From positions 1 to 54,035 of the forward strand of contig JADZEY010000046.1 in the NCBI GenBank assembly GCA_020850315.1: a stretch of DNA of 54,035 nt, written 5' to 3'. Source of the stretch: Armatimonadota bacterium. Its GTDB lineage: Bacteria; Bacteroidota; Ignavibacteria; OLB7. The notes beneath the pieces were generated by a model. The model was not told the DNA's origin. It did no database searches and saw only the letters and a program-made list of their open reading frames with translations. Shown here piece by piece: positions 1 through 54,035 of this stretch (positions within the stretch are counted from its first letter, which is position 1; each line of letters opens with the position of its first letter). The position numbers and the translations under genes are program-made.

Positions 1-2
1 CG

Positions 3-2585
3 ATTCCCGATGCACCCGAAGCCACCTATGTGGAGATTGGGCTGTTCGATAAGAAAACCGGGACCACCAACGGGCAGGCTGATTCCAAGAAGGATACCCA
101 CTACGTGTTCGTGGTCAACCGCCGGACATTCGAGCCGCCGGACTACGAGACCACCATCAGCCAAGCCCGCCGCGACAGCATGGTGACGTTAGCCGAGAAT
201 CGTCGCATCCGGCTGAAGCTGAACTTGCAGCGGCAAGGGGCCAATCAATATGAGTTTGTGCAAGTGCGGGAAATCGCTGCTGATACAACCCGCTTGGTAG
301 GTGATTCCATGGCCCGGCAGCCCATAACTGTCGTTGTCCCTTCCGATGGCGGGGTCGTTGATATTCTTCTACGGCCCGGAGCGGGTTCCCTCCTTGAAAT
401 CAGCTACCGGCAACCCGATGAAACGATGATTGCTGGAAAATTGGATTACAACAACCAGCGCAAGCTCATCTACTGGGATGGCCGTTACTATGCCACCTAC
501 TATAAACTGCAATCGGTCTTTGATCCCTGCTCACCTCCCAGCCCCCTGAATCCTGCCTCGCAACTGCATATCATGTTTCGTCGCTCTATTCCAGTTGATT
601 CCACTGGCTCAATTTTGTGGGAGCCGATTGAGGATACTGTTTCTAAAAATGGTTGTGATATTCGTTATTTCAATATGCACCCTTCGATCACCTTGCGCCC
701 GGGAACAGAGGGAGCCGTGACCGCAACGATCACATGGACAGCCCATATCAAAGGCGACACCCTTGACACCTTGCATCGTGAAGTGCTGACAAGAAGTGTT
801 CGTTTAGATAGCACGCAAAACCGAACCTGGGGGATGATTGAGCATGTGGCATACTATCGCCGCTATGATGCTGCAAATCCAACCTTTACCCCACCGAACA
901 CCGAATGGGGAACCCCAGTACTTTGCCGTTTGGATTCAGGATACATGTACGCTTGGAGCGATCTTGAGCATGGTATTCGTGCGCGGGTTCGCTGGCATAA
1001 TCCTAACAACATTTGGCCAATCACTGGTCCGTTTTCGCAGATATCGAATATCTACAAATACCCAGGTATCCTGCCCGGGCGTTTCCCTTCGCTCCCAGCG
1101 TTTAGCCACATCACAAGCCATGATTCAGGTTGTGGGTTATTGTGGTTGCAGCCCATGCACTCTCACGACTCGGTACGGGTGTACCACCAGCGATTACTCC
1201 AAAGCAGAGCACCCTGGGGACCAAGTGTAGCATTGGGTCCAACCCTGAACAATTTGGTAGGTGGCCCCAACACAGGCACGTTCCACTACCCGTCAATAGA
1301 CCAAACGCAGGATATGTATGGTCGCATTCAGGAGGTTGCCGTGTGGGAGGAAATTGGCCCAGGGACCCGGAATCTTCGCATCCGTAGCCTGTACACCGAT
1401 ACCACAAAACGCACCCGGAAATGGGGTGAACTGGTCTATAAGTTCCCGAAGCATGCCCTGTTCCTGCATCCCAGCATTGGTTCGCTGAATAATCTGAATA
1501 GCGTTGCCTACCACGATAGCCTAAAAGCCTTTTTTGGCATTGTGTTCCGCACCGGAGGGCTCATGTGCCAAGCGACCTATCGCTACACAGAACGGCTACT
1601 CAATAATACCCTGGGAACCTATACCTACGGTGGGCTTCATGGGGCAAGCTCGGCATCGCCAGTTCGGCAGGTAAACCGGTATGCAGTGATCTATCAAAGC
1701 AGCAGTGCTACCGAGTCGGCACTACGAACAACGCGGCAATTTTTTGCTCGCCAGCGTCCAACAAACTATCTGGCGCAGGGGCGTGAAGTTGCCTTTGCGT
1801 TGGAAGATTCTGGAGGGTGCGGGGTGCGGATCGAGATGTTTAATCCATGGTACGCCAACGGCAGCACTTCGGAGCCAGTATCAATGATCTTCCGCGACAC
1901 CACAGAACTGATCGTTGATAGCTTGCCCCATGTCCATAGCCTGTTCCGAACGAAGAATTTCCGAAGCCATGACAGCACCCAGATTGGGCTTGAGATTGTA
2001 GGGCGATTTATTGGATCCGACACAACTGGCCGCAAGGTGACAGTGGTTGTGGAGTTGATGGATTCCAGCACAAACGCTGTGGTGAGCAAGCTGGATAGTT
2101 TTGCGCTTTCGTCGTCAGCAACCGTGCATGAAGTTGCTCTTGAGCCAGTGATGGACTTGTTGTCGGGGACGTACTACATGCGGATGCGGTTGGATACCGT
2201 ACAAGCCGAGATACCGCAGGAAGTAGGAGAGTCACGGTATAACGTTGCCGAGGTGTTTGGTGAAATCGGCGACGACGGGACGTTAGCCAAAATGCTCCGC
2301 CGCGAAAGCGCGACCAGCGAATCGGTTGCCCGGATTTCGGCGCAACCAAACCCGTTGAGCGGAACCACCGAACTTCGGTTCAGCATTCCAAGTGCAGGGG
2401 ATGTTGGGATACGGGTGTTCGATCCCATCGGTCGCCCGGTTGCTGTGGTTCTGTCGGGGCAATGGATGGAGGTTGGCCGCTACGCCGTTGGATTCGACGC
2501 AAGCCAGCTGCCGCCCGGAACCTACATGGTGGAGTTGATGCTGGGCCAGCAGCGGGTTGTGGAGAAGATGGTGGTGGTCAGGTAA
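3..2585 (+). CDS. T9SS-exported surface protein, 5'-truncated
   Basis: The reading frame is open to the left edge (codons for I-P-D-A-P-E-A-T-Y precede the GTG at 30), so the true start lies outside the window and 3 is only the first complete codon. More than 850 residues are present. The last ~80 residues form a T9SS type A sorting domain: QPNPLSGTTELRFSIP, then VFDPIGRPV, the LPPGTYMVEL strand and the basic end KMVVVR. This domain directs passage through the outer membrane by the Por machinery and is normally cleaved at the surface. The body is rich in beta-sheet, Thr and Ser, and holds no catalytic motif I recognise. A strong terminator follows 22 bases after the stop. The T9SS assignment is firm; the passenger function is unknown. 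Confidence 0.85.
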   Translation: MPDAPEATYVEIGLFDKKTGTTNGQADSKKDTHYVFVVNRRTFEPPDYETTISQARRDSMVTLAENRRIRLKLNLQRQGANQYEFVQVREIAADTTRLVGDSMARQPITVVVPSDGGVVDILLRPGAGSLLEISYRQPDETMIAGKLDYNNQRKLIYWDGRYYATYYKLQSVFDPCSPPSPLNPASQLHIMFRRSIPVDSTGSILWEPIEDTVSKNGCDIRYFNMHPSITLRPGTEGAVTATITWTAHIKGDTLDTLHREVLTRSVRLDSTQNRTWGMIEHVAYYRRYDAANPTFTPPNTEWGTPVLCRLDSGYMYAWSDLEHGIRARVRWHNPNNIWPITGPFSQISNIYKYPGILPGRFPSLPAFSHITSHDSGCGLLWLQPMHSHDSVRVYHQRLLQSRAPWGPSVALGPTLNNLVGGPNTGTFHYPSIDQTQDMYGRIQEVAVWEEIGPGTRNLRIRSLYTDTTKRTRKWGELVYKFPKHALFLHPSIGSLNNLNSVAYHDSLKAFFGIVFRTGGLMCQATYRYTERLLNNTLGTYTYGGLHGASSASPVRQVNRYAVIYQSSSATESALRTTRQFFARQRPTNYLAQGREVAFALEDSGGCGVRIEMFNPWYANGSTSEPVSMIFRDTTELIVDSLPHVHSLFRTKNFRSHDSTQIGLEIVGRFIGSDTTGRKVTVVVELMDSSTNAVVSKLDSFALSSSATVHEVALEPVMDLLSGTYYMRMRLDTVQAEIPQEVGESRYNVAEVFGEIGDDGTLAKMLRRESATSESVARISAQPNPLSGTTELRFSIPSAGDVGIRVFDPIGRPVAVVLSGQWMEVGRYAVGFDASQLPPGTYMVELMLGQQRVVEKMVVVR

Positions 2586-2606
2586 CGCTGCCTCATTGCT
2601 ACACAC

Positions 2607-2651
2607 ACGCCCCAGCCGCCGCAGGAAAAAAAACTACGGTGGCTGGGGCGT
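2607..2651 (+). terminator. Rho-independent terminator after the first T9SS gene
   Basis: An inverted repeat of 15 bp with one G-T pair (arms 2607-2621 and 2637-2651) surrounds an A-rich loop and is followed by TTTGCT. It begins 22 bases after the stop codon at 2585. Confidence 0.85.
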
Positions 2652-2763
2652 TTGCTATACTTAGAATTATGCCCAGAGCAGAACGGTTTGCAGCTGCTGC
2701 CAGTAAACAGGACCATTGTTTCCCCTTGCCCTCCCGTATCTTGCGTGGGTATATTCTTGTCTG

Positions 2764-5700
2764 ATGCTCCGCTTTTTTTCGCTTACTACCGTTGTGCTGC
2801 TGCTGCCGATTCTTGCCGCTGTTGGGCAAGGGGCGCGGCGCGTGGATACGCTGCGGCTTGCGGCAAGCGATTCGTTGCTTCGGCTTCCGGTTCCGTTTGT
2901 GGTTCGCGGCTCCATCATGCTTCGCCTTGATTCCACCACGCTGCAACCTCCGCACGATTTCACCAGCGATGAACGCTTCGGCATCATCACTCCATCCCCC
3001 GCGCTCCGCCAGTTGTTGGCCGATACGCTTGCCCGCCATCTGCTTGTTGCCCAGTATCGCTACTTGCCGTTGGGCATTGCTCCAGAGTATGCGTTGCGGC
3101 GGCTGGTGACGCGGGTGGATTCCTCGGGTGGCCGCCGCGACGTTGCCGAACAGAGCCACAGCAGTTCGGGGGGATTGGCCGGCTCCGACATCTTCGGGAA
3201 AAATTTCCAGCGTTCCGGTTCGGTGATCCGTGGGCTGACGGTGGGGTCCAACCGTGACCTTACTGTACAAAGCGGGTTGCGGCTTCAGTTCAGCGGCCCC
3301 ATTGCCGATAGCGTTATCGTCACCGGAGCCGTCACCGATGAGCAAACGCCAATCCAGCCGGAAGGGAACACCCAGACCCTGCGCGAAGTGGACAATATCT
3401 TCATTGAGGTTCGCTCCCCCGTTGCTGGCGCAACGCTTGGCAAGTTCCTGGCCGCCTCCACCGGAAGTGAGTATCTGGGCTACTCCCGCAAGCTGCAAGG
3501 GGTGAAAGGGAATATCCGTGGCGGGGAGTTTGGGACGGGTGAAGTTGTGGCGGCGGTTGCCCCGGGGCGATTCCTGACCCAAGCACTGCAAGGGCGCGAA
3601 CGGGATCAAGGCCCCTACCGATTAACCGGAACCAACGGCGAGCGGAACATTGTGGTGGTGGCCGGAACCGAGCGGGTGTTTGTGGATGGAGTTGAGATGA
3701 TTCGCGGCGAAAGCAACGACTACGTGATTGATTACAGCACCGGAGAAGTGTTCTTCCAGACACGCCGCCCGATTACTTCGCAAAGCCGCATCACGGTTGA
3801 TTTTGAACTTGCCGATCGCCGCTACTCACGCTCGTTTCTTGCGCTGAATCACAGCCTGCCGTTGCTGAACAACGCATTAACGCTTGGCATTGGTTTCCTG
3901 CGCGAGGCCGACAATCAGGATGCCCCGATTGACCTCACCATTGACGATGCCGACCGCCAGATGCTTGCCCAGGTTGGCGGCGATCCGTTGGCGGCGATCC
4001 GGAGCGGCGTTCGGTTTGTTGGCCGCAGCGACACCACGTTCGGCAGCTACTACCGGATTGATACCACAATTGATGGCAAGCCCGATTCCCTGTTTATCTA
4101 TTCCCCTACCGACCCACGGGCTCTGTTCAATGTCTCCTTCTCGGTTCCGGCAAACGGCGTTGGCGATTACGAAAGCGTGGCTTTTGGGGAATACCGCTTT
4201 GTTGGAAAGAACGCCGGGCGGTACATGCCAGTGGTGTTCTTGCCGCTGCCGGAATTGCGGCAAGTGTTCGGGGCAAACCTGAACGCACGCCCCGCGCCGG
4301 GGGTGAGTCTTTCGGGTGAGTTTGCATTCAGCGATGGATCGGTCAATCGTTTCAGCGCTCTTCCTTCGGCTAATCGGCAAGGGGGGGCGTTCAAGGGGTT
4401 CCTCTCCATCCAGCGCGATTCCGTCCGGGTTGGCGGCGTGGCTATTGGAAGCATCCGTGCCGACGCAAATGCCCGCTACGTGAATCGCGGGTTCCGGTCG
4501 GTGGAGCGGCTGGGGGATGTGGAGTTCGGCAACCAGTGGAACACAGCGGCGCGGCTTGGGGAGGGGGGAACAGATGACTTCGTGGCCGAAGGGACTCTCC
4601 GCTGGCAGCCGCTGCGCCGGTTGGAGCTAAACGGAAGCGGGGGGTGGCTGAACCGTGACGGGCTGTTTACCTCGCTTCGCCAACAGTACGGCGCGCAATT
4701 CCGTGGCGATACCATCGCTCCCAGTGCCGACTACATCGCCGAACTAATCGCCACTCGCGACACGCTGATGGGGGGAACCACCAGCCGTTGGTTGCGGCAG
4801 CGGGGGGGCATCAGCTACTCAGTCGGAAGGTTCACCCCAGGCTTCCGGTTCCAAGCCGAACAGCGCGACGACCAGAGCCGGGGGGAGCAACAAGACTCAC
4901 TGCTGCCGGCATCGTTCCGGTTTGTGGAGTTCGGGCCAGAGCTTCGGGTAGAGTTTCCGTTTCTGAGCGGCACAGCATCGGCGCGTTTCCGCAACGAAGA
5001 TTCCGCACGATTCAGCACAGCAGCGCGCCAGCATCAACTCACCCCCGACGGCACGGCAGAAACATGGGCGTTGCGCGCGGAGCTTCGTGGGGTGAGCAAT
5101 CTGAACTCCACCGCCGATTTTACCTACCGCACCCGCCGCTACAACACCATTCCCGGCGTGGCCACGCGGCTGAACAGCGTAACGGTGTTGGGCCGCTGGC
5201 AAACCCGCTGGACTGGGTTCAATCGGGGGCTTGATCTGGATGGCTTGTACCAAGTCCAAACCGAGCAGGCTGCACGGCTTCAGTACCTGTACGTTCGGGT
5301 TCCGTTTGGGCAGGGGGAGTATGTGTGGATTGATCTTGACAGCAACGGCGTGCAGACCGAGAATGAGTTCCGGCTAACCAACGCCAGCGATGGCGAATAT
5401 GCCCGCCGCACCTTGCAAACCGAACAACTGTTCCCGGTGATTGATCTGCAGACCTTGCTGCGGTTGCGGCTTTCGCCAAAATCGTTGTTGAATGAACAGG
5501 AGGGGCTGGGGAAATGGCTTGCGCCAATCACTACCGAAACGGTGCTGCGGCTGGAGGAAAAAAGCCAAACGGAGAAGGAGAGCGATATCTATCTGCTTCA
5601 GCTGAGCAAATTCCAGGACGATTCAACGACGCTGTTGGGAAACGGGACAATCCAGCAGGATGTGAACTTGTTTGAGAACAACGCCGATTACTCCTTCCGG

Positions 5701-6300
5701 CTGCGCTGGCTTCAGCGCACGGGGCTGACGAAGTTGTTCAACGCCACCGAACGGAACGGAAGCACCGAGCGTTCGCTGCGGGCGCGGTGGCAACCGACGT
5801 TCGACATCGGTTTGCAGCTGGACTTTGCCGGAAACAGCAGCTTCCTCCGAACCACCGAAGCCGCCTCCACCCGGGCATTCGACCTGACAACGCTGAGTGC
5901 GGCAAGCGACCTAAGCTACCGTCCCACCAACGCCCTTGAAGTTGGCTGGCAATTGAAGGTTTCCGCAACGGAAGATGTGTTTCCGGCAACGCCCCGCACC
6001 ATAACCGTCAGCACCAACCAGCTACGTGGCCTTTACTCCATCCAGACCAGCGGGCGGCTGCGTGCCGAGCTTGAGCGGACGGTGGCCGCAGGGGCGAACA
6101 TTCCCCCGGGCGACATCTACTCACTCCCCTACCAACTCACCGACGGCTACGTGATCGGGACAACGTGGGTGGGGCGCGTCACGCTTGAGTATCGAGTCAG
6201 TGGGAATATCCAAATTTCTGTCACCTACACAGGCCGGGCGCAACCGCCATCCAACCGGGTGGTGCACCTGGGGCAGGCGGAGGTACGGGCGTTTTTTTGA
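2764..6300 (+). CDS. Large outer-membrane beta-barrel-like protein
   Basis: A protein of 1178 residues. I start at ATG 2764 because it opens a good Sec signal peptide (MLRFFSLTTVVLLLPILAAVGQG); the TTG 16 codons earlier would spoil it. About residues 120-340 contain a recognisable block: SGPIADSVIVTGAVTDEQTP, then VFVDGVEMIRGESNDYVIDY followed by a stretch ending RITVDFELADRRYSRSF. Similar blocks occur in large barrel proteins of Bacteroidetes and Ignavibacteria, including SprA-like proteins. The C-terminal half alternates polar and hydrophobic residues and ends in an aromatic residue (VRAFF), as outer-membrane barrels do. It is half the usual length of SprA, so I do not call it SprA. It may be a surface porin or a secretion-associated barrel. 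Confidence 0.7.
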   Translation: MLRFFSLTTVVLLLPILAAVGQGARRVDTLRLAASDSLLRLPVPFVVRGSIMLRLDSTTLQPPHDFTSDERFGIITPSPALRQLLADTLARHLLVAQYRYLPLGIAPEYALRRLVTRVDSSGGRRDVAEQSHSSSGGLAGSDIFGKNFQRSGSVIRGLTVGSNRDLTVQSGLRLQFSGPIADSVIVTGAVTDEQTPIQPEGNTQTLREVDNIFIEVRSPVAGATLGKFLAASTGSEYLGYSRKLQGVKGNIRGGEFGTGEVVAAVAPGRFLTQALQGRERDQGPYRLTGTNGERNIVVVAGTERVFVDGVEMIRGESNDYVIDYSTGEVFFQTRRPITSQSRITVDFELADRRYSRSFLALNHSLPLLNNALTLGIGFLREADNQDAPIDLTIDDADRQMLAQVGGDPLAAIRSGVRFVGRSDTTFGSYYRIDTTIDGKPDSLFIYSPTDPRALFNVSFSVPANGVGDYESVAFGEYRFVGKNAGRYMPVVFLPLPELRQVFGANLNARPAPGVSLSGEFAFSDGSVNRFSALPSANRQGGAFKGFLSIQRDSVRVGGVAIGSIRADANARYVNRGFRSVERLGDVEFGNQWNTAARLGEGGTDDFVAEGTLRWQPLRRLELNGSGGWLNRDGLFTSLRQQYGAQFRGDTIAPSADYIAELIATRDTLMGGTTSRWLRQRGGISYSVGRFTPGFRFQAEQRDDQSRGEQQDSLLPASFRFVEFGPELRVEFPFLSGTASARFRNEDSARFSTAARQHQLTPDGTAETWALRAELRGVSNLNSTADFTYRTRRYNTIPGVATRLNSVTVLGRWQTRWTGFNRGLDLDGLYQVQTEQAARLQYLYVRVPFGQGEYVWIDLDSNGVQTENEFRLTNASDGEYARRTLQTEQLFPVIDLQTLLRLRLSPKSLLNEQEGLGKWLAPITTETVLRLEEKSQTEKESDIYLLQLSKFQDDSTTLLGNGTIQQDVNLFENNADYSFRLRWLQRTGLTKLFNATERNGSTERSLRARWQPTFDIGLQLDFAGNSSFLRTTEAASTRAFDLTTLSAASDLSYRPTNALEVGWQLKVSATEDVFPATPRTITVSTNQLRGLYSIQTSGRLRAELERTVAAGANIPPGDIYSLPYQLTDGYVIGTTWVGRVTLEYRVSGNIQISVTYTGRAQPPSNRVVHLGQAEVRAFF

Positions 6301-6389
6301 AATGTCAAATGTTGAGTAACGAATGGAGAATGGAGAATGGGGGAAGCATTGCAAGCTACCCGTTGCAATGACGAAGTAGTGAAGCTCCC

Positions 6390-6417
6390 CCGCTCATGCT
6401 GAGCCTGTCGAAGCATT
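6390..6417 (+). repeat. Dispersed intergenic repeat, copy 1
   Basis: The sequence starts CCGCTCATGCTGAGCC and continues TGTCGAAGCATTC. Closely related copies occur at 20600-20629 (same strand), 43773-43800 and 49518-49548 (opposite strand), with a degraded copy near 30990-31020. All are in intergenic DNA. Confidence 0.7.
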
Positions 6418-6475
6418 CTTGCGGCTAGTCCTGTGTCCGGAATCGTCTCTGGAAAAAAAGGAATCATTCCCCTGC

Positions 6476-6542
6476 CTTGGCTTCCCCTCCCACCGGATGA
6501 ATGGAGAGGAAGCAGTAGCAACATCAGTTTGGGGGCGGGGGG
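6476..6542 (+). repeat. ~65-bp dispersed repeat, copy A
   Basis: Starts TTGGCTTCCCCTCCCACC and continues through GGAAGCAGTAGCA to GTTTGGGGGCGGGG. The reverse complement of 17193-17262 matches it closely, including the shared core GGAAGCAGTAGCA. Confidence 0.65.
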
Positions 6543-6572
6543 AATGGCCGACAGCGCAGGGCGCGTTACCAG

Positions 6573-7658
6573 CTACCGTTTCGCCTCAATCTTTGCAAAC
6601 AGCGAATCGAAGGAAGCAACAAATTTCTCCACCCCTTCGGCCAGCAACTGATCCATCGCTGCTGGAATATCAATCCCTACTTCGGTAAGCTGGCGGAGTG
6701 TGGCTTCGGATTCTTGGACCCCAAGCTCAATCGTTGGCTCCACCACAACGTGATCCATAATCGCCACCAGCGTTTCCGGCGGAACGGTGTTGATGGTGTG
6801 TGGGCCAATTAAGTTGTCAACATACAGCAGGTCGGGGTATGCCGGGTTTTTCACCGAGGTGCTTGCCCACAGTGGGCGTTGCAACTGGGCTCCATGTCCG
6901 GCAAGCTGCTCCCACCGTTGGCCGCTAAACGCTGTTTTGAAGATTTGGTAGGAGAGCTTGCTGTTGGCAATGGCGGCTTTGCCTTGCAGTGCAAGGGCTT
7001 CTGGGGTTCCAATATTGCCAAGCAGCCCATCAATTAGCGAATCAATCCGGCTAACGAAGATGCTGGCAACCGAGGCAATTCCAGCAATCGCGCCGCCAGC
7101 CGCCAAGCGGTCTTCCAAGCCGCCGATGTAGGCTTCGGCCACGGCGCGGTACTGCTCGATGGAGAACATCAGAGTGATATTGATGTTGATCCCGGCGGCA
7201 ATGCAGCGGCGAATTGCTGGGATACCTTCCGGGGTGGCGGGGATTTTCACCATCAGGTTGGGGCGGTCAACTTCCTGCCAGATCCGTTTGGCTTCGGCAA
7301 TGGTTCCTTCGGTGTCGTTGGCAAGTTTGGGACTGACTTCCAGCGAGATGAATCCATCGCTTCCGTTGCTGGAATCATACACCGGGCGCATCACGTCGCA
7401 GGCACTGCGCACGTCGGCCATGAACAGCTGCAAGGCAATTTCGCCGATGGTTTCCCCTGCGTTGCTGAGTTGCTTGATTTGCTCGTCGTAATCGCTTCCG
7501 CCGGCGATTGCTTTTTCGAAGATGGTGGGGTTACTGGTCATGCCGCGCAGCCCCTGATCCACCAACGATTGCATAGTCCCGTTGGCGATAAACTGGCGGC
7601 TGATGAAATCATACCAGATAGACTGGCCTTGCCCAAGAAGTTGCTGAAGTGGGTTCAT
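6573..7658 (-). CDS. tal: Transaldolase
   Basis: Transaldolase (361 residues) transfers a dihydroxyacetone unit from sedoheptulose 7-phosphate to glyceraldehyde 3-phosphate in the non-oxidative pentose phosphate pathway, in the cytoplasm. The N-terminus IWYDFISRQFIANG followed by GMTSNPTIFEKAI is typical of the longer (~360-370 residue) TalAB-type enzymes of cyanobacteria and actinobacteria. The Schiff-base lysine is K138 in NLMVKIPAT, followed by GININITLMFS and then ASIFVSRID. Length and motifs are complete. The ATG at 7658 fits the family N-terminus. It is transcribed alone, convergent with the barrel gene and divergent from the secreted protein gene at 7932. Confidence 0.95.
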   Translation of the reverse strand: MNPLQQLLGQGQSIWYDFISRQFIANGTMQSLVDQGLRGMTSNPTIFEKAIAGGSDYDEQIKQLSNAGETIGEIALQLFMADVRSACDVMRPVYDSSNGSDGFISLEVSPKLANDTEGTIAEAKRIWQEVDRPNLMVKIPATPEGIPAIRRCIAAGININITLMFSIEQYRAVAEAYIGGLEDRLAAGGAIAGIASVASIFVSRIDSLIDGLLGNIGTPEALALQGKAAIANSKLSYQIFKTAFSGQRWEQLAGHGAQLQRPLWASTSVKNPAYPDLLYVDNLIGPHTINTVPPETLVAIMDHVVVEPTIELGVQESEATLRQLTEVGIDIPAAMDQLLAEGVEKFVASFDSLFAKIEAKR

Positions 7659-7794
7659 GGTTCTGCCCTGTTATGGAATTGTGTGGGGCAAATATGGCGA
7701 TTTCTGGCAAGGGGGGATTGCAACGGTGGGCAATCATGGTGCGGTGTGGCCTACAGGGGGCCCGGTGGGGAGCAAAACAAGCGAGTAAGAAAGG

Positions 7795-7825
7795 CTTGCT
7801 AACAAATGATACCGTGTTATATTTG
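7795..7825 (+). promoter_or_regulatory. Bacteroidetes-type promoter for the gene at 7932
   Basis: CTTG at 7795-7798 is followed by a 19-base spacer and TATATTTG at 7818-7825. This matches the Bacteroidetes primary sigma pattern (-33 TTTG, N19-21, -7 TAnnTTTG). It sits ~105 bases upstream of the ATG at 7932, in the divergent gap with tal. This is a sequence match only. Confidence 0.6.
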
Positions 7826-7931
7826 GCAGCCAGTACATTCCTCACCCAATCCCTCCTGACGAACAACAAACGCGCAAAGACTCCAAAACATCACATAAAC
7901 TCTCAGTTCAACCTTGAGACCAGGAGACGGT

Positions 7932-10900
7932 ATGCAAACAAGACTACTACGGCGATTGCGGCACATCGGGTGGATGCTGGCTGCGGCGGCAGTGCTTTTT
8001 GTTGCGGGAACGCAGGGGGCAAAAAGTTCGTTTCTAAGCAACTACTACTACCAGTTCGGCACGGGTGCCGGGACTGATATGACAGTGGACACTACCTTAA
8101 CTATGGATGGTAGCGGCAGCCTGAACATTGATGATGGATATTCCCAGATCAAGGACATCGGCTTCACGTTCAAGCTGGATGGCACAAGCTACACCCAATT
8201 CCGTGCTGGTGTGAATGGAATGATGGGGCTTGGTAACAGTGGGACCGTCAACATTAACTCCACCTTTAGCAACAACCTGTCCAGCACTACAAGCAATCCG
8301 GTAATAGCAGCGTGGTGGGACGACCAGCACATGACGCTGAATGCCAGCAGCGCTGCTACTTCTAAAATTTCTTACCGTGTTACGGGTACGGCTCCTAACA
8401 GAGTGTTAACTGTGCAGTGGAGAGTCGGGGCATATCCAAGCGGGACTTCGGTCGTCCCTTACGAGTATCAAGTGCGCTTGTATGAGGGTACGGATATGAT
8501 AGACTTCGTGTATATCAATATGCCAACAACCGCAAGCCGCAGCGCATCTATTGGTGCGACAACAAATGGGAGTATAAATAACATTTACTGGGTTCCGCCA
8601 ACAGCACAGGGTGCTGGGCTATCATTGTTTTCCGGGACAGATCCTAGGAACATTAATCTATTGACTGGTGCAAACCCGCAGCATCTGCTGCCTGCAAATA
8701 CTATCTATCGCTTTGTTCCCTGCGATCCTAACATTGCGATTGCCGGAAACATAGCGCAAGGTGGCACGGCCACAATGGCAAACAACGATAGCCTGCTAAA
8801 TGGGTATCAAGTACAGCGGGGCAGCGTGGGAACCCGCCAGCCATTCAGCATCACTTCCGGGCTTGGGGCGTATCCGGCTTGTGCAAACCGCACCTACACC
8901 TACACTATCTCTGGGGCTAACGCTGCGGATTACTCAATTACCCCAACAACGGGCATCATTTCCACTGGCCAAACTTTAACACCCACCATCAATTTCACCC
9001 CCAGCGCGTTGGGCATCCGTACGGCAACATTGATGGTAACGGACAACAACGGCTTCTCCCGCAGCTACACTCTGGTGGGTCAAGGCACAACCCGTGTTGG
9101 CTACACAGGCGATCTTGCTGAAGGTGGAACAGTGAACATGGCCAGCGGCGACACACTGATGAAAGGAATCAAAGTTGATCGCCTCTTCTTCGAGGATTTC
9201 ATGCCGTTCACCGTTGCCAACACCAACGGCAACACCAACTCGGGATTCATGACAACCGTGACGATCAGCGACCCAACCGGGCAGTATCGCCTTGTCCATC
9301 CCAACACTTCGCAGTTGGTGACCAGCTACTCAAGAACGCTGAACGGAACCCAAAGCTACACTCCGGTTATCCGATTCTCTCCATTGGGCGTTGGCTACCA
9401 ACCAGCAACGCTGACGGTGACCACCGAGGACGGAACCCGCACCTACACCCTCTACGCCTTCTCGCGCGCTGCCGGTGCTGACTTCTTTGTTGGGAACGAT
9501 AAGATCGGGCCAAACACGGAGTTCTTCAAGAAAGACTACTTGTGTGCTGGCGAGACCGCAATCACTATCCCGATCACCGTCAAGAACGTGGGGGAAGGGA
9601 CCTTCCGAATCTTCGGGGTCACGGGAGCCTATGAGATGGATACTCTGTACGGGCAAGGGGTGCCGAAGTATCCGCTGGAGCGTGATCAGTTCGGCGACCC
9701 AATCGCCACGATGGATTATTTCATCACAACCGACCCAGGCGTTGCGCCGCGTCCGTTGAACTTTTTCCCACAGTATCCGCTGGAGACCCCGGAAGCCGGG
9801 ACCAGCACCTTCTACCTGACGTTTGTTCCGCAGCTTCCGGGCAAGCGGTTCACACGGTTCTTCATCAACACCAACGCCGCAAACTTCACGGGCATGGACC
9901 CATACGGGGTTACGCGCGACGGTTTGTTGGTGCTGGAGCTGTTCGGACGTGGGCTTGGTTCCCGCCCGACCGACATCGTGGACGGCACAACGCTGCCGAA
10001 GCCGGTGACGATGCCCTCGGTGATGATCGGTTCGTCGTCGGAGAAGACCGTGACCATTTACAATACCGGAGCCTGCGACCTGCGGATTGATCGGAAGAAA
10101 TTCCAGATTACCAGCGGCGACAAGAATGAGTTCAAGATTCTGGAAGCGTTTGCCAACGCAACAGTAGATCAGACCAACGACACGTGGATACTGGCACCGG
10201 GAACTTCCTCGGAAGTGAAGTTCATGTTCAAGCCGTCGCGCACCGGAACACGCCGCGTCACCGTCTGGATGCAGACCAACGACTCGACGATTATTGTCCC
10301 GGGGCTGACCGAACGTGGGGGCTACTACTGGGATGTGACCGGGGTTGGATCGGCAGGATTGGAAACCCGCGACGCAATGTTCCCACCATCAGTGATTGGT
10401 GGCGCAGTTGCCGACCAGTCCATGGCCAGCGCGATGGTGGAAAACACTACGCATGAGTTGCTGTATATCAACAAAATGGAGATCACCGGAACGGATGCCA
10501 GCGAGTTCACCATGAACACTGCCAAGCCGTGGCCAGCGGTTCCGTTTGCGGTGATGCCGGGTGCGGCCATGCACTTCTCAGTTGTTCACACGCCAGCCCC
10601 AGCCAGCCAGCCAGGACCGCGGACGGCGGTGTTGGAGCTAACGCTAAACAGCGGCGATGTGATCCGCTTGAACCTAATCGGCGAGGCGGGAACGCGGACG
10701 CTGGCGGTTACGCCTGCATCTTTGTTCGACAACGTGACGATTCCGGTTGGGAAAATTGCCCGCCAAACGGTGATGATTACCAACAACGGCACAATCCCGC
10801 TGAAGCTGGGGACCACAACAATCAGCGGCCCAACCTCAACTGACTACACCTTAGGCCGCGTCCCACGGACAACGCTGGCACCGGGGCAAACTGAGTACTT

Positions 10901-11336
10901 GGAGGTGACCTACCGCCCATTGAACAAGGGAACCAGTAGCGCAACAATGACCATTGCCAGCAACGCAACCAACGGTGCGCAAACGGTCACCCTGGGAGGG
11001 ACGGCAACCAAACTTGGCCCCGTCACCGGAGAGAACGCAGGAACCAGCGGGGTGGAGGATGCGGAGTTCAGCTACGGCATGAAGCTGTGGCAGAACGTGC
11101 CGAACCCGGGCCGCGACCGTGTGGAGATTGCCTACGAATTGCGTGAAGCCGGGGAGGCAGTGCTGGCGTTGTACGATGCTAACGGGAAGCAGATCAACCT
11201 GCTTCGCAGCGGTATCAGCGAGGCTGGCACCCACCGTGTGGCGGTGGATGTTAGCGGGTTGGCAAGCGGCGTGTATCACTACCGCCTAATGGTCAACGGC
11301 CAAACGCTGACCCGTGCGATGACTATCCAGAAGTAA
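7932..11336 (+). CDS. Secreted choice-of-anchor-D protein with T9SS sorting domain
   Basis: A protein of 1134 residues. The ATG at 7932 has a clear Shine-Dalgarno (AGGAGA, 7922-7927) and opens a signal peptide (MQTRLLRRLRHIGWMLAAAAVLFVAGTQG). The N-terminal ~260 residues form a beta-rich domain shared in plan with the truncated gene at 53246. They are followed by repeats starting GNIAQGGTATMANNDSLL and GDLAEGGTVNMASGDTLM, and then by choice-of-anchor-D beta-sandwiches (ITNNGTIPLKLGTTTISG, VTYRPLNKGTSSATMTI). The last ~85 residues are a T9SS sorting domain (KLWQNVPNPGRDRVEIAY ... SGLASGVYHYRLMVNG). It is probably displayed on or released from the cell surface. No enzymatic motif was seen. The family assignment is good; the role is unknown. 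Confidence 0.88.
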   Translation: MQTRLLRRLRHIGWMLAAAAVLFVAGTQGAKSSFLSNYYYQFGTGAGTDMTVDTTLTMDGSGSLNIDDGYSQIKDIGFTFKLDGTSYTQFRAGVNGMMGLGNSGTVNINSTFSNNLSSTTSNPVIAAWWDDQHMTLNASSAATSKISYRVTGTAPNRVLTVQWRVGAYPSGTSVVPYEYQVRLYEGTDMIDFVYINMPTTASRSASIGATTNGSINNIYWVPPTAQGAGLSLFSGTDPRNINLLTGANPQHLLPANTIYRFVPCDPNIAIAGNIAQGGTATMANNDSLLNGYQVQRGSVGTRQPFSITSGLGAYPACANRTYTYTISGANAADYSITPTTGIISTGQTLTPTINFTPSALGIRTATLMVTDNNGFSRSYTLVGQGTTRVGYTGDLAEGGTVNMASGDTLMKGIKVDRLFFEDFMPFTVANTNGNTNSGFMTTVTISDPTGQYRLVHPNTSQLVTSYSRTLNGTQSYTPVIRFSPLGVGYQPATLTVTTEDGTRTYTLYAFSRAAGADFFVGNDKIGPNTEFFKKDYLCAGETAITIPITVKNVGEGTFRIFGVTGAYEMDTLYGQGVPKYPLERDQFGDPIATMDYFITTDPGVAPRPLNFFPQYPLETPEAGTSTFYLTFVPQLPGKRFTRFFINTNAANFTGMDPYGVTRDGLLVLELFGRGLGSRPTDIVDGTTLPKPVTMPSVMIGSSSEKTVTIYNTGACDLRIDRKKFQITSGDKNEFKILEAFANATVDQTNDTWILAPGTSSEVKFMFKPSRTGTRRVTVWMQTNDSTIIVPGLTERGGYYWDVTGVGSAGLETRDAMFPPSVIGGAVADQSMASAMVENTTHELLYINKMEITGTDASEFTMNTAKPWPAVPFAVMPGAAMHFSVVHTPAPASQPGPRTAVLELTLNSGDVIRLNLIGEAGTRTLAVTPASLFDNVTIPVGKIARQTVMITNNGTIPLKLGTTTISGPTSTDYTLGRVPRTTLAPGQTEYLEVTYRPLNKGTSSATMTIASNATNGAQTVTLGGTATKLGPVTGENAGTSGVEDAEFSYGMKLWQNVPNPGRDRVEIAYELREAGEAVLALYDANGKQINLLRSGISEAGTHRVAVDVSGLASGVYHYRLMVNGQTLTRAMTIQK

Positions 11337-11406
11337 ACAACACTTGCTTGGCAGAACATGAAGAGCGGAACAAAGCATGGGAAGCTGCCAATCTGAAGCG
11401 AAGCTG

Positions 11407-11443
11407 GCGGGTCACACCTTACAACTGTTGTGGTGTGGCCCGC
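11407..11443 (+). terminator. Terminator hairpin after the T9SS gene
   Basis: The arms GCGGGTCACACC (11407-11418) and GGTGTGGCCCGC (11432-11443) pair over 12 bp with one G-T pair, followed by TTTA. It lies 70 bases after the stop at 11336. Confidence 0.75.
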
Positions 11444-11446
11444 TTT

Positions 11447-11477
11447 ATGGTTGATTGTATGTTGTACAATCAACCAT
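11447..11477. repeat. Perfect 13-bp inverted repeat next to the terminator
   Basis: The arms ATGGTTGATTGTA (11447-11459) and TACAATCAACCAT (11465-11477) pair perfectly around a 5-base loop. It starts three bases after the preceding hairpin. It is AT-rich and lacks a T-tract, so it may be a protein-binding palindrome or a second RNA hairpin rather than a terminator. Confidence 0.7.
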
Positions 11478-11778
11478 ACCGATCGGGCATAGTATAAATG
11501 GCAGGAGAGCAGCTAATCACTCACACTTACTTTCTTGCTAATCGCATCTTGATGTCGCCTCTATTCCATCTTTTTTTATCTTTGCCCCCCAAATCAAAAA
11601 AACTTACTAACAAAACGGCCAATTCCTGTGTTAGCATAATAGGGAGAGGGGAATACTTACCGCAGGGGGGATAGAGAGGGCGACGTGAGGGGGCATCAAC
11701 TTCGGACAATAGCTTAGATTCATCAATAATCGGCTGTGCATTTTCAGTCTCTGCCAATGAGTAAAAAGGGGAAAACCT

Positions 11779-11883
11779 ATGAAAGCATTGGCGGGAACCT
11801 ACCAGGTACATAACAAGCATACGCTACATACAGTCAACTTCCAGTTCCTCAACTCACATTTAACTCAGGAGTGCATCAGATGA
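11779..11883 (+). CDS. Possible 34-residue leader ORF
   Basis: An ATG at 11779 with GGGG nine bases upstream opens a 34-codon frame (MKALAGTYQVHNKHTLHTVN...). Its TGA (11881-11883) overlaps the ATG of the large T9SS gene (11880) as ATGA, the arrangement used for translational coupling. The peptide resembles nothing known to me. The Shine-Dalgarno of the large gene lies inside this frame, so it could be chance. Confidence 0.25.
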   Translation: MKALAGTYQVHNKHTLHTVNFQFLNSHLTQECIR

Positions 11884-14800
11884 GAAAGCTGTTACTGCTT
11901 CTCTGCGCTGTGATGTTTGCTCTGCCGACTTCGATGGTTGTTGCAGGGGGTGGTGATGGGGGGGAGAAAAACGATTCTCCCGATCCACTACGCCGCACCT
12001 ACGACAGCAACCCAACCGACCCGGCTGGCAATCCAGAATCATATCCGGGGGGGCCAGTGGGCAAATCGCCACTGGCTACTGGGTACTACGTTACCGACAA
12101 CGACGCACCACAATCGGGTGCGCCATGGGCACCAAGCTACACGTTCGTTGACACGACAGGTGTGGAAGCCAAAAGCTGGCGTCGCATCCTTTCGGGCCCG
12201 AACCAGCAGCCGATTAGCTTCTGGGAGCAGCCAGGAAGCAATGGTTATGAGTACTTCCGTAACCCAGATTTAGCAACCGACTCGACCGACGACGCGTTCG
12301 CCGGGCCAATCGCTATCGGGTTCCCGTTCTACTATTACGGACGTAAGTATGATAGCTTCTACGTTTCCACGAACGGCCTGATTGCTTTGGCAAATCGCCG
12401 CTACCAGTACGACGTTAACGGCAACCGTATTGATTACGATCCTTGGACTGATGATACCCGTGGCAAAACCGGAAACGCTTTGACGGATCCAACCCCGGAT
12501 AACTACGGATTCCAGTTTGTTGCTCGTGGCAATACAACGAACGCACAAGGTGGTATCCGCAGCCGTAACAACGCACCGTTCCCGGTGACCTCACTCCGTT
12601 CAGTGTTGGCTCCGCTGTGGGACGACAACGAGTTGCTGCAGATCAATCCCTCAACCAATTTGCCTGAGGACTACGGCCGTGTCTATTGGCGGCGCGACCA
12701 GACGGGCAACAAGCTCATCATCTACTATGTCAATATGACGATGATGAACCGCGCTCGGGTTCTGCCAATTATCGGCACGCAAACCGCGCCAGCACGCCGT
12801 CAGGTTGGTGCCAGCTTCCAAGTGGTGCTTGACCGCAGCGACAGCACGGTGCAATACAACTATGTAAACTTCCGTGGTGCGTTGGCCGATCCAACACAAG
12901 GTATCTTTACCTTCCCAGCAGCTTCGGTGTTTGCTGTGAACGCTACGATTGGCGTTCAAAGCCACGACTGGGAGTACACGAACTACCTAGCCAACTACAC
13001 ACCAAACACTGGTGCGGTGTATGTCAACGGCGACAAAGGTGCTACACCACACGCCAACCTTGCTATTCAGTTTAAGCAATGGAAAAACGTGGTGCGTGTG
13101 CTAAGCGTCACCTTCCAAGTTCCGAACAGGAGCAATCCAAACATCTTTGAGCCATTGCCAAAAGGGCAAGAAGCTGGCAACTTCGAATTGTTGCTGGGTA
13201 ATGCCATCCTTGGCGTGGTTCGTCCGGTTGGTGTTGTGGAGAACGTATCTAGCAATAAGCAGGGGATTACCGGTGTGAACTACACTGCCCAGCCTATCTC
13301 CTTCAACGTGATCTTCCGCATTCGTGACCTTGTGAACGTGACGGCACAACCTGTGTATCAGAAAACACGTTCCACCAAGACGCTGTATCCAATTGAGAAT
13401 ATCCCTGGTATCTTGAATACCAACAAAAACATTCCGAACATTGACACGATCGTCTTCGATCCGTATGTGACGAATGCTCAGTTGCTGAAGCAGCTTGGCC
13501 GCTTCAAAGCAGAAGTGATTGCAACTGACCGCAGCCCACAAGGGCTCATCTACGGCGACCGCTGGCCATTCGACGACACAACCGGTATCCGTATGTTCGG
13601 CATCAGCCGCCAGGAAGTGCCGTATATCTCCACCTTTAGCGATTACGACGATTCACCAGAAGATGGTGTGATCCCGCCAGTAAAGCGTTGGGTCTCGATT
13701 GGTGCCCAAGTGGTTGATGGCGAGGCAAATTGCTACAACCCACCGCCACCACGTGGCCCAGCGGGAACGCGCGGCATCAACTCGCCAGTGGTCTTGTTAG
13801 ACCGTAATGACGTTTCGTTGGCTCCATATCCAGGTGCAAACGTCGGCGATACACTGATCTCCTTCCCAATCAACCTGAGCACGGTTCTTTCTCGTCCAGT
13901 CATCATCTTCTCCTACCAGCGTTCCGGTCGCCAGACCTATCAACGTGGTTGGAGCGATAACCTGCGGATTGGCCCGGAACAATCGGTGTACAACACCTTG
14001 AAATCAGCGTTCATCCAACGCCCAGATCAATTAGTGTTGGAGTTCGCCGAACCAAGCCCGAATGGCATTGATAACGTCACCAATCCAAAACTCTGGCGCG
14101 AGACTGGCTTTAACGACAGCAAAGCCACATTGAACGCCGCGCTTGCTGGCGACCAAGGCTGGGGCGCAACCTCACCACGCTGGGGTGTGTTCGGTGGCGG
14201 TGGCGGTTCGGCATTGGATACCACTGGTAAAATTGTTGTGGATGAATTTGATGCAGGTAAGGACTTCGAGTTCTACCGTTCATACATTCCAATTCCAACA
14301 CGTTGGACCAAGCCACTGAACGCCAACAAAACCTTCCGTTTCCGTTTGCGCGTCTTGGCCAAGAACGACCAGAACCCAGCCGGACCTCCCGGTGACGACA
14401 ACGATCCGTTCTTTGTGGACAACATCATGTTGGTGGAGCCACAGAAACCAGAAGTGGAAGTAACCGCCGTTGGTGTCGATTGGCCATACACTATTGCGCC
14501 GGGCTCGCAAGCACGCGCCATTCCGCTGTGGACAAAAGTGTCGAACAACGGATCCACGGCTGCCACAGCCTTCGGTGTGGCAATGTGGGTAGTGAACGCC
14601 GCTGCCCCGCCACCACCAGGATTGTACAACTACTATCGTTATTTGACGGTGGTATCGGTGCAGGCTGGTCGTGACTTCCGTCAGCCGTTCCCATCGTGGA
14701 ATGCTCAGGAGTGCGGAAGCGAGTTTGTTCCGAATCCAGCTAGCCCACAATATCCGAACGAAACCAAGACCACGCGCTACCGGATCAATGCCCAGATCTT

Positions 14801-16217
14801 CCCGACGGGCTACGACTCCTACAACGCTAACGACTACACCTACACGGATTTCGATCTCACCATTGGCTCGGTGTTCGCCTATGACGATGGCTCGAACGAT
14901 GTTCCGAACTACGCTGGTCTGACTGGTAAAGGCTTGAACCTTGTTGCTCCATATCCGGATGCAACGGGTGCAGCACCATACGGCCCAGTGGGCGGTAGCA
15001 GTGCTGGTACCTTCGCAATGCAGTTCCGCATTCTCTCCCGCGATACCATTCGCGGCTGGCGTGCGTACTTCGGCGAAGCTAACCAGTCGCCGGATTACAT
15101 CAAGTACTCCATCTATCAGCAAGGCCCAGGTGCCAACGTCAACACGCCTCCAAACCAGATCATCGCTCGTTCGGTGCGGTTTGCGCTGCGTGGCGAAGGC
15201 ATCCCATCGCGTCCATCAACGGATCCATTCAACTTCGGCCAATTCGTGACCTACGTGCTGGATACGCCGTTGGTGGTGGAGCCAGGTTTGTACTACGCAA
15301 CCATTGCTCAGCTTGGCCAAACTGGTCTTGAGATTGGTGCCGATGCAAGCCGCATGGGTCAGGTGACAACAATCCGCGAAGACCTTAGCCCAGGCCAGGG
15401 TAACTTCAGCATCCCGGCTCACCCAGAAATGCGTGCAAACCGCTTCTGGTTCGAAGCCACAACGGGATCGGGATCATGGGTGCCGATGATTACTTCAACA
15501 GGCAATCCAGGCTATCCGCACTTGAATTGGCAAGGTACCGTTGCCGGATTCCCAACGCACCAACGTGCATCGTGGATCCCGATGATCCAGCCGTTCTTTG
15601 GTCCAAAAGCTACTACGGTCTGCTTGGTTACCCCAGTTGAGCTTGCATCGTTCGAGGCCACACCGCTGGCAAACGCTGTTCGCCTTGATTGGAGCACGGC
15701 AACCGAGCTGAATAACCACGGCTTCTTTGTGGAACGCCGCGAGAAGGGCATCGAAAGCTGGAATGAGCTTGGCTTTGTGAAGGGGAACGGAACCAGCAAC
15801 CAAGCCAAGCAGTACGACTACACCGATGCCAAAGTGAATGTTGGCCCAACCTATCAATACCGCCTGCGCCAGACCGATCTTGATGGAACGGTCAGCTACA
15901 GCGGTGTCCGCGAAGCCCGCATCGAGTCGGCTTCCACAGGCCTGACCAACAGCCTTGGCCAAAACGTCCCGAACCCAATGGGCAACCTGACCCAAATCGC
16001 CTTCAACGTTGTTGAAAGCGGCACGGTGAAAGTTGAGATTGTGGATGTGTTCGGCAGTATCGTCCGCACGTTCGATGTTGATGCAACGGCGGGTGCCAAC
16101 AGCATCACATGGGAAGGCACCGACCAGAATGGCGTGACGGTTCCAAGCGGAACCTACGTCTATAAACTGGTTGGCAACGGCTTCACGCTGAGCAAGAAAC
16201 TGACGGTGACGCGGTAA
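11880..16217 (+). CDS. Giant secreted protein with T9SS sorting domain
   Basis: A protein of 1445 residues. The ATG at 11880 has AGGAG at 11867-11871 and opens a lipid-free signal peptide (MRKLLLLLCAVMFALPTSMVVAG). Around residues 130-230 there is a nidogen/PEP-like beta motif (AIGFPFYYYGRKYDSFYVST, NGLIAL) of the kind found in large secreted proteins of this group. Near the C-terminus come PVELASFEATPLANAVRLDW and ATELNNHGFFVERR, a fibronectin-III-like linker that often precedes the sorting domain. The protein ends in a T9SS domain (LGQNVPNPMGNLTQIAFNV ... VPSGTYVYKLVGNG). The fibre and turn regions are rich in Pro, Gly and Asn. No catalytic residues are recognisable. It is probably a major surface or matrix protein; a strong terminator follows. 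Confidence 0.88.
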   Translation: MRKLLLLLCAVMFALPTSMVVAGGGDGGEKNDSPDPLRRTYDSNPTDPAGNPESYPGGPVGKSPLATGYYVTDNDAPQSGAPWAPSYTFVDTTGVEAKSWRRILSGPNQQPISFWEQPGSNGYEYFRNPDLATDSTDDAFAGPIAIGFPFYYYGRKYDSFYVSTNGLIALANRRYQYDVNGNRIDYDPWTDDTRGKTGNALTDPTPDNYGFQFVARGNTTNAQGGIRSRNNAPFPVTSLRSVLAPLWDDNELLQINPSTNLPEDYGRVYWRRDQTGNKLIIYYVNMTMMNRARVLPIIGTQTAPARRQVGASFQVVLDRSDSTVQYNYVNFRGALADPTQGIFTFPAASVFAVNATIGVQSHDWEYTNYLANYTPNTGAVYVNGDKGATPHANLAIQFKQWKNVVRVLSVTFQVPNRSNPNIFEPLPKGQEAGNFELLLGNAILGVVRPVGVVENVSSNKQGITGVNYTAQPISFNVIFRIRDLVNVTAQPVYQKTRSTKTLYPIENIPGILNTNKNIPNIDTIVFDPYVTNAQLLKQLGRFKAEVIATDRSPQGLIYGDRWPFDDTTGIRMFGISRQEVPYISTFSDYDDSPEDGVIPPVKRWVSIGAQVVDGEANCYNPPPPRGPAGTRGINSPVVLLDRNDVSLAPYPGANVGDTLISFPINLSTVLSRPVIIFSYQRSGRQTYQRGWSDNLRIGPEQSVYNTLKSAFIQRPDQLVLEFAEPSPNGIDNVTNPKLWRETGFNDSKATLNAALAGDQGWGATSPRWGVFGGGGGSALDTTGKIVVDEFDAGKDFEFYRSYIPIPTRWTKPLNANKTFRFRLRVLAKNDQNPAGPPGDDNDPFFVDNIMLVEPQKPEVEVTAVGVDWPYTIAPGSQARAIPLWTKVSNNGSTAATAFGVAMWVVNAAAPPPPGLYNYYRYLTVVSVQAGRDFRQPFPSWNAQECGSEFVPNPASPQYPNETKTTRYRINAQIFPTGYDSYNANDYTYTDFDLTIGSVFAYDDGSNDVPNYAGLTGKGLNLVAPYPDATGAAPYGPVGGSSAGTFAMQFRILSRDTIRGWRAYFGEANQSPDYIKYSIYQQGPGANVNTPPNQIIARSVRFALRGEGIPSRPSTDPFNFGQFVTYVLDTPLVVEPGLYYATIAQLGQTGLEIGADASRMGQVTTIREDLSPGQGNFSIPAHPEMRANRFWFEATTGSGSWVPMITSTGNPGYPHLNWQGTVAGFPTHQRASWIPMIQPFFGPKATTVCLVTPVELASFEATPLANAVRLDWSTATELNNHGFFVERREKGIESWNELGFVKGNGTSNQAKQYDYTDAKVNVGPTYQYRLRQTDLDGTVSYSGVREARIESASTGLTNSLGQNVPNPMGNLTQIAFNVVESGTVKVEIVDVFGSIVRTFDVDATAGANSITWEGTDQNGVTVPSGTYVYKLVGNGFTLSKKLTVTR

Positions 16218-16250
16218 TCCCCGCGCTTGCACGTCAGAGATGACAAAACA

Positions 16251-16286
16251 CCAAGCCCCTTCAACAGCAATGTTGAAGGGGCTTGG
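16251..16286 (+). terminator. Strong terminator after the giant T9SS gene
   Basis: A perfect 16-bp stem (16251-16266 with 16271-16286) closes a GCAA tetraloop and is followed by TTGTTC. It starts 34 bases after the stop. Confidence 0.9.
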
Positions 16287-16385
16287 TTGTTCATGCTGCG
16301 TTCCAACTATCCCCGCAAGTCTTCATACTTCTTGAGATAGCGGAATGCTCTATCACTTCTGCTGCGTACTGTTTCGGTCATTCAT

Positions 16386-16685
16386 CTACGCTGTTCCAGC
16401 TGCGTTGATGGTTCGATTCACAATGGGGTGGCTGTGGGTTAGGATAGATTTATTATCGGCTATTCCCTCCAGATCAATTGCCCAATGCTCAATTCCGGTA
16501 TCCGCATCAAGGCAGTGCATTCGGCGTTCGGCACAGACGAACAGACGGTTCCCTTCCAACATCATCGCGTCAATCGCTCCCCCCTTCATCATCCCCCCAA
16601 TTGGCTCCATCCAGACAATTTCCCCGCTTTGCTGATCCACGCACCAAACCCGCTTGTTGTCAACGATAAAAAGGCGCTCGCTCAT
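16386..16685 (-). CDS. Short PQQ-like beta-propeller repeat protein
   Basis: A protein of 99 residues from the ATG at 16685, preceded on its strand by AGGGA. The frame continues upstream without the repeat signature. Two propeller-strand units are visible: RLFIVDNKRVWCVDQQSGEIVW and RLFVCAERRMHCLDADTGIEHW (each quoted without its flanks). These match PQQ/quinoprotein-like repeats in which a strand ends with a D-x-x-T/S-G turn. A full propeller needs about seven, so this is either a stand-alone fragment or a remnant. There is no signal peptide. The role is unknown. Confidence 0.55.
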   Translation of the reverse strand: MSERLFIVDNKRVWCVDQQSGEIVWMEPIGGMMKGGAIDAMMLEGNRLFVCAERRMHCLDADTGIEHWAIDLEGIADNKSILTHSHPIVNRTINAAGTA

Positions 16686-16819
16686 TTGTTGATTTCCCTG
16701 TTTAGGTGTTGCTTGTAGAACAATGTATGGGGCAAACTTAGGGGGCGCGCAGGTCATCGCGAAACCACGGAAAGGCATCATACAGATACACACCGAATGG
16801 GATCCACCAGATAAGGTCG

Positions 16820-17071
16820 TTGGTCACGCAAAGGATGATTGTGGAAACAGGCCCCAAACGGAGTTACTGGATGCTGAAGCTACAATCGGATGGAACTGTA
16901 CGGTGGCAAAAATGGTTTTGGGATTTTCGGAACCAAGGGCAATTTACCGCCCGCCAAACACGCACCGGAGGCTATGCCGTTGCCGGGCGAAAGCCAGATA
17001 CTACAGCCGGATCGAACAAGCATTATTGGGTCATGCTAATGGGGGAAGAGCGCGGGAAAAAAGCACCATGA
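16820..17071 (+). pseudogene. Remnant of a WQK/GGY repeat-type surface protein
   Basis: The 83-codon frame encodes SYWMLKLQSDGTVRWQKWFW, then QTRTGGYAVAGRKP and HYWVMLMGEE. This resembles one unit of the large secreted proteins built from (D)YW-hhKL-D-G-hhWQK ... QT-DGGYIVAG repeats. Only about one unit survives, and it starts with TTG or an internal ATG (16835) without a ribosome site, signal peptide or sorting domain. I read it as a decayed fragment, not a working gene. Confidence 0.45.
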
Positions 17072-17351
17072 ACCCAGCTCCCCCAACCGACGAGGCAGCG
17101 GTTGGAGATAGGCCGGGTGTGTTCACGTAGGATGAAGCCCTCGTCATAGTAACTCACCTGACGCACCTGCCCTCGTTCGCTGCCAGCCCTCACCCCGCCC
17201 TCTCCCAAACAGGTGATGCTACTGCTTCCACTCCATTGGTCGGGTGGGAGAGGGAGCCAAAGCCGAAGAGAAGAAGAGCATCGAAGCAAGCCACCGAGCC
17301 GGCAAGTCTTCATCTGCGTAAGGTCAGATAGTAATTATTGAGGCAGTATCG
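17072..17351. other. Intergenic DNA with dispersed repeats
   Basis: It contains copy B of the ~65-bp repeat (17193-17262), whose ends CCCTCTCCC and GGGAGAGGG are complementary, and a TGCGTAAGGTCAG motif (17315-17327) that recurs near 31074. I see no gene. Confidence 0.55.
17193..17262 (-). repeat. ~65-bp dispersed repeat, copy B (inverted)
   Basis: Its reverse complement begins TTGGCTCCCTCTCCCACC, shares GGAAGCAGTAGCA and ends near GTTTGGGAGAGGG. It matches 6476-6542. CCCTCTCCC (17198-17206) can pair with GGGAGAGGG (17246-17254). Confidence 0.65.
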
Positions 17352-18365
17352 CTAGCTTGCTCTCTCCATCTCATACTCCCCCCGAATCTCCCCCACGCTG
17401 ATTCCGTTCCAGTTTTTTAGCTCAATCCGGCGGAATCGCTCAAGCTGTGCAAGCTGTTCTGGAGTGAAAATTTCGGCGATTTCTAACGCCTGCATTACCG
17501 CAGGGGGCATTGGGGTCATATCCCCTTCTTCCAATTTTACTGCAATCCCAATCGGCCCGTGCTTGCGGCTGTTGACCCCCACCACAAAAATGGCCATTGC
17601 CCCACGCTTTGCGATTCCTGTGCCCGCCATCACCCTCACTAACTCAGTGTCGAATCCGCCATGCGCGTTAATCATCTCCGGATGGGCGGCTACCGATTGC
17701 ATGATCCGGCTGCAAGCATCGTCGCCGGCAACTGCGTCGGCAACAAAACGGGCAGCGGTGCGGCTTGCGGCCACAATCGGAACGTAGAATGTTGGAAGCG
17801 AGCAACCATCGATTGCCGTGCCGATGTGTTCTGCCGGAACAGCAGTGTAGTCGGCCATTAACTCCAATATCCATTGCTGAAGCGGGTGGTCGGCAGCGAG
17901 GTAGTTTTCGATTGGCCAGCCTTTTGCCAAGCAGGCCGCCAGCATCCCGGTGTGCTTGCCGGAGCAGTTGTTGTACAGCGCGCCCGGCTTCCGGTGGTCG
18001 CACACCAAGCGGCCAAGCTCGGTGCGGTCGTGCGGATCGTGGCCGCCGCAACGAAGTGCTGATTCCGTTAGCCCCAATTTTGCCAACATCCCGCTGACCG
18101 TCTGCAAGTGATAGCCCGCGCCGTCGTGGCTTGCGCAGCAGATGGCAAGCTCCGCATCGCTGAAACCAAAACGGTCGGCCGCCCCGCTGCGCACCACCGG
18201 GATTGCTTGAATCATCTTGATGGATGAGCGGAGGTAGGTGGAGCTTGTTGGATCCCCAGCCGCAAAAAGCAGACGGCCATCAGGATCGGTAATGGCCACC
18301 GAGCCACGATGCCACCCTTCAACACGCCCGCCGCGCAGCGATACTGCCAAAGTAGCGTTGTTCAT
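17352..18365 (-). CDS. L-asparaginase, thermolabile (Rhizobium AnsA-like) type
   Basis: A protein of 337 residues from the ATG at 18365; the 55 codons upstream are low-complexity and not family-like. It matches the asparaginase II family Pfam PF06089, which hydrolyses asparagine to aspartate and ammonia and is unrelated to E. coli AnsB. Visible signatures: SLRGGRVEGWHRGSVAI near the N-terminus, TYLRSSIKMIQAIP (the family R-S-x-x-K motif), CCASHDG, NNCSGKHTGMLA and IDGCSLPTFYVP, with a late AHPEMINAHGGFDTELV. Ser, Lys and Cys positions are all present. It lies 110 bases downstream of the DUF971 gene on the same strand and may be cotranscribed with it. No signal peptide, so cytoplasmic. Confidence 0.88.
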   Translation of the reverse strand: MNNATLAVSLRGGRVEGWHRGSVAITDPDGRLLFAAGDPTSSTYLRSSIKMIQAIPVVRSGAADRFGFSDAELAICCASHDGAGYHLQTVSGMLAKLGLTESALRCGGHDPHDRTELGRLVCDHRKPGALYNNCSGKHTGMLAACLAKGWPIENYLAADHPLQQWILELMADYTAVPAEHIGTAIDGCSLPTFYVPIVAASRTAARFVADAVAGDDACSRIMQSVAAHPEMINAHGGFDTELVRVMAGTGIAKRGAMAIFVVGVNSRKHGPIGIAVKLEEGDMTPMPPAVMQALEIAEIFTPEQLAQLERFRRIELKNWNGISVGEIRGEYEMERAS

Positions 18366-18475
18366 AGTCAGAGATAGAGAGTTGGAACGTTGATGTTGCG
18401 TTGTTCGATTGATCCTCAACGTGGGAATCTTTTTCGGAGTATGGAAATGTTCCTTTCTACTGTTCTCAGTTGCTC

Positions 18476-18802
18476 CTACTTCTTCTCCTGCTGGTCGGCA
18501 GCTTCGCACAATTCGCGCAGCTGCTCCCACGTATAAATTCCTGTGTGGTGGCCGTCGCGCCAGCGGACTTGAATCGCATAATTCCCCACTGGCTCCATCG
18601 CTTCAATTTCGTACATCCCCGGTGTAAACATCGGAAGTTTTACCGGTGGATAATGAACACCAAGAATCGTCTCCCCCTTGCAGTTAGCACAGGGGCAAGC
18701 ATCGCGAAACTGCTGAAGCGGTAACGTGTAGGTCTGGCCGTCGGACCAGGTAAACTCCAGTTCTTGCGGCGTTGGTTGCTGAATGGCTGTGGGAATAAGC
18801 AT
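18476..18802 (-). CDS. DUF971 / GBBH-like N-terminal domain protein
   Basis: A protein of 108 residues. FTWSDGQTYTLPLQQFRDAC, then PCANCKGE and a C-terminal VRWRDGHHTGIYTWEQLREL match the DUF971 (gamma-butyrobetaine hydroxylase N-terminal-like) fold. The C-x-C-x-x-C cluster is the known zinc-binding part. Stand-alone DUF971 proteins are common; in other bacteria the domain is fused to Mrp/ApbC Fe-S carriers, which suggests a link to Fe-S metabolism, but nothing here shows it. It starts 12 bases after the gmhB stop, so the two are probably cotranscribed. Confidence 0.85.
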   Translation of the reverse strand: MLIPTAIQQPTPQELEFTWSDGQTYTLPLQQFRDACPCANCKGETILGVHYPPVKLPMFTPGMYEIEAMEPVGNYAIQVRWRDGHHTGIYTWEQLRELCEAADQQEKK

Positions 18803-18814
18803 GGGAGATTGAGG

Positions 18815-19381
18815 TTACTGGTGTTTGGAAGGGATAGCGTTCTGCTGTTGGCCACCGATAGTGTGTGTGTTGATGTATTCCCAAGCTGCGGACAACGTGG
18901 CTGTCACCGATTCGGCGATGGTGGTTGGGTTTGTTGGATCCACCAGCACAGCGCGGCATCCGGCAGCAAGCCCCGCCTGAACATCCGATTCCGAATCGCC
19001 CACAAGCCATGAATTGGCAAGCGCGATGTTGTGGTCGGCAGCGGCGCGCAGAAGCATTCCGGGATTTGGTTTTCGGCAATCGCAGCCATCGGCCCGGTTG
19101 TGGGGACAGTGGTAGATAGCATCCACTTGGTGCCCCGTCTGCTTCTGAAGTTCCTGCTGCATCTGGCGATGGATGTCGGCAAGGTTTTGCTCGGTCATCA
19201 ACCCACGTGCAATGCCCCGCTGGTTTGTGACCACAACCACCACAAACCCAGCCGCGTGTGCTTCCGGAAGCAGTGTGAAGATATCGGGGAGGAACTCAAA
19301 TTCTTCCCACTGTTTCACATAGTCGTCCACGCGGCGGCGGTTGATGATTCCGTCGCGATCCAGAAATAGAGCTGGGTTCAT
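18815..19381 (-). CDS. gmhB: D-glycero-D-manno-heptose 1,7-bisphosphate 7-phosphatase
   Basis: A protein of 188 residues from the ATG at 19381 (MNPALFLDRDGIINRR); the 25 codons upstream are not family-like. HAD-superfamily phosphatase: nucleophile motif DRDG (D8, D10), motif II VTNQRGIARG, motif III KPNPGML and the closing GDSESDVQAG. CPHNRADGCDCRKP carries the zinc-binding Cys/His loop characteristic of GmhB and the related histidinol phosphatase. GmhB removes the 7-phosphate in ADP-heptose synthesis for lipopolysaccharide inner core. No other heptose genes are nearby. Histidinol-phosphatase activity is the main alternative. Confidence 0.85.
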   Translation of the reverse strand: MNPALFLDRDGIINRRRVDDYVKQWEEFEFLPDIFTLLPEAHAAGFVVVVVTNQRGIARGLMTEQNLADIHRQMQQELQKQTGHQVDAIYHCPHNRADGCDCRKPNPGMLLRAAADHNIALANSWLVGDSESDVQAGLAAGCRAVLVDPTNPTTIAESVTATLSAAWEYINTHTIGGQQQNAIPSKHQ

Positions 19382-19613
19382 TGTTCTGCAAAGATGTGGA
19401 ATGCAATGCTGCCACAGCCAGGGTGATGTGGTTTGCAACAGGAATTTTTTGGGCAAGCCGCAACGGCAACGATAAGAAAATGGATATGCTGGTTCGATAG
19501 ACGCTGATCTAATCCATCATGCAGCTTTTTTGGAAACTGTTATCGCCGATTTGGGGGGCTGTTATCGTTGGTTGATATCTTGAATACCAACATCAGGGGA
19601 AGATCAGCCAATA

Positions 19614-19889
19614 GTGATTCCTATGCTGCAAAACTCCAACCTATTGCCAGAGGAACAGACACTTGTACACGTTCAGCTCCTGGGCATTCCCATCTGCGGA
19701 AACTGCGGCACTGCTGGGTATCGTGGCGAGCAGTTCTGCCCACGCTGTGGCTGGCAATTTCACAACTGCCAGCCACAAAACCCGAACAAACAACAATGCC
19801 AATCATGCGGCGCAGCAGTGCGCCACCCAATCGCCTTTTTCTGCACCGAGTGCGGAAGCGGGTTGAACGAGGAGAGCCGCCAACAATGA
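19614..19889 (+). CDS. Double zinc-ribbon protein
   Basis: A protein of 91 residues with two zinc ribbons: CGNCGTAGYRGEQFCPRCGW (residues 28-47) and CQSCGAAVRHPIAFFCTECG (residues 62-81). Each has paired C-x-x-C knuckles. Such DZR proteins are small cytoplasmic proteins of mostly unknown role. The start is either GTG 19614 (AGGGG 14 bases upstream) or ATG 19623; I prefer GTG. A weak promoter-like pair (TTTG, N22, TATCTTGA) lies just upstream. The CARDB gene follows 99 bases later. Confidence 0.7.
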   Translation: MIPMLQNSNLLPEEQTLVHVQLLGIPICGNCGTAGYRGEQFCPRCGWQFHNCQPQNPNKQQCQSCGAAVRHPIAFFCTECGSGLNEESRQQ

Positions 19890-19988
19890 ATACTGGAGAG
19901 CAGATAGAGCTAAAAAAAATAGACCCCAACACAAAACAGGCGTAACCGCAACATATGCGAACCATTCCATAACCACACCGGAGCCACC

Positions 19989-20516
19989 ATGATTAGGACA
20001 ATGACAACGATGACCGCCGCCGCCACAACACTGATGGTTGCCAGCACCTTGCTTGCCCAACAACCACAACCGAAAGGGACAATGCAGCCAACCCAAACCC
20101 AGCCATCGGTCCAGGCCCAGCAACCGAAGTTGCAGGTGAAACTGCCAGACCTAAAAACCCATGTTGCTTGGATTGGGGGAAGCGGAGCCGGGCGCACAAT
20201 CAACTTGAAAATCTACAATCTGGGCCAGGGGAACTCCACGAAAGTGTGCTCGCTGAAGGTTGCCATCAGCTACTACGCTTGCTGCTACGGCGATGGAAAC
20301 TATCAGGAGCCGCAAAGCTACGTGAGCAAGGATGTGATGCTGACCATCCCTGTGTTGGCGGCTGGCGCCTCGCACCAGTATCAGATCCCGATTCCATCGG
20401 GGATTGATTACCGCCCGTTCAGCGCGCGCGTCTATGTTGACAGCGGCGACCACGTGCTGGAAACCAACGAGGAGAACAACGAATACACACTAAACTCGCC
20501 AATCCAGCCGCAGTAA
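19989..20516 (+). CDS. Secreted CARDB-domain protein
   Basis: A protein of 175 residues. The signal peptide is MIRTMTTMTAAATTLMVASTLLA followed by a Gln/Pro-rich linker. From about residue 50 there is a CARDB-type beta-sandwich: LPDLKTHVAWIGG, NLKIYNLGQGNSTK, IPVLAAGASHQYQIPIP, ending VYVDSGDHVLETNEENNEYT, the classic D-x-x-x-x-V-x-E-x-x-E-x-N-N calcium-type loop. A 'CC' pair (YYACCYGDGNY) may form a disulphide. It is exported and probably binds a surface polymer or protein. There is no sorting domain, so it may remain periplasmic. Confidence 0.75.
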   Translation: MIRTMTTMTAAATTLMVASTLLAQQPQPKGTMQPTQTQPSVQAQQPKLQVKLPDLKTHVAWIGGSGAGRTINLKIYNLGQGNSTKVCSLKVAISYYACCYGDGNYQEPQSYVSKDVMLTIPVLAAGASHQYQIPIPSGIDYRPFSARVYVDSGDHVLETNEENNEYTLNSPIQPQ

Positions 20517-20539
20517 CTTCTGCTGCTGAGCCGGATACC

Positions 20540-20577
20540 AGCAAGGCCAACGCCCCATTGTGCGCGTTGGCCTTGCT
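20540..20577 (+). terminator. Terminator after the CARDB gene
   Basis: A perfect 14-bp stem (20540-20553 with 20564-20577) with a 10-base loop, followed by GCTTTGCTCC, begins 24 bases after the stop. Confidence 0.85.
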
Positions 20578-20599
20578 GCTTTGCTCCGCCATGCTCCCC

Positions 20600-20629
20600 C
20601 CGCTTATGCTGAGCTTGTCGGAAGCATTC
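20600..20629 (+). repeat. Dispersed intergenic repeat, copy 2
   Basis: CCGCTTATGCTGAGCTTG followed by TCGGAAGCATTCC; same family as 6390-6417. The following ~35 bases (ATTCGCCATTCATC) are again low-complexity, as near copy 1. Confidence 0.65.
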
Positions 20630-20731
20630 CACTTTATCATTCGCCATTCATCATTCTGCATTTGCCATTTCCGTAAGGTCTAAACCTCGTAACTTCGCTG
20701 CAAAATTCTACTCCCCTTATTCAGCAAAACA

Positions 20732-21955
20732 ATGACAGCTGCAACAACCGAATCCGTACCGCGCTCCTTCCCGCTGGAACGGTTCTACAAGTACATGTTT
20801 CTTCCCGGCCTAATTTTTTTATTAGTTCCGGGGATACTGCAAACCTACCTGCTGATGCCGTTCCCCGGCAGCCAGGATCTGAACTCAATTGACGTTGCCT
20901 ACGCGCTGCAATCGTGGGTTGTGCCGCTTCGGATTATCGGGCTTCTGCTGATTATCGGGCCAATCATTAAAGGGTTTATGAACGGAACCATACTGCGCCG
21001 TGTCAGCATTGTGATGTTCAGTGCGTTCTGCGTTATGGTGTTCTACTTCACTACGTTTGCTGCGTCGGCCAGCAACATCTTCCGCGAGCCTGCTTTGCTG
21101 CGAATGGCCGCCGCTGCCGACAACCGCGTTCCGCTGGATGCGTTGGTGATTGGCGTTCAGCACAACGGCGTGGCCAAAGCCTATCCCGTGAACTACCTTG
21201 CGTATCACCACCGCGTTAGCGACTCCATCGGCGACCTGAAGTTGTGGGCCACCTACTGTAGCATGTGCCGAACCGGAGCGGTCTATCAGCCAGTGGTGGA
21301 TAATCAGCCATTGGCGTTCCGTTTGGTGGGGGCCAACCACTACAACGCGGTGTTCGAAGACGAAGCCACCGGAAGCTGGTGGTATCAAGCAACCGGCCAG
21401 GCCGCCACCGGGCCCATGAAAGGGAAGCAACTGCCGATTGTGCCATCGGAGCAGATGACCCTGAAGCTCTGGCTGGAACAACATCCAACCAGTTTGATTG
21501 CCCAGCCAGATGGAGCAGAGTTCAGCCGCGAAGGCTACCAACAGACCGAAGGCTACGACCGGTTTCAGCCAAAGAAGGAAGGGTGGAATCCGAATAGCTG
21601 GGTTGTTGGCGTGACCTCTGGAACCGCAGCAAAAGCGTACCTCTGGAGCGGCTTGGTGTCCGCCCGTGTGGTGAACGATGCCGTCGGAAACCAGCCAGTG
21701 ATGATTGCTGTTGCTGCCGACTCCATCTCCTTCACTGCCTGGAACCGCACCGTGAACGGCCAGCAACTAACCTTCGCGCTTGACTCCGGCAAAACCCGCC
21801 TAACCGACACCCAAACCAACTCCGTCTGGAATTGGAAGGGGGAGTGTGTGGAAGGAACGTATGCAGGGCAAAAACTTCAGCCAGCGGTGGCTTGGCAACA
21901 ATACTGGCACGCTTGGCAAACCTTCTATCCAAAAACCGAGAAGTGGGAGCGATAA
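20732..21955 (+). CDS. DUF3179 membrane protein
   Basis: A protein of 407 residues. Three membrane segments occupy about residues 22-42, 65-85 and 92-112, followed by a large soluble domain. The domain matches DUF3179: GVAKAYPVNYLAYHHRVSD, then WATYCSMCRTGAVYQPVVD (conserved TYC-x-x-C-R-T-G), followed by NAVFEDEATGSWWYQATGQA and WLEQHPTSLI. The two cysteines and the T-G motif are family hallmarks, but no biochemical role is established to my knowledge. A weak promoter-like TAACTTCG lies at 20690-20697. Confidence 0.88.
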   Translation: MTAATTESVPRSFPLERFYKYMFLPGLIFLLVPGILQTYLLMPFPGSQDLNSIDVAYALQSWVVPLRIIGLLLIIGPIIKGFMNGTILRRVSIVMFSAFCVMVFYFTTFAASASNIFREPALLRMAAAADNRVPLDALVIGVQHNGVAKAYPVNYLAYHHRVSDSIGDLKLWATYCSMCRTGAVYQPVVDNQPLAFRLVGANHYNAVFEDEATGSWWYQATGQAATGPMKGKQLPIVPSEQMTLKLWLEQHPTSLIAQPDGAEFSREGYQQTEGYDRFQPKKEGWNPNSWVVGVTSGTAAKAYLWSGLVSARVVNDAVGNQPVMIAVAADSISFTAWNRTVNGQQLTFALDSGKTRLTDTQTNSVWNWKGECVEGTYAGQKLQPAVAWQQYWHAWQTFYPKTEKWER

Positions 21956-21998
21956 GGTGGAGTTTCTGATAGAGAGAGAGGTGCGGAGGAATATCCCC

Positions 21999-22018
21999 GG
22001 CTCCGCAATCGCGGAGCC
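21999..22018 (+). terminator. Hairpin after the DUF3179 gene
   Basis: A perfect 8-bp GC-rich stem (GGCTCCGC / GCGGAGCC) with an AATC loop lies 43 bases after the stop. There is no T-tract, so termination is uncertain. Confidence 0.5.
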
Positions 22019-22080
22019 AGTTAGCCTATTCTGCTTAGATTGCGCCATCAAAAAAATGTCCCTTCTGCTATCCCCAATTC

Positions 22081-23160
22081 ATGGCTCAGGTCACACTGAA
22101 TAACGTAACCAAGCAGTTCGATGATGGAACTGTTGCTGTCAACTCCGTTTCCTTCGATCTTCCCGACGGGAAGTTTTTGGTGATTGTTGGTCCTTCTGGC
22201 TGTGGCAAATCCACCACATTGCGGATGATTGCCGGGCTTGAAACCGCCACCAGTGGCGAAATCACCATCGGTGGCCGCGTGGTCAACAACGTCCATCCGA
22301 AGGATCGCGACATCGCAATGGTCTTCCAGAACTACGCACTTTATCCCCACATGACCGTCCGCCAGAACATGGAGTTCGCGCTGAAGATGCGGAAAGTGGC
22401 AAAGGAAGAACGGCAACGCCGTGTGATGGAGGTGGCGCGAATGCTGGAGCTTGAGCCGCTGCTGGAACGGAAACCCAAAGCACTCTCCGGTGGGCAACGC
22501 CAGCGTGTGGCACTGGGCCGGGCGATTGTCCGCAACCCCAAAGTCTTCCTGTTCGATGAACCCCTTTCCAACCTTGATGCCAAGCTCCGAAGCCAAACCC
22601 GCGCCGAACTCCAAAAACTTCATCACCAACTGAACGCCACCAGCATCTACGTCACCCACGACCAAGTGGAGGCGATGACCATGGCCGACCAGATTGTGGT
22701 GATGGAGCGCGGAGAAGTGCAGCAGATTGCCAGCCCGTTGGAGCTGTACAACAATCCCGTAAACCGTTTTGTGGCTGGATTTATCGGCACCCCAGCAATG
22801 AACTTTTTTGAGGGGAAAGCCGAGGTGAACGGGGAGCAGACGTGGTTTGTTGAGCAAGGGGAACGGGGGGTGCGCATTCCGTTGGAGCAAAGCAATCCGG
22901 CAATCATGCGGGCCGCCACGCTGGGTATCCGTCCCGAGCATTTTTTGCTGACAGAATCTGGCGACCCGTTCGGGTTCCCGGTGGCGGTGCAGGTGGTGGA
23001 GACGCTTGGCAACCAGACGCTGATCCATTTCCCCACCGGAAGCGGAATGGGGATTGCTGCGGTAAGCCCCGATCGCCAAATCCGCTACGGCGACCAGGTG
23101 TGGCTGCGTGCGCAAAGTGATAGAGCGCATCCGTTTGCTTCCACCGGGGAGCGGTTGTAG
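22081..23160 (+). CDS. ABC transporter ATP-binding protein, MalK/UgpC/MsmK type
   Basis: A protein of 359 residues. Walker A GPSGCGKST (residues 37-45), Q-loop AMVFQNYALYPHM, signature LSGGQRQRVALGRA, Walker B VFLFDEPLSNLDAKLR and switch VTHDQVEAMT are all present. The C-terminal OB-like regulatory region (from NRFVAGFIGTPAMNFFEG) places it with the ATPases of carbohydrate and glycerol-phosphate importers. No permease or substrate-binding gene lies beside it, so, as with MsmK/UgpC in other bacteria, it may energise permeases encoded elsewhere. The antisense frame 22048-23280 is a shadow. Confidence 0.93.
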   Translation: MAQVTLNNVTKQFDDGTVAVNSVSFDLPDGKFLVIVGPSGCGKSTTLRMIAGLETATSGEITIGGRVVNNVHPKDRDIAMVFQNYALYPHMTVRQNMEFALKMRKVAKEERQRRVMEVARMLELEPLLERKPKALSGGQRQRVALGRAIVRNPKVFLFDEPLSNLDAKLRSQTRAELQKLHHQLNATSIYVTHDQVEAMTMADQIVVMERGEVQQIASPLELYNNPVNRFVAGFIGTPAMNFFEGKAEVNGEQTWFVEQGERGVRIPLEQSNPAIMRAATLGIRPEHFLLTESGDPFGFPVAVQVVETLGNQTLIHFPTGSGMGIAAVSPDRQIRYGDQVWLRAQSDRAHPFASTGERL

Positions 23161-23281
23161 GAGGTCACTTTCTATCCATCCATCATCGGTGTGAGCGGGT
23201 GCTTTCAGGCTGCTTGGGCCGTCTCTATCCTTCATTTTTTCCCTTTCTATTTTCCCGCCGTTCCTCTTTTTTTGCCCCACG

Positions 23282-24400
23282 ATGAATCAGCCATTGCCAA
23301 CAACCGATCCGATTCCTGAACGTGAGGTGTGGCTGCGCCCAACAGTGGGGCGAATTGTGCAAGGGGTGCTGGCAGTGGCGGGCATTGGGATGTTTGCCTA
23401 CTTGGCGCGCAACGTCAGTTTTGCCCACGTTGCCGATGCCGGAACGGCGTTGTTGTTGCTGTCGGCTGTGCTGCTGGTTCTTACCGCCATCAACTATTCG
23501 CTGGACACCCTAAGCTGGTGGCTGGTCTGCGGCGCGAAACGCCCTTCCTTCCTGACGCTGACCGGAATCCGGCTGCGGTGCGAATCGCTGACGAATATCC
23601 TTCCTGGCGGCGCGGTGATCGGCGAGCCGATGAAGGTGATGCACCTGCTTCGCACCACCACCATGACCACTGCCGAGGCAACAACCTCCTTCCTTCTGGC
23701 AAAATTTTGCATCATCATCGGGCAGGTGTTGTATGTGATTCTGGGGGTGCTGTTCAGCTATGCCGTGCTAAGCGGGGGGGGGAAATCAATTTTTGGAACT
23801 GAGCATTTTGGATTGTTGGTGTTGGGCGTTGTTGTGGTGATTTTTCTGCTGCTGCTCTCGCTGCTTGGGGCCATGATCTGGTTCCAGCCGATGCTCCGAT
23901 TTCTGGCCCCGACCGAACGCGAAGGCCGCTGGGGTCACCTCTGGAATCGCCTTGTTGCCGAAGCCCACAGCATCGAGCAGTTGGTTGCTACCGCCGGACG
24001 GCAGCAAGGGGGGAAGCTGGTGGCGGGGGTGTTCTGTGGTTTCCTTTCCTGGTCGCTGAACGGCGTGGAAGCCTACCTGATTCTTCACGTTTTGGGGGTT
24101 GATGCTACCTTCACCCAAGCATTCGCGATTGATGCGGTAAGCTGTGTTATCCGGATGGTGATCTTTATCCTGCCAATCGGAATCGGCGGGCAAGATTGGG
24201 CAATCACCGGGCTGATGACAGTTCACGGAATCGCTAACCCGGTTGGCGCGTCGGCGCAGCTGGCGGTGATGAAGCGTGCGCGGGAGTTTGTGGTGATTGG
24301 CTTGGGGCTGGTGATGCTTGCCTTCGCCCCGCAACGCCTTCGCACAGGGGGCGATTCTTCCCGCACCAATTCCAGCAACAATCAGCTTCCAACAGTGTGA
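23282..24400 (+). CDS. Flippase-like (lysylphosphatidylglycerol synthase TM domain) protein
   Basis: A protein of 372 residues, mostly hydrophobic, with about eight predicted membrane segments (e.g. residues 27-45, 57-77, 140-160, 175-200, 262-285, 290-310, 335-352). It fits the UPF0104 / lysylphosphatidylglycerol-synthase N-terminal flippase-like family: the LTGIRLRCESLTNILPGGAV and GEPMKV segment, then LPIGIGGQDWAI and ARE-F near the end. The soluble aminoacyl-transferase half of MprF is absent. It may move lipid-linked intermediates across the inner membrane; the substrate is not evident. It starts 121 bases after the ABC ATPase stop, same strand. Confidence 0.8.
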   Translation: MNQPLPTTDPIPEREVWLRPTVGRIVQGVLAVAGIGMFAYLARNVSFAHVADAGTALLLLSAVLLVLTAINYSLDTLSWWLVCGAKRPSFLTLTGIRLRCESLTNILPGGAVIGEPMKVMHLLRTTTMTTAEATTSFLLAKFCIIIGQVLYVILGVLFSYAVLSGGGKSIFGTEHFGLLVLGVVVVIFLLLLSLLGAMIWFQPMLRFLAPTEREGRWGHLWNRLVAEAHSIEQLVATAGRQQGGKLVAGVFCGFLSWSLNGVEAYLILHVLGVDATFTQAFAIDAVSCVIRMVIFILPIGIGGQDWAITGLMTVHGIANPVGASAQLAVMKRAREFVVIGLGLVMLAFAPQRLRTGGDSSRTNSSNNQLPTV

Positions 24401-24528
24401 TCTGACTTGCTTTCCCTGCTTCCGTGCAAACCTTCCTTTCCGCTGCTTCGTTCCTGCAAAAGCCAATTCCTATCGGAACAACTTTCCCCAGAATCATCCA
24501 TCCGTTCAACCATTTCTAACCAACTGCC

Positions 24529-25890
24529 ATGCGTTCCATCAATCCTGCCACCGGCGAGCAGATTGCCGAGTATCCCGAACTGAAAGAGCGTGACCTTGAA
24601 ACCAAGCTGAACCTTGCCGCCAGCAGCTTCGCCAGCTATCGCCGCACCACCTTTGCCCAACGTGCCGAATGGATGCGCCGCGCCGCAATGCTGCTGCGGA
24701 TGCGGAAAACCAGCTACGCCGAAACCATGACCCGCGAGATGGGAAAAACCATCTCCGCTGCGGAATCGGAGGTGGAGAAATGCGCGTGGGTCTGCGAGTT
24801 TTATGCCGACCAAGCAGAGTTTTTCCTGAGCGACCAGACGATTGACACCGATGCTGGCCGCAGCTTTGTGGCGTTCCAGCCGTTGGGCGTTGTGCTTGCG
24901 GTGATGCCGTGGAATTTCCCCTTTTGGCAAGTCTTCCGGTTTGCTGCGCCGGCGTTGATGGCCGGGAACGTCGCGCTGCTGAAACATGCCTCCAACGTGC
25001 CAATGTCTGCGCTGGCTATCGAAGAAGTGTTCCGGCACGCTGGCTTCCCCGATGAGGCGTTCCAGACGTTGTTGGTGAAGTCGCCTGCGGTGGAGAAAAT
25101 CATCAGCGACCCGCGGATTGCTGCGGTCACGCTAACCGGAAGCGAGGGGGCAGGAAGAAGCGTGGGGGGAGCCGCCGGGCGGAACCTGAAGAAAGTGGTG
25201 CTGGAGCTTGGCGGAAGCGACCCATTTATCATCATGCCCAGTGCCGACATCGAGGCGGCGGTGAAGACTGCGGTGACGGCACGCACCATGAATAACGGCC
25301 AAAGCTGCATTGCTGCAAAGCGGTTTATTGTTCATGCCGAGGTGTTCGACCGTGTGGAGAAGCAGTTTGCCGATGGAATGGCCGCGCTGAGGGTTGGCGA
25401 CCCGATGGATAGAACGGTAGATATTGGCCCATTGGCCAGGCCGGAGTTCGTTGAAGAGCTTCACAAGCAAGTGGTGGCTTCCGTTGCTGGCGGTGCGCGG
25501 CTGGTGGCTGGCGGGAAAAAAATAGAGGGGCGCGGATACTTCTACGCGCCCACTGTGCTGAGCGGCGTGCGGCCCGGAATGGCAGCGTTTGATGAAGAGA
25601 CGTTCGGCCCGGTTGCCGCGCTGATCCGTGCTGCGGACATCGGCGAAGCAATCGCGCTTGCCAACAACTCACGTTTCGGCTTGGGGGCATCGGCCTGGAC
25701 CGCCGACGAAGGGGAGCAGGAACGGTTCATCCGTGAGCTTGAGGCCGGTTCGGTGTTTATCAACGATATGGTGAAATCGGATCCGCGATTGCCGTTTGGC
25801 GGGATCAAAGCCAGCGGAATGGGGCGCGAGTTGGGTGAGTTCGGAATCCGTGAGTTTGTGAACGTGAAAACCGTTGTGGTGAAGTGGTGA
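24529..25890 (+). CDS. Aldehyde dehydrogenase, succinate-semialdehyde type
   Basis: A protein of 453 residues, cytoplasmic. The N129 motif MPWNFPFWQVFR, lysine K152 in LLKHASN, general base E226 in VLELGGSDPF and nucleophile C260 in NNGQSCIAAKRF are all present, as is the late EETFGPVAAL. The N-terminus (MRSINPATGEQIAEYPEL) and the short length match the GabD-like/NAD(P)-dependent succinate-semialdehyde dehydrogenases (YneI/Sad type), which oxidise succinate semialdehyde to succinate. Substrate is inferred from family resemblance only. No GABA transaminase lies alongside. Confidence 0.9.
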   Translation: MRSINPATGEQIAEYPELKERDLETKLNLAASSFASYRRTTFAQRAEWMRRAAMLLRMRKTSYAETMTREMGKTISAAESEVEKCAWVCEFYADQAEFFLSDQTIDTDAGRSFVAFQPLGVVLAVMPWNFPFWQVFRFAAPALMAGNVALLKHASNVPMSALAIEEVFRHAGFPDEAFQTLLVKSPAVEKIISDPRIAAVTLTGSEGAGRSVGGAAGRNLKKVVLELGGSDPFIIMPSADIEAAVKTAVTARTMNNGQSCIAAKRFIVHAEVFDRVEKQFADGMAALRVGDPMDRTVDIGPLARPEFVEELHKQVVASVAGGARLVAGGKKIEGRGYFYAPTVLSGVRPGMAAFDEETFGPVAALIRAADIGEAIALANNSRFGLGASAWTADEGEQERFIRELEAGSVFINDMVKSDPRLPFGGIKASGMGRELGEFGIREFVNVKTVVVKW

Positions 25891-25929
25891 ACGGTGAAGT
25901 GAAGCCACACAGGGGAATCACGATAGCCG

Positions 25930-26361
25930 CTATTCTTCCGGCTTCCATCGCCGGTCTGATTTTTTTGCCGAAGTCTTGCGCTTCGTCTCCAATCGGCGTG
26001 CAACAACCGCACGGGAAGGGCGCGTGGCGATACGGGGTTTTTCAATCTCCAAGGCATCGTTGATAAGCCGCTCCAATCGTTCCAACACACGGTAGCGGTT
26101 CCCAAGCTGCGACCGCTCGGTGCTGCTGGCAACGCGGATGCGCCCCAGCGAGTCCATCCGATTGGCCAACTTTTCCGCCAGCCGTTGGCGCGTGCTTTCC
26201 CGCAGCCAACCCGCTTCGGCAACGGCAAAGCGGACCTCAACTTTCGTCTCCACTTTATTGACGTTTTGCCCCCCGGGGCCCCCACTTCGGCTGGTGGCAA
26301 ATTCAAGGGCGGAGATGGGGATTGATTCCCCGGTGATAAGGTGCAGGTTCAGGTCGTCCAT
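25930..26361 (-). CDS. arfB: Alternative ribosome-rescue factor ArfB (peptidyl-tRNA hydrolase)
   Basis: A protein of 143 residues from the ATG at 26361; the ATG codons at 26391 and 26418 add residues that precede the usual family start. The release-factor motif SRSGGPGGQNVNKVETKVEV contains the catalytic GGQ, and the C-terminal tail is basic (RRLETKRKTSAKKSDRRW), which in the family sits in the empty mRNA channel. ArfB releases ribosomes stalled at mRNA ends by hydrolysing peptidyl-tRNA. It is convergent with the aldehyde dehydrogenase gene, 39 bases away. Confidence 0.9.
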   Translation of the reverse strand: MDDLNLHLITGESIPISALEFATSRSGGPGGQNVNKVETKVEVRFAVAEAGWLRESTRQRLAEKLANRMDSLGRIRVASSTERSQLGNRYRVLERLERLINDALEIEKPRIATRPSRAVVARRLETKRKTSAKKSDRRWKPEE

Positions 26362-26457
26362 AACGGTTGTTGCTGATAATGGGGCGAACATAAGAAAGCC
26401 CGGCTGATGCGTTGGCATTGCCGGGCTTTGTGCTGCTTCAAGCTGAGGTTGGTTGTG

Positions 26458-27051
26458 CTATTCCCCAGTGACTGGTTGATTCTTGCGGACGATGTTCCGT
26501 CGGCTCGCTTTCTTCCGGGGGTGTTGTTTCTGCAGTTCAGCCGCTTGCTCCATCTCCGTCCGAAGCGAATCGCGCAGGGCGGTAACAAGGGAGTCACGGT
26601 TGATTGCTGTGGCAGCTGGCATCGGCTGTGGCAGCGGTGCGGCAGCTTGCGCCACTGCTGGTTGGTTGGCATTGCTGAAGAAGGTTTTGCCAGCAGGAAT
26701 GCCAATTCCGGCACCAATCAGAAACCCTGATAGCAACATCACCAACGCACGGCCGGTGAACCAGCTGGCCGCCGCCGAAGGCGCGATTGCTGCAGGGGCG
26801 GCGGTTGGCTGCACTGCGGTAACAGCTGCGGGCTGCAATCCAATAGATGGCGCAAGCCGTGCCAGAAGATCAGCGTCTTCGGTGGTGGTAAGGCCGTTAA
26901 AGGTTTCATTATTGCTTAACGCGCTGTTCAAGCGTAGCTGCTGGCGGAATGCTAAGCGTTCTTGGCTGCTTTCGGAAAGCTGCCGGAACAGCACTGCCGA
27001 ATCAGTATCGGACAAGTCGCCGTCAAGTAGTAGGTAGATATCTTCGTTCAT
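26458..27051 (-). CDS. Putative membrane anti-sigma factor
   Basis: A protein of 197 residues. The N-terminus is a short acidic helix set (MNEDIYLLLDGDLSDTDSAV) that resembles the sigma-binding part of anti-sigma factors, but the zinc H-x3-C-x2-C cluster is absent. One membrane segment is at about residues 102-122 (ALVMLLSGFLIGAGIGIPAG). The region after it is Ala/Pro-rich, with a charged C-terminal coil (RDSLRTEMEQAAELQKQHPRK). Its position 130 bases downstream of an ECF sigma gene supports the call. The function is inferred from context. Confidence 0.6.
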   Translation of the reverse strand: MNEDIYLLLDGDLSDTDSAVLFRQLSESSQERLAFRQQLRLNSALSNNETFNGLTTTEDADLLARLAPSIGLQPAAVTAVQPTAAPAAIAPSAAASWFTGRALVMLLSGFLIGAGIGIPAGKTFFSNANQPAVAQAAAPLPQPMPAATAINRDSLVTALRDSLRTEMEQAAELQKQHPRKKASRRNIVRKNQPVTGE

Positions 27052-27180
27052 CGGCGTACAGCAGGCTGCTGTGGAATAAGTTCGTTCGTCATCGGCCTGA
27101 TGGAAGGTAAGAGAGTGGTTGCAGCATCATCTTCATCCAGCAGTACTTCCTCTTCTGTGTTCCGTACACGTCACGGTGGC

Positions 27181-27744
27181 TTATCGCATATCTTCCAGAT
27201 AGACTGCAAGCCGTTGGCGAAGTGTGTCGCGAGCTTTGAAGATGCGGAATTTGATTGTGGAAACGGGCGTGCCAACAATCTGGGCAATCTCCTCATAGGA
27301 ATGCCCATGGACATCGCGCAGGACAACCGCTTCCCGGTAGATTTCCGGCAATTTCTCAATCTCGGCTGTTAAAACCTCCTGCAACATCACATCCTGTGGT
27401 TGTTCCTCAACAGGGATTTGCAAGCCATCCAGTGGTTCATGGACTTTCAGGGTTCGCAGCATATCAATGCAGGTGTTGCGGGTCATTCTGAACAACCAGG
27501 CTGCAACGTTGGTTCCCTGCTCGTACATGGCTGCCTTCTGAAAGGCTTTCAACAATGATTCTTGCAAGGCATCTTTTGCTAACTCGCGGTCACCCATCAT
27601 CCGGCAGCAATAGGTGAACAGCCGCTGGCGGTAGCGATCGTACAGTATGACGAACGCCGATTTATCGCCGGCAACAAGCTGGCGCAGCAGCTCATCATCA
27701 GGAATAGATGCCTGGTGTTGCTTTCGTTCTGTCAATGAATGCAC
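27181..27744 (-). CDS. ECF RNA polymerase sigma factor
   Basis: A protein of 187 residues from the GTG at 27744, chosen because AAGGG sits upstream; the upstream GTG at 27798 lacks this. Region 2 is LYDRYRQRLFTYCCRMMGDR followed by ELAKDALQESLLKAF and WLFRMTRNTCIDMLR; region 4 is LPEIYREAVVLRDVHGHSYE with EEIAQIVGTPVSTIKFRIF. Region 3 is missing, as in group 4 sigma factors. It directs RNA polymerase to a stress-type regulon, probably controlled by the downstream membrane anti-sigma factor. Confidence 0.9.
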   Translation of the reverse strand: MHSLTERKQHQASIPDDELLRQLVAGDKSAFVILYDRYRQRLFTYCCRMMGDRELAKDALQESLLKAFQKAAMYEQGTNVAAWLFRMTRNTCIDMLRTLKVHEPLDGLQIPVEEQPQDVMLQEVLTAEIEKLPEIYREAVVLRDVHGHSYEEIAQIVGTPVSTIKFRIFKARDTLRQRLAVYLEDMR

Positions 27745-27956
27745 CGAAGCCCTTCTGAAAATTATTGCGTGATATGGAGCCTTCTGCAGCGGCTCCACAC
27801 GTGTTCACTGTTTGATTGCAAGGAACTTACGGCCAATGCGAACAACGAGCATGTAGAAAAAAAGGTTAGCGCGCCTTTCTGCGGCTAAAGGATTGTTGCA
27901 GAAGCTGGTTGATAGGTATTCCCCTCTCAACAATCGAGCCGGTTGGGTTAATCAAC

Positions 27957-27974
27957 TACTGAAGTTACGCAGTA
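27957..27974 (-). repeat. Short inverted repeat, left copy (TACTGCGTAAC type)
   Basis: The reverse complement TACTGCGTAACTTCAGTA matches 31092-31108 (TACTGCGTAACCTCAGT) at 16 of 17 positions. The two copies are inverted relative to each other and lie outside the fibre gene on both sides. Confidence 0.6.
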
Positions 27975-27984
27975 CCCTAAAATG

Positions 27985-28040
27985 ATAGGCAGCACAAGGC
28001 GTTTCATAAAGTATGCTCTCCGCATTACTCTGTCAACGCG
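27985..28040 (+). repeat. Flanking direct repeat, left copy
   Basis: TAGGCAGCACAAGGCGTTTC, then ATAAAGTATG and CTGTCA, recurs at 30776-30830 as TAGGCAGCATAAGGCGTTTC and ATAGAGTGTG. The first 28 bases match with three differences, and the match weakens further right. A shorter third relative occurs at 53159-53190. Confidence 0.65.
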
Positions 28041-28163
28041 CCTTGACTGCCTATCTCAGCTTCTACTTCTCTATGAAGTACACAGTCTGTGCCCAGATTG
28101 CACAGTTATTCTCCTTATCGGAACAGAGTATCTCACACGCTGTCCTTCAGCGGCTATAGTATC

Positions 28164-30470
28164 CTACGGTGTTACAGCTGCAACGCTTGTGACAGCACCG
28201 GATGGTCCAACAACCCGAAGTTCACGCGTAACTCCATTATCGAAAATATAGAGCTTGTAAACGCCAGCTGTTCCTGCTGGATTTGTGTTCCGGGATGCCA
28301 GCGAAATTGTTCCATTACCACGAATGTCAAGCTCTGAGACTGGAGTTCCAGTCTTAATTCCAACATCGGCATTGTTGCCCAAAGCTACAGCGTTGTTTTG
28401 GCCGACAACTGCACCTGCCCCAACAGCTGTTGCGTTGTCCAAACCAATTGCGGAGGCGTTAGCACTGGCTCCTAAAAATGTATTATTTGATCCACCTTGA
28501 ATAGCTGTCCCAGCAAACCGACCAAGTGCTGAATTACCGCTTCCTGTGTTAACACTGCTTAAGGCACTGTAGCCGAATGCAGAATTATTGCTTCCAGAAT
28601 TATTTGCAAGCAATGCGTCCCCTCCAACAGCAGTATTGCTGGAGCCAGTGTTGTTGGTGACTAGTGCTAATGAACCCACGGCAGTATTATTTGCTGCGGT
28701 ATTATTCCCTAGTGATTGCCACCCCATTGCTGTGTTGTCATTGCTTGTTAGGTTGGAACCAAGTGATAAATAACCTACCGAAGTATTGCGAACGCCGTCC
28801 GTGTTTTTCCATAAGGCTCTGAAACCAACAGCGGTGATTTGGCTAGCTTGATTATCGTTCAATGCATCCGCGCCCACTGCTGTGTTCTGGCTGCCGTTGG
28901 TCATATCCCGCAATGCAACTAAGCCCACAGCCGTATTCCCGAATCCATCAATATTCGCTGATAGTGCCCCACCACCAACAGCAGTATTGTTGAAGCCAAT
29001 AGTGTTTGCTATCATTGCATCAGCGCCAATTGCTGTGTTATGGGTTGCTGTAGTATTGGCATTTAGCGCATTCTTTCCTATTGCCGTATTGGATTGTCCA
29101 CTAGTGTTGTCGCTCATTGCATTGGTTCCTATTGCCGTATTCCAAATGCCATCAACATTATCTGCCAGAGTAAGGTAGCCTATTGCTGTATTGCCAAAAC
29201 CAATAGTGTTGCTGCGTAGTGCCGATCTACTAATCGCAACGTTACTGCTTCCACTAGTATTCGATGCCAAAGCGAATGACCCTATGGCTGTGTTATCTGA
29301 GCCAGTGGAGATATTCAACGCTTGGTAGCCAATAGCTGTGCTATTATCTGATGTAGTGTTTGCAGCAAGCGTAGCAAAACCAATGGCAGTATTCCGTAGG
29401 CCAGTTGTGTTTGCGGCTAATGCGTCGGCTCCCACGGCAGTATTTTCGCTTACGCTATTGTTCCGCAAAGCGTTGGTTCCAATAGCAAGATTACTTTGCC
29501 CAGTTCCGTTGCTGTTCAAAGCGTTGCTTCCAATAGCGGTGTTGTTGCCAGCAGTTGAGTTCTGCAACGCCTGAAACCCGATTGCTGTGTTATCTGCCGA
29601 TGTTGTGTTTATCGCAAGCACATTACTGCCAACTGCTGTGTTGCGTAATCCGGTCATATTTGCTGTTAAGGCATTGCTTCCAACAGCAGTATTATTGCTT
29701 ACGGTATTAGCCAACAGTGCATTGGTTCCTACGGCTGTGTTATTCCCGCCAACTACATTGTTTTGCAATGCTGCTGATCCTAAAGCAGTATTTCCTGCCC
29801 CTGCGTTGACTGAGCCGGAATTAACCCCGGCAAACACATTGGTTGTTCCCGTCCCGTTAATATGAAGCACCCGATTACCACCAATCTCGTAATGCTGACC
29901 ACTATTGATGTCAGTTGCTACATCCAGCCCTGCTGTTGGTGCTGCAGCAACACCTATCCCAACTTGCCCTGTAGTGAAAACACGCATCCGTTCGCTGTTA
30001 TTTGTACGAATCACAAGTGGTTGTCCATCTTTTGTCCCTAAAAAATTAGTAGCGGGATTTGTTCCCGAATTTCCCAGCAGTTCCCAGAACACCCCACTGG
30101 TATTGATCTTAATCATGTTGTAGATGGTGGTAGAATCCATAAATGGCACCCAATGAGGAGCCAGAGGGGTGGCCTCATTGTACTCAAATCGATTGGCATC
30201 TAAATTGAATATCAACAACGATTTAGCTGGACTCATAACACCGTTCCGCTGAGTCTGAGTTAATCGTGGCATCAAAAAACCACCATCGGTTGTTACTAAT
30301 TCCAAAATCGCTGACCGATCTGGCTGAAGAGTTCCAACCCCTAAGTGGCCGTAAATATCAACAGTGGGACTGGTCCTAACAATCTGAGCCACCATCGGAT
30401 AGGGCATCAGAAAGAAGATTGAAAATGCTGCACATAACATGCCTGTGCATAGTGCGTATAGATTACGCAT
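28164..30470 (-). CDS. Fibre-like protein with ~28 tandem NTAxG-type repeats
   Basis: A protein of 768 residues with a signal peptide (MRNLYALCTGMLCAAFSIFF...). The ribosome site TGGAG precedes the ATG. Residues 35-80 carry the tail-fibre-like module GHLGVGTLQPDRSAILELVT, then GGFLMPRLTQTQRNGV, common in Bacteroidetes fibre and adhesin proteins. Residues 227 to about 695 are some 28 copies of a 15-17-residue unit, NTA[VI]GxxAL with about eight variable residues, as in trimeric YadA/Hia head domains and phage fibre stalks, where each repeat makes one turn of a left-handed beta-roll. The protein ends in IFDNGVTRELRVVGPSG without a YadA membrane anchor or T9SS domain, so its anchoring is unexplained. 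One 60-base line of this gene counts 45% GC against 60% in a line of the ABC ATPase gene. Flanking repeats suggest mobility. Confidence 0.75.
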   Translation of the reverse strand: MRNLYALCTGMLCAAFSIFFLMPYPMVAQIVRTSPTVDIYGHLGVGTLQPDRSAILELVTTDGGFLMPRLTQTQRNGVMSPAKSLLIFNLDANRFEYNEATPLAPHWVPFMDSTTIYNMIKINTSGVFWELLGNSGTNPATNFLGTKDGQPLVIRTNNSERMRVFTTGQVGIGVAAAPTAGLDVATDINSGQHYEIGGNRVLHINGTGTTNVFAGVNSGSVNAGAGNTALGSAALQNNVVGGNNTAVGTNALLANTVSNNTAVGSNALTANMTGLRNTAVGSNVLAINTTSADNTAIGFQALQNSTAGNNTAIGSNALNSNGTGQSNLAIGTNALRNNSVSENTAVGADALAANTTGLRNTAIGFATLAANTTSDNSTAIGYQALNISTGSDNTAIGSFALASNTSGSSNVAISRSALRSNTIGFGNTAIGYLTLADNVDGIWNTAIGTNAMSDNTSGQSNTAIGKNALNANTTATHNTAIGADAMIANTIGFNNTAVGGGALSANIDGFGNTAVGLVALRDMTNGSQNTAVGADALNDNQASQITAVGFRALWKNTDGVRNTSVGYLSLGSNLTSNDNTAMGWQSLGNNTAANNTAVGSLALVTNNTGSSNTAVGGDALLANNSGSNNSAFGYSALSSVNTGSGNSALGRFAGTAIQGGSNNTFLGASANASAIGLDNATAVGAGAVVGQNNAVALGNNADVGIKTGTPVSELDIRGNGTISLASRNTNPAGTAGVYKLYIFDNGVTRELRVVGPSGAVTSVAAVTP

Positions 30471-30702
30471 TGGTCAACTCCAGGAAGAAGTGTGAGTTAT
30501 TAGGTACTGTAGAACCGTTGTTTGTGTTCTCTCAGTAGGCTTGAATAAGGTTCAGCGACGAAGGGGGAAGAGGTAAGGAACGAGAAAGGAGTAGAAGGCA
30601 GGATGAAAAATTCAAAATGGCAATAAAGCATCCGAAACAAGAAAGTAGTTTTTGTATAACAATTCACGAGCCAACAATACTACTATGGATTGCTTCTCAA
30701 CG

Positions 30703-30735
30703 CAAAGTTACTATAAAGTCTGACAGATATTCAAA
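30703..30735 (-). promoter_or_regulatory. Bacteroidetes-type promoter for the fibre gene
   Basis: On the minus strand TTTG (30735-30732), N21 and TAACTTTG (30710-30703) fit the -33/-7 pattern exactly. The leader to the ATG at 30470 would be about 225 bases. Confidence 0.6.
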
Positions 30736-30775
30736 CCTAAATTTCTTTCTGAGGTTATGTGGTGACTTGGGGTAT

Positions 30776-30830
30776 TAGGCAGCATAAGGCGTTTCATAGA
30801 GTGTGTTCGCTGCATTCTGTCAGTTGAAGA
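30776..30830 (+). repeat. Flanking direct repeat, right copy
   Basis: Partner of 27985-28040, in the same orientation, on the other side of the fibre gene. Confidence 0.65.
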
Positions 30831-31090
30831 TTGCGCGGCTGAAACGGTATCAGGTAACCATCTATCAACTCTACGATCTTCTTCTGAACAGACTTGCCCC
30901 CCGAATCTTGTTTGAAATCTACGGTTTCACGTACTCGCCTTGCGCAGAGTTTGAATAGTGAACACTTGCCCGTGCTATGGCTCCACTCATACTTCGATGT
31001 GATGCAGCATGAGCGGAGGGTGTATTCTGGCGAAATATTGAGTCACTGCAATCACCAAGCTCCATCATGGTGTTGCGTAAGGTCAGTTAC

Positions 31091-31108
31091 GTACTGCGTA
31101 ACCTCAGT
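31091..31108 (+). repeat. Short inverted repeat, right copy
   Basis: TACTGCGTAACCTCAGT (31092-31108) pairs with 27957-27974. A tandem relative TGCGTAAGGTCAGT lies 20 bases upstream (31074-31087), and the right end enters the last codons of the signal peptidase gene. Confidence 0.55.
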
Positions 31109-32117
31109 CAATCACATTAAAAAGGCGGCCCCAACGGATGGATCCCAGCTTCTCCCAAATGCTGGTTTGTTCGGCGGGGTTTTCGGTGTTGGCAATCCCA
31201 TCTCCATCGCGATCAACCGCCACCGGCCACGACCAATACACAATCAGTGGTGTTCCAATCACATCATCCATCGGGACAAAGCCCCAGTATCGGCTGTCTA
31301 ACGAGTTCCACCGGTTGTCCCCCATTCCAAAGCAGTAGTCCCGCTCCACCGTGTAGGAAGTAACCGACTTCCCGTCAACTTTTATGATCTCTCCATCGCG
31401 CTCAACTTCGTGTCCTTCCCGCATCACAAAAATGCGCCAAGCCCGGTAGGTGGAGTCGTTCAGCGGAATGATGTCTCCTTTTTGGGGGATGCGGAGCGGC
31501 CCCCAGTTGTCGCGGGTGAAGCCGTAGCCTTCCGGGAAGGTTTGGCTTGCATCGCCCGAGCTTGGTGTGCTGAGCATCGGATCGAATTTGGCTAATTCCG
31601 GCAACGGCTGCTCAACTCCATTGATATAAATTTTTGTGTTGATGATCTGCAAGGTGTCGCCGGCGGTGGCCACGCAGCGTTTTAGGTAGTACTGAAAGTC
31701 GCGGGCCTTGACATCGCTGCGCCCCCCGGGAAAAATGAAGACAATCACATCCCCTTTCTGCGGGTCGCGCAAGCCAGGAAGAGTGAAATAGGGGAGTGGA
31801 ATGTTGAAGAAGGGAATAGTCTGCGGCGACGAACCGCCGTAGATGAAGCGATTGACGAACAGGAAATCCCCCGGCAACACCTCGTTCTCCATCGAACCAG
31901 TAGGAACCACAAAGGAGGCGATAAGGATGCCGTTAATCACCATCACAATCAGCAGCGAGCTGAAGATGGTTTTCACCCAGGACCAAAGCTCTTGCCCTAA
32001 TGTTAGTTTTTGCTGGGGAGGCTTCCCTGCTCCATTCTGTTCATTGTGATTGGTAGCGGTGGGGCGTGAGGTTGTTTTCTTCCCGCTCAAAATCTGCTTC
32101 CGTTCCTCTGGGTTCAT
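31104..32117 (-). CDS. lepB: Signal peptidase I (catalytically intact)
   Basis: A protein of 337 residues that cleaves signal peptides of Sec-exported proteins at the inner membrane. One membrane anchor spans about residues 48-70. The nucleophile S75 lies in VVPTGSMENEVLPGD and the general-base lysine K146 in YYLKRCVATAGD. Box E (GMGDNRWNSLDSRYWG) is intact. The long insert between boxes (about residues 90-140) is normal for Bacteroidetes enzymes. It starts 36 bases after the degenerate paralogue's stop codon (32154), forming an operon lepA - pseudo-lepB - lepB on the minus strand, and serves the many exported proteins in this window. Confidence 0.93.
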   Translation of the reverse strand: MNPEERKQILSGKKTTSRPTATNHNEQNGAGKPPQQKLTLGQELWSWVKTIFSSLLIVMVINGILIASFVVPTGSMENEVLPGDFLFVNRFIYGGSSPQTIPFFNIPLPYFTLPGLRDPQKGDVIVFIFPGGRSDVKARDFQYYLKRCVATAGDTLQIINTKIYINGVEQPLPELAKFDPMLSTPSSGDASQTFPEGYGFTRDNWGPLRIPQKGDIIPLNDSTYRAWRIFVMREGHEVERDGEIIKVDGKSVTSYTVERDYCFGMGDNRWNSLDSRYWGFVPMDDVIGTPLIVYWSWPVAVDRDGDGIANTENPAEQTSIWEKLGSIRWGRLFNVID

Positions 32118-32153
32118 ATATCTGCGCTCGGTTGTTATTTGCTTCTCGGTTGC

Positions 32154-33032
32154 TTACTCAATGGATCTGAACATCCGCCCCCAGCGGATTGCAGCAATCC
32201 GTTCCCACAGCGATAACGCTTCTTCGGGGGCGTACGGGTTCGGAATGCCGTCCTTGTTCCGGTCGGCGGCGGTTGGCCATGACCAATAGACAAACACTGG
32301 TCGGCCAACAATGGCATCGTAAGGGATGAATCCCCAGTAGCGGCTGTCCATGGAGTTCCAACGGTTATCCCCCAAACCAAAGCAGTAGTCGCGCTCAATT
32401 TGGTAGGAAGTTGCTGGCCGTCCGTCAATGCTGATTGTGGCCCCCATCCGTTCGACTTGATGCCCTTCGCGGCGGATAAATATCCGCCACGTATCCATTG
32501 TTTCCGGGCCTAACTGAATCAGATCGCCTTTTTGGGGAACCCGCATTGGCCCCCAGTTGTTGCGGGTGAAACCGCTTCTGTTGGGGAAACTTCTGGTAGC
32601 ATCGTCGCTGGGTAGCGCGGCAAATGTGGAATCGAATGTGACGGTTGCCGGGGGCTGCTGTGGCTTGCCGTTCACCCACACAACGTTGTCTCTGATCTGA
32701 ACCGTGTCGCCAGCAATGGCCACGCAGCGTTCCATGTAGTGCTGTGGAAGATCGGGCATTACTTGGTCGCGCAATCCAGGGAACTTGAAGATGATAACCC
32801 TTCCGCGCTCCGGCATTGCTTGCTCTGCGGATGCAACAAGGTAATCCCCCAGAAAGATGGCACTCTCCATTGCACTGGTTGGAACTAAATAGGTCTTTAC
32901 CCCAGGAACAACCAACCCAACAAGGCCAAAAATTAGCAATGGACTGAAGGGGAGCAGAACCAACAGCGCGCCCCCCAATACAAGGTAGCGAGTCCGAAAT
33001 CGGCGACGCGGAAGTAATGGTTCAGAAGGCAT
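32154..33032 (-). CDS. Signal peptidase I paralogue lacking both catalytic residues
   Basis: A protein of 292 residues, clearly homologous to the adjacent signal peptidase (shared GFTRxNWGP, PQKGD, ERDYCFG and GDNRWNSxDSRYWG). The serine box reads YLVPTSAMESAIFLGD: the nucleophile position is A54, with S53 shifted by one. The lysine box reads QHYMERCVAIAGD: K is replaced by E101. I checked both codons in the DNA (GCA and GAA). The fold, membrane anchor (about residues 15-40), binding boxes and reading frame are intact, so it is not a decaying pseudogene. A precedent is S. aureus SpsA, an inactive paralogue beside active SpsB. Its role is unknown: it may bind substrates or modulate its partner. 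Confidence 0.85.
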   Translation of the reverse strand: MPSEPLLPRRRFRTRYLVLGGALLVLLPFSPLLIFGLVGLVVPGVKTYLVPTSAMESAIFLGDYLVASAEQAMPERGRVIIFKFPGLRDQVMPDLPQHYMERCVAIAGDTVQIRDNVVWVNGKPQQPPATVTFDSTFAALPSDDATRSFPNRSGFTRNNWGPMRVPQKGDLIQLGPETMDTWRIFIRREGHQVERMGATISIDGRPATSYQIERDYCFGLGDNRWNSMDSRYWGFIPYDAIVGRPVFVYWSWPTAADRNKDGIPNPYAPEEALSLWERIAAIRWGRMFRSIE

Positions 33033-33089
33033 GAGATGGTATGGCTAAAGCTCTGGAAATTCCTCTGCTTCTCCGTTCCCATATGTTGT

Positions 33090-34904
33090 TTATTCATCCA
33101 TCGAGAGGACCGCCAAAAATGCTTCCTGCGGAATTTCCACCGCGCCCACTTGCTTCATTCGCTTCTTCCCCTCTTTCTGCTTCTCAATCAGTTTCCGCTT
33201 GCGGCTGATGTCGCCGCCGTAGCACTTGGCCAGCACGTCTTTTCGGAGCGCTTTGATGGTCTCGCGGGCAATCACTTTTGCGCCAATCGCCGCCTGCACC
33301 GGAATCTCGAACATATGGCGCGGGATCAGTTCGCGAAGTTTTGCGCAAAGTTTCCTGCCGTAGAAATACGCCTTGTCGCGGTGGATAATAATCGAAAGGG
33401 CATCCACTGGTTCGTTGCTCAACAGAATATCCAATTTTACCAAGTCCCCTTCGCGCATTCCGATGACTTCGTAATCGAACGAGGCGTACCCGCGCGAGGC
33501 AGATTTCAGCTTGTCGTAAAAATCAAAAATCACCTCGGCCAGCGGTATCTCGAACGTGATGTCCACACGGGTGGAGGAAAGGTAGCTGGTGTTTTTGTAG
33601 ATGCCGCGCCGCTCGATGCAGAGCTTGGTGACAACGCCAATATATTCCGCCGGGCAGATGATCTGCGCCCGGATGTACGGCTCCTCAACAATATCAATCA
33701 ACCCCGGCGGCGGAAGGTCGGCGGGGTTATCTACCAGAATTTGCTCGCCGTTGGTTTTCGTCACCTGATACTCCACGTTCGGAATGGTGGTGACGATTGT
33801 TTGGTTGAACTCACGCTCCAGCCGCTCCTGCACAATCTCCATGTGAAGCATCCCCAAAAAACCGCAGCGGAAACCGAACCCAAGCGCGGTGGAGGTCTCC
33901 GGCTCGTAGGTGATTGCCGAATCGTTCAAGGTGAGTTTTGCCAGCGAGTCGCGGAGGGTTTCGTAGTCGTCCGAGATGGCTGGATAGATACCAGCAAACA
34001 CCATCGGCTTCACCTCGCGGAACCCGGGGATTGGGTCTTGGGCTCCGCCACGGCTTAACGTAACGGTGTCCCCGACTTTGGTATCCTTCACGTCCTTGAT
34101 TGCCGCAGTGAAGTACCCCACCCCACCGCACGGAATCGCCTTTGTTCTGACGCGGCTCATGTGCAGCATCCCCGCTTCCTCCACCGTGAACTCAGCACCA
34201 GTGTACATGAACTTCACTTTGTCATCTTCACGAAGTGTTCCATCCACCACGCGGACGTAGGTGATGGTCCCGCGGTAGCTGTCGAACAGTGAGTCGAAGA
34301 TCAACGCCCGCAGCGGGGCATCGGGGTTGCCGCGTGGCGGCGGGATGCGCTGAACAATCGCCTCCAAAATTTCCTCGATCCCAATCCCAGCTTTTGCCGA
34401 GGCCAGGATCATCTCTTCTTCCTTGCATCCCAGAAGATCAATCACCTGCTGCTTCACCCCTTCCAGAGTGGTTGCTGCCGAAGGGAGGTCAATTTTGTTG
34501 ATGACCGGGATGATCTCCAAGCCAGCATCAATCGCCAGATAGAGGTTGGCGATGGTTTGGGCCTCCACCCCCTGTGTTGCGTCCACAACCAGCAGCGCGC
34601 CTTCGCACGCGGCAAGGGAGCGGGAGACTTCGTAGCTGAAATCAACGTGGCCCGGCGTGTCAATCAGATTTAGGCTGTAGGTGGCTGCGTCGCCGGTGCT
34701 GTTCGGGCGGCGGTAATCCATCTGGATGGCGTGCAGCTTGATGGTGATGCCACGTTCCTGTTCCAGCGGATTATCGTCCAAAATCTGGTTCGTGGTCATC
34801 TCACGCGCTGTCACCCGCCCGGTGGTTTCCAACAGGCGGTCGGCAAGCGTGGATTTGCCGTGATCTATGTGGGCAATAATGCAGAAGTTGCGGATGTTGT
34901 TCAT
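33090..34904 (-). CDS. lepA: Elongation factor 4 (LepA)
   Basis: A protein of 604 residues from the ATG at 34904 ([20 protein letters not shown]); the TTG six codons upstream is less family-like. Translational GTPase: P-loop AHIDHGKST, switch [26 protein letters not shown], plus the EF-G-like domains and the LepA-specific C-terminal domain ([20 protein letters not shown]). It promotes ribosome back-translocation or initiation under stress. As in many bacteria it is followed by a signal peptidase gene; here two follow. A promoter lies at 35024-35055. Confidence 0.96.
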
Positions 34905-35023
34905 CGTGCAAAAAGTGTTCAACCAAGCTGCTTCCCCCGGCAGATGCTTCCCACTTGGAAGGCCATAAGCGGCGGCGCAGCTTCAATCACTGCTGGAACG
35001 GGATAGTGTGAAAAACAAAGAGC

Positions 35024-35055
35024 CAAACATACGCCCCCCTTGCCGAGTGTGCAAG
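35024..35055 (-). promoter_or_regulatory. Bacteroidetes-type promoter for the lepA operon
   Basis: On the minus strand CTTG (35055-35052), N20 and TATGTTTG (35031-35024) fit the pattern. It lies between the gppA stop and the lepA start, leaving a leader of about 115 bases. Confidence 0.6.
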
Positions 35056-35092
35056 ACAGCGTGCGGTAACGGGTTGTCGGGAAAAAGGAAGA

Positions 35093-36025
35093 TTACTGCG
35101 GTGGTTGCTGGCCAAGCTCGCGAAGCATCACCCCGTAGCGGACTCCACGTGTGCTGACCATCAGCGCAGGAAGTTGATACCGCCTCATAAATTCATCCAA
35201 GATGATTGCTCCCGCCAGAATAATATCAGCGCGCCCGCTGCTGATTTGGGGGATTGCAGCGGTTTCCGCCAACGTCAGCCCCGCAAGCCGCTCGGTTGCG
35301 GAATGGATGTAGCCAGCGGGAAGCCACTGCCCGTTCAATTCTTCGGCGTTGAAGTGTTTCATCCCGGCGTGCATTGCCCCCAACGTTGTCACCGTTCCGG
35401 CCACTCCAACGGCAAGGGTTTGCGGGGGAAGCCGGAACGCTTTTTCTAACTCCGTGCAAGCAAACGTGCGGGCGTTGGCAAGCTCGGCAGCCGATGGTGG
35501 AAGGTTGGGGAAGCACCGCTCCGTCACCCGAACCGCGCCAATATCAAGGCTGATGCTGTTCTGAAGTTCGCTCCCATTTCCAACGGCAATTTCGGTGCTG
35601 CCGCCGCCAATATCTATCACAGCAATGGCCGGCGATTGGCGTGCCGTCCCAGCAATCCCGAACAGCGCGCCACGGTAGGTCCAGCGGGCTTCATCGTGGC
35701 CACTCAGCACCTCAATCGTGATTCCGGTTCGCTGCGCCATCTCGCCAATAAACTCCTGCTGGTTGCTGGCATCGCGTAGCGCGCTGGTTCCAAACGCAAC
35801 GATTCGCTCGGCGTTGTGCGATTCGGCAATCTGGCGGTAGCGCAGCAGAAAATCCGCCATGCGGTCGAACGTTTCCGGCATGATTACGCGCCTTGCATCA
35901 ACCCCTTTTCCCAGCCGAGCAATCGCGTGTTCATCGCCAAGTATCTGGATTGTTCCATCTGGCTGCGTCGCTGCCGTCACCATCAGGATGGTGTTGGTGC
36001 CGATGTCAATGGTGGAGAAGATCAT
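35093..36025 (-). CDS. Ppx/GppA family phosphatase
   Basis: A protein of 310 residues from the ATG at 36025 (MIFSTIDIGTNTILM); the 36 codons upstream are not family-like. Acetate/sugar-kinase-fold motifs: DIGTNT at the N-terminus, GTSALRDA, LSGHDEARW and DIGGGSTEIAVGNG. It hydrolyses polyphosphate or the (p)ppGpp precursor pppGpp. The length (~310) and the absence of the C-terminal HD-type domain match the short, single-module form. Which substrate is used cannot be told from sequence. A terminator was not seen, and a separate lepA promoter follows. Confidence 0.88.
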   Translation of the reverse strand: MIFSTIDIGTNTILMVTAATQPDGTIQILGDEHAIARLGKGVDARRVIMPETFDRMADFLLRYRQIAESHNAERIVAFGTSALRDASNQQEFIGEMAQRTGITIEVLSGHDEARWTYRGALFGIAGTARQSPAIAVIDIGGGSTEIAVGNGSELQNSISLDIGAVRVTERCFPNLPPSAAELANARTFACTELEKAFRLPPQTLAVGVAGTVTTLGAMHAGMKHFNAEELNGQWLPAGYIHSATERLAGLTLAETAAIPQISSGRADIILAGAIILDEFMRRYQLPALMVSTRGVRYGVMLRELGQQPPQ

Positions 36026-36263
36026 GGAGGAAACGTAGTGGGGTGGGGGGCAGGTCTTGAGCGTAGTTGCCTGCCACCGAATGCTGTACCTTACTGAAGG
36101 ATATGCGCTTCTACTGAAGTTGTCTGGCAGCAAGCAACCGAACGGGCAAGACCCACGGCTATGCCTTGCGTCAATCCTTCGGTGGCTTGATGAATACTGT
36201 GAACAGGAGTGGAACGCTTGCTTCCAACCTGACTGTTTGCGTACGTCCTGTCCACAATCCGAA

Positions 36264-39200
36264 CTACCGTAGCAACATCAGCCGGAGGATGCTCCGTTGG
36301 GTTGGTGTGGTCAGCACTGCGTAGTAGATACCGCTTGGCTGGTTGCTTGCATCCCATGTGGCAATATGCGGTTGGGTGGGTAGTTGTTGTTGGTCTACCA
36401 GTGCGGCAACGCGCCGCCCGTACAGGTCAAAAACCTCTAGCGATGTATGGCCATCTTCCACCGTCTCGAAGTGAATATCGGTGGAGGGGTTGAACGGGTT
36501 TGGCGCGGCCATTTTGATGCCGAACGCGCCGCTCACTTTCACGATTCGATCCCCGCCAACGGCGCAGTAGCCATCCAGCACAAACACTCCGTTGTTTGCG
36601 CTGGCGGTGGCTTTCCCGTCGCTGAAAAACAGCGTGTCGAAGGTGACAGGGGTGGTAAGTGCATTCCCCAACGTCACCACAACATCCAAGAAGCCAAGCG
36701 TGTCGGGTGGGGTTGCTGGCATTGGGTTGTTGGCAATGGTGAACGTCACCACGCGGTCGCTTCCGCTAATGCTGCTGTTGGTGATGCGCCCGATTGACGT
36801 TGCTTCCCCCGTTACCGCTTTCCCCGATGCCCCCGTTTCCCCTTTGCTTCGGGCGCGAACGGGATAGAGCATGGATCCGTTGAACCGCACCGTTGCTTGC
36901 AGCGTGGTAGCCCCCGATCCTGTCAAGTCCGATCCGTTCCCCAGCACAAGCGGGATTGATATCCGGTCGCCCGGCGCGCCGCGCAAGCTATCGGGGATAG
37001 TGATGTTGGCAATCCCCTGCGGAATCCGCTCCCCAATACCTTGCAGCATCGCAATGCTGGTATCGGCACAGGGGAGGTTTTGGATGACCCACAACGGCTG
37101 CTGGAATGTTCCGGTATCGGTTGGCGTAAACCGCACTGCCACGCTGATCGTTTCCCCTGGCTTCAACGTTTGCGGCGAAGCAAAGCCAACCACTTGGAAC
37201 GGCGGCGGAGCTTCCACTCCGGTGATGGTGATATCACTGCTGGAGCGGTTCTGCAGCGTCACGTTCCCATCCACAAACGCCCCAACCGAGACATCGGCTG
37301 TTCCGAAATCGTAGGGGTCCGGCAGGGCCACAATCGCCGCACCAACCTCACCCTGAATCGTCACCTGAATCACCGGTTGCTTGGCATCGTTGGTGTAGAT
37401 GGTGATCGTCCCTTGCTTGGCCCCCGGCGTTGCCGCAAGGCCACGGACAAAGCGATATTGAACCTCCACTTTCTGCCCCGGCTTCACTGTCTGGTTCCAG
37501 GTCTGCGTCAGCTGCTCGAAGACGTTTTCGGTGTTGTTGGTAAGCGTCACTCCGTTCAGGGCAAAATCCCCGGTGCCAACGTTCTCAATCGTTAGCGTCA
37601 GCGTGTCGGTGTCGCAGGGGATATTGCTTCCAAAATCGAGCGGGTTTGGCGTAACGCGCACTGCCGACTGGATACCTTCCCCCGTCAGCGAAGCGCAGAC
37701 CGTATCGAGGCAGGGGGAGGTGATGATAAAGCAATACTCGGCTGCATACTGCTGCTCCGATAACGGCGTGAAAATGATGCTGTCGGAGATGCTGTTGCCC
37801 GGGCTGAGTACCGTTGGAGCATTGGCTTTTGCAACCACAAAACCCGATCCCGATGCAGGGCGAATCAGGGTTTGGCTAACGGTGATTGGAACGCCGCTGT
37901 TGTTGGTTAGTCGGGCGTAGCCACCGCTGGAGAATCCAATGTTGGTTTGGCCGAACGTGATGCCGGTCGCGCTGTAATCCAACGCCACCAACTGGCCACG
38001 AACCGCCACGCGGGTTTCCCGTTTGCAGCGGTCATCGGTTAGGATTAGCGTGTCGGTATGAACCCCGGGAACGGCTGTGTTGAAGGCGATGGACACTGGG
38101 CGTTCGGCCCCCTGCGCAACCGTGATTGGGGGAACGGTTCCCAACGTGAAATATCGCCCATCGGCAAAGCGTGCGCGGATTGTTTCGTTAAAATCGCCGG
38201 TGTTGGCAACGCGAATTGTGTCGAATTTCGGCACGGTGCATTTGAAGCTTTCCCCAAAATCAAGCTCGGTTGGTGCCGCGCCCCCTTGCTTGTTGCGGAT
38301 CACAATCCGCGACGACAGCCGTTGCAGCGTCACGCCAATCCGCAACGTCTGCTGCGAGGGGTCGGTGGCGTCGGTGCGGATAATCACAGCGTCAGTTCCC
38401 GAGGTTCCCGGCTGCCACGTAACAGTGAACGTGATGGAATCCCCCGGCAACAGATCGGTTCCGCCGGGCGCGGCCAGCGGCGTAACCATCACCACACCAA
38501 ACTGGGTGGTGACGTTCAAAATTTTCACCGGAATTGTTCCCGGGTTGGAGAGCTTGAAGGTGTCAGTAACCGGAATCGGCGGGTCTAAACAGGTGTCGGC
38601 TGCCAGCAAAAACTGATCGCGCGAAAGAAGCAGTTTTGCGTTGATAACTTCGCCAATCACCGGCACGCAGATGGTGTCGGGGCACTCGGTCCCGAACACA
38701 ATGCAGAGGTTGCCAACATATGGATAGCCCGCCGTTGTTGTTGGGCGGAAGGTGACGTTCCCGCCGTTGGTTTGCAGCGGGTCAAGGTTGGTTCCGGCCA
38801 GCGAGGTCGGGATGCTGAAATCGTTGTTTGGCGGATCCAGATAGACGCTGGTGATGGTTCCCCGTGAGGTTCCCCTGCCGCGAATCGTGATGCTTTGCGG
38901 GGGTGAAGTGGTGTTCAGCACTTCCCGGAACCGAAGCGTATCCGGCTGCGGCTGGAACTCCAAACGGGTGTCCACCCCTTCGCCCCGCAACTTCACAATC
39001 AGCGGGATGGTGCATTGGCCAACGCTGATCCGGACTGAATCGTTAAAAATGCCGGACCCATCTGGTTGGAAACGAATCCGCACCCATTTCTTGTCGGTTG
39101 GGGCGTTTAGGTCAAGCGTCGTTGCGTCCGGTGCGGTGACGCTGAAGCGTTGCGGCGCGCCCAGCACTGCGGGGATACCAACAAGCTGATCGTTCACATC

Positions 39201-41390
39201 GCCAATGAACGTCACCTGCACGCTGTCTTCTTTCCACTTCCCAAAGCATACTCTGCCGAAATCAACCTGGGTTGTGTTCAGCGATGCCTCAATCCGGCGG
39301 CGGGAGCCCGTAAGGGGGATGTCGGTGGGGCTTTTCCCGCTGCGGGGATCGTTGTTGACAAGGCGCAAGGTGGCGGTTTTGTTCCCATACACCGCCGGGG
39401 CAAACCGAACTTGAACCTCCACACTGCTGCCCGGCGCAACGGTGAAGCCAGCGTTGTAGGGGGGAAGAATGGTGAAATCAGTCTGGTTTGGGCCAACGAT
39501 GGAGGGGGTAATCGTCAGCGGCGCGTCCCCTTCGTTGGTGACGAGCAGGGTATCCAGAAGAATCTCATTGCAAACCACAAGGCCGATAGTAAGCTGCTGC
39601 TGGTCGGTTTTAATTTTTGGGATTAGTTGGATGTTCACAATGTCGGCTGCCGACTGCGAAAAAATCCATTGGGGATTTTGGGTGAATGGATCGGCAGTGA
39701 CGGTGTAGGGGCCTTGGACTGCGCAGACGTAGAAATTTCCCGTTGCCGAACCAGTCTGAAGCATTGCCAGTGTTGGGGTGATTGTCCACAACCGCCCGTT
39801 GTATGATGGCGGCAGAAGCTGCACCCACTGCGCGTTCGGGTTGTCGTTCCGGATATACACCCGGATTTGATCTGTCCCATTCCGCGTTCCGGTGATTGCC
39901 CGTTCCCCCAGCCACATTGAGCTTAGCGTGTCGGTCGTAAGGCCAACGTAGGTGCTGGCGGAGTTGGCCACGGTAAGGTTGCTGGTCACAAAGCCATCGT
40001 AGCGGGCGCGGCCCTGGCCGCCGGCACCGCCACCGCTGGTCCCGTTCCCCCCCTTGGTGTCGCCCGATCCGCCAAACGCCCCTTGGATTTTGGAGCCAAG
40101 CCCAATGTATCCGCCGGATCCGCCCCCTGCACCGGGTGTGCCTGCCGTGGCGTTCGCGCCGCGAGCAAAGATGGCCCCGGAGTTGGTGATGATGCCGTTG
40201 GCAAACAACGCAACTGCGCCGCCAGCTCCGCCCCCTTCACCAGCGCAGCCACTTACTGACTGTGGGTTGCCCCCACCACCACCGGAACCACCCGCAACCG
40301 GAGTAACATAAATATTCCCGTAGGCTTTCCCGCCGCTGGTTGTTTCCCCACCGGCCCCGCCGCTGCTGCCGTATCCACCGCCACCGCCAGCTTTTGTTTG
40401 GCCACCAGATGAACCACCGCCATACTGTCCGTTCACCAACCCTTCACAGGCGCCATCCCCCCCTTTCCCGAACGGGTGGCCAGTGCCGCCACCGGTTCCT
40501 TCTGGGCCGCCACAGGCGCTGGTATTTCCGCCGCCACCTTTGGCCCCGTTCAACCCGTTGCCGCTGGTTCCCGACGATTCGCCGGGTGGATTGTAGGCAT
40601 CGCTTCCGATAGCATTATTTTGCCCGCCGCCGCCGCCGCCAGTGTAGCCTTTGCCGCCGTTGGTTCCGCTGGTGCCGCTTAGTCCATCGCACACTTTTCC
40701 GCCGCCGCCGCCGCCGCCAGCAGCCCCGTCAAGCCCGCTGCCATCCAGTTTCAGGGTGGCATCGAAGTTTATGGCAATGTTTTTTTTGCTGATAAGGGTA
40801 AGTGGAAGGAATCCTTGATTACCGGGGGTTCCGGGGTCGGTATCGGTGGTGCTAACGGTGAAGGTTCCGTTCTGAAGGGTCAGGCTTTGGACGATCATTG
40901 CGCCCCGCTTGGAGCGGGTTCCGGAAGTGCCACCCGATCCAATGGTGATGACGTTTGTGGGGGATCCAGCATCCAGCACGCCATTCCCTATCAGCCCAAG
41001 ATTTTGTGGGGTGACAATCTCAAAATCCACAGTGCTGCTTCCCGCGCCGGTGGTCACTTTCAGCTGCACCGTTCCGTTGGCAACGCCAGGCTTCACGAAC
41101 ACTTGTGTGGCAATCATCCGCCCCGACCAACTGACCACTATCGGGCCAACAACAATTTTGGCGGCATCGGCAGCGGTGTTTGGCTCCACCCGAACGGGAT
41201 CGCCGGGGTTGTTGGGATAGAGGCCATCGGCCCCGAAATTGCCGCTTCCGGTTGTGGGACCGATAATTTCCACGTAGGTGTTCATCCCCTGCGTGCCGAT
41301 GTCGGGAATGATGTAGCTGATTTGTGGTTGGGCAACTGCCGCGCCGCACAGCGCAACAAGCATCAACAGAAAGAAGGTTGCCGTTTTCAT
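36264..41390 (-). CDS. Giant surface protein: Gly-rich, choice-of-anchor-D, cohesin-like, T9SS
   Basis: A protein of 1708 residues from the ATG at 41390 (MKTATFFLLMLVALCGAAVAQ); ATG 41420 adds ten residues and is possible. After a beta domain reminiscent of IPT/TIG (about 20-130), residues about 217-462 are Gly/Ser/Thr-rich with GGGGGGG and GGAGG runs. Repeated ~100-residue choice-of-anchor-D units then follow (NxGTxPV..., FxPxxxGxxxxTLxI). Near the C-terminus a domain starting GAPGDRISIPLVLGNG resembles a cohesin fold (inference), then a T9SS domain (APNPFNPSTDIHFETV ... PSGIYYAVLTT). It is a likely surface-layer or adhesive scaffold protein. Its tandem paralogue lies beyond the OmpA gene. 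Confidence 0.85.
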   Translation of the reverse strand: MKTATFFLLMLVALCGAAVAQPQISYIIPDIGTQGMNTYVEIIGPTTGSGNFGADGLYPNNPGDPVRVEPNTAADAAKIVVGPIVVSWSGRMIATQVFVKPGVANGTVQLKVTTGAGSSTVDFEIVTPQNLGLIGNGVLDAGSPTNVITIGSGGTSGTRSKRGAMIVQSLTLQNGTFTVSTTDTDPGTPGNQGFLPLTLISKKNIAINFDATLKLDGSGLDGAAGGGGGGGKVCDGLSGTSGTNGGKGYTGGGGGGQNNAIGSDAYNPPGESSGTSGNGLNGAKGGGGNTSACGGPEGTGGGTGHPFGKGGDGACEGLVNGQYGGGSSGGQTKAGGGGGYGSSGGAGGETTSGGKAYGNIYVTPVAGGSGGGGGNPQSVSGCAGEGGGAGGAVALFANGIITNSGAIFARGANATAGTPGAGGGSGGYIGLGSKIQGAFGGSGDTKGGNGTSGGGAGGQGRARYDGFVTSNLTVANSASTYVGLTTDTLSSMWLGERAITGTRNGTDQIRVYIRNDNPNAQWVQLLPPSYNGRLWTITPTLAMLQTGSATGNFYVCAVQGPYTVTADPFTQNPQWIFSQSAADIVNIQLIPKIKTDQQQLTIGLVVCNEILLDTLLVTNEGDAPLTITPSIVGPNQTDFTILPPYNAGFTVAPGSSVEVQVRFAPAVYGNKTATLRLVNNDPRSGKSPTDIPLTGSRRRIEASLNTTQVDFGRVCFGKWKEDSVQVTFIGDVNDQLVGIPAVLGAPQRFSVTAPDATTLDLNAPTDKKWVRIRFQPDGSGIFNDSVRISVGQCTIPLIVKLRGEGVDTRLEFQPQPDTLRFREVLNTTSPPQSITIRGRGTSRGTITSVYLDPPNNDFSIPTSLAGTNLDPLQTNGGNVTFRPTTTAGYPYVGNLCIVFGTECPDTICVPVIGEVINAKLLLSRDQFLLAADTCLDPPIPVTDTFKLSNPGTIPVKILNVTTQFGVVMVTPLAAPGGTDLLPGDSITFTVTWQPGTSGTDAVIIRTDATDPSQQTLRIGVTLQRLSSRIVIRNKQGGAAPTELDFGESFKCTVPKFDTIRVANTGDFNETIRARFADGRYFTLGTVPPITVAQGAERPVSIAFNTAVPGVHTDTLILTDDRCKRETRVAVRGQLVALDYSATGITFGQTNIGFSSGGYARLTNNSGVPITVSQTLIRPASGSGFVVAKANAPTVLSPGNSISDSIIFTPLSEQQYAAEYCFIITSPCLDTVCASLTGEGIQSAVRVTPNPLDFGSNIPCDTDTLTLTIENVGTGDFALNGVTLTNNTENVFEQLTQTWNQTVKPGQKVEVQYRFVRGLAATPGAKQGTITIYTNDAKQPVIQVTIQGEVGAAIVALPDPYDFGTADVSVGAFVDGNVTLQNRSSSDITITGVEAPPPFQVVGFASPQTLKPGETISVAVRFTPTDTGTFQQPLWVIQNLPCADTSIAMLQGIGERIPQGIANITIPDSLRGAPGDRISIPLVLGNGSDLTGSGATTLQATVRFNGSMLYPVRARSKGETGASGKAVTGEATSIGRITNSSISGSDRVVTFTIANNPMPATPPDTLGFLDVVVTLGNALTTPVTFDTLFFSDGKATASANNGVFVLDGYCAVGGDRIVKVSGAFGIKMAAPNPFNPSTDIHFETVEDGHTSLEVFDLYGRRVAALVDQQQLPTQPHIATWDASNQPSGIYYAVLTTPTQRSILRLMLLR

Positions 41391-41531
41391 AAGCGTAGCC
41401 AGTCGGTCAAATGTGTTCATCTATCAGAAGGTTCCGTGAAGTCACCCCGAAGGGGGGAAACCTAACGGGGGGGGGGAAATCACCAGCTATCGGGTTGGCA
41501 CGGAGTAAGCGACATGGGGCGATTGCAAACC

Positions 41532-43643
41532 CTACCGGCTTCCCCCCGCATCAATCGGGGTTGTGATGTTGATCTCCACGGTACGGCTGTAGAATCGCCC
41601 TTCGGGAAGGTTGTTGTCGAACAACTCGGTGTTCTCGCCGCCACCCATGGCGTTATCCTGTGGGATACCCAACGCTTTTGCTGATTGCTTTGCGCGTGCG
41701 GCGGAGAGCTTCTGGTTGTGATCTTCATCCCCCAAACGGTCGGTGTAGCCAACCACTTTCACTGTAGATTTTGGGGAGATTCGGTTTTTAATCATCTCCG
41801 CAATCCGGCGGCTTGCTGGCGACAAGCCGGCTTGGTTGTACTCGAAGGTGATAAGGTTGAATCGGTCGAAGGCCAAATCTTCTAACCCCTCGGTTCGTTT
41901 CCGCTGCAAGGTCACTTGGTCAACTGGTATCAGTTTTCCCGATTGGCTTCGTTGATCTTTTGCATCCACCACTACCAAGTTTGCGGCAACCGGGGCGCGC
42001 GTGATCGGCACGTCGCCCTGGCTTTCGGTAATGTTCCAGTCAACGTATTCCGGCATTTCACCTTCGCCGCTGAACTGCTTCAGTGTGCGGCCACTTTGGC
42101 TGATTGTTAGGGTCCATTCTTTCACCCCTGCTTCCGATTTCACTTCCGGTTGCAGCCGCACCACTGGCGGGTTCACAGCCCGAAGCGTGTCGTTGGTGGT
42201 GACTGGCTCCAGCAGATCTTGGTCGCGCGTGGTGATCTCTACGCGGCGGTTTTCGGCTTGGCCATCCAACTCGTCGGAGTTGCTGGCGGTGGAAGGGAGG
42301 TTCCGCGCTTCCACACGAATCCGGTCGGGGGCAATCCCCCAGCTTTTCACCAAGTATTCTTTCACCCGCTCGGCACGTGCTTTGGATAGCGCGGTGTTCC
42401 CGGCTTCGGCATCGCGGTTGGCGTTGGTTCCGGTCAGCGTCAGATCCATCTTGGCGTTCTGGCTCATCCGTACTCCCAGCACGTTCAGCGATTGATAGTA
42501 CACTGCCAACGTCCCGCGATTTACCAGCGAGTCCATGCTGAACCGTTGCGGAGCTTCCGAGCCATACATCACGTAGCGGCGTGGGATTTCTGATGAGTTT
42601 TCATCAAAGAAAATGTACGTCAGCAAGCTGTGCGACTGGGTGTTGATGAACTCCTCCACCCGCAACCGTTCAAACGATTGCTCGCTTCCGCTGGAATCAA
42701 CCCCCGCAATGTTCAGCGCGCTGGCCAATGCCGGTGGCGGCGGTGGCGGCGGCGGTGGCGGTGGCGGTGGTGGCGGCGGTGGCGGCGGTGGTGGTGGCGG
42801 TGGTGGTGGCGGCAACGGCAGTGAGTATTTCACCGACGCACCAAACCGAAGCTGGCTGATGCTCCAATCCAGATCGCTCCGCAATTCCCCCAAGCCAAGC
42901 GCGTAGCTAAGTTCAGGGATCAGGAAGAGTGTGTTCCGATTGTTAAGCGGAAGCTCGTAGTCAACGCCAACGGCCAGCGCAAGGCGCAGCCCAACGTTTT
43001 GCATATCGGCACTGACTTCGTTGCGGATGCGGGTTTCCGCGCCGTCGGTTCCCACAAAGGCTGCGGTTGATGGGTAGGCCAGTTGTTCCTTCTGGGTGAA
43101 GCTTTTGCCGATCATCAGCCCAAACTCCGGCCCAAATCGGACGGTCAGCGGTTGGTTATCCACCGGGCGATACCCTGCCCAAATTGTTCCACCAAGCATC
43201 ATCAGCGATGACTCTAGGCTGTACTCACTCACCCCTTCCACAATGGCTCCATCGGCTTGGCGAACCGGCCCGATGTTGGCCGAGACGGTTTGGGTGATCC
43301 CCAACGTTTGCAGCCCTATCCGGGCCGAGCCATCCCACTGTGGTGTCAGGGGAAGCTCGTACAAACCACCCAAGCCAATGCCAAGCGATGTCCCGCCGGT
43401 GAAGTTGGCGGCATCAAGCGGCATACAGTTGGGTGCTTCGGGAAGCCCAGCAACATTGGCACTGTGAAGGTTCAGCCCCAGGTTCACGAATCCGCCCACA
43501 CGTGGCTGCATCCGTTGCATGGCAAGCGTGTCGGCTGGCGGTGCTTCTTCCTCCTGTTCGGGCAATTGCGCCACAGCGTGGGAAGCAGCAAACGCCAGGA
43601 GCGCTGCGGTGAAAAAGAATCGTTGTATCAAATCAGAGACCAT
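41532..43643 (-). CDS. Outer-membrane barrel with polyproline linker and two OmpA domains
   Basis: A protein of 703 residues. Signal peptide MVSDLIQRFFFTAALLAFAA; an N-terminal barrel-like domain occupies about residues 40-277, then 27 consecutive prolines (residues 278-304). The first OmpA-like domain is at about 335-472 (FFDENSSEIP ... NTALSKARAERVKEYL ... ENRRVEI), a linker follows, and the second is at about 591-703 (VVGYTDRLGDEDHNQKLSAA, RTVEINI). OmpA domains bind peptidoglycan, so the protein probably tethers the outer membrane to the wall. It sits between two T9SS surface-protein genes on the same strand and may anchor or guide them. The polyproline tract lies in a CGG/TGG repeat on the plus strand. 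Confidence 0.85.
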   Translation of the reverse strand: MVSDLIQRFFFTAALLAFAASHAVAQLPEQEEEAPPADTLAMQRMQPRVGGFVNLGLNLHSANVAGLPEAPNCMPLDAANFTGGTSLGIGLGGLYELPLTPQWDGSARIGLQTLGITQTVSANIGPVRQADGAIVEGVSEYSLESSLMMLGGTIWAGYRPVDNQPLTVRFGPEFGLMIGKSFTQKEQLAYPSTAAFVGTDGAETRIRNEVSADMQNVGLRLALAVGVDYELPLNNRNTLFLIPELSYALGLGELRSDLDWSISQLRFGASVKYSLPLPPPPPPPPPPPPPPPPPPPPPPPPPPPALASALNIAGVDSSGSEQSFERLRVEEFINTQSHSLLTYIFFDENSSEIPRRYVMYGSEAPQRFSMDSLVNRGTLAVYYQSLNVLGVRMSQNAKMDLTLTGTNANRDAEAGNTALSKARAERVKEYLVKSWGIAPDRIRVEARNLPSTASNSDELDGQAENRRVEITTRDQDLLEPVTTNDTLRAVNPPVVRLQPEVKSEAGVKEWTLTISQSGRTLKQFSGEGEMPEYVDWNITESQGDVPITRAPVAANLVVVDAKDQRSQSGKLIPVDQVTLQRKRTEGLEDLAFDRFNLITFEYNQAGLSPASRRIAEMIKNRISPKSTVKVVGYTDRLGDEDHNQKLSAARAKQSAKALGIPQDNAMGGGENTELFDNNLPEGRFYSRTVEINITTPIDAGGSR
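42732..42812 (-). repeat. 81-base CCN trinucleotide tract encoding 27 prolines
   Basis: An uninterrupted run of CCA/CCG codons inside the OmpA gene. The triplet repeat is impure, which lowers slippage, but its length may still vary between strains. Confidence 0.9.
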
Positions 43644-43772
43644 GAAAGATCAGGAATCGGTTGTCGGGGATCGGAACTCGGGGCTTGGGAATCAGTTGTT
43701 GGAAGGTGAATAGTAGCTCACCTTGCCCAGTATTTGGTTCAGTGAGCATACCCATTCAGTGGCCCCACCCAT

Positions 43773-43800
43773 ACTTCGCCAAGCTCAGCATGAGCGGAGG
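43773..43800 (-). repeat. Dispersed intergenic repeat, copy 3
   Basis: TACTTCGCCAAGCTCAGC and ATGAGCGGAGGG: inverted relative to copies at 6390 and 20600. Confidence 0.6.
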
Positions 43801-43838
43801 GCCAGATTCGATGAACAAAATGACTAATTGCTTCCCCA

Positions 43839-46800
43839 TCACTTCGCCAGCACCAATCGGCGCAGGCTGCGTTGGGTTGGTGTGGTTAGCTCGGCGTAGT
43901 ACAGGCCGCTTGGGAACGGTGTCGCGTCCCACGAGCGGACGTGGGCTTGCACTGGCAAGTTTTCACGATCAACAAGGGTTGCCACCCGTTGCCCTGCGGC
44001 GTTGTAGATAGCAAGCGTTGTTGGGCCCCGCTCCACCGTCTCGAACACAATTTCGGTTGAAGGATTGAACGGGTTCGGGCTGATAGAGATGATCCCAAAC
44101 GCCCCCGAGACTTTCAGCAAGCGACTGCCCCCCGCATCGCAGTAGCCTTTCAGGGTGAACAGCCCGTCGGATTGGGTGTTCTTCATCAAGACATCGGCCC
44201 ATCCCAGCGAGTCAATTCTGATTGGGGTAGTGGTGCTGTTCCCCAGCAGCACGGCTGCTTCAATCATCCCCAGCGTGTCGGGCGCGGTGGGGATCGGGTT
44301 GTTGGTAAGCTCCACCGTCAACAGCATCTCATCCCCCTGCACCTTCCGGTTCAGAACTCTTGCGATTGAGGTCGCTTCTTTCTTGCCAAATCTTCCGGTT
44401 CCATCGGCAAAGCGCAATGGTTCCAGCATGGAGTGGTTGTAGCGCAACCGTAGCCGCACGGTTGTTGCGCCAACTTCCTCCAGCAGATTGGAGCTTTGCA
44501 GGATAATTGGGATCAGAATGGTATCCCCCGGCGCGCCAGTTAGCGTGGTGGGAATAATGATTTCTGAGAAGCCAGCCACTGGCGGACGGCCTTCGCCGGT
44601 TAGTGCGGTTAGCGTTGTGTCAACGCACACACCGCCAAAAATCACCCGTAGCGTGTCGTTGTAGATCAGCGTGTCGGCGGGGGTGAACTCCACCGTCAGC
44701 ATCACCGTGTCGCCGGGGCCCAATTTGGATGGGACTGGCGGCAGGATGGTGTACGGCGGGCGGATGTCGAAACGGTCAATCCGAACGGTGTCGGGTGAGT
44801 TGTTCACCAGCGTCACGGTGCGGGTTGGCGATGGCGGAACCCCCGCCAGCGTCCGTCCAAAATCCACAAAAGCGGGCGCGCTAACTGAGTAGCTGCGGCG
44901 GCGGCCAGTCAGCAGAACGTTGAGGGTATCCTGGCGGGAATCGTCCGAGATGATTTTTAGCGTTGCTGTGACGATGCCATCAGCCGGGGCCCGCGAGGCA
45001 ATAAACCGGTACGTCACCATCAACGAATCTTTTGGCTGAAGCTGGTGCGGCTTTGTCACCGTGCTCACTTGCTCGAACGCCACAGCCCCAGGATCGGTCA
45101 GCACCAGATCCAGCACTTGCAGCGGAAGATTCCCCAAATTCAGGATTGCCAGTTGCAGCGTGGTATCGCTTTGGCAGGTGAAACGGGTCCCGAAGTTCAG
45201 CACACTTTGGCGGGCGAAAATATCTGATTGCACCCCCGAGCCATCCAACGGGACGCAGATGGTATCCAAGCACGGGTTTTCGGTGACGAAGCAGAGTTCG
45301 GCAGCCGAGGTTGTTGGCCCGGTTGGCTGATACATCACGTCGAACGTGAAATCCTCATTCGGTGCTATCTCTATCGGGAATTGCGCTTTTGACGGGATCA
45401 CAAACTCCGGCGTTGGCGGGCGCACGAACGCATCCACCACCCGCATTTTGGTATCCAGCGGGGTTTTACTGGTGTTGATGAACGTGGAGGAACCGTAGCG
45501 GGTTTGCCCCACCACCGAAGGGCCGAAATCAATGCCAGTTACCTGCTGCGAAACTTGATACCGCCGCCCGGCCACCGCCACACGAATCACTTGGTCGCTG
45601 CAACTTCCGTTCTGCAACATCAGGGTGTCGCGGTACTCACCCGGGGTTGGCGGGTCGAACAGCACAGCAATGGCGGTGTCGGCATTGCCAAGCAGCGGAT
45701 AGGGGGGGGGCGGGGAAAGTTTGAACGCTGTCCCCTGGGCAAACCCGCCAGTGACCACTGCCTGCAACGTGCCGGCGTTTTTCAGCCGGAAGGTATCGGT
45801 TCGCGGGCCACAGCCGTAGGCGGTGCCGAAGTCAATGCCGGAAGGGACTGGGGTGCTATCGGGAAGAAGCAACTTGATGACGGTGCTTTCCAACTTCAGG
45901 GTGATATCAATCACCATCTCCCGTTTTGTGGAGTCGGGGTCATCGGTTGGCAGGATGATTTTGGCAGTGGTTGCCCCGGCCTTGGTTGGCTCAATCTGGA
46001 TCACCACCCGCAGCGAATCACCAGGCTGGATCAGGTTGGTGTTCAGTGGTTCCTTAATGGTGATGCGGCTATTGTTACTGCTGGCCGACCCGATGTTTGC
46101 CGGATAGGTCCCGTAGTTATGCAGATACACCGTGTCGAAAATTTTCTCGACAGGCTCGGAGCAGGAATCAGCCGAGTAGGAGAGTTGAGCGCGGTCGAAC
46201 AGCAGAAGCGGAGCCACCCCTTCCCCCTGAACTTTCACACAGACGGTATCCAAACAGCTTCCGCCGCCGAAGACCACACACATAAACGCGCTATCAATTT
46301 TCAGCAGCTTGGTTGGGCGGTAACTGAAGTTGAACGATTCAACAAACGATGGACCCAGCACACGGCCAATAATTCCCATGGGGAGAATGAACTCCGAGGC
46401 GTACTGTGGGGGACGAACGAACAGATCAATAATCCTTCCGCTGGAGCGGCCCCACTGCTGCAAGGTGACGGATGTTTGTGCCGGTGGCCTTCCCACGGGA
46501 ACTTTACCAAAGTTGACGCTGCTTGCGGAATTTAGGCGTGCGTCAATGTCAATTGCGGTCCCCCGAACATTCACCCGAAGGATCAGGTTGCACTGGCCCA
46601 CGGGGATCTGAAGAACGTTGCTGAACGCCCCGGGCTGGATGGGGCTGAAGGCAATGATTACCTGCTGGGTGTCCCGTTGCGATTTCAGCGAGCGGGATTC
46701 GGAGGTGCTGTCGGGGCGGATAATCTGGAATGTTTTGACATCGGCACCATTGCTTAGGGTGATCTGCCCGATGCTTCCATCAATGCCGCCATCGTACAGC

Positions 46801-47267
46801 ACATGGATGGTATCGTAGGCGATGGCGTTGGTACAAATTTCCCCGAAGTCAATGTCGGCGGTGTCCAGCGAAGCAGTATAAATTTTCAGTTCCCCCGAAA
46901 GTACCACTGTCCGCTGTGGGTTGCTGGGATCGTTGCTGTTGACCGCCAAGGTTGCCGAGCGTGGCCCAAGCCCGCTGGGTTTCAGGCGGATCACCACATA
47001 GGCGCTATCGCCACGGCGCACCGTAAACGAGCCCGCAGGGCGAAGGATGGTGAAATCCGATCCGCTTGGTGATAGCGAGGTGCTGCTGATGGTAAGGTCA
47101 GCATCGCCAGTGTTCTTGATTTTAACGGAATCAATCAAAACGGAATCGCACAGCACCAAACCGAGTGCTTGCGAAGGGGGAACTTCAATCCGTGGGCCAG
47201 CAGTTAGTAGCGTGGTTGCACTAACCAAGATGGCCAGAAGTAGGAAGATTCGGTAGAAAAGTCTCAT
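43839..47267 (-). CDS. Large choice-of-anchor-D/cohesin-like T9SS protein, paralogue of the 36264 gene
   Basis: A protein of 1142 residues from the ATG at 47267 (MRLFYRIFLLLAILVSATTL, a signal peptide); the 38 codons upstream are not signal-like. It is built of repeated choice-of-anchor-D units (NTGDADLTISSTSLSPSGSD ... VVIRLKPSGLGPRSATLAVN), a cohesin-like segment starting GAPGDTILIPIILQSS, and a T9SS domain SPNPFNPSTEIVFETV ending PSGLYYAELTTPTQRSLRR. The final ~250 residues align with the paralogue at 36264 over GAFGI..NPFNPST..FETV and LTTPTQRS. It lacks the glycine-rich block. The sorting and repeat classes are firm; the ligand is unknown. Confidence 0.85.
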   Translation of the reverse strand: MRLFYRIFLLLAILVSATTLLTAGPRIEVPPSQALGLVLCDSVLIDSVKIKNTGDADLTISSTSLSPSGSDFTILRPAGSFTVRRGDSAYVVIRLKPSGLGPRSATLAVNSNDPSNPQRTVVLSGELKIYTASLDTADIDFGEICTNAIAYDTIHVLYDGGIDGSIGQITLSNGADVKTFQIIRPDSTSESRSLKSQRDTQQVIIAFSPIQPGAFSNVLQIPVGQCNLILRVNVRGTAIDIDARLNSASSVNFGKVPVGRPPAQTSVTLQQWGRSSGRIIDLFVRPPQYASEFILPMGIIGRVLGPSFVESFNFSYRPTKLLKIDSAFMCVVFGGGSCLDTVCVKVQGEGVAPLLLFDRAQLSYSADSCSEPVEKIFDTVYLHNYGTYPANIGSASSNNSRITIKEPLNTNLIQPGDSLRVVIQIEPTKAGATTAKIILPTDDPDSTKREMVIDITLKLESTVIKLLLPDSTPVPSGIDFGTAYGCGPRTDTFRLKNAGTLQAVVTGGFAQGTAFKLSPPPPYPLLGNADTAIAVLFDPPTPGEYRDTLMLQNGSCSDQVIRVAVAGRRYQVSQQVTGIDFGPSVVGQTRYGSSTFINTSKTPLDTKMRVVDAFVRPPTPEFVIPSKAQFPIEIAPNEDFTFDVMYQPTGPTTSAAELCFVTENPCLDTICVPLDGSGVQSDIFARQSVLNFGTRFTCQSDTTLQLAILNLGNLPLQVLDLVLTDPGAVAFEQVSTVTKPHQLQPKDSLMVTYRFIASRAPADGIVTATLKIISDDSRQDTLNVLLTGRRRSYSVSAPAFVDFGRTLAGVPPSPTRTVTLVNNSPDTVRIDRFDIRPPYTILPPVPSKLGPGDTVMLTVEFTPADTLIYNDTLRVIFGGVCVDTTLTALTGEGRPPVAGFSEIIIPTTLTGAPGDTILIPIILQSSNLLEEVGATTVRLRLRYNHSMLEPLRFADGTGRFGKKEATSIARVLNRKVQGDEMLLTVELTNNPIPTAPDTLGMIEAAVLLGNSTTTPIRIDSLGWADVLMKNTQSDGLFTLKGYCDAGGSRLLKVSGAFGIISISPNPFNPSTEIVFETVERGPTTLAIYNAAGQRVATLVDRENLPVQAHVRSWDATPFPSGLYYAELTTPTQRSLRRLVLAK

Positions 47268-47734
47268 GGAGCTCAGTTCGGTTCGGCAGAAAGGCTTCAA
47301 CGTATGTTTGTGCATCGCAGCCGATGCAACGCAAAGCAATACCACGGAGGCTACGGCTGCATGGTGTGAGTGCGCGACCATGACACCATAACCGTAGGAG
47401 AGTTATCCTCCCGTGATACCATCACACTGCCGTAACAATCGGCGGGCAAAATAGCTAAAGTTTCTCAAGAAGGTGATTGGCCAATGGTAAGGAATAACAA
47501 GCGGTGAATGGCCAAGCAATGGCTGGTAGCAGGGTGGCTGGGGGAAACCTATTCCCCACAACAAAAAAGCAACTGCACCGAAGCTGCCATACCGCCAGAT
47601 GGTATCACCCAGATGGTATCACCATGCAGTGGCATGGCCCGGCAACAAACTTCGGTGCAGTTGAATAGTATTCGGTCGTGTTCAGCAAAGGATTGCAGAT
47701 CTGTGCCTTCCACCCTTTGCCACTTCGGTCTGCG
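47268..47734. other. 467-base gap with a large inverted repeat
   Basis: Between the two minus-strand genes. It contains the 94-base inverted repeat described separately (47570-47663). No gene is supported. Confidence 0.6.
47570..47663. repeat. 94-base inverted repeat with internal tandem repeat
   Basis: The arms CAACTGCACCGAAG (47570-47583) and CTTCGGTGCAGTTG (47650-47663) pair perfectly over 14 bp. Between them lie two tandem copies of CAGATGGTATCACC (47596-47609, 47610-47623) and an ATGC-AGTG-GCAT hairpin. It may serve as a terminator for the gene ending at 47735 (minus), but the loop is long. Confidence 0.6.
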
Positions 47735-48274
47735 CTACGGCTCCTTCACTGCTTCAACGGCTTCCACAATCGCGGCAAGCGCTTCTTCCTCCAGCTTCCC
47801 GTTCGATTTCCAGTAGTGCCACTGGTTGGTGAATCGTTTCTCGTAGCCGCTTAACACCGCCAGCACCCGCACCGCCACACGGTTCCCCTCGAACTGTTCG
47901 AACGTCACATTGATTTTTCCCCGCCCAACGGTCCATCCTGGCGAACGGATGTAAGGGACATCGCCATAGACCGACATCACTTCGTAGAAATCATCATCCT
48001 CGGTGGCAAATTTTTTGTAGGCGGTTTCAATCAGCGAACGTTTTTTGCTGGAGTACGCAACCTCGTATCCCGTTTTCTCCAATCCCTGCTTCACAGCTTT
48101 GAACACCACGTCGAAATCCTTGGTGAACTCATACTCCAATGCCGTGCCCATGGTGTCGGCAGCAACTTGGGGGTTATCGGTGGATGGTTGTGGGGCATCC
48201 CCTTCCTGGGCGCTGGCAACCGCACAGCTTAGGAAGAACGCCATGGCAAGAAGCAGTTGTGCAAAGGTCTTCAT
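47735..48274 (-). CDS. Exported protein of unknown function
   Basis: A protein of 179 residues with a Sec signal peptide (MKTFAQLLLAMAFFLSCAVASAQ). The rest is an alpha/beta domain (ALEYEFTKDFDVVFKAVKQG, KKRSLIETAYKKF, GRGKINVTFEQFEGNRVAVR) with a charged C-terminal helix, similar in plan to small periplasmic or lipoprotein domains of the DUF3568 kind; this is not firm. There is no lipobox (SC-A-V at the end of the signal peptide is a weak one, C17 in FLSC). A CAAAAATA (reverse TATTTTTG) at 48411-48418 could be a -7 element. Confidence 0.6.
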   Translation of the reverse strand: MKTFAQLLLAMAFFLSCAVASAQEGDAPQPSTDNPQVAADTMGTALEYEFTKDFDVVFKAVKQGLEKTGYEVAYSSKKRSLIETAYKKFATEDDDFYEVMSVYGDVPYIRSPGWTVGRGKINVTFEQFEGNRVAVRVLAVLSGYEKRFTNQWHYWKSNGKLEEEALAAIVEAVEAVKEP

Positions 48275-48439
48275 AACTCTATTTCGTGGAGGATGTTGTG
48301 AGAATTACCGTGAGAATAATGTTGGCGTGCGTCAAGTGGGCGATTGCTTCCCCGGGCTTGCCAACCAAAGTTGGCCCCATGACAACCGGAGCCAAACGAA
48401 GGTTTAGCCGCAAAAATACAACCGGGCAAGGAAGTTTCA

Positions 48440-49411
48440 TCATGGCCGGGTGATGTTGTTGTGGGCAAGGGCCGAGCGAATCATGGCAAAGGTCAGCGGC
48501 AGCATAATCTCGTGATGTCCGGTGAAAGTGAAACCCCGCCCGCCATCTTGAGTGGGGCGTTGCACCACATTCACCCGTGGGCGGTAGTGCTGGATCATGT
48601 CGAAATTTGCCGTGGTGAAATGGAAGGCATCGGCTCCCAAATTCCGCGCAACGGTCAGTGCTTTCAGGAAGACTTCCGGCAGGATCACTGCCGACCCAGC
48701 GTTCATCACCACCCCACCGTTGCCAAGCCCGAACAGCTGGTGGCACAGCCCACGGAAATCGCGGAAACTGAGCTCACCCGTGGCTTCGCCGCTCATGGTT
48801 GGTTGCTGGTGGATAATGTCGGTTCCGATTGCTGCGTGGATTGTAATCGGGATCCCAAGCCGCACGCACGTTGCCATGATTGAAGGGCGGCCAGTGTTCG
48901 CGTTCAGCAGCCGTTCCCCCAATGCCTCCCCAAATCCGATTTCTTTGTCTTCCCCTTCCCAAGCTTGGCGCAGCGTTCCGTTGATAAACTCGCCAGTCTC
49001 CCGCGACATCCCAAACGTGCCGTCGGTGATGGTTGCTGCCACGTCCTCCGAGGTCTCGCCGAACAAACAGCTTTCGGTGTCGTGGATTGCCGCAGCCGAG
49101 TTCATCGCCACGCCGGTCAGGATGCGGCGTTCCAGCAGGTCGCAGAGTAGCGGGGCCAGCCCCACTTTCACCACGTGTGCCCCCATCATCAGGATGAACG
49201 GCTTCCCAAGCCTGACCGCATCGGCAGCCCGCGCCACAAACTCCTTCAGTTCCCGCGCCACAAGAATATCCGGCAGTGAATCAATGAATTGGTCGAAGGT
49301 TCCCCCGGGCGGCAATGGTCGCGCCCACTCCGATTCGGACACCTTGCTGTGGCGGCCAGCAATGGAGATTAGGGAGATGCTGGAAAGATCCGTTTTTGGG
49401 TAGCGTGACAT
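48440..49411 (-). CDS. Deoxyhypusine-synthase-like conserved protein
   Basis: A protein of 323 residues. The segments MMGAHVVKVGLAPLLCDLLE, ETSEDVAATITDGTFGMSRE, then HAAIGTDIIHQQPTMSGEAT, GSAVILPEVFLKALTVARNL, TTANFDMIQHYRPRVNVVQR and GHHEIMLPL match a widespread bacterial family that I recall as related to deoxyhypusine synthase (NAD-binding fold). The H-x-x-I-G-T-D motif supports NAD-type binding. I do not see the GGGxxKHH lysine motif of true deoxyhypusine synthases, so enzyme activity is uncertain. No EF-P/eIF5A-like gene lies nearby. It is soluble. Confidence 0.55.
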   Translation of the reverse strand: MSRYPKTDLSSISLISIAGRHSKVSESEWARPLPPGGTFDQFIDSLPDILVARELKEFVARAADAVRLGKPFILMMGAHVVKVGLAPLLCDLLERRILTGVAMNSAAAIHDTESCLFGETSEDVAATITDGTFGMSRETGEFINGTLRQAWEGEDKEIGFGEALGERLLNANTGRPSIMATCVRLGIPITIHAAIGTDIIHQQPTMSGEATGELSFRDFRGLCHQLFGLGNGGVVMNAGSAVILPEVFLKALTVARNLGADAFHFTTANFDMIQHYRPRVNVVQRPTQDGGRGFTFTGHHEIMLPLTFAMIRSALAHNNITRP

Positions 49412-49517
49412 TGAACGATTGAAGTTGGACGTATGCGAATTAGAGCCGAACTATCGGTAGGCGCAAGCCCATCTGGCGGGGTTCTGAGATGATCCCGAAC
49501 CACACTGCCCTCCGCTT

Positions 49518-49548
49518 GATGCTTCGACAGGTTTTAGCATAAGCGGGT
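49518..49548 (-). repeat. Dispersed intergenic repeat, copy 4
   Basis: TGATGCTTCGACAGGTTTT and AGCATAAGCGGGTG form the inverse of copy 1. It overlaps the following hairpin. Confidence 0.6.
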
Positions 49549-49570
49549 GAGTGAACTCACCCGCTTATGC
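49537..49570 (-). terminator. Terminator hairpin between the WYL and DHS-like genes
   Basis: A perfect 14-bp stem (49537-49550 with 49557-49570) with a 6-base loop lies 13 bases after the WYL stop, which reads on the minus strand. The run AAAACC follows on the + side of the left arm, giving GGTTTT after the stem on the minus strand. Confidence 0.65.
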
Positions 49571-49583
49571 AACACACAGCAAG

Positions 49584-50591
49584 TTACTCACCCGAGTAGC
49601 TCTTCACCACATTGATTGCATCCTGAAGAATTGTGTCGGCAAGCTGTTGTGGTTCCAGCACCTTCACCCCTGCACCCCAACCGCGAACCCAATTCGCGAC
49701 TTCTTTCAGCCCTGCAACCTCCATGCTCACAATCAGGCTTCCATCGGGAAGGGTCTGCTCAATCTGTTGTGTGGGGAAGTAGTTTTTCCGGTGGAACGCC
49801 CGCGAAAGCTCGGGGGTCACATGAAGCCGTGCAACGTACGGATCGCCGCCAACAGCATACAGGGTGTCGCGGAAGGCCTCGGCAGCGTCGAACTCTTCCG
49901 GTATTTCAAATGTGGCGTTCTGGTCGGTTTCGGGATCGCATAGCTGCGCGGTGGCGATGTCGGCAATGGCAAAATTCCGCATGGCCTGGCGTTGGTGGCA
50001 GTATCCAACCAGCAGCCACGACCCCTGCCGAAACGCCAAGCAGTAGGGGTCAATTTTGCGCCCGGTTGATTGCGCGCCAGACGATGCCGTGTAATCTATC
50101 CGAACGCTTCGCCGCTCGATAATCCCCTGCCGTAGGGTGCCGAAGGTGGCTGCATGAATGGGAACTTCCGGGGCATCGCTGAAGTGCCAGTTCCGTGGTT
50201 CGTCGCGAAGGTCCAGCGATTCGGTTTGCGATTCCAATGCGTGCAGCAGCTTCCCGAAACCAGATTTCAGCGACTTGCTAAGGGGGGTGGTTCCAAGCAT
50301 TGCGGTTGCCGCTTGGGCCGCCACCGATAGTGCCAACATCTCCTGATCGCTCAGTTCAATCGTCCTGATATTGTGGATCCGCTGATCTTCTGGAATCGAA
50401 AAATACTTGTGGCGATGCTCGGTTCGGCTATCAATCGGAATCCCGGCGGCTTGAAGCTCCTTAATTGCGCGGCGCACTTGGCGTTCGCCAACCCCAAGCC
50501 GCTGCATCAGTTGGTTGGTGGAGAACTCCCCTTCGGTGTTCAGCAGTTGCAGCAACAGTTGTCGGGTTGATGGTGGCATGGAGTTGTTCAT
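49584..50591 (-). CDS. WYL-domain transcriptional regulator with DeoR-type HTH
   Basis: A protein of 335 residues from the ATG at 50591; ATG 50579 is also possible. The long upstream frame is non-coding in character. N-terminal winged helix: FSTNQLMQRLGVGERQVRRA with IKELQAAGIPIDS. A WYL domain covers about residues 145-230 (IIERRSVRIDYTASSG, RKIDPYCLAFRQGSWLLVGY) and is followed by a WCX-type C-terminal extension (YVARLHVTPELSRAFHRKNY). WYL domains sense small ligands or nucleic acids. The target regulon is not evident; the DHS-like gene lies 172 bases downstream on the same strand. Confidence 0.88.
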   Translation of the reverse strand: MNNSMPPSTRQLLLQLLNTEGEFSTNQLMQRLGVGERQVRRAIKELQAAGIPIDSRTEHRHKYFSIPEDQRIHNIRTIELSDQEMLALSVAAQAATAMLGTTPLSKSLKSGFGKLLHALESQTESLDLRDEPRNWHFSDAPEVPIHAATFGTLRQGIIERRSVRIDYTASSGAQSTGRKIDPYCLAFRQGSWLLVGYCHQRQAMRNFAIADIATAQLCDPETDQNATFEIPEEFDAAEAFRDTLYAVGGDPYVARLHVTPELSRAFHRKNYFPTQQIEQTLPDGSLIVSMEVAGLKEVANWVRGWGAGVKVLEPQQLADTILQDAINVVKSYSGE

Positions 50592-50855
50592 ACGGTTGGG
50601 AATAATGCTGTGTGTGTTTGTGGGAAACGCTGTGGCCAATGGTGGCGGCATCTCAGCTGTTCGGTTTGTTCGGTGCAAAGCTGGATAAGGGGCCGCGCCA
50701 CACCGGACGTGATGTGTCCGGATAGGGGGGGAAGAAGTGGAGTTCATCCAAAAGTAGCCGATTGCTTGCATTCCCACCAACAGATCCGTCCCCCAAAGGC
50801 GTTTGTTGTTGGTGGGGGGATGCTGAAGCCATCTCGGTTTCGTACTTTTACGGCC

Positions 50856-51569
50856 ATGCTGCCGAAGCTCTTCACATTCTATCCACGCTTGGGTATCCGC
50901 TTCCTGACAAGTTGCGCCATTGCTGTGCTGCTGATAGCCTTGCCATCGGTTGCCCAAGAAGAAGATTCTGCGGCCATTCTTCTTCGCGCTGGGAACGCGC
51001 TGCGCGATAGCTTCGACTACAACGCGGCCATCAGCCACTACCAGCGTGCGTTGGATCACAACCCAAACAACCTTGCGGCTGTCCGCCAGATCGCCTTTGC
51101 CTATCTGGAAGTTGGGAACGTGGATCGCTCGCTGGATATGGCGTTGCAAGGGGCGCGGCTGCAATCGGAGTGGCTACCGGAGTTCAACGCGCTGGCTGCG
51201 CTGGATTACAACTACGCAATCATCATCAGCGAGTATCACGAAAACATAGTTCACCGCCCCGATTCAGATGTTGTTGCTTTCCGGGCCTATCAACACGATT
51301 TGCCAGAGGGGGCCGCTAAAATTTTTGGACTGGGGCTAACATACTGGGCCATGGGGCGCACCCAAGCTGCCGAAGAATGCTTGCAAGAAGCGATGGAGTT
51401 GGATACTGCCTCCGAAGCGCCATTTATTCTTGGGCTGATGCGGCTACAACAGGGGCGATACCGCGAGGCCAAAGCGATGCTGGAAAAGTTTCTTCATCCA
51501 GACTCGTTCCTTGCAGCACGGGTCCGGCTGCTGATCGAAAATATCCAACGGAAGGAAGGGGAGCCGTAG
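50856..51569 (+). CDS. Exported TPR protein
   Basis: A protein of 237 residues from the ATG at 50856. Signal peptide MLPKLFTFYPRLGIRFLTSC followed by AIAVLLIALPSVAQEED. TPR units: DYNAAISHYQRALDHNPNNL, then AFAYLEVGNVDRSLDMALQG, LTYWAMGRTQAAEECLQEAM and LMRLQQGRYREAKAMLEKFL. It is periplasmic or outer-membrane associated and probably a protein-binding scaffold. The WD40 gene starts 38 bases later, so the two are probably cotranscribed. Confidence 0.78.
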   Translation: MLPKLFTFYPRLGIRFLTSCAIAVLLIALPSVAQEEDSAAILLRAGNALRDSFDYNAAISHYQRALDHNPNNLAAVRQIAFAYLEVGNVDRSLDMALQGARLQSEWLPEFNALAALDYNYAIIISEYHENIVHRPDSDVVAFRAYQHDLPEGAAKIFGLGLTYWAMGRTQAAEECLQEAMELDTASEAPFILGLMRLQQGRYREAKAMLEKFLHPDSFLAARVRLLIENIQRKEGEP

Positions 51570-51607
51570 CCGGGGATTTCAGCATATTCTTAACTAATCA
51601 ACCAACA

Positions 51608-52978
51608 ATGCTGCCATCACGATTACTCCGTCTGCTCTTGTTCGGTCTCTGTCTGCTCACCATTTCTGGGAAGGCGCAGACCGTTTTGCAGCACGGGGCA
51701 GCGGTGACATCAGCCGTTTTTAGCCCCGATGGCCGGCATGTGCTGACCAGTAGCTACGACAGCACAGCCGTGATCTGGGATGCTGCCACCGGGGCAAAGC
51801 AAATCACCATGAAAGGGCACCGCTCGCGGATCATCTGCGCCTACTACAACGCAACTGGTGATCGGGTGGTGACCGCAAGCTGGGACAGCACCGCCCGCGT
51901 GTGGGATGCGGCAACCGGAAACCAGCAATTGGTGCTGCAAGGGCACACCGCAAACGTGCGGCTGGCACTGTTTAGCAACAATGGTGAGCGAATTATCACC
52001 ACTGGCGAGGATGGAACCGCACGAGTTTGGGATGCCGCAAACGGGGTCTTGCTGCAGACCTTGAAGGCCGACACTATCCCCGGTTTTTTTACCGCGCAGT
52101 TCAATCCCGCCGGAACGCGGGTGGTGACAGCCGGGCGCGGGCGCGACAGCACCGCGCAGATTTGGGACGCAGCAACGGGTGAACTTCTGCACACCCTGCG
52201 CGGGCACCAAGGTTCGCTGAATTATGCTGAGTTCAGCCACGACGGACGGCTGGTGATCTCGGCGGGGTTCGACAAAACCGCCCGTATCTGGAATGCCGAA
52301 ACTGGCGCACAAGTGCACATCTTCAACGGCCACACCGACCGTGTTCGCACTGCATATTTCAGCCAAGATGATTCCCGCATCATCACCGCCAGCTTCGACA
52401 TGACCGCACGGATTTGGGATGCCAACACCGGAGCGCAACTGCACAACTTGGCGATGCACATGGATCGGGTACGCGATGCACGGTTCAGCCCCGACGGCAA
52501 TCTTGCTGCCAGCGCGGGGTTCGATGGTGGGGCGTTGATTTGGGACACCAAAACCGGCGACACCACACGGCTACTGCTTGGCCACAGCGCGCCACTCTAC
52601 AGTGCGGTGTTCAACCCCGATGCCACAAAAGTGGTGACGTGCAGCGATGACCGCACCGCCATGATCTGGAAGCTGAACCCAACCAGCTCGGCCCCGGGCA
52701 GCATGGCATCTGCCGCAATCGGGCCGCTGCTGCAACTGGTACCGAACCCCGCAACGGGGGGAACGGTGGTGCGGATCCCGGCACCAGCCGAAACGCCCTT
52801 GCGGGTGGTGGTGGCAACGGTGGTGGGGGAAACCGTGATGGTGAAAGAAATGGCCGTTGGGGAGTCATCGCTGGTGCTGCCGCTTGGATCGCTTCCCGTT
52901 GGCCTGTACCACGTGGCAGTGGAAGGGGGGAACCCCACCAACCATATCCGGGCATGGCTGCACGTTGCCGAAGAGTAG
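51608..52978 (+). CDS. Exported WD40 propeller with T9SS-like C-terminal domain
   Basis: A protein of 456 residues from the ATG at 51608, chosen because it opens a signal peptide (MLPSRLLRLLLFGLCLLTIS). Eight WD40 repeats follow, each ending in a strand such as TARVWDAATG, TARIWDANTG or TAMIWKLNP. The repeats start with GH-x-x-x-V-x-x-A-x-F-S-P-D-G (some variants), enough for a closed propeller. The last ~75 residues (QLVPNPATGGTVVRIPAPAE ... GLYHVAVEGG ... AWLHVAEE) resemble a T9SS sorting domain, although the basic end is missing. Bacterial WD40 proteins with export signals are less common than cytoplasmic ones. It likely acts as a surface interaction module with the upstream TPR protein. 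Confidence 0.82.
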   Translation: MLPSRLLRLLLFGLCLLTISGKAQTVLQHGAAVTSAVFSPDGRHVLTSSYDSTAVIWDAATGAKQITMKGHRSRIICAYYNATGDRVVTASWDSTARVWDAATGNQQLVLQGHTANVRLALFSNNGERIITTGEDGTARVWDAANGVLLQTLKADTIPGFFTAQFNPAGTRVVTAGRGRDSTAQIWDAATGELLHTLRGHQGSLNYAEFSHDGRLVISAGFDKTARIWNAETGAQVHIFNGHTDRVRTAYFSQDDSRIITASFDMTARIWDANTGAQLHNLAMHMDRVRDARFSPDGNLAASAGFDGGALIWDTKTGDTTRLLLGHSAPLYSAVFNPDATKVVTCSDDRTAMIWKLNPTSSAPGSMASAAIGPLLQLVPNPATGGTVVRIPAPAETPLRVVVATVVGETVMVKEMAVGESSLVLPLGSLPVGLYHVAVEGGNPTNHIRAWLHVAEE

Positions 52979-53245
52979 CGTTGTGGGTGCGTGGGGAAGA
53001 TTCCCCAAAATTTTGCTTGGCTATCTGCCAAATCTTCAGTACAATAGTGTCGGCTTGCAAGAATGCTGCTTGGCAGCGGAAACTTCCGTCCTATAGTGTG
53101 TGTTCTGCTTGCGCTGCAATCCCCCCCTCTATCACTCCTTCCTCCTACTCCAAACCCCTCATAGAGTATGCAATCGCTGCATACTCAACCGATGTTCGAT
53201 TGGCTACGAAACGTTCAACATATCCATAAACCGGAGTTTCATCAG
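52979..53245. other. Upstream region of the 3' truncated secreted gene
   Basis: It contains a weak GGGGA-AGAT-TCCCC hairpin (52993-53006) after the WD40 gene and a repeat-related hairpin at 53164-53186. No promoter match of the TAnnTTTG type was found. Confidence 0.5.
53159..53190 (+). repeat. Repeat-like hairpin related to 27985 and 30776
   Basis: CATAGAGTATG..CTGCATACTCAACC resembles CATAAAGTATG..CGCATTACTCTGTCA and CATAGAGTGTG..CTGCATTCTGTCA. GAGTATGCA (53164-53172) pairs perfectly with TGCATACTC (53178-53186). Confidence 0.5.
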
Positions 53246-54035
53246 ATGAAACGATTGCACCTTCGTTGGCTATGCAGCATGGCGTTCATGCTGGTAGCAG
53301 TATCTGTACCTGCGTGGAGTCAATTAGACTACGTGTTCTCTGTAACGACGGGGTCTTTGACTACGCTTTCTTCGCCAGTGCAAACCCATAGCACCTACAC
53401 AGGGGCAAATGGATGGTTTGGAACCCCTTCCAGTGCGGTATCTGCTCCTTTGCCATTCCCATTCGTGTTCAATGCTACTTCCTACAATGACGTTAGCATC
53501 ACGAATAATGGAGTGATAGGATTAGGAGCAACACCAATGTCCGATGGAACAAGCAATGATCTTGCCCAAGAATCAGTACCGATTCTTGCACCATTTTGGG
53601 ATCAGATGCGATTAGGTTCGCGTTCTGGTTCACAAATCAATTACAGTACGGAAGGGTCGGCTCCCAACCGCATTTTTGTTGTTGAGTACAAAGACATGGC
53701 GTTAAGTGGAGGGGGGGATGGTACAGTGACGCGAGTGACGTTCCAGATTCGCTTGCACGAGCAGTGCAATCTGATTGAGTTCTACTATGAGAATATGGAT
53801 CCGGGAAATTCTGTCGGGTGGTCCGGAGGCACGGTAACAACCAGCGGGTCCATTGGCATTGCCAATGGCAAAACTTTTATTAGTGTCACACCAAATGGCA
53901 ACACAGCAACAACCAGTGCATCAAAAGCCAATAACAACATTAGCTTAGGCAGCTCGGCCATTGATAAAGGGGTCTTGTACAAATTCACTCCTGCTGGAAT
54001 TTCGCTTTCTGGCAATACTGCTCAAGGCGGTACAA
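53246..54035 (+). CDS. 5' part of a large secreted beta-rich protein (runs off the window)
   Basis: The ATG at 53246 has GGAG at 53232-53235 and opens a signal peptide (MKRLHLRWLCSMAFMLVAVS). The frame stays open for 263 codons to the window end, so no stop is seen. It contains NGVIGLGATPMS, then SVPILAPFWDQMRLG and SGSQINYSTEGSAPNRIFVV, the same N-terminal domain plan as the protein at 7932 (MMGLGNSGTVNIN ... NPVIAAWWDDQHM). It ends SGNTAQGGT, aligned with AGNIAQGGT of that protein. It is therefore a paralogue and probably also ends in a T9SS domain outside the window. Confidence 0.85.
   Translation, partial: MKRLHLRWLCSMAFMLVAVSVPAWSQLDYVFSVTTGSLTTLSSPVQTHSTYTGANGWFGTPSSAVSAPLPFPFVFNATSYNDVSITNNGVIGLGATPMSDGTSNDLAQESVPILAPFWDQMRLGSRSGSQINYSTEGSAPNRIFVVEYKDMALSGGGDGTVTRVTFQIRLHEQCNLIEFYYENMDPGNSVGWSGGTVTTSGSIGIANGKTFISVTPNGNTATTSASKANNNISLGSSAIDKGVLYKFTPAGISLSGNTAQGGT

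Follow-up and report, generated by a model that had tools for sequence, protein, structure and literature searches.

A putative exported NTAxG-repeat fibre protein encoded on a probably transposed 3.15-kb segment

Within the stretch of DNA analysed here (54,035 nucleotides, referred to as the window) one gene encodes a protein which is dominated by short NTAxG repeats and for which the original prediction saw no recognisable anchor. This raises the question of what kind of protein it is, whether the missing anchor sets it apart, and how its gene came to lie at this place.

Architecture and conservation of the fibre protein

The gene is an open frame on the reverse strand which encodes 768 residues (28164-30470; coordinates and strand are exact). 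Its product starts with a putative signal peptide of about residues 1 to 29 (30384-30470, reverse strand) which was read from the sequence by eye, without a predictor, on account of its basic n-region, its hydrophobic core and an AQ site, cleavage being likely near MVA/Q; a lipobox is not present in it. There follows an N-terminal module of about 155 residues (aa 30-185; 29916-30383, reverse strand) which occurs near the signal peptide in no fewer than 12 further proteins that this genome encodes and whose bodies differ. The likeness of this part to fibre modules, noted originally, is supported, and the protein, possessing both the signal peptide and the homologous module, belongs to this exported family. 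One paralog comprises 2,536 residues with 60 NTAxG motifs. No T9SS or barrel domain was found in the scanned paralogs, and among these only a single one carries a C-terminal S74 intramolecular chaperone domain. Several paralogs (L059:3278-5722, L054, L055 and L056) bear another repeat, xSTVGGGxxNTASG.

The repeat array itself, predicted to fold as a beta-solenoid, consists of 25 regular NTAxGxxAL units of 16 to 17 residues (aa 227-645; 28536-29792, reverse strand). They are succeeded by three to four irregular or 14-residue units, extending to about aa 703, so that the anticipated number of about 28 units is borne out. Irregular units and cap (aa 646-703; 28362-28535, reverse strand) are kept in relatives and reach 17-19 bits with PF05658; the last two units are 14 residues long each and resemble those of YadA heads. 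Exact N[TS][AS][VIFML]G motifs number 23. At the protein level the periodicity is unmistakable, while Tandem Repeats Finder reports no array at the gene, the units having diverged at the DNA level. The C-terminal tail (aa 704-768; 28164-28361, reverse strand) was characterised by domain searches and by searches of the genome and of phages; its last 45 residues or so match nothing convincingly in the rest of the genome or in phages, and the phage comparison did not bear out a known phage fibre tip at the C-terminus.

A Pfam and NCBIfam scan of the full protein yielded no domain at cut-off; hence, as originally stated, it has neither a YadA anchor nor a T9SS tail. In particular, neither the S74 domain (Pfam) nor a C-terminal sorting domain of type A or B was matched, the latter being present in other proteins of the window. 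An Rfam scan of the gene's flanks gave no match.

In an orthologue from a sister species of the same genus, whose gene is also present in MAG JAEUSP010000065.1, the protein again comprises exactly 768 residues, is 87% identical and retains the periodicity. No unit has been gained or lost, and the variation in copy number for which a comparison had been proposed is thus not observed between the two species. The gene is under purifying selection, with an overall dN/dS of 0.11, 0.10 in the repeats and 0.06 in the N-terminal module, the lowest value of all parts; the signal peptide evolves fastest. With a GC content of 46.8% (GC3 39%) the gene lies, as had been noticed, below its neighbours (51-60%, GC3 58-72%) and below the window as a whole (55.6%). 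Since the orthologue has 47% and the measured paralogs 50-63%, the low GC content must be old and peculiar to this gene.

Relatives of the repeat and the predicted fold

NTAxG arrays are not confined to trimeric adhesins. They are common in phage tail fibres as well as among the exported proteins of Bacteroidota, Chlorobiota, Ignavibacteria and Verrucomicrobiota; within the phylum, 7 of 296 sampled genomes, the window's own included, match the array at E 1e-40. Among the closest counterparts are exported S74 proteins annotated as "tail fiber domain-containing" from Bacteroidota, Ignavibacteria and Verrucomicrobiota. They share with the window protein a signal peptide, the same NTAxG units, the cap NATAxGxxAxVxxSNxVxLGN and, in many cases, the N-terminal module. 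In contrast to the window protein they possess the S74 domain together with a coiled coil, and some of them a T9SS tail. S74 was present in all 11 distant relatives scanned, a few of which additionally end in a T9SS tail (partly read by eye); two relatives within the phylum, likewise inspected by eye, lack both. Absence of an anchor is hence a trait shared with relatives, and the absent S74 domain is the more notable lack. The view that an unanchored form is exceptional is not supported in light of the at least 12 further proteins with the same N-terminal module. Judged from its sequence, the protein is an ordinary, conserved member of a large paralogous family of exported, predicted beta-solenoids, a type widespread among phage and surface fibres.

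AlphaFold2 models of the single chain were calculated for the full protein (20 sequences) and, from 13 sequences, for the 245 residues of the repeat domain. In the full-length model, pLDDT is about 80-95 in the array from aa 240 on, while much of the N-terminal module (pLDDT 35-60 for a large part) and much of the tail are unreliable. The repeat domain (pLDDT 82, pTM 0.81) is modelled as a parallel beta-solenoid whose coils each contain three to four short strands. As each modelled chain forms a complete solenoid, the predicted fold itself would not require a trimer. Structurally it comes closest to beta-helical phage tailspikes, headed by that of Sf6 (Z 15.9, 3.1 Å, 234 residues). That right-handed helices fit better hints at such a handedness for the coil, although a shallow alignment can mislead in this respect. 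A Foldseek search against the PDB gave no match below E 0.001; YadA is not among the matches listed, which proves nothing. Neither the window protein nor the repeat profile gave a meaningful hit when solved structures were searched by sequence, and the strongest matches of a mixed profile of relatives (A2) stem from the S74 region, which the window protein does not have.

Could the protein be the head of a YadA-type trimeric autotransporter which has lost stalk and barrel? Kinship with trimeric adhesin heads was part of the original prediction, and it survives in an attenuated form. YadA-type heads (YadA, UspA1, CbpF; PF05658) share with the fibre an AIG-type motif of the inner strand, BadA and YadA heads containing SVAIG motifs (PMC2483945), and have layers resembling its two terminal 14-residue units. 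A mixed profile of relatives matches the CbpF head (E 0.02) in an alignment that includes the cap, and the UspA1 head is among the structural matches (Z 14.7), but with an rmsd of 7.9 Å over 217 residues. Yet the YadA_head family PF05658 scores only 17.3 bits (terminal units 17-19) against a cut-off of 25, and the regular units measure 16 to 17 residues whereas the layers of the LPBR comprise 14 and in UspA1 mostly 15 (PMC9543794). Neck, stalk and barrel are not detected, and the relatives end in S74 or T9SS tails instead. We therefore regard a degenerate autotransporter as unlikely, while a distant relation of the fibre unit to the YadA-head unit, short of membership in that family, is likely from the sequence comparison. 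The clear sequence relatives are the tail fibres of phages and Bacteroidota. When the repeat was searched against phage families, it matched virion and tail-spike families in PHROGs at an E value of about 1e-67 (PHROG 6002, 23837 and 4636), and phage tail fibres are 34-44% identical to the array, the same unit being found in fibres or spikes of Pelagibacter, Roseobacter, Prochlorococcus and Bacillus phages. These, however, are annotated as virion parts, and the matches cover the repeats only, not the N-terminal module or the signal peptide. That the protein is a tail fibre left in the chromosome by a prophage or a phage-derived injection particle is very unlikely in view of its signal peptide, of the many paralogs with signal peptides and of a neighbourhood (lepB, a second lepB, lepA, an ECF sigma factor and ArfB) devoid of any phage gene.

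Beta-helical depolymerases, lyases and epimerases are, like other tailspikes, among the top structural matches, so that a catalytic beta-helix, i.e. a polysaccharide lyase or depolymerase and not a structural protein, has to be considered as well. These matches, however, share the solenoid at an identity of 6-13%, no enzyme family is matched, and the coils are short and nearly identical, with few charged residues (11 Lys and Arg, 17 Asp and Glu in aa 227-700); an enzymatic role thus appears highly improbable. An ice-binding or similar surface-binding beta-roll has the antifreeze beta-helix 3p4g among the structural matches in its favour, and one of the xSTVGGGxxNTASG paralogs matches a grass antifreeze beta-roll family weakly (26 bits, cut-off 30). 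The window protein itself shows no such match, however, and a shared solenoid shows no function, which makes this assignment barely credible.

The segment carrying the gene

The fibre gene is contained in a segment of 3,151 bp (27958-31108) which is absent from the sister genome at this locus. There, lepB adjoins the sigma-factor gene, and homology with the window ends at 31108 and restarts at 27955 with a 4-bp overlap. The empty site ends exactly at two 18-bp inverted repeats, namely ACTGAAGTTACGCAGTAC (27958-27975, forward strand), 17 of whose 18 positions are complementary to the other end, and ACTGAGGTTACGCAGTAC (31091-31108, reverse strand), which overlaps the lepB stop codon. Their common pattern ACTGARGTTACGCAGTAC has only these two exact copies in the genome, no further exact match of the 18-bp end being found there. 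Within the segment there is no other long open reading frame that could be a transposase. The flanking pentamers GATTG/AGTTG agree at 3 of 5 positions as a putative target duplication. The inner part of the low-coordinate end is a 68-nt repeat (27959-28026, forward strand) with a 72% identical copy on the other side of the gene (30749-30816, forward strand), which was not found elsewhere in the genome. Given the terminal inverted repeats at its borders and the empty site, transposition of the segment as a non-autonomous unit is probable. Since lepB has other neighbours in more distant relatives, insertion and precise loss are not distinguishable. At this border lie two signal peptidase I genes in tandem (lepB, 31104-32117, and 32154-33032), an arrangement also seen in the sister species.

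Nested in the segment is a 155-bp MITE-like element, ACTGACCTTACGCA ... TGCGCAAGGCGAGT (30933-31087), whose ends ACTSACCTTACGCA / TGCGTAAGGTSAGT are related to the 18-bp inverted repeats. Dozens of copies exist in the genome, at about 40 further places (L013-L031), and searches of the sister genome returned it once. Its target duplications are 5 bp long, with 4 of 5 positions matching in the nested copy and 5 of 5 in several others. Copies often follow a stop codon immediately or lie at the end of a contig. This dispersed upstream repeat might have served a regulon as a common promoter, but it turned out to be the 155-bp element adjoining unrelated genes, and the notion was abandoned. There are precedents for MITEs that mobilise DNA in composite elements, for instance TIME-COMP of the Tn3 family (PMC4133298). 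Like those composites, the segment has inverted-repeat ends without a transposase and is akin to a miniature element which exists in many copies and has 5-bp duplications; unlike TIME-COMP, its own duplication is imperfect, its ends carry no family name, and its mobility is putative.

Upstream of the gene, 265 nt before the ATG and within the segment, lies a Bacteroidota-type promoter-like site, TTTG-N21-TAACTTTG (30703-30735, reverse strand); when the 634-bp region was shuffled, the pattern TTTG-N21-TAnnTTTG arose in 0.4% of cases. A chromosomal promoter of its own, as had been proposed, thus has a candidate. In the sister genome the orthologue is placed between a putative lipoprotein gene and a putative TonB-type receptor gene (sequences read by eye). 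As no neighbour is common to the two species, any partner, such as the original prediction considered, is not encoded adjoining the fibre gene. The corresponding place in the window genome (L074:2203-4688, G000 C90 versus L075:8251-10557, G001 C38) is occupied by two other open reading frames of 42% GC, one of them with an export signal; it seems to be an intergenic site that takes up surface-protein genes.

A probable surface fibre on a probably mobile segment

The empty site with its inverted-repeat borders and MITE-related ends suggests that the gene, which probably encodes an ordinary modular surface fibre, resides on a transposed segment. Taken together, a structural cell-surface fibre exported by the Sec route, built as a beta-solenoid rod and encoded on a 3.15-kb segment that has probably been transposed, is the reading to which we assign a probability of roughly two in three. 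The signal peptide would direct transfer across the inner membrane. The N-terminal module, common to otherwise different exported proteins, probably docks or oligomerises the fibres, a role that is a guess given how poorly this module is modelled. The array is predicted to form a long single-chain rod of about 28 coils, corresponding arithmetically to roughly 13 nm at 4.8 Å per coil, which may extend the chain outward in adhesion or in building a matrix; as the S74 domain of most relatives is absent, the fibre has to manage folding or trimerisation without that domain. The gene would bring along its promoter-like site on a segment which, with its inverted repeats, probably moves as a non-autonomous transposable unit.

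With this fibre, a large class of exported tail-fibre-like proteins that has received little study gains a further member. Together, the exact insertion bounded by MITE-like ends and the orthologue at a different locus in the sister species represent a concrete case of surface-protein gene relocation without an obvious vector. Whether this extends to the lineage is more doubtful: we tentatively propose that its surface-fibre genes might travel on transposase-less, MITE-related inverted-repeat elements with their own promoter which land directly behind stop codons, so that the set of surface fibres would be reshuffled among loci with no phage or plasmid involved.

Elsewhere in the window, three large choice-of-anchor / ASH-Ig proteins (7914-11336, 36264-41420 and 43839-47381) have T9SS tail matches, some of them below the Pfam cut-off, and the T9SS route is thus probably in use in this organism. 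A further open reading frame (51377-52978) encodes a 533-residue protein which, in a bacterium, consists largely of WD40 repeats.
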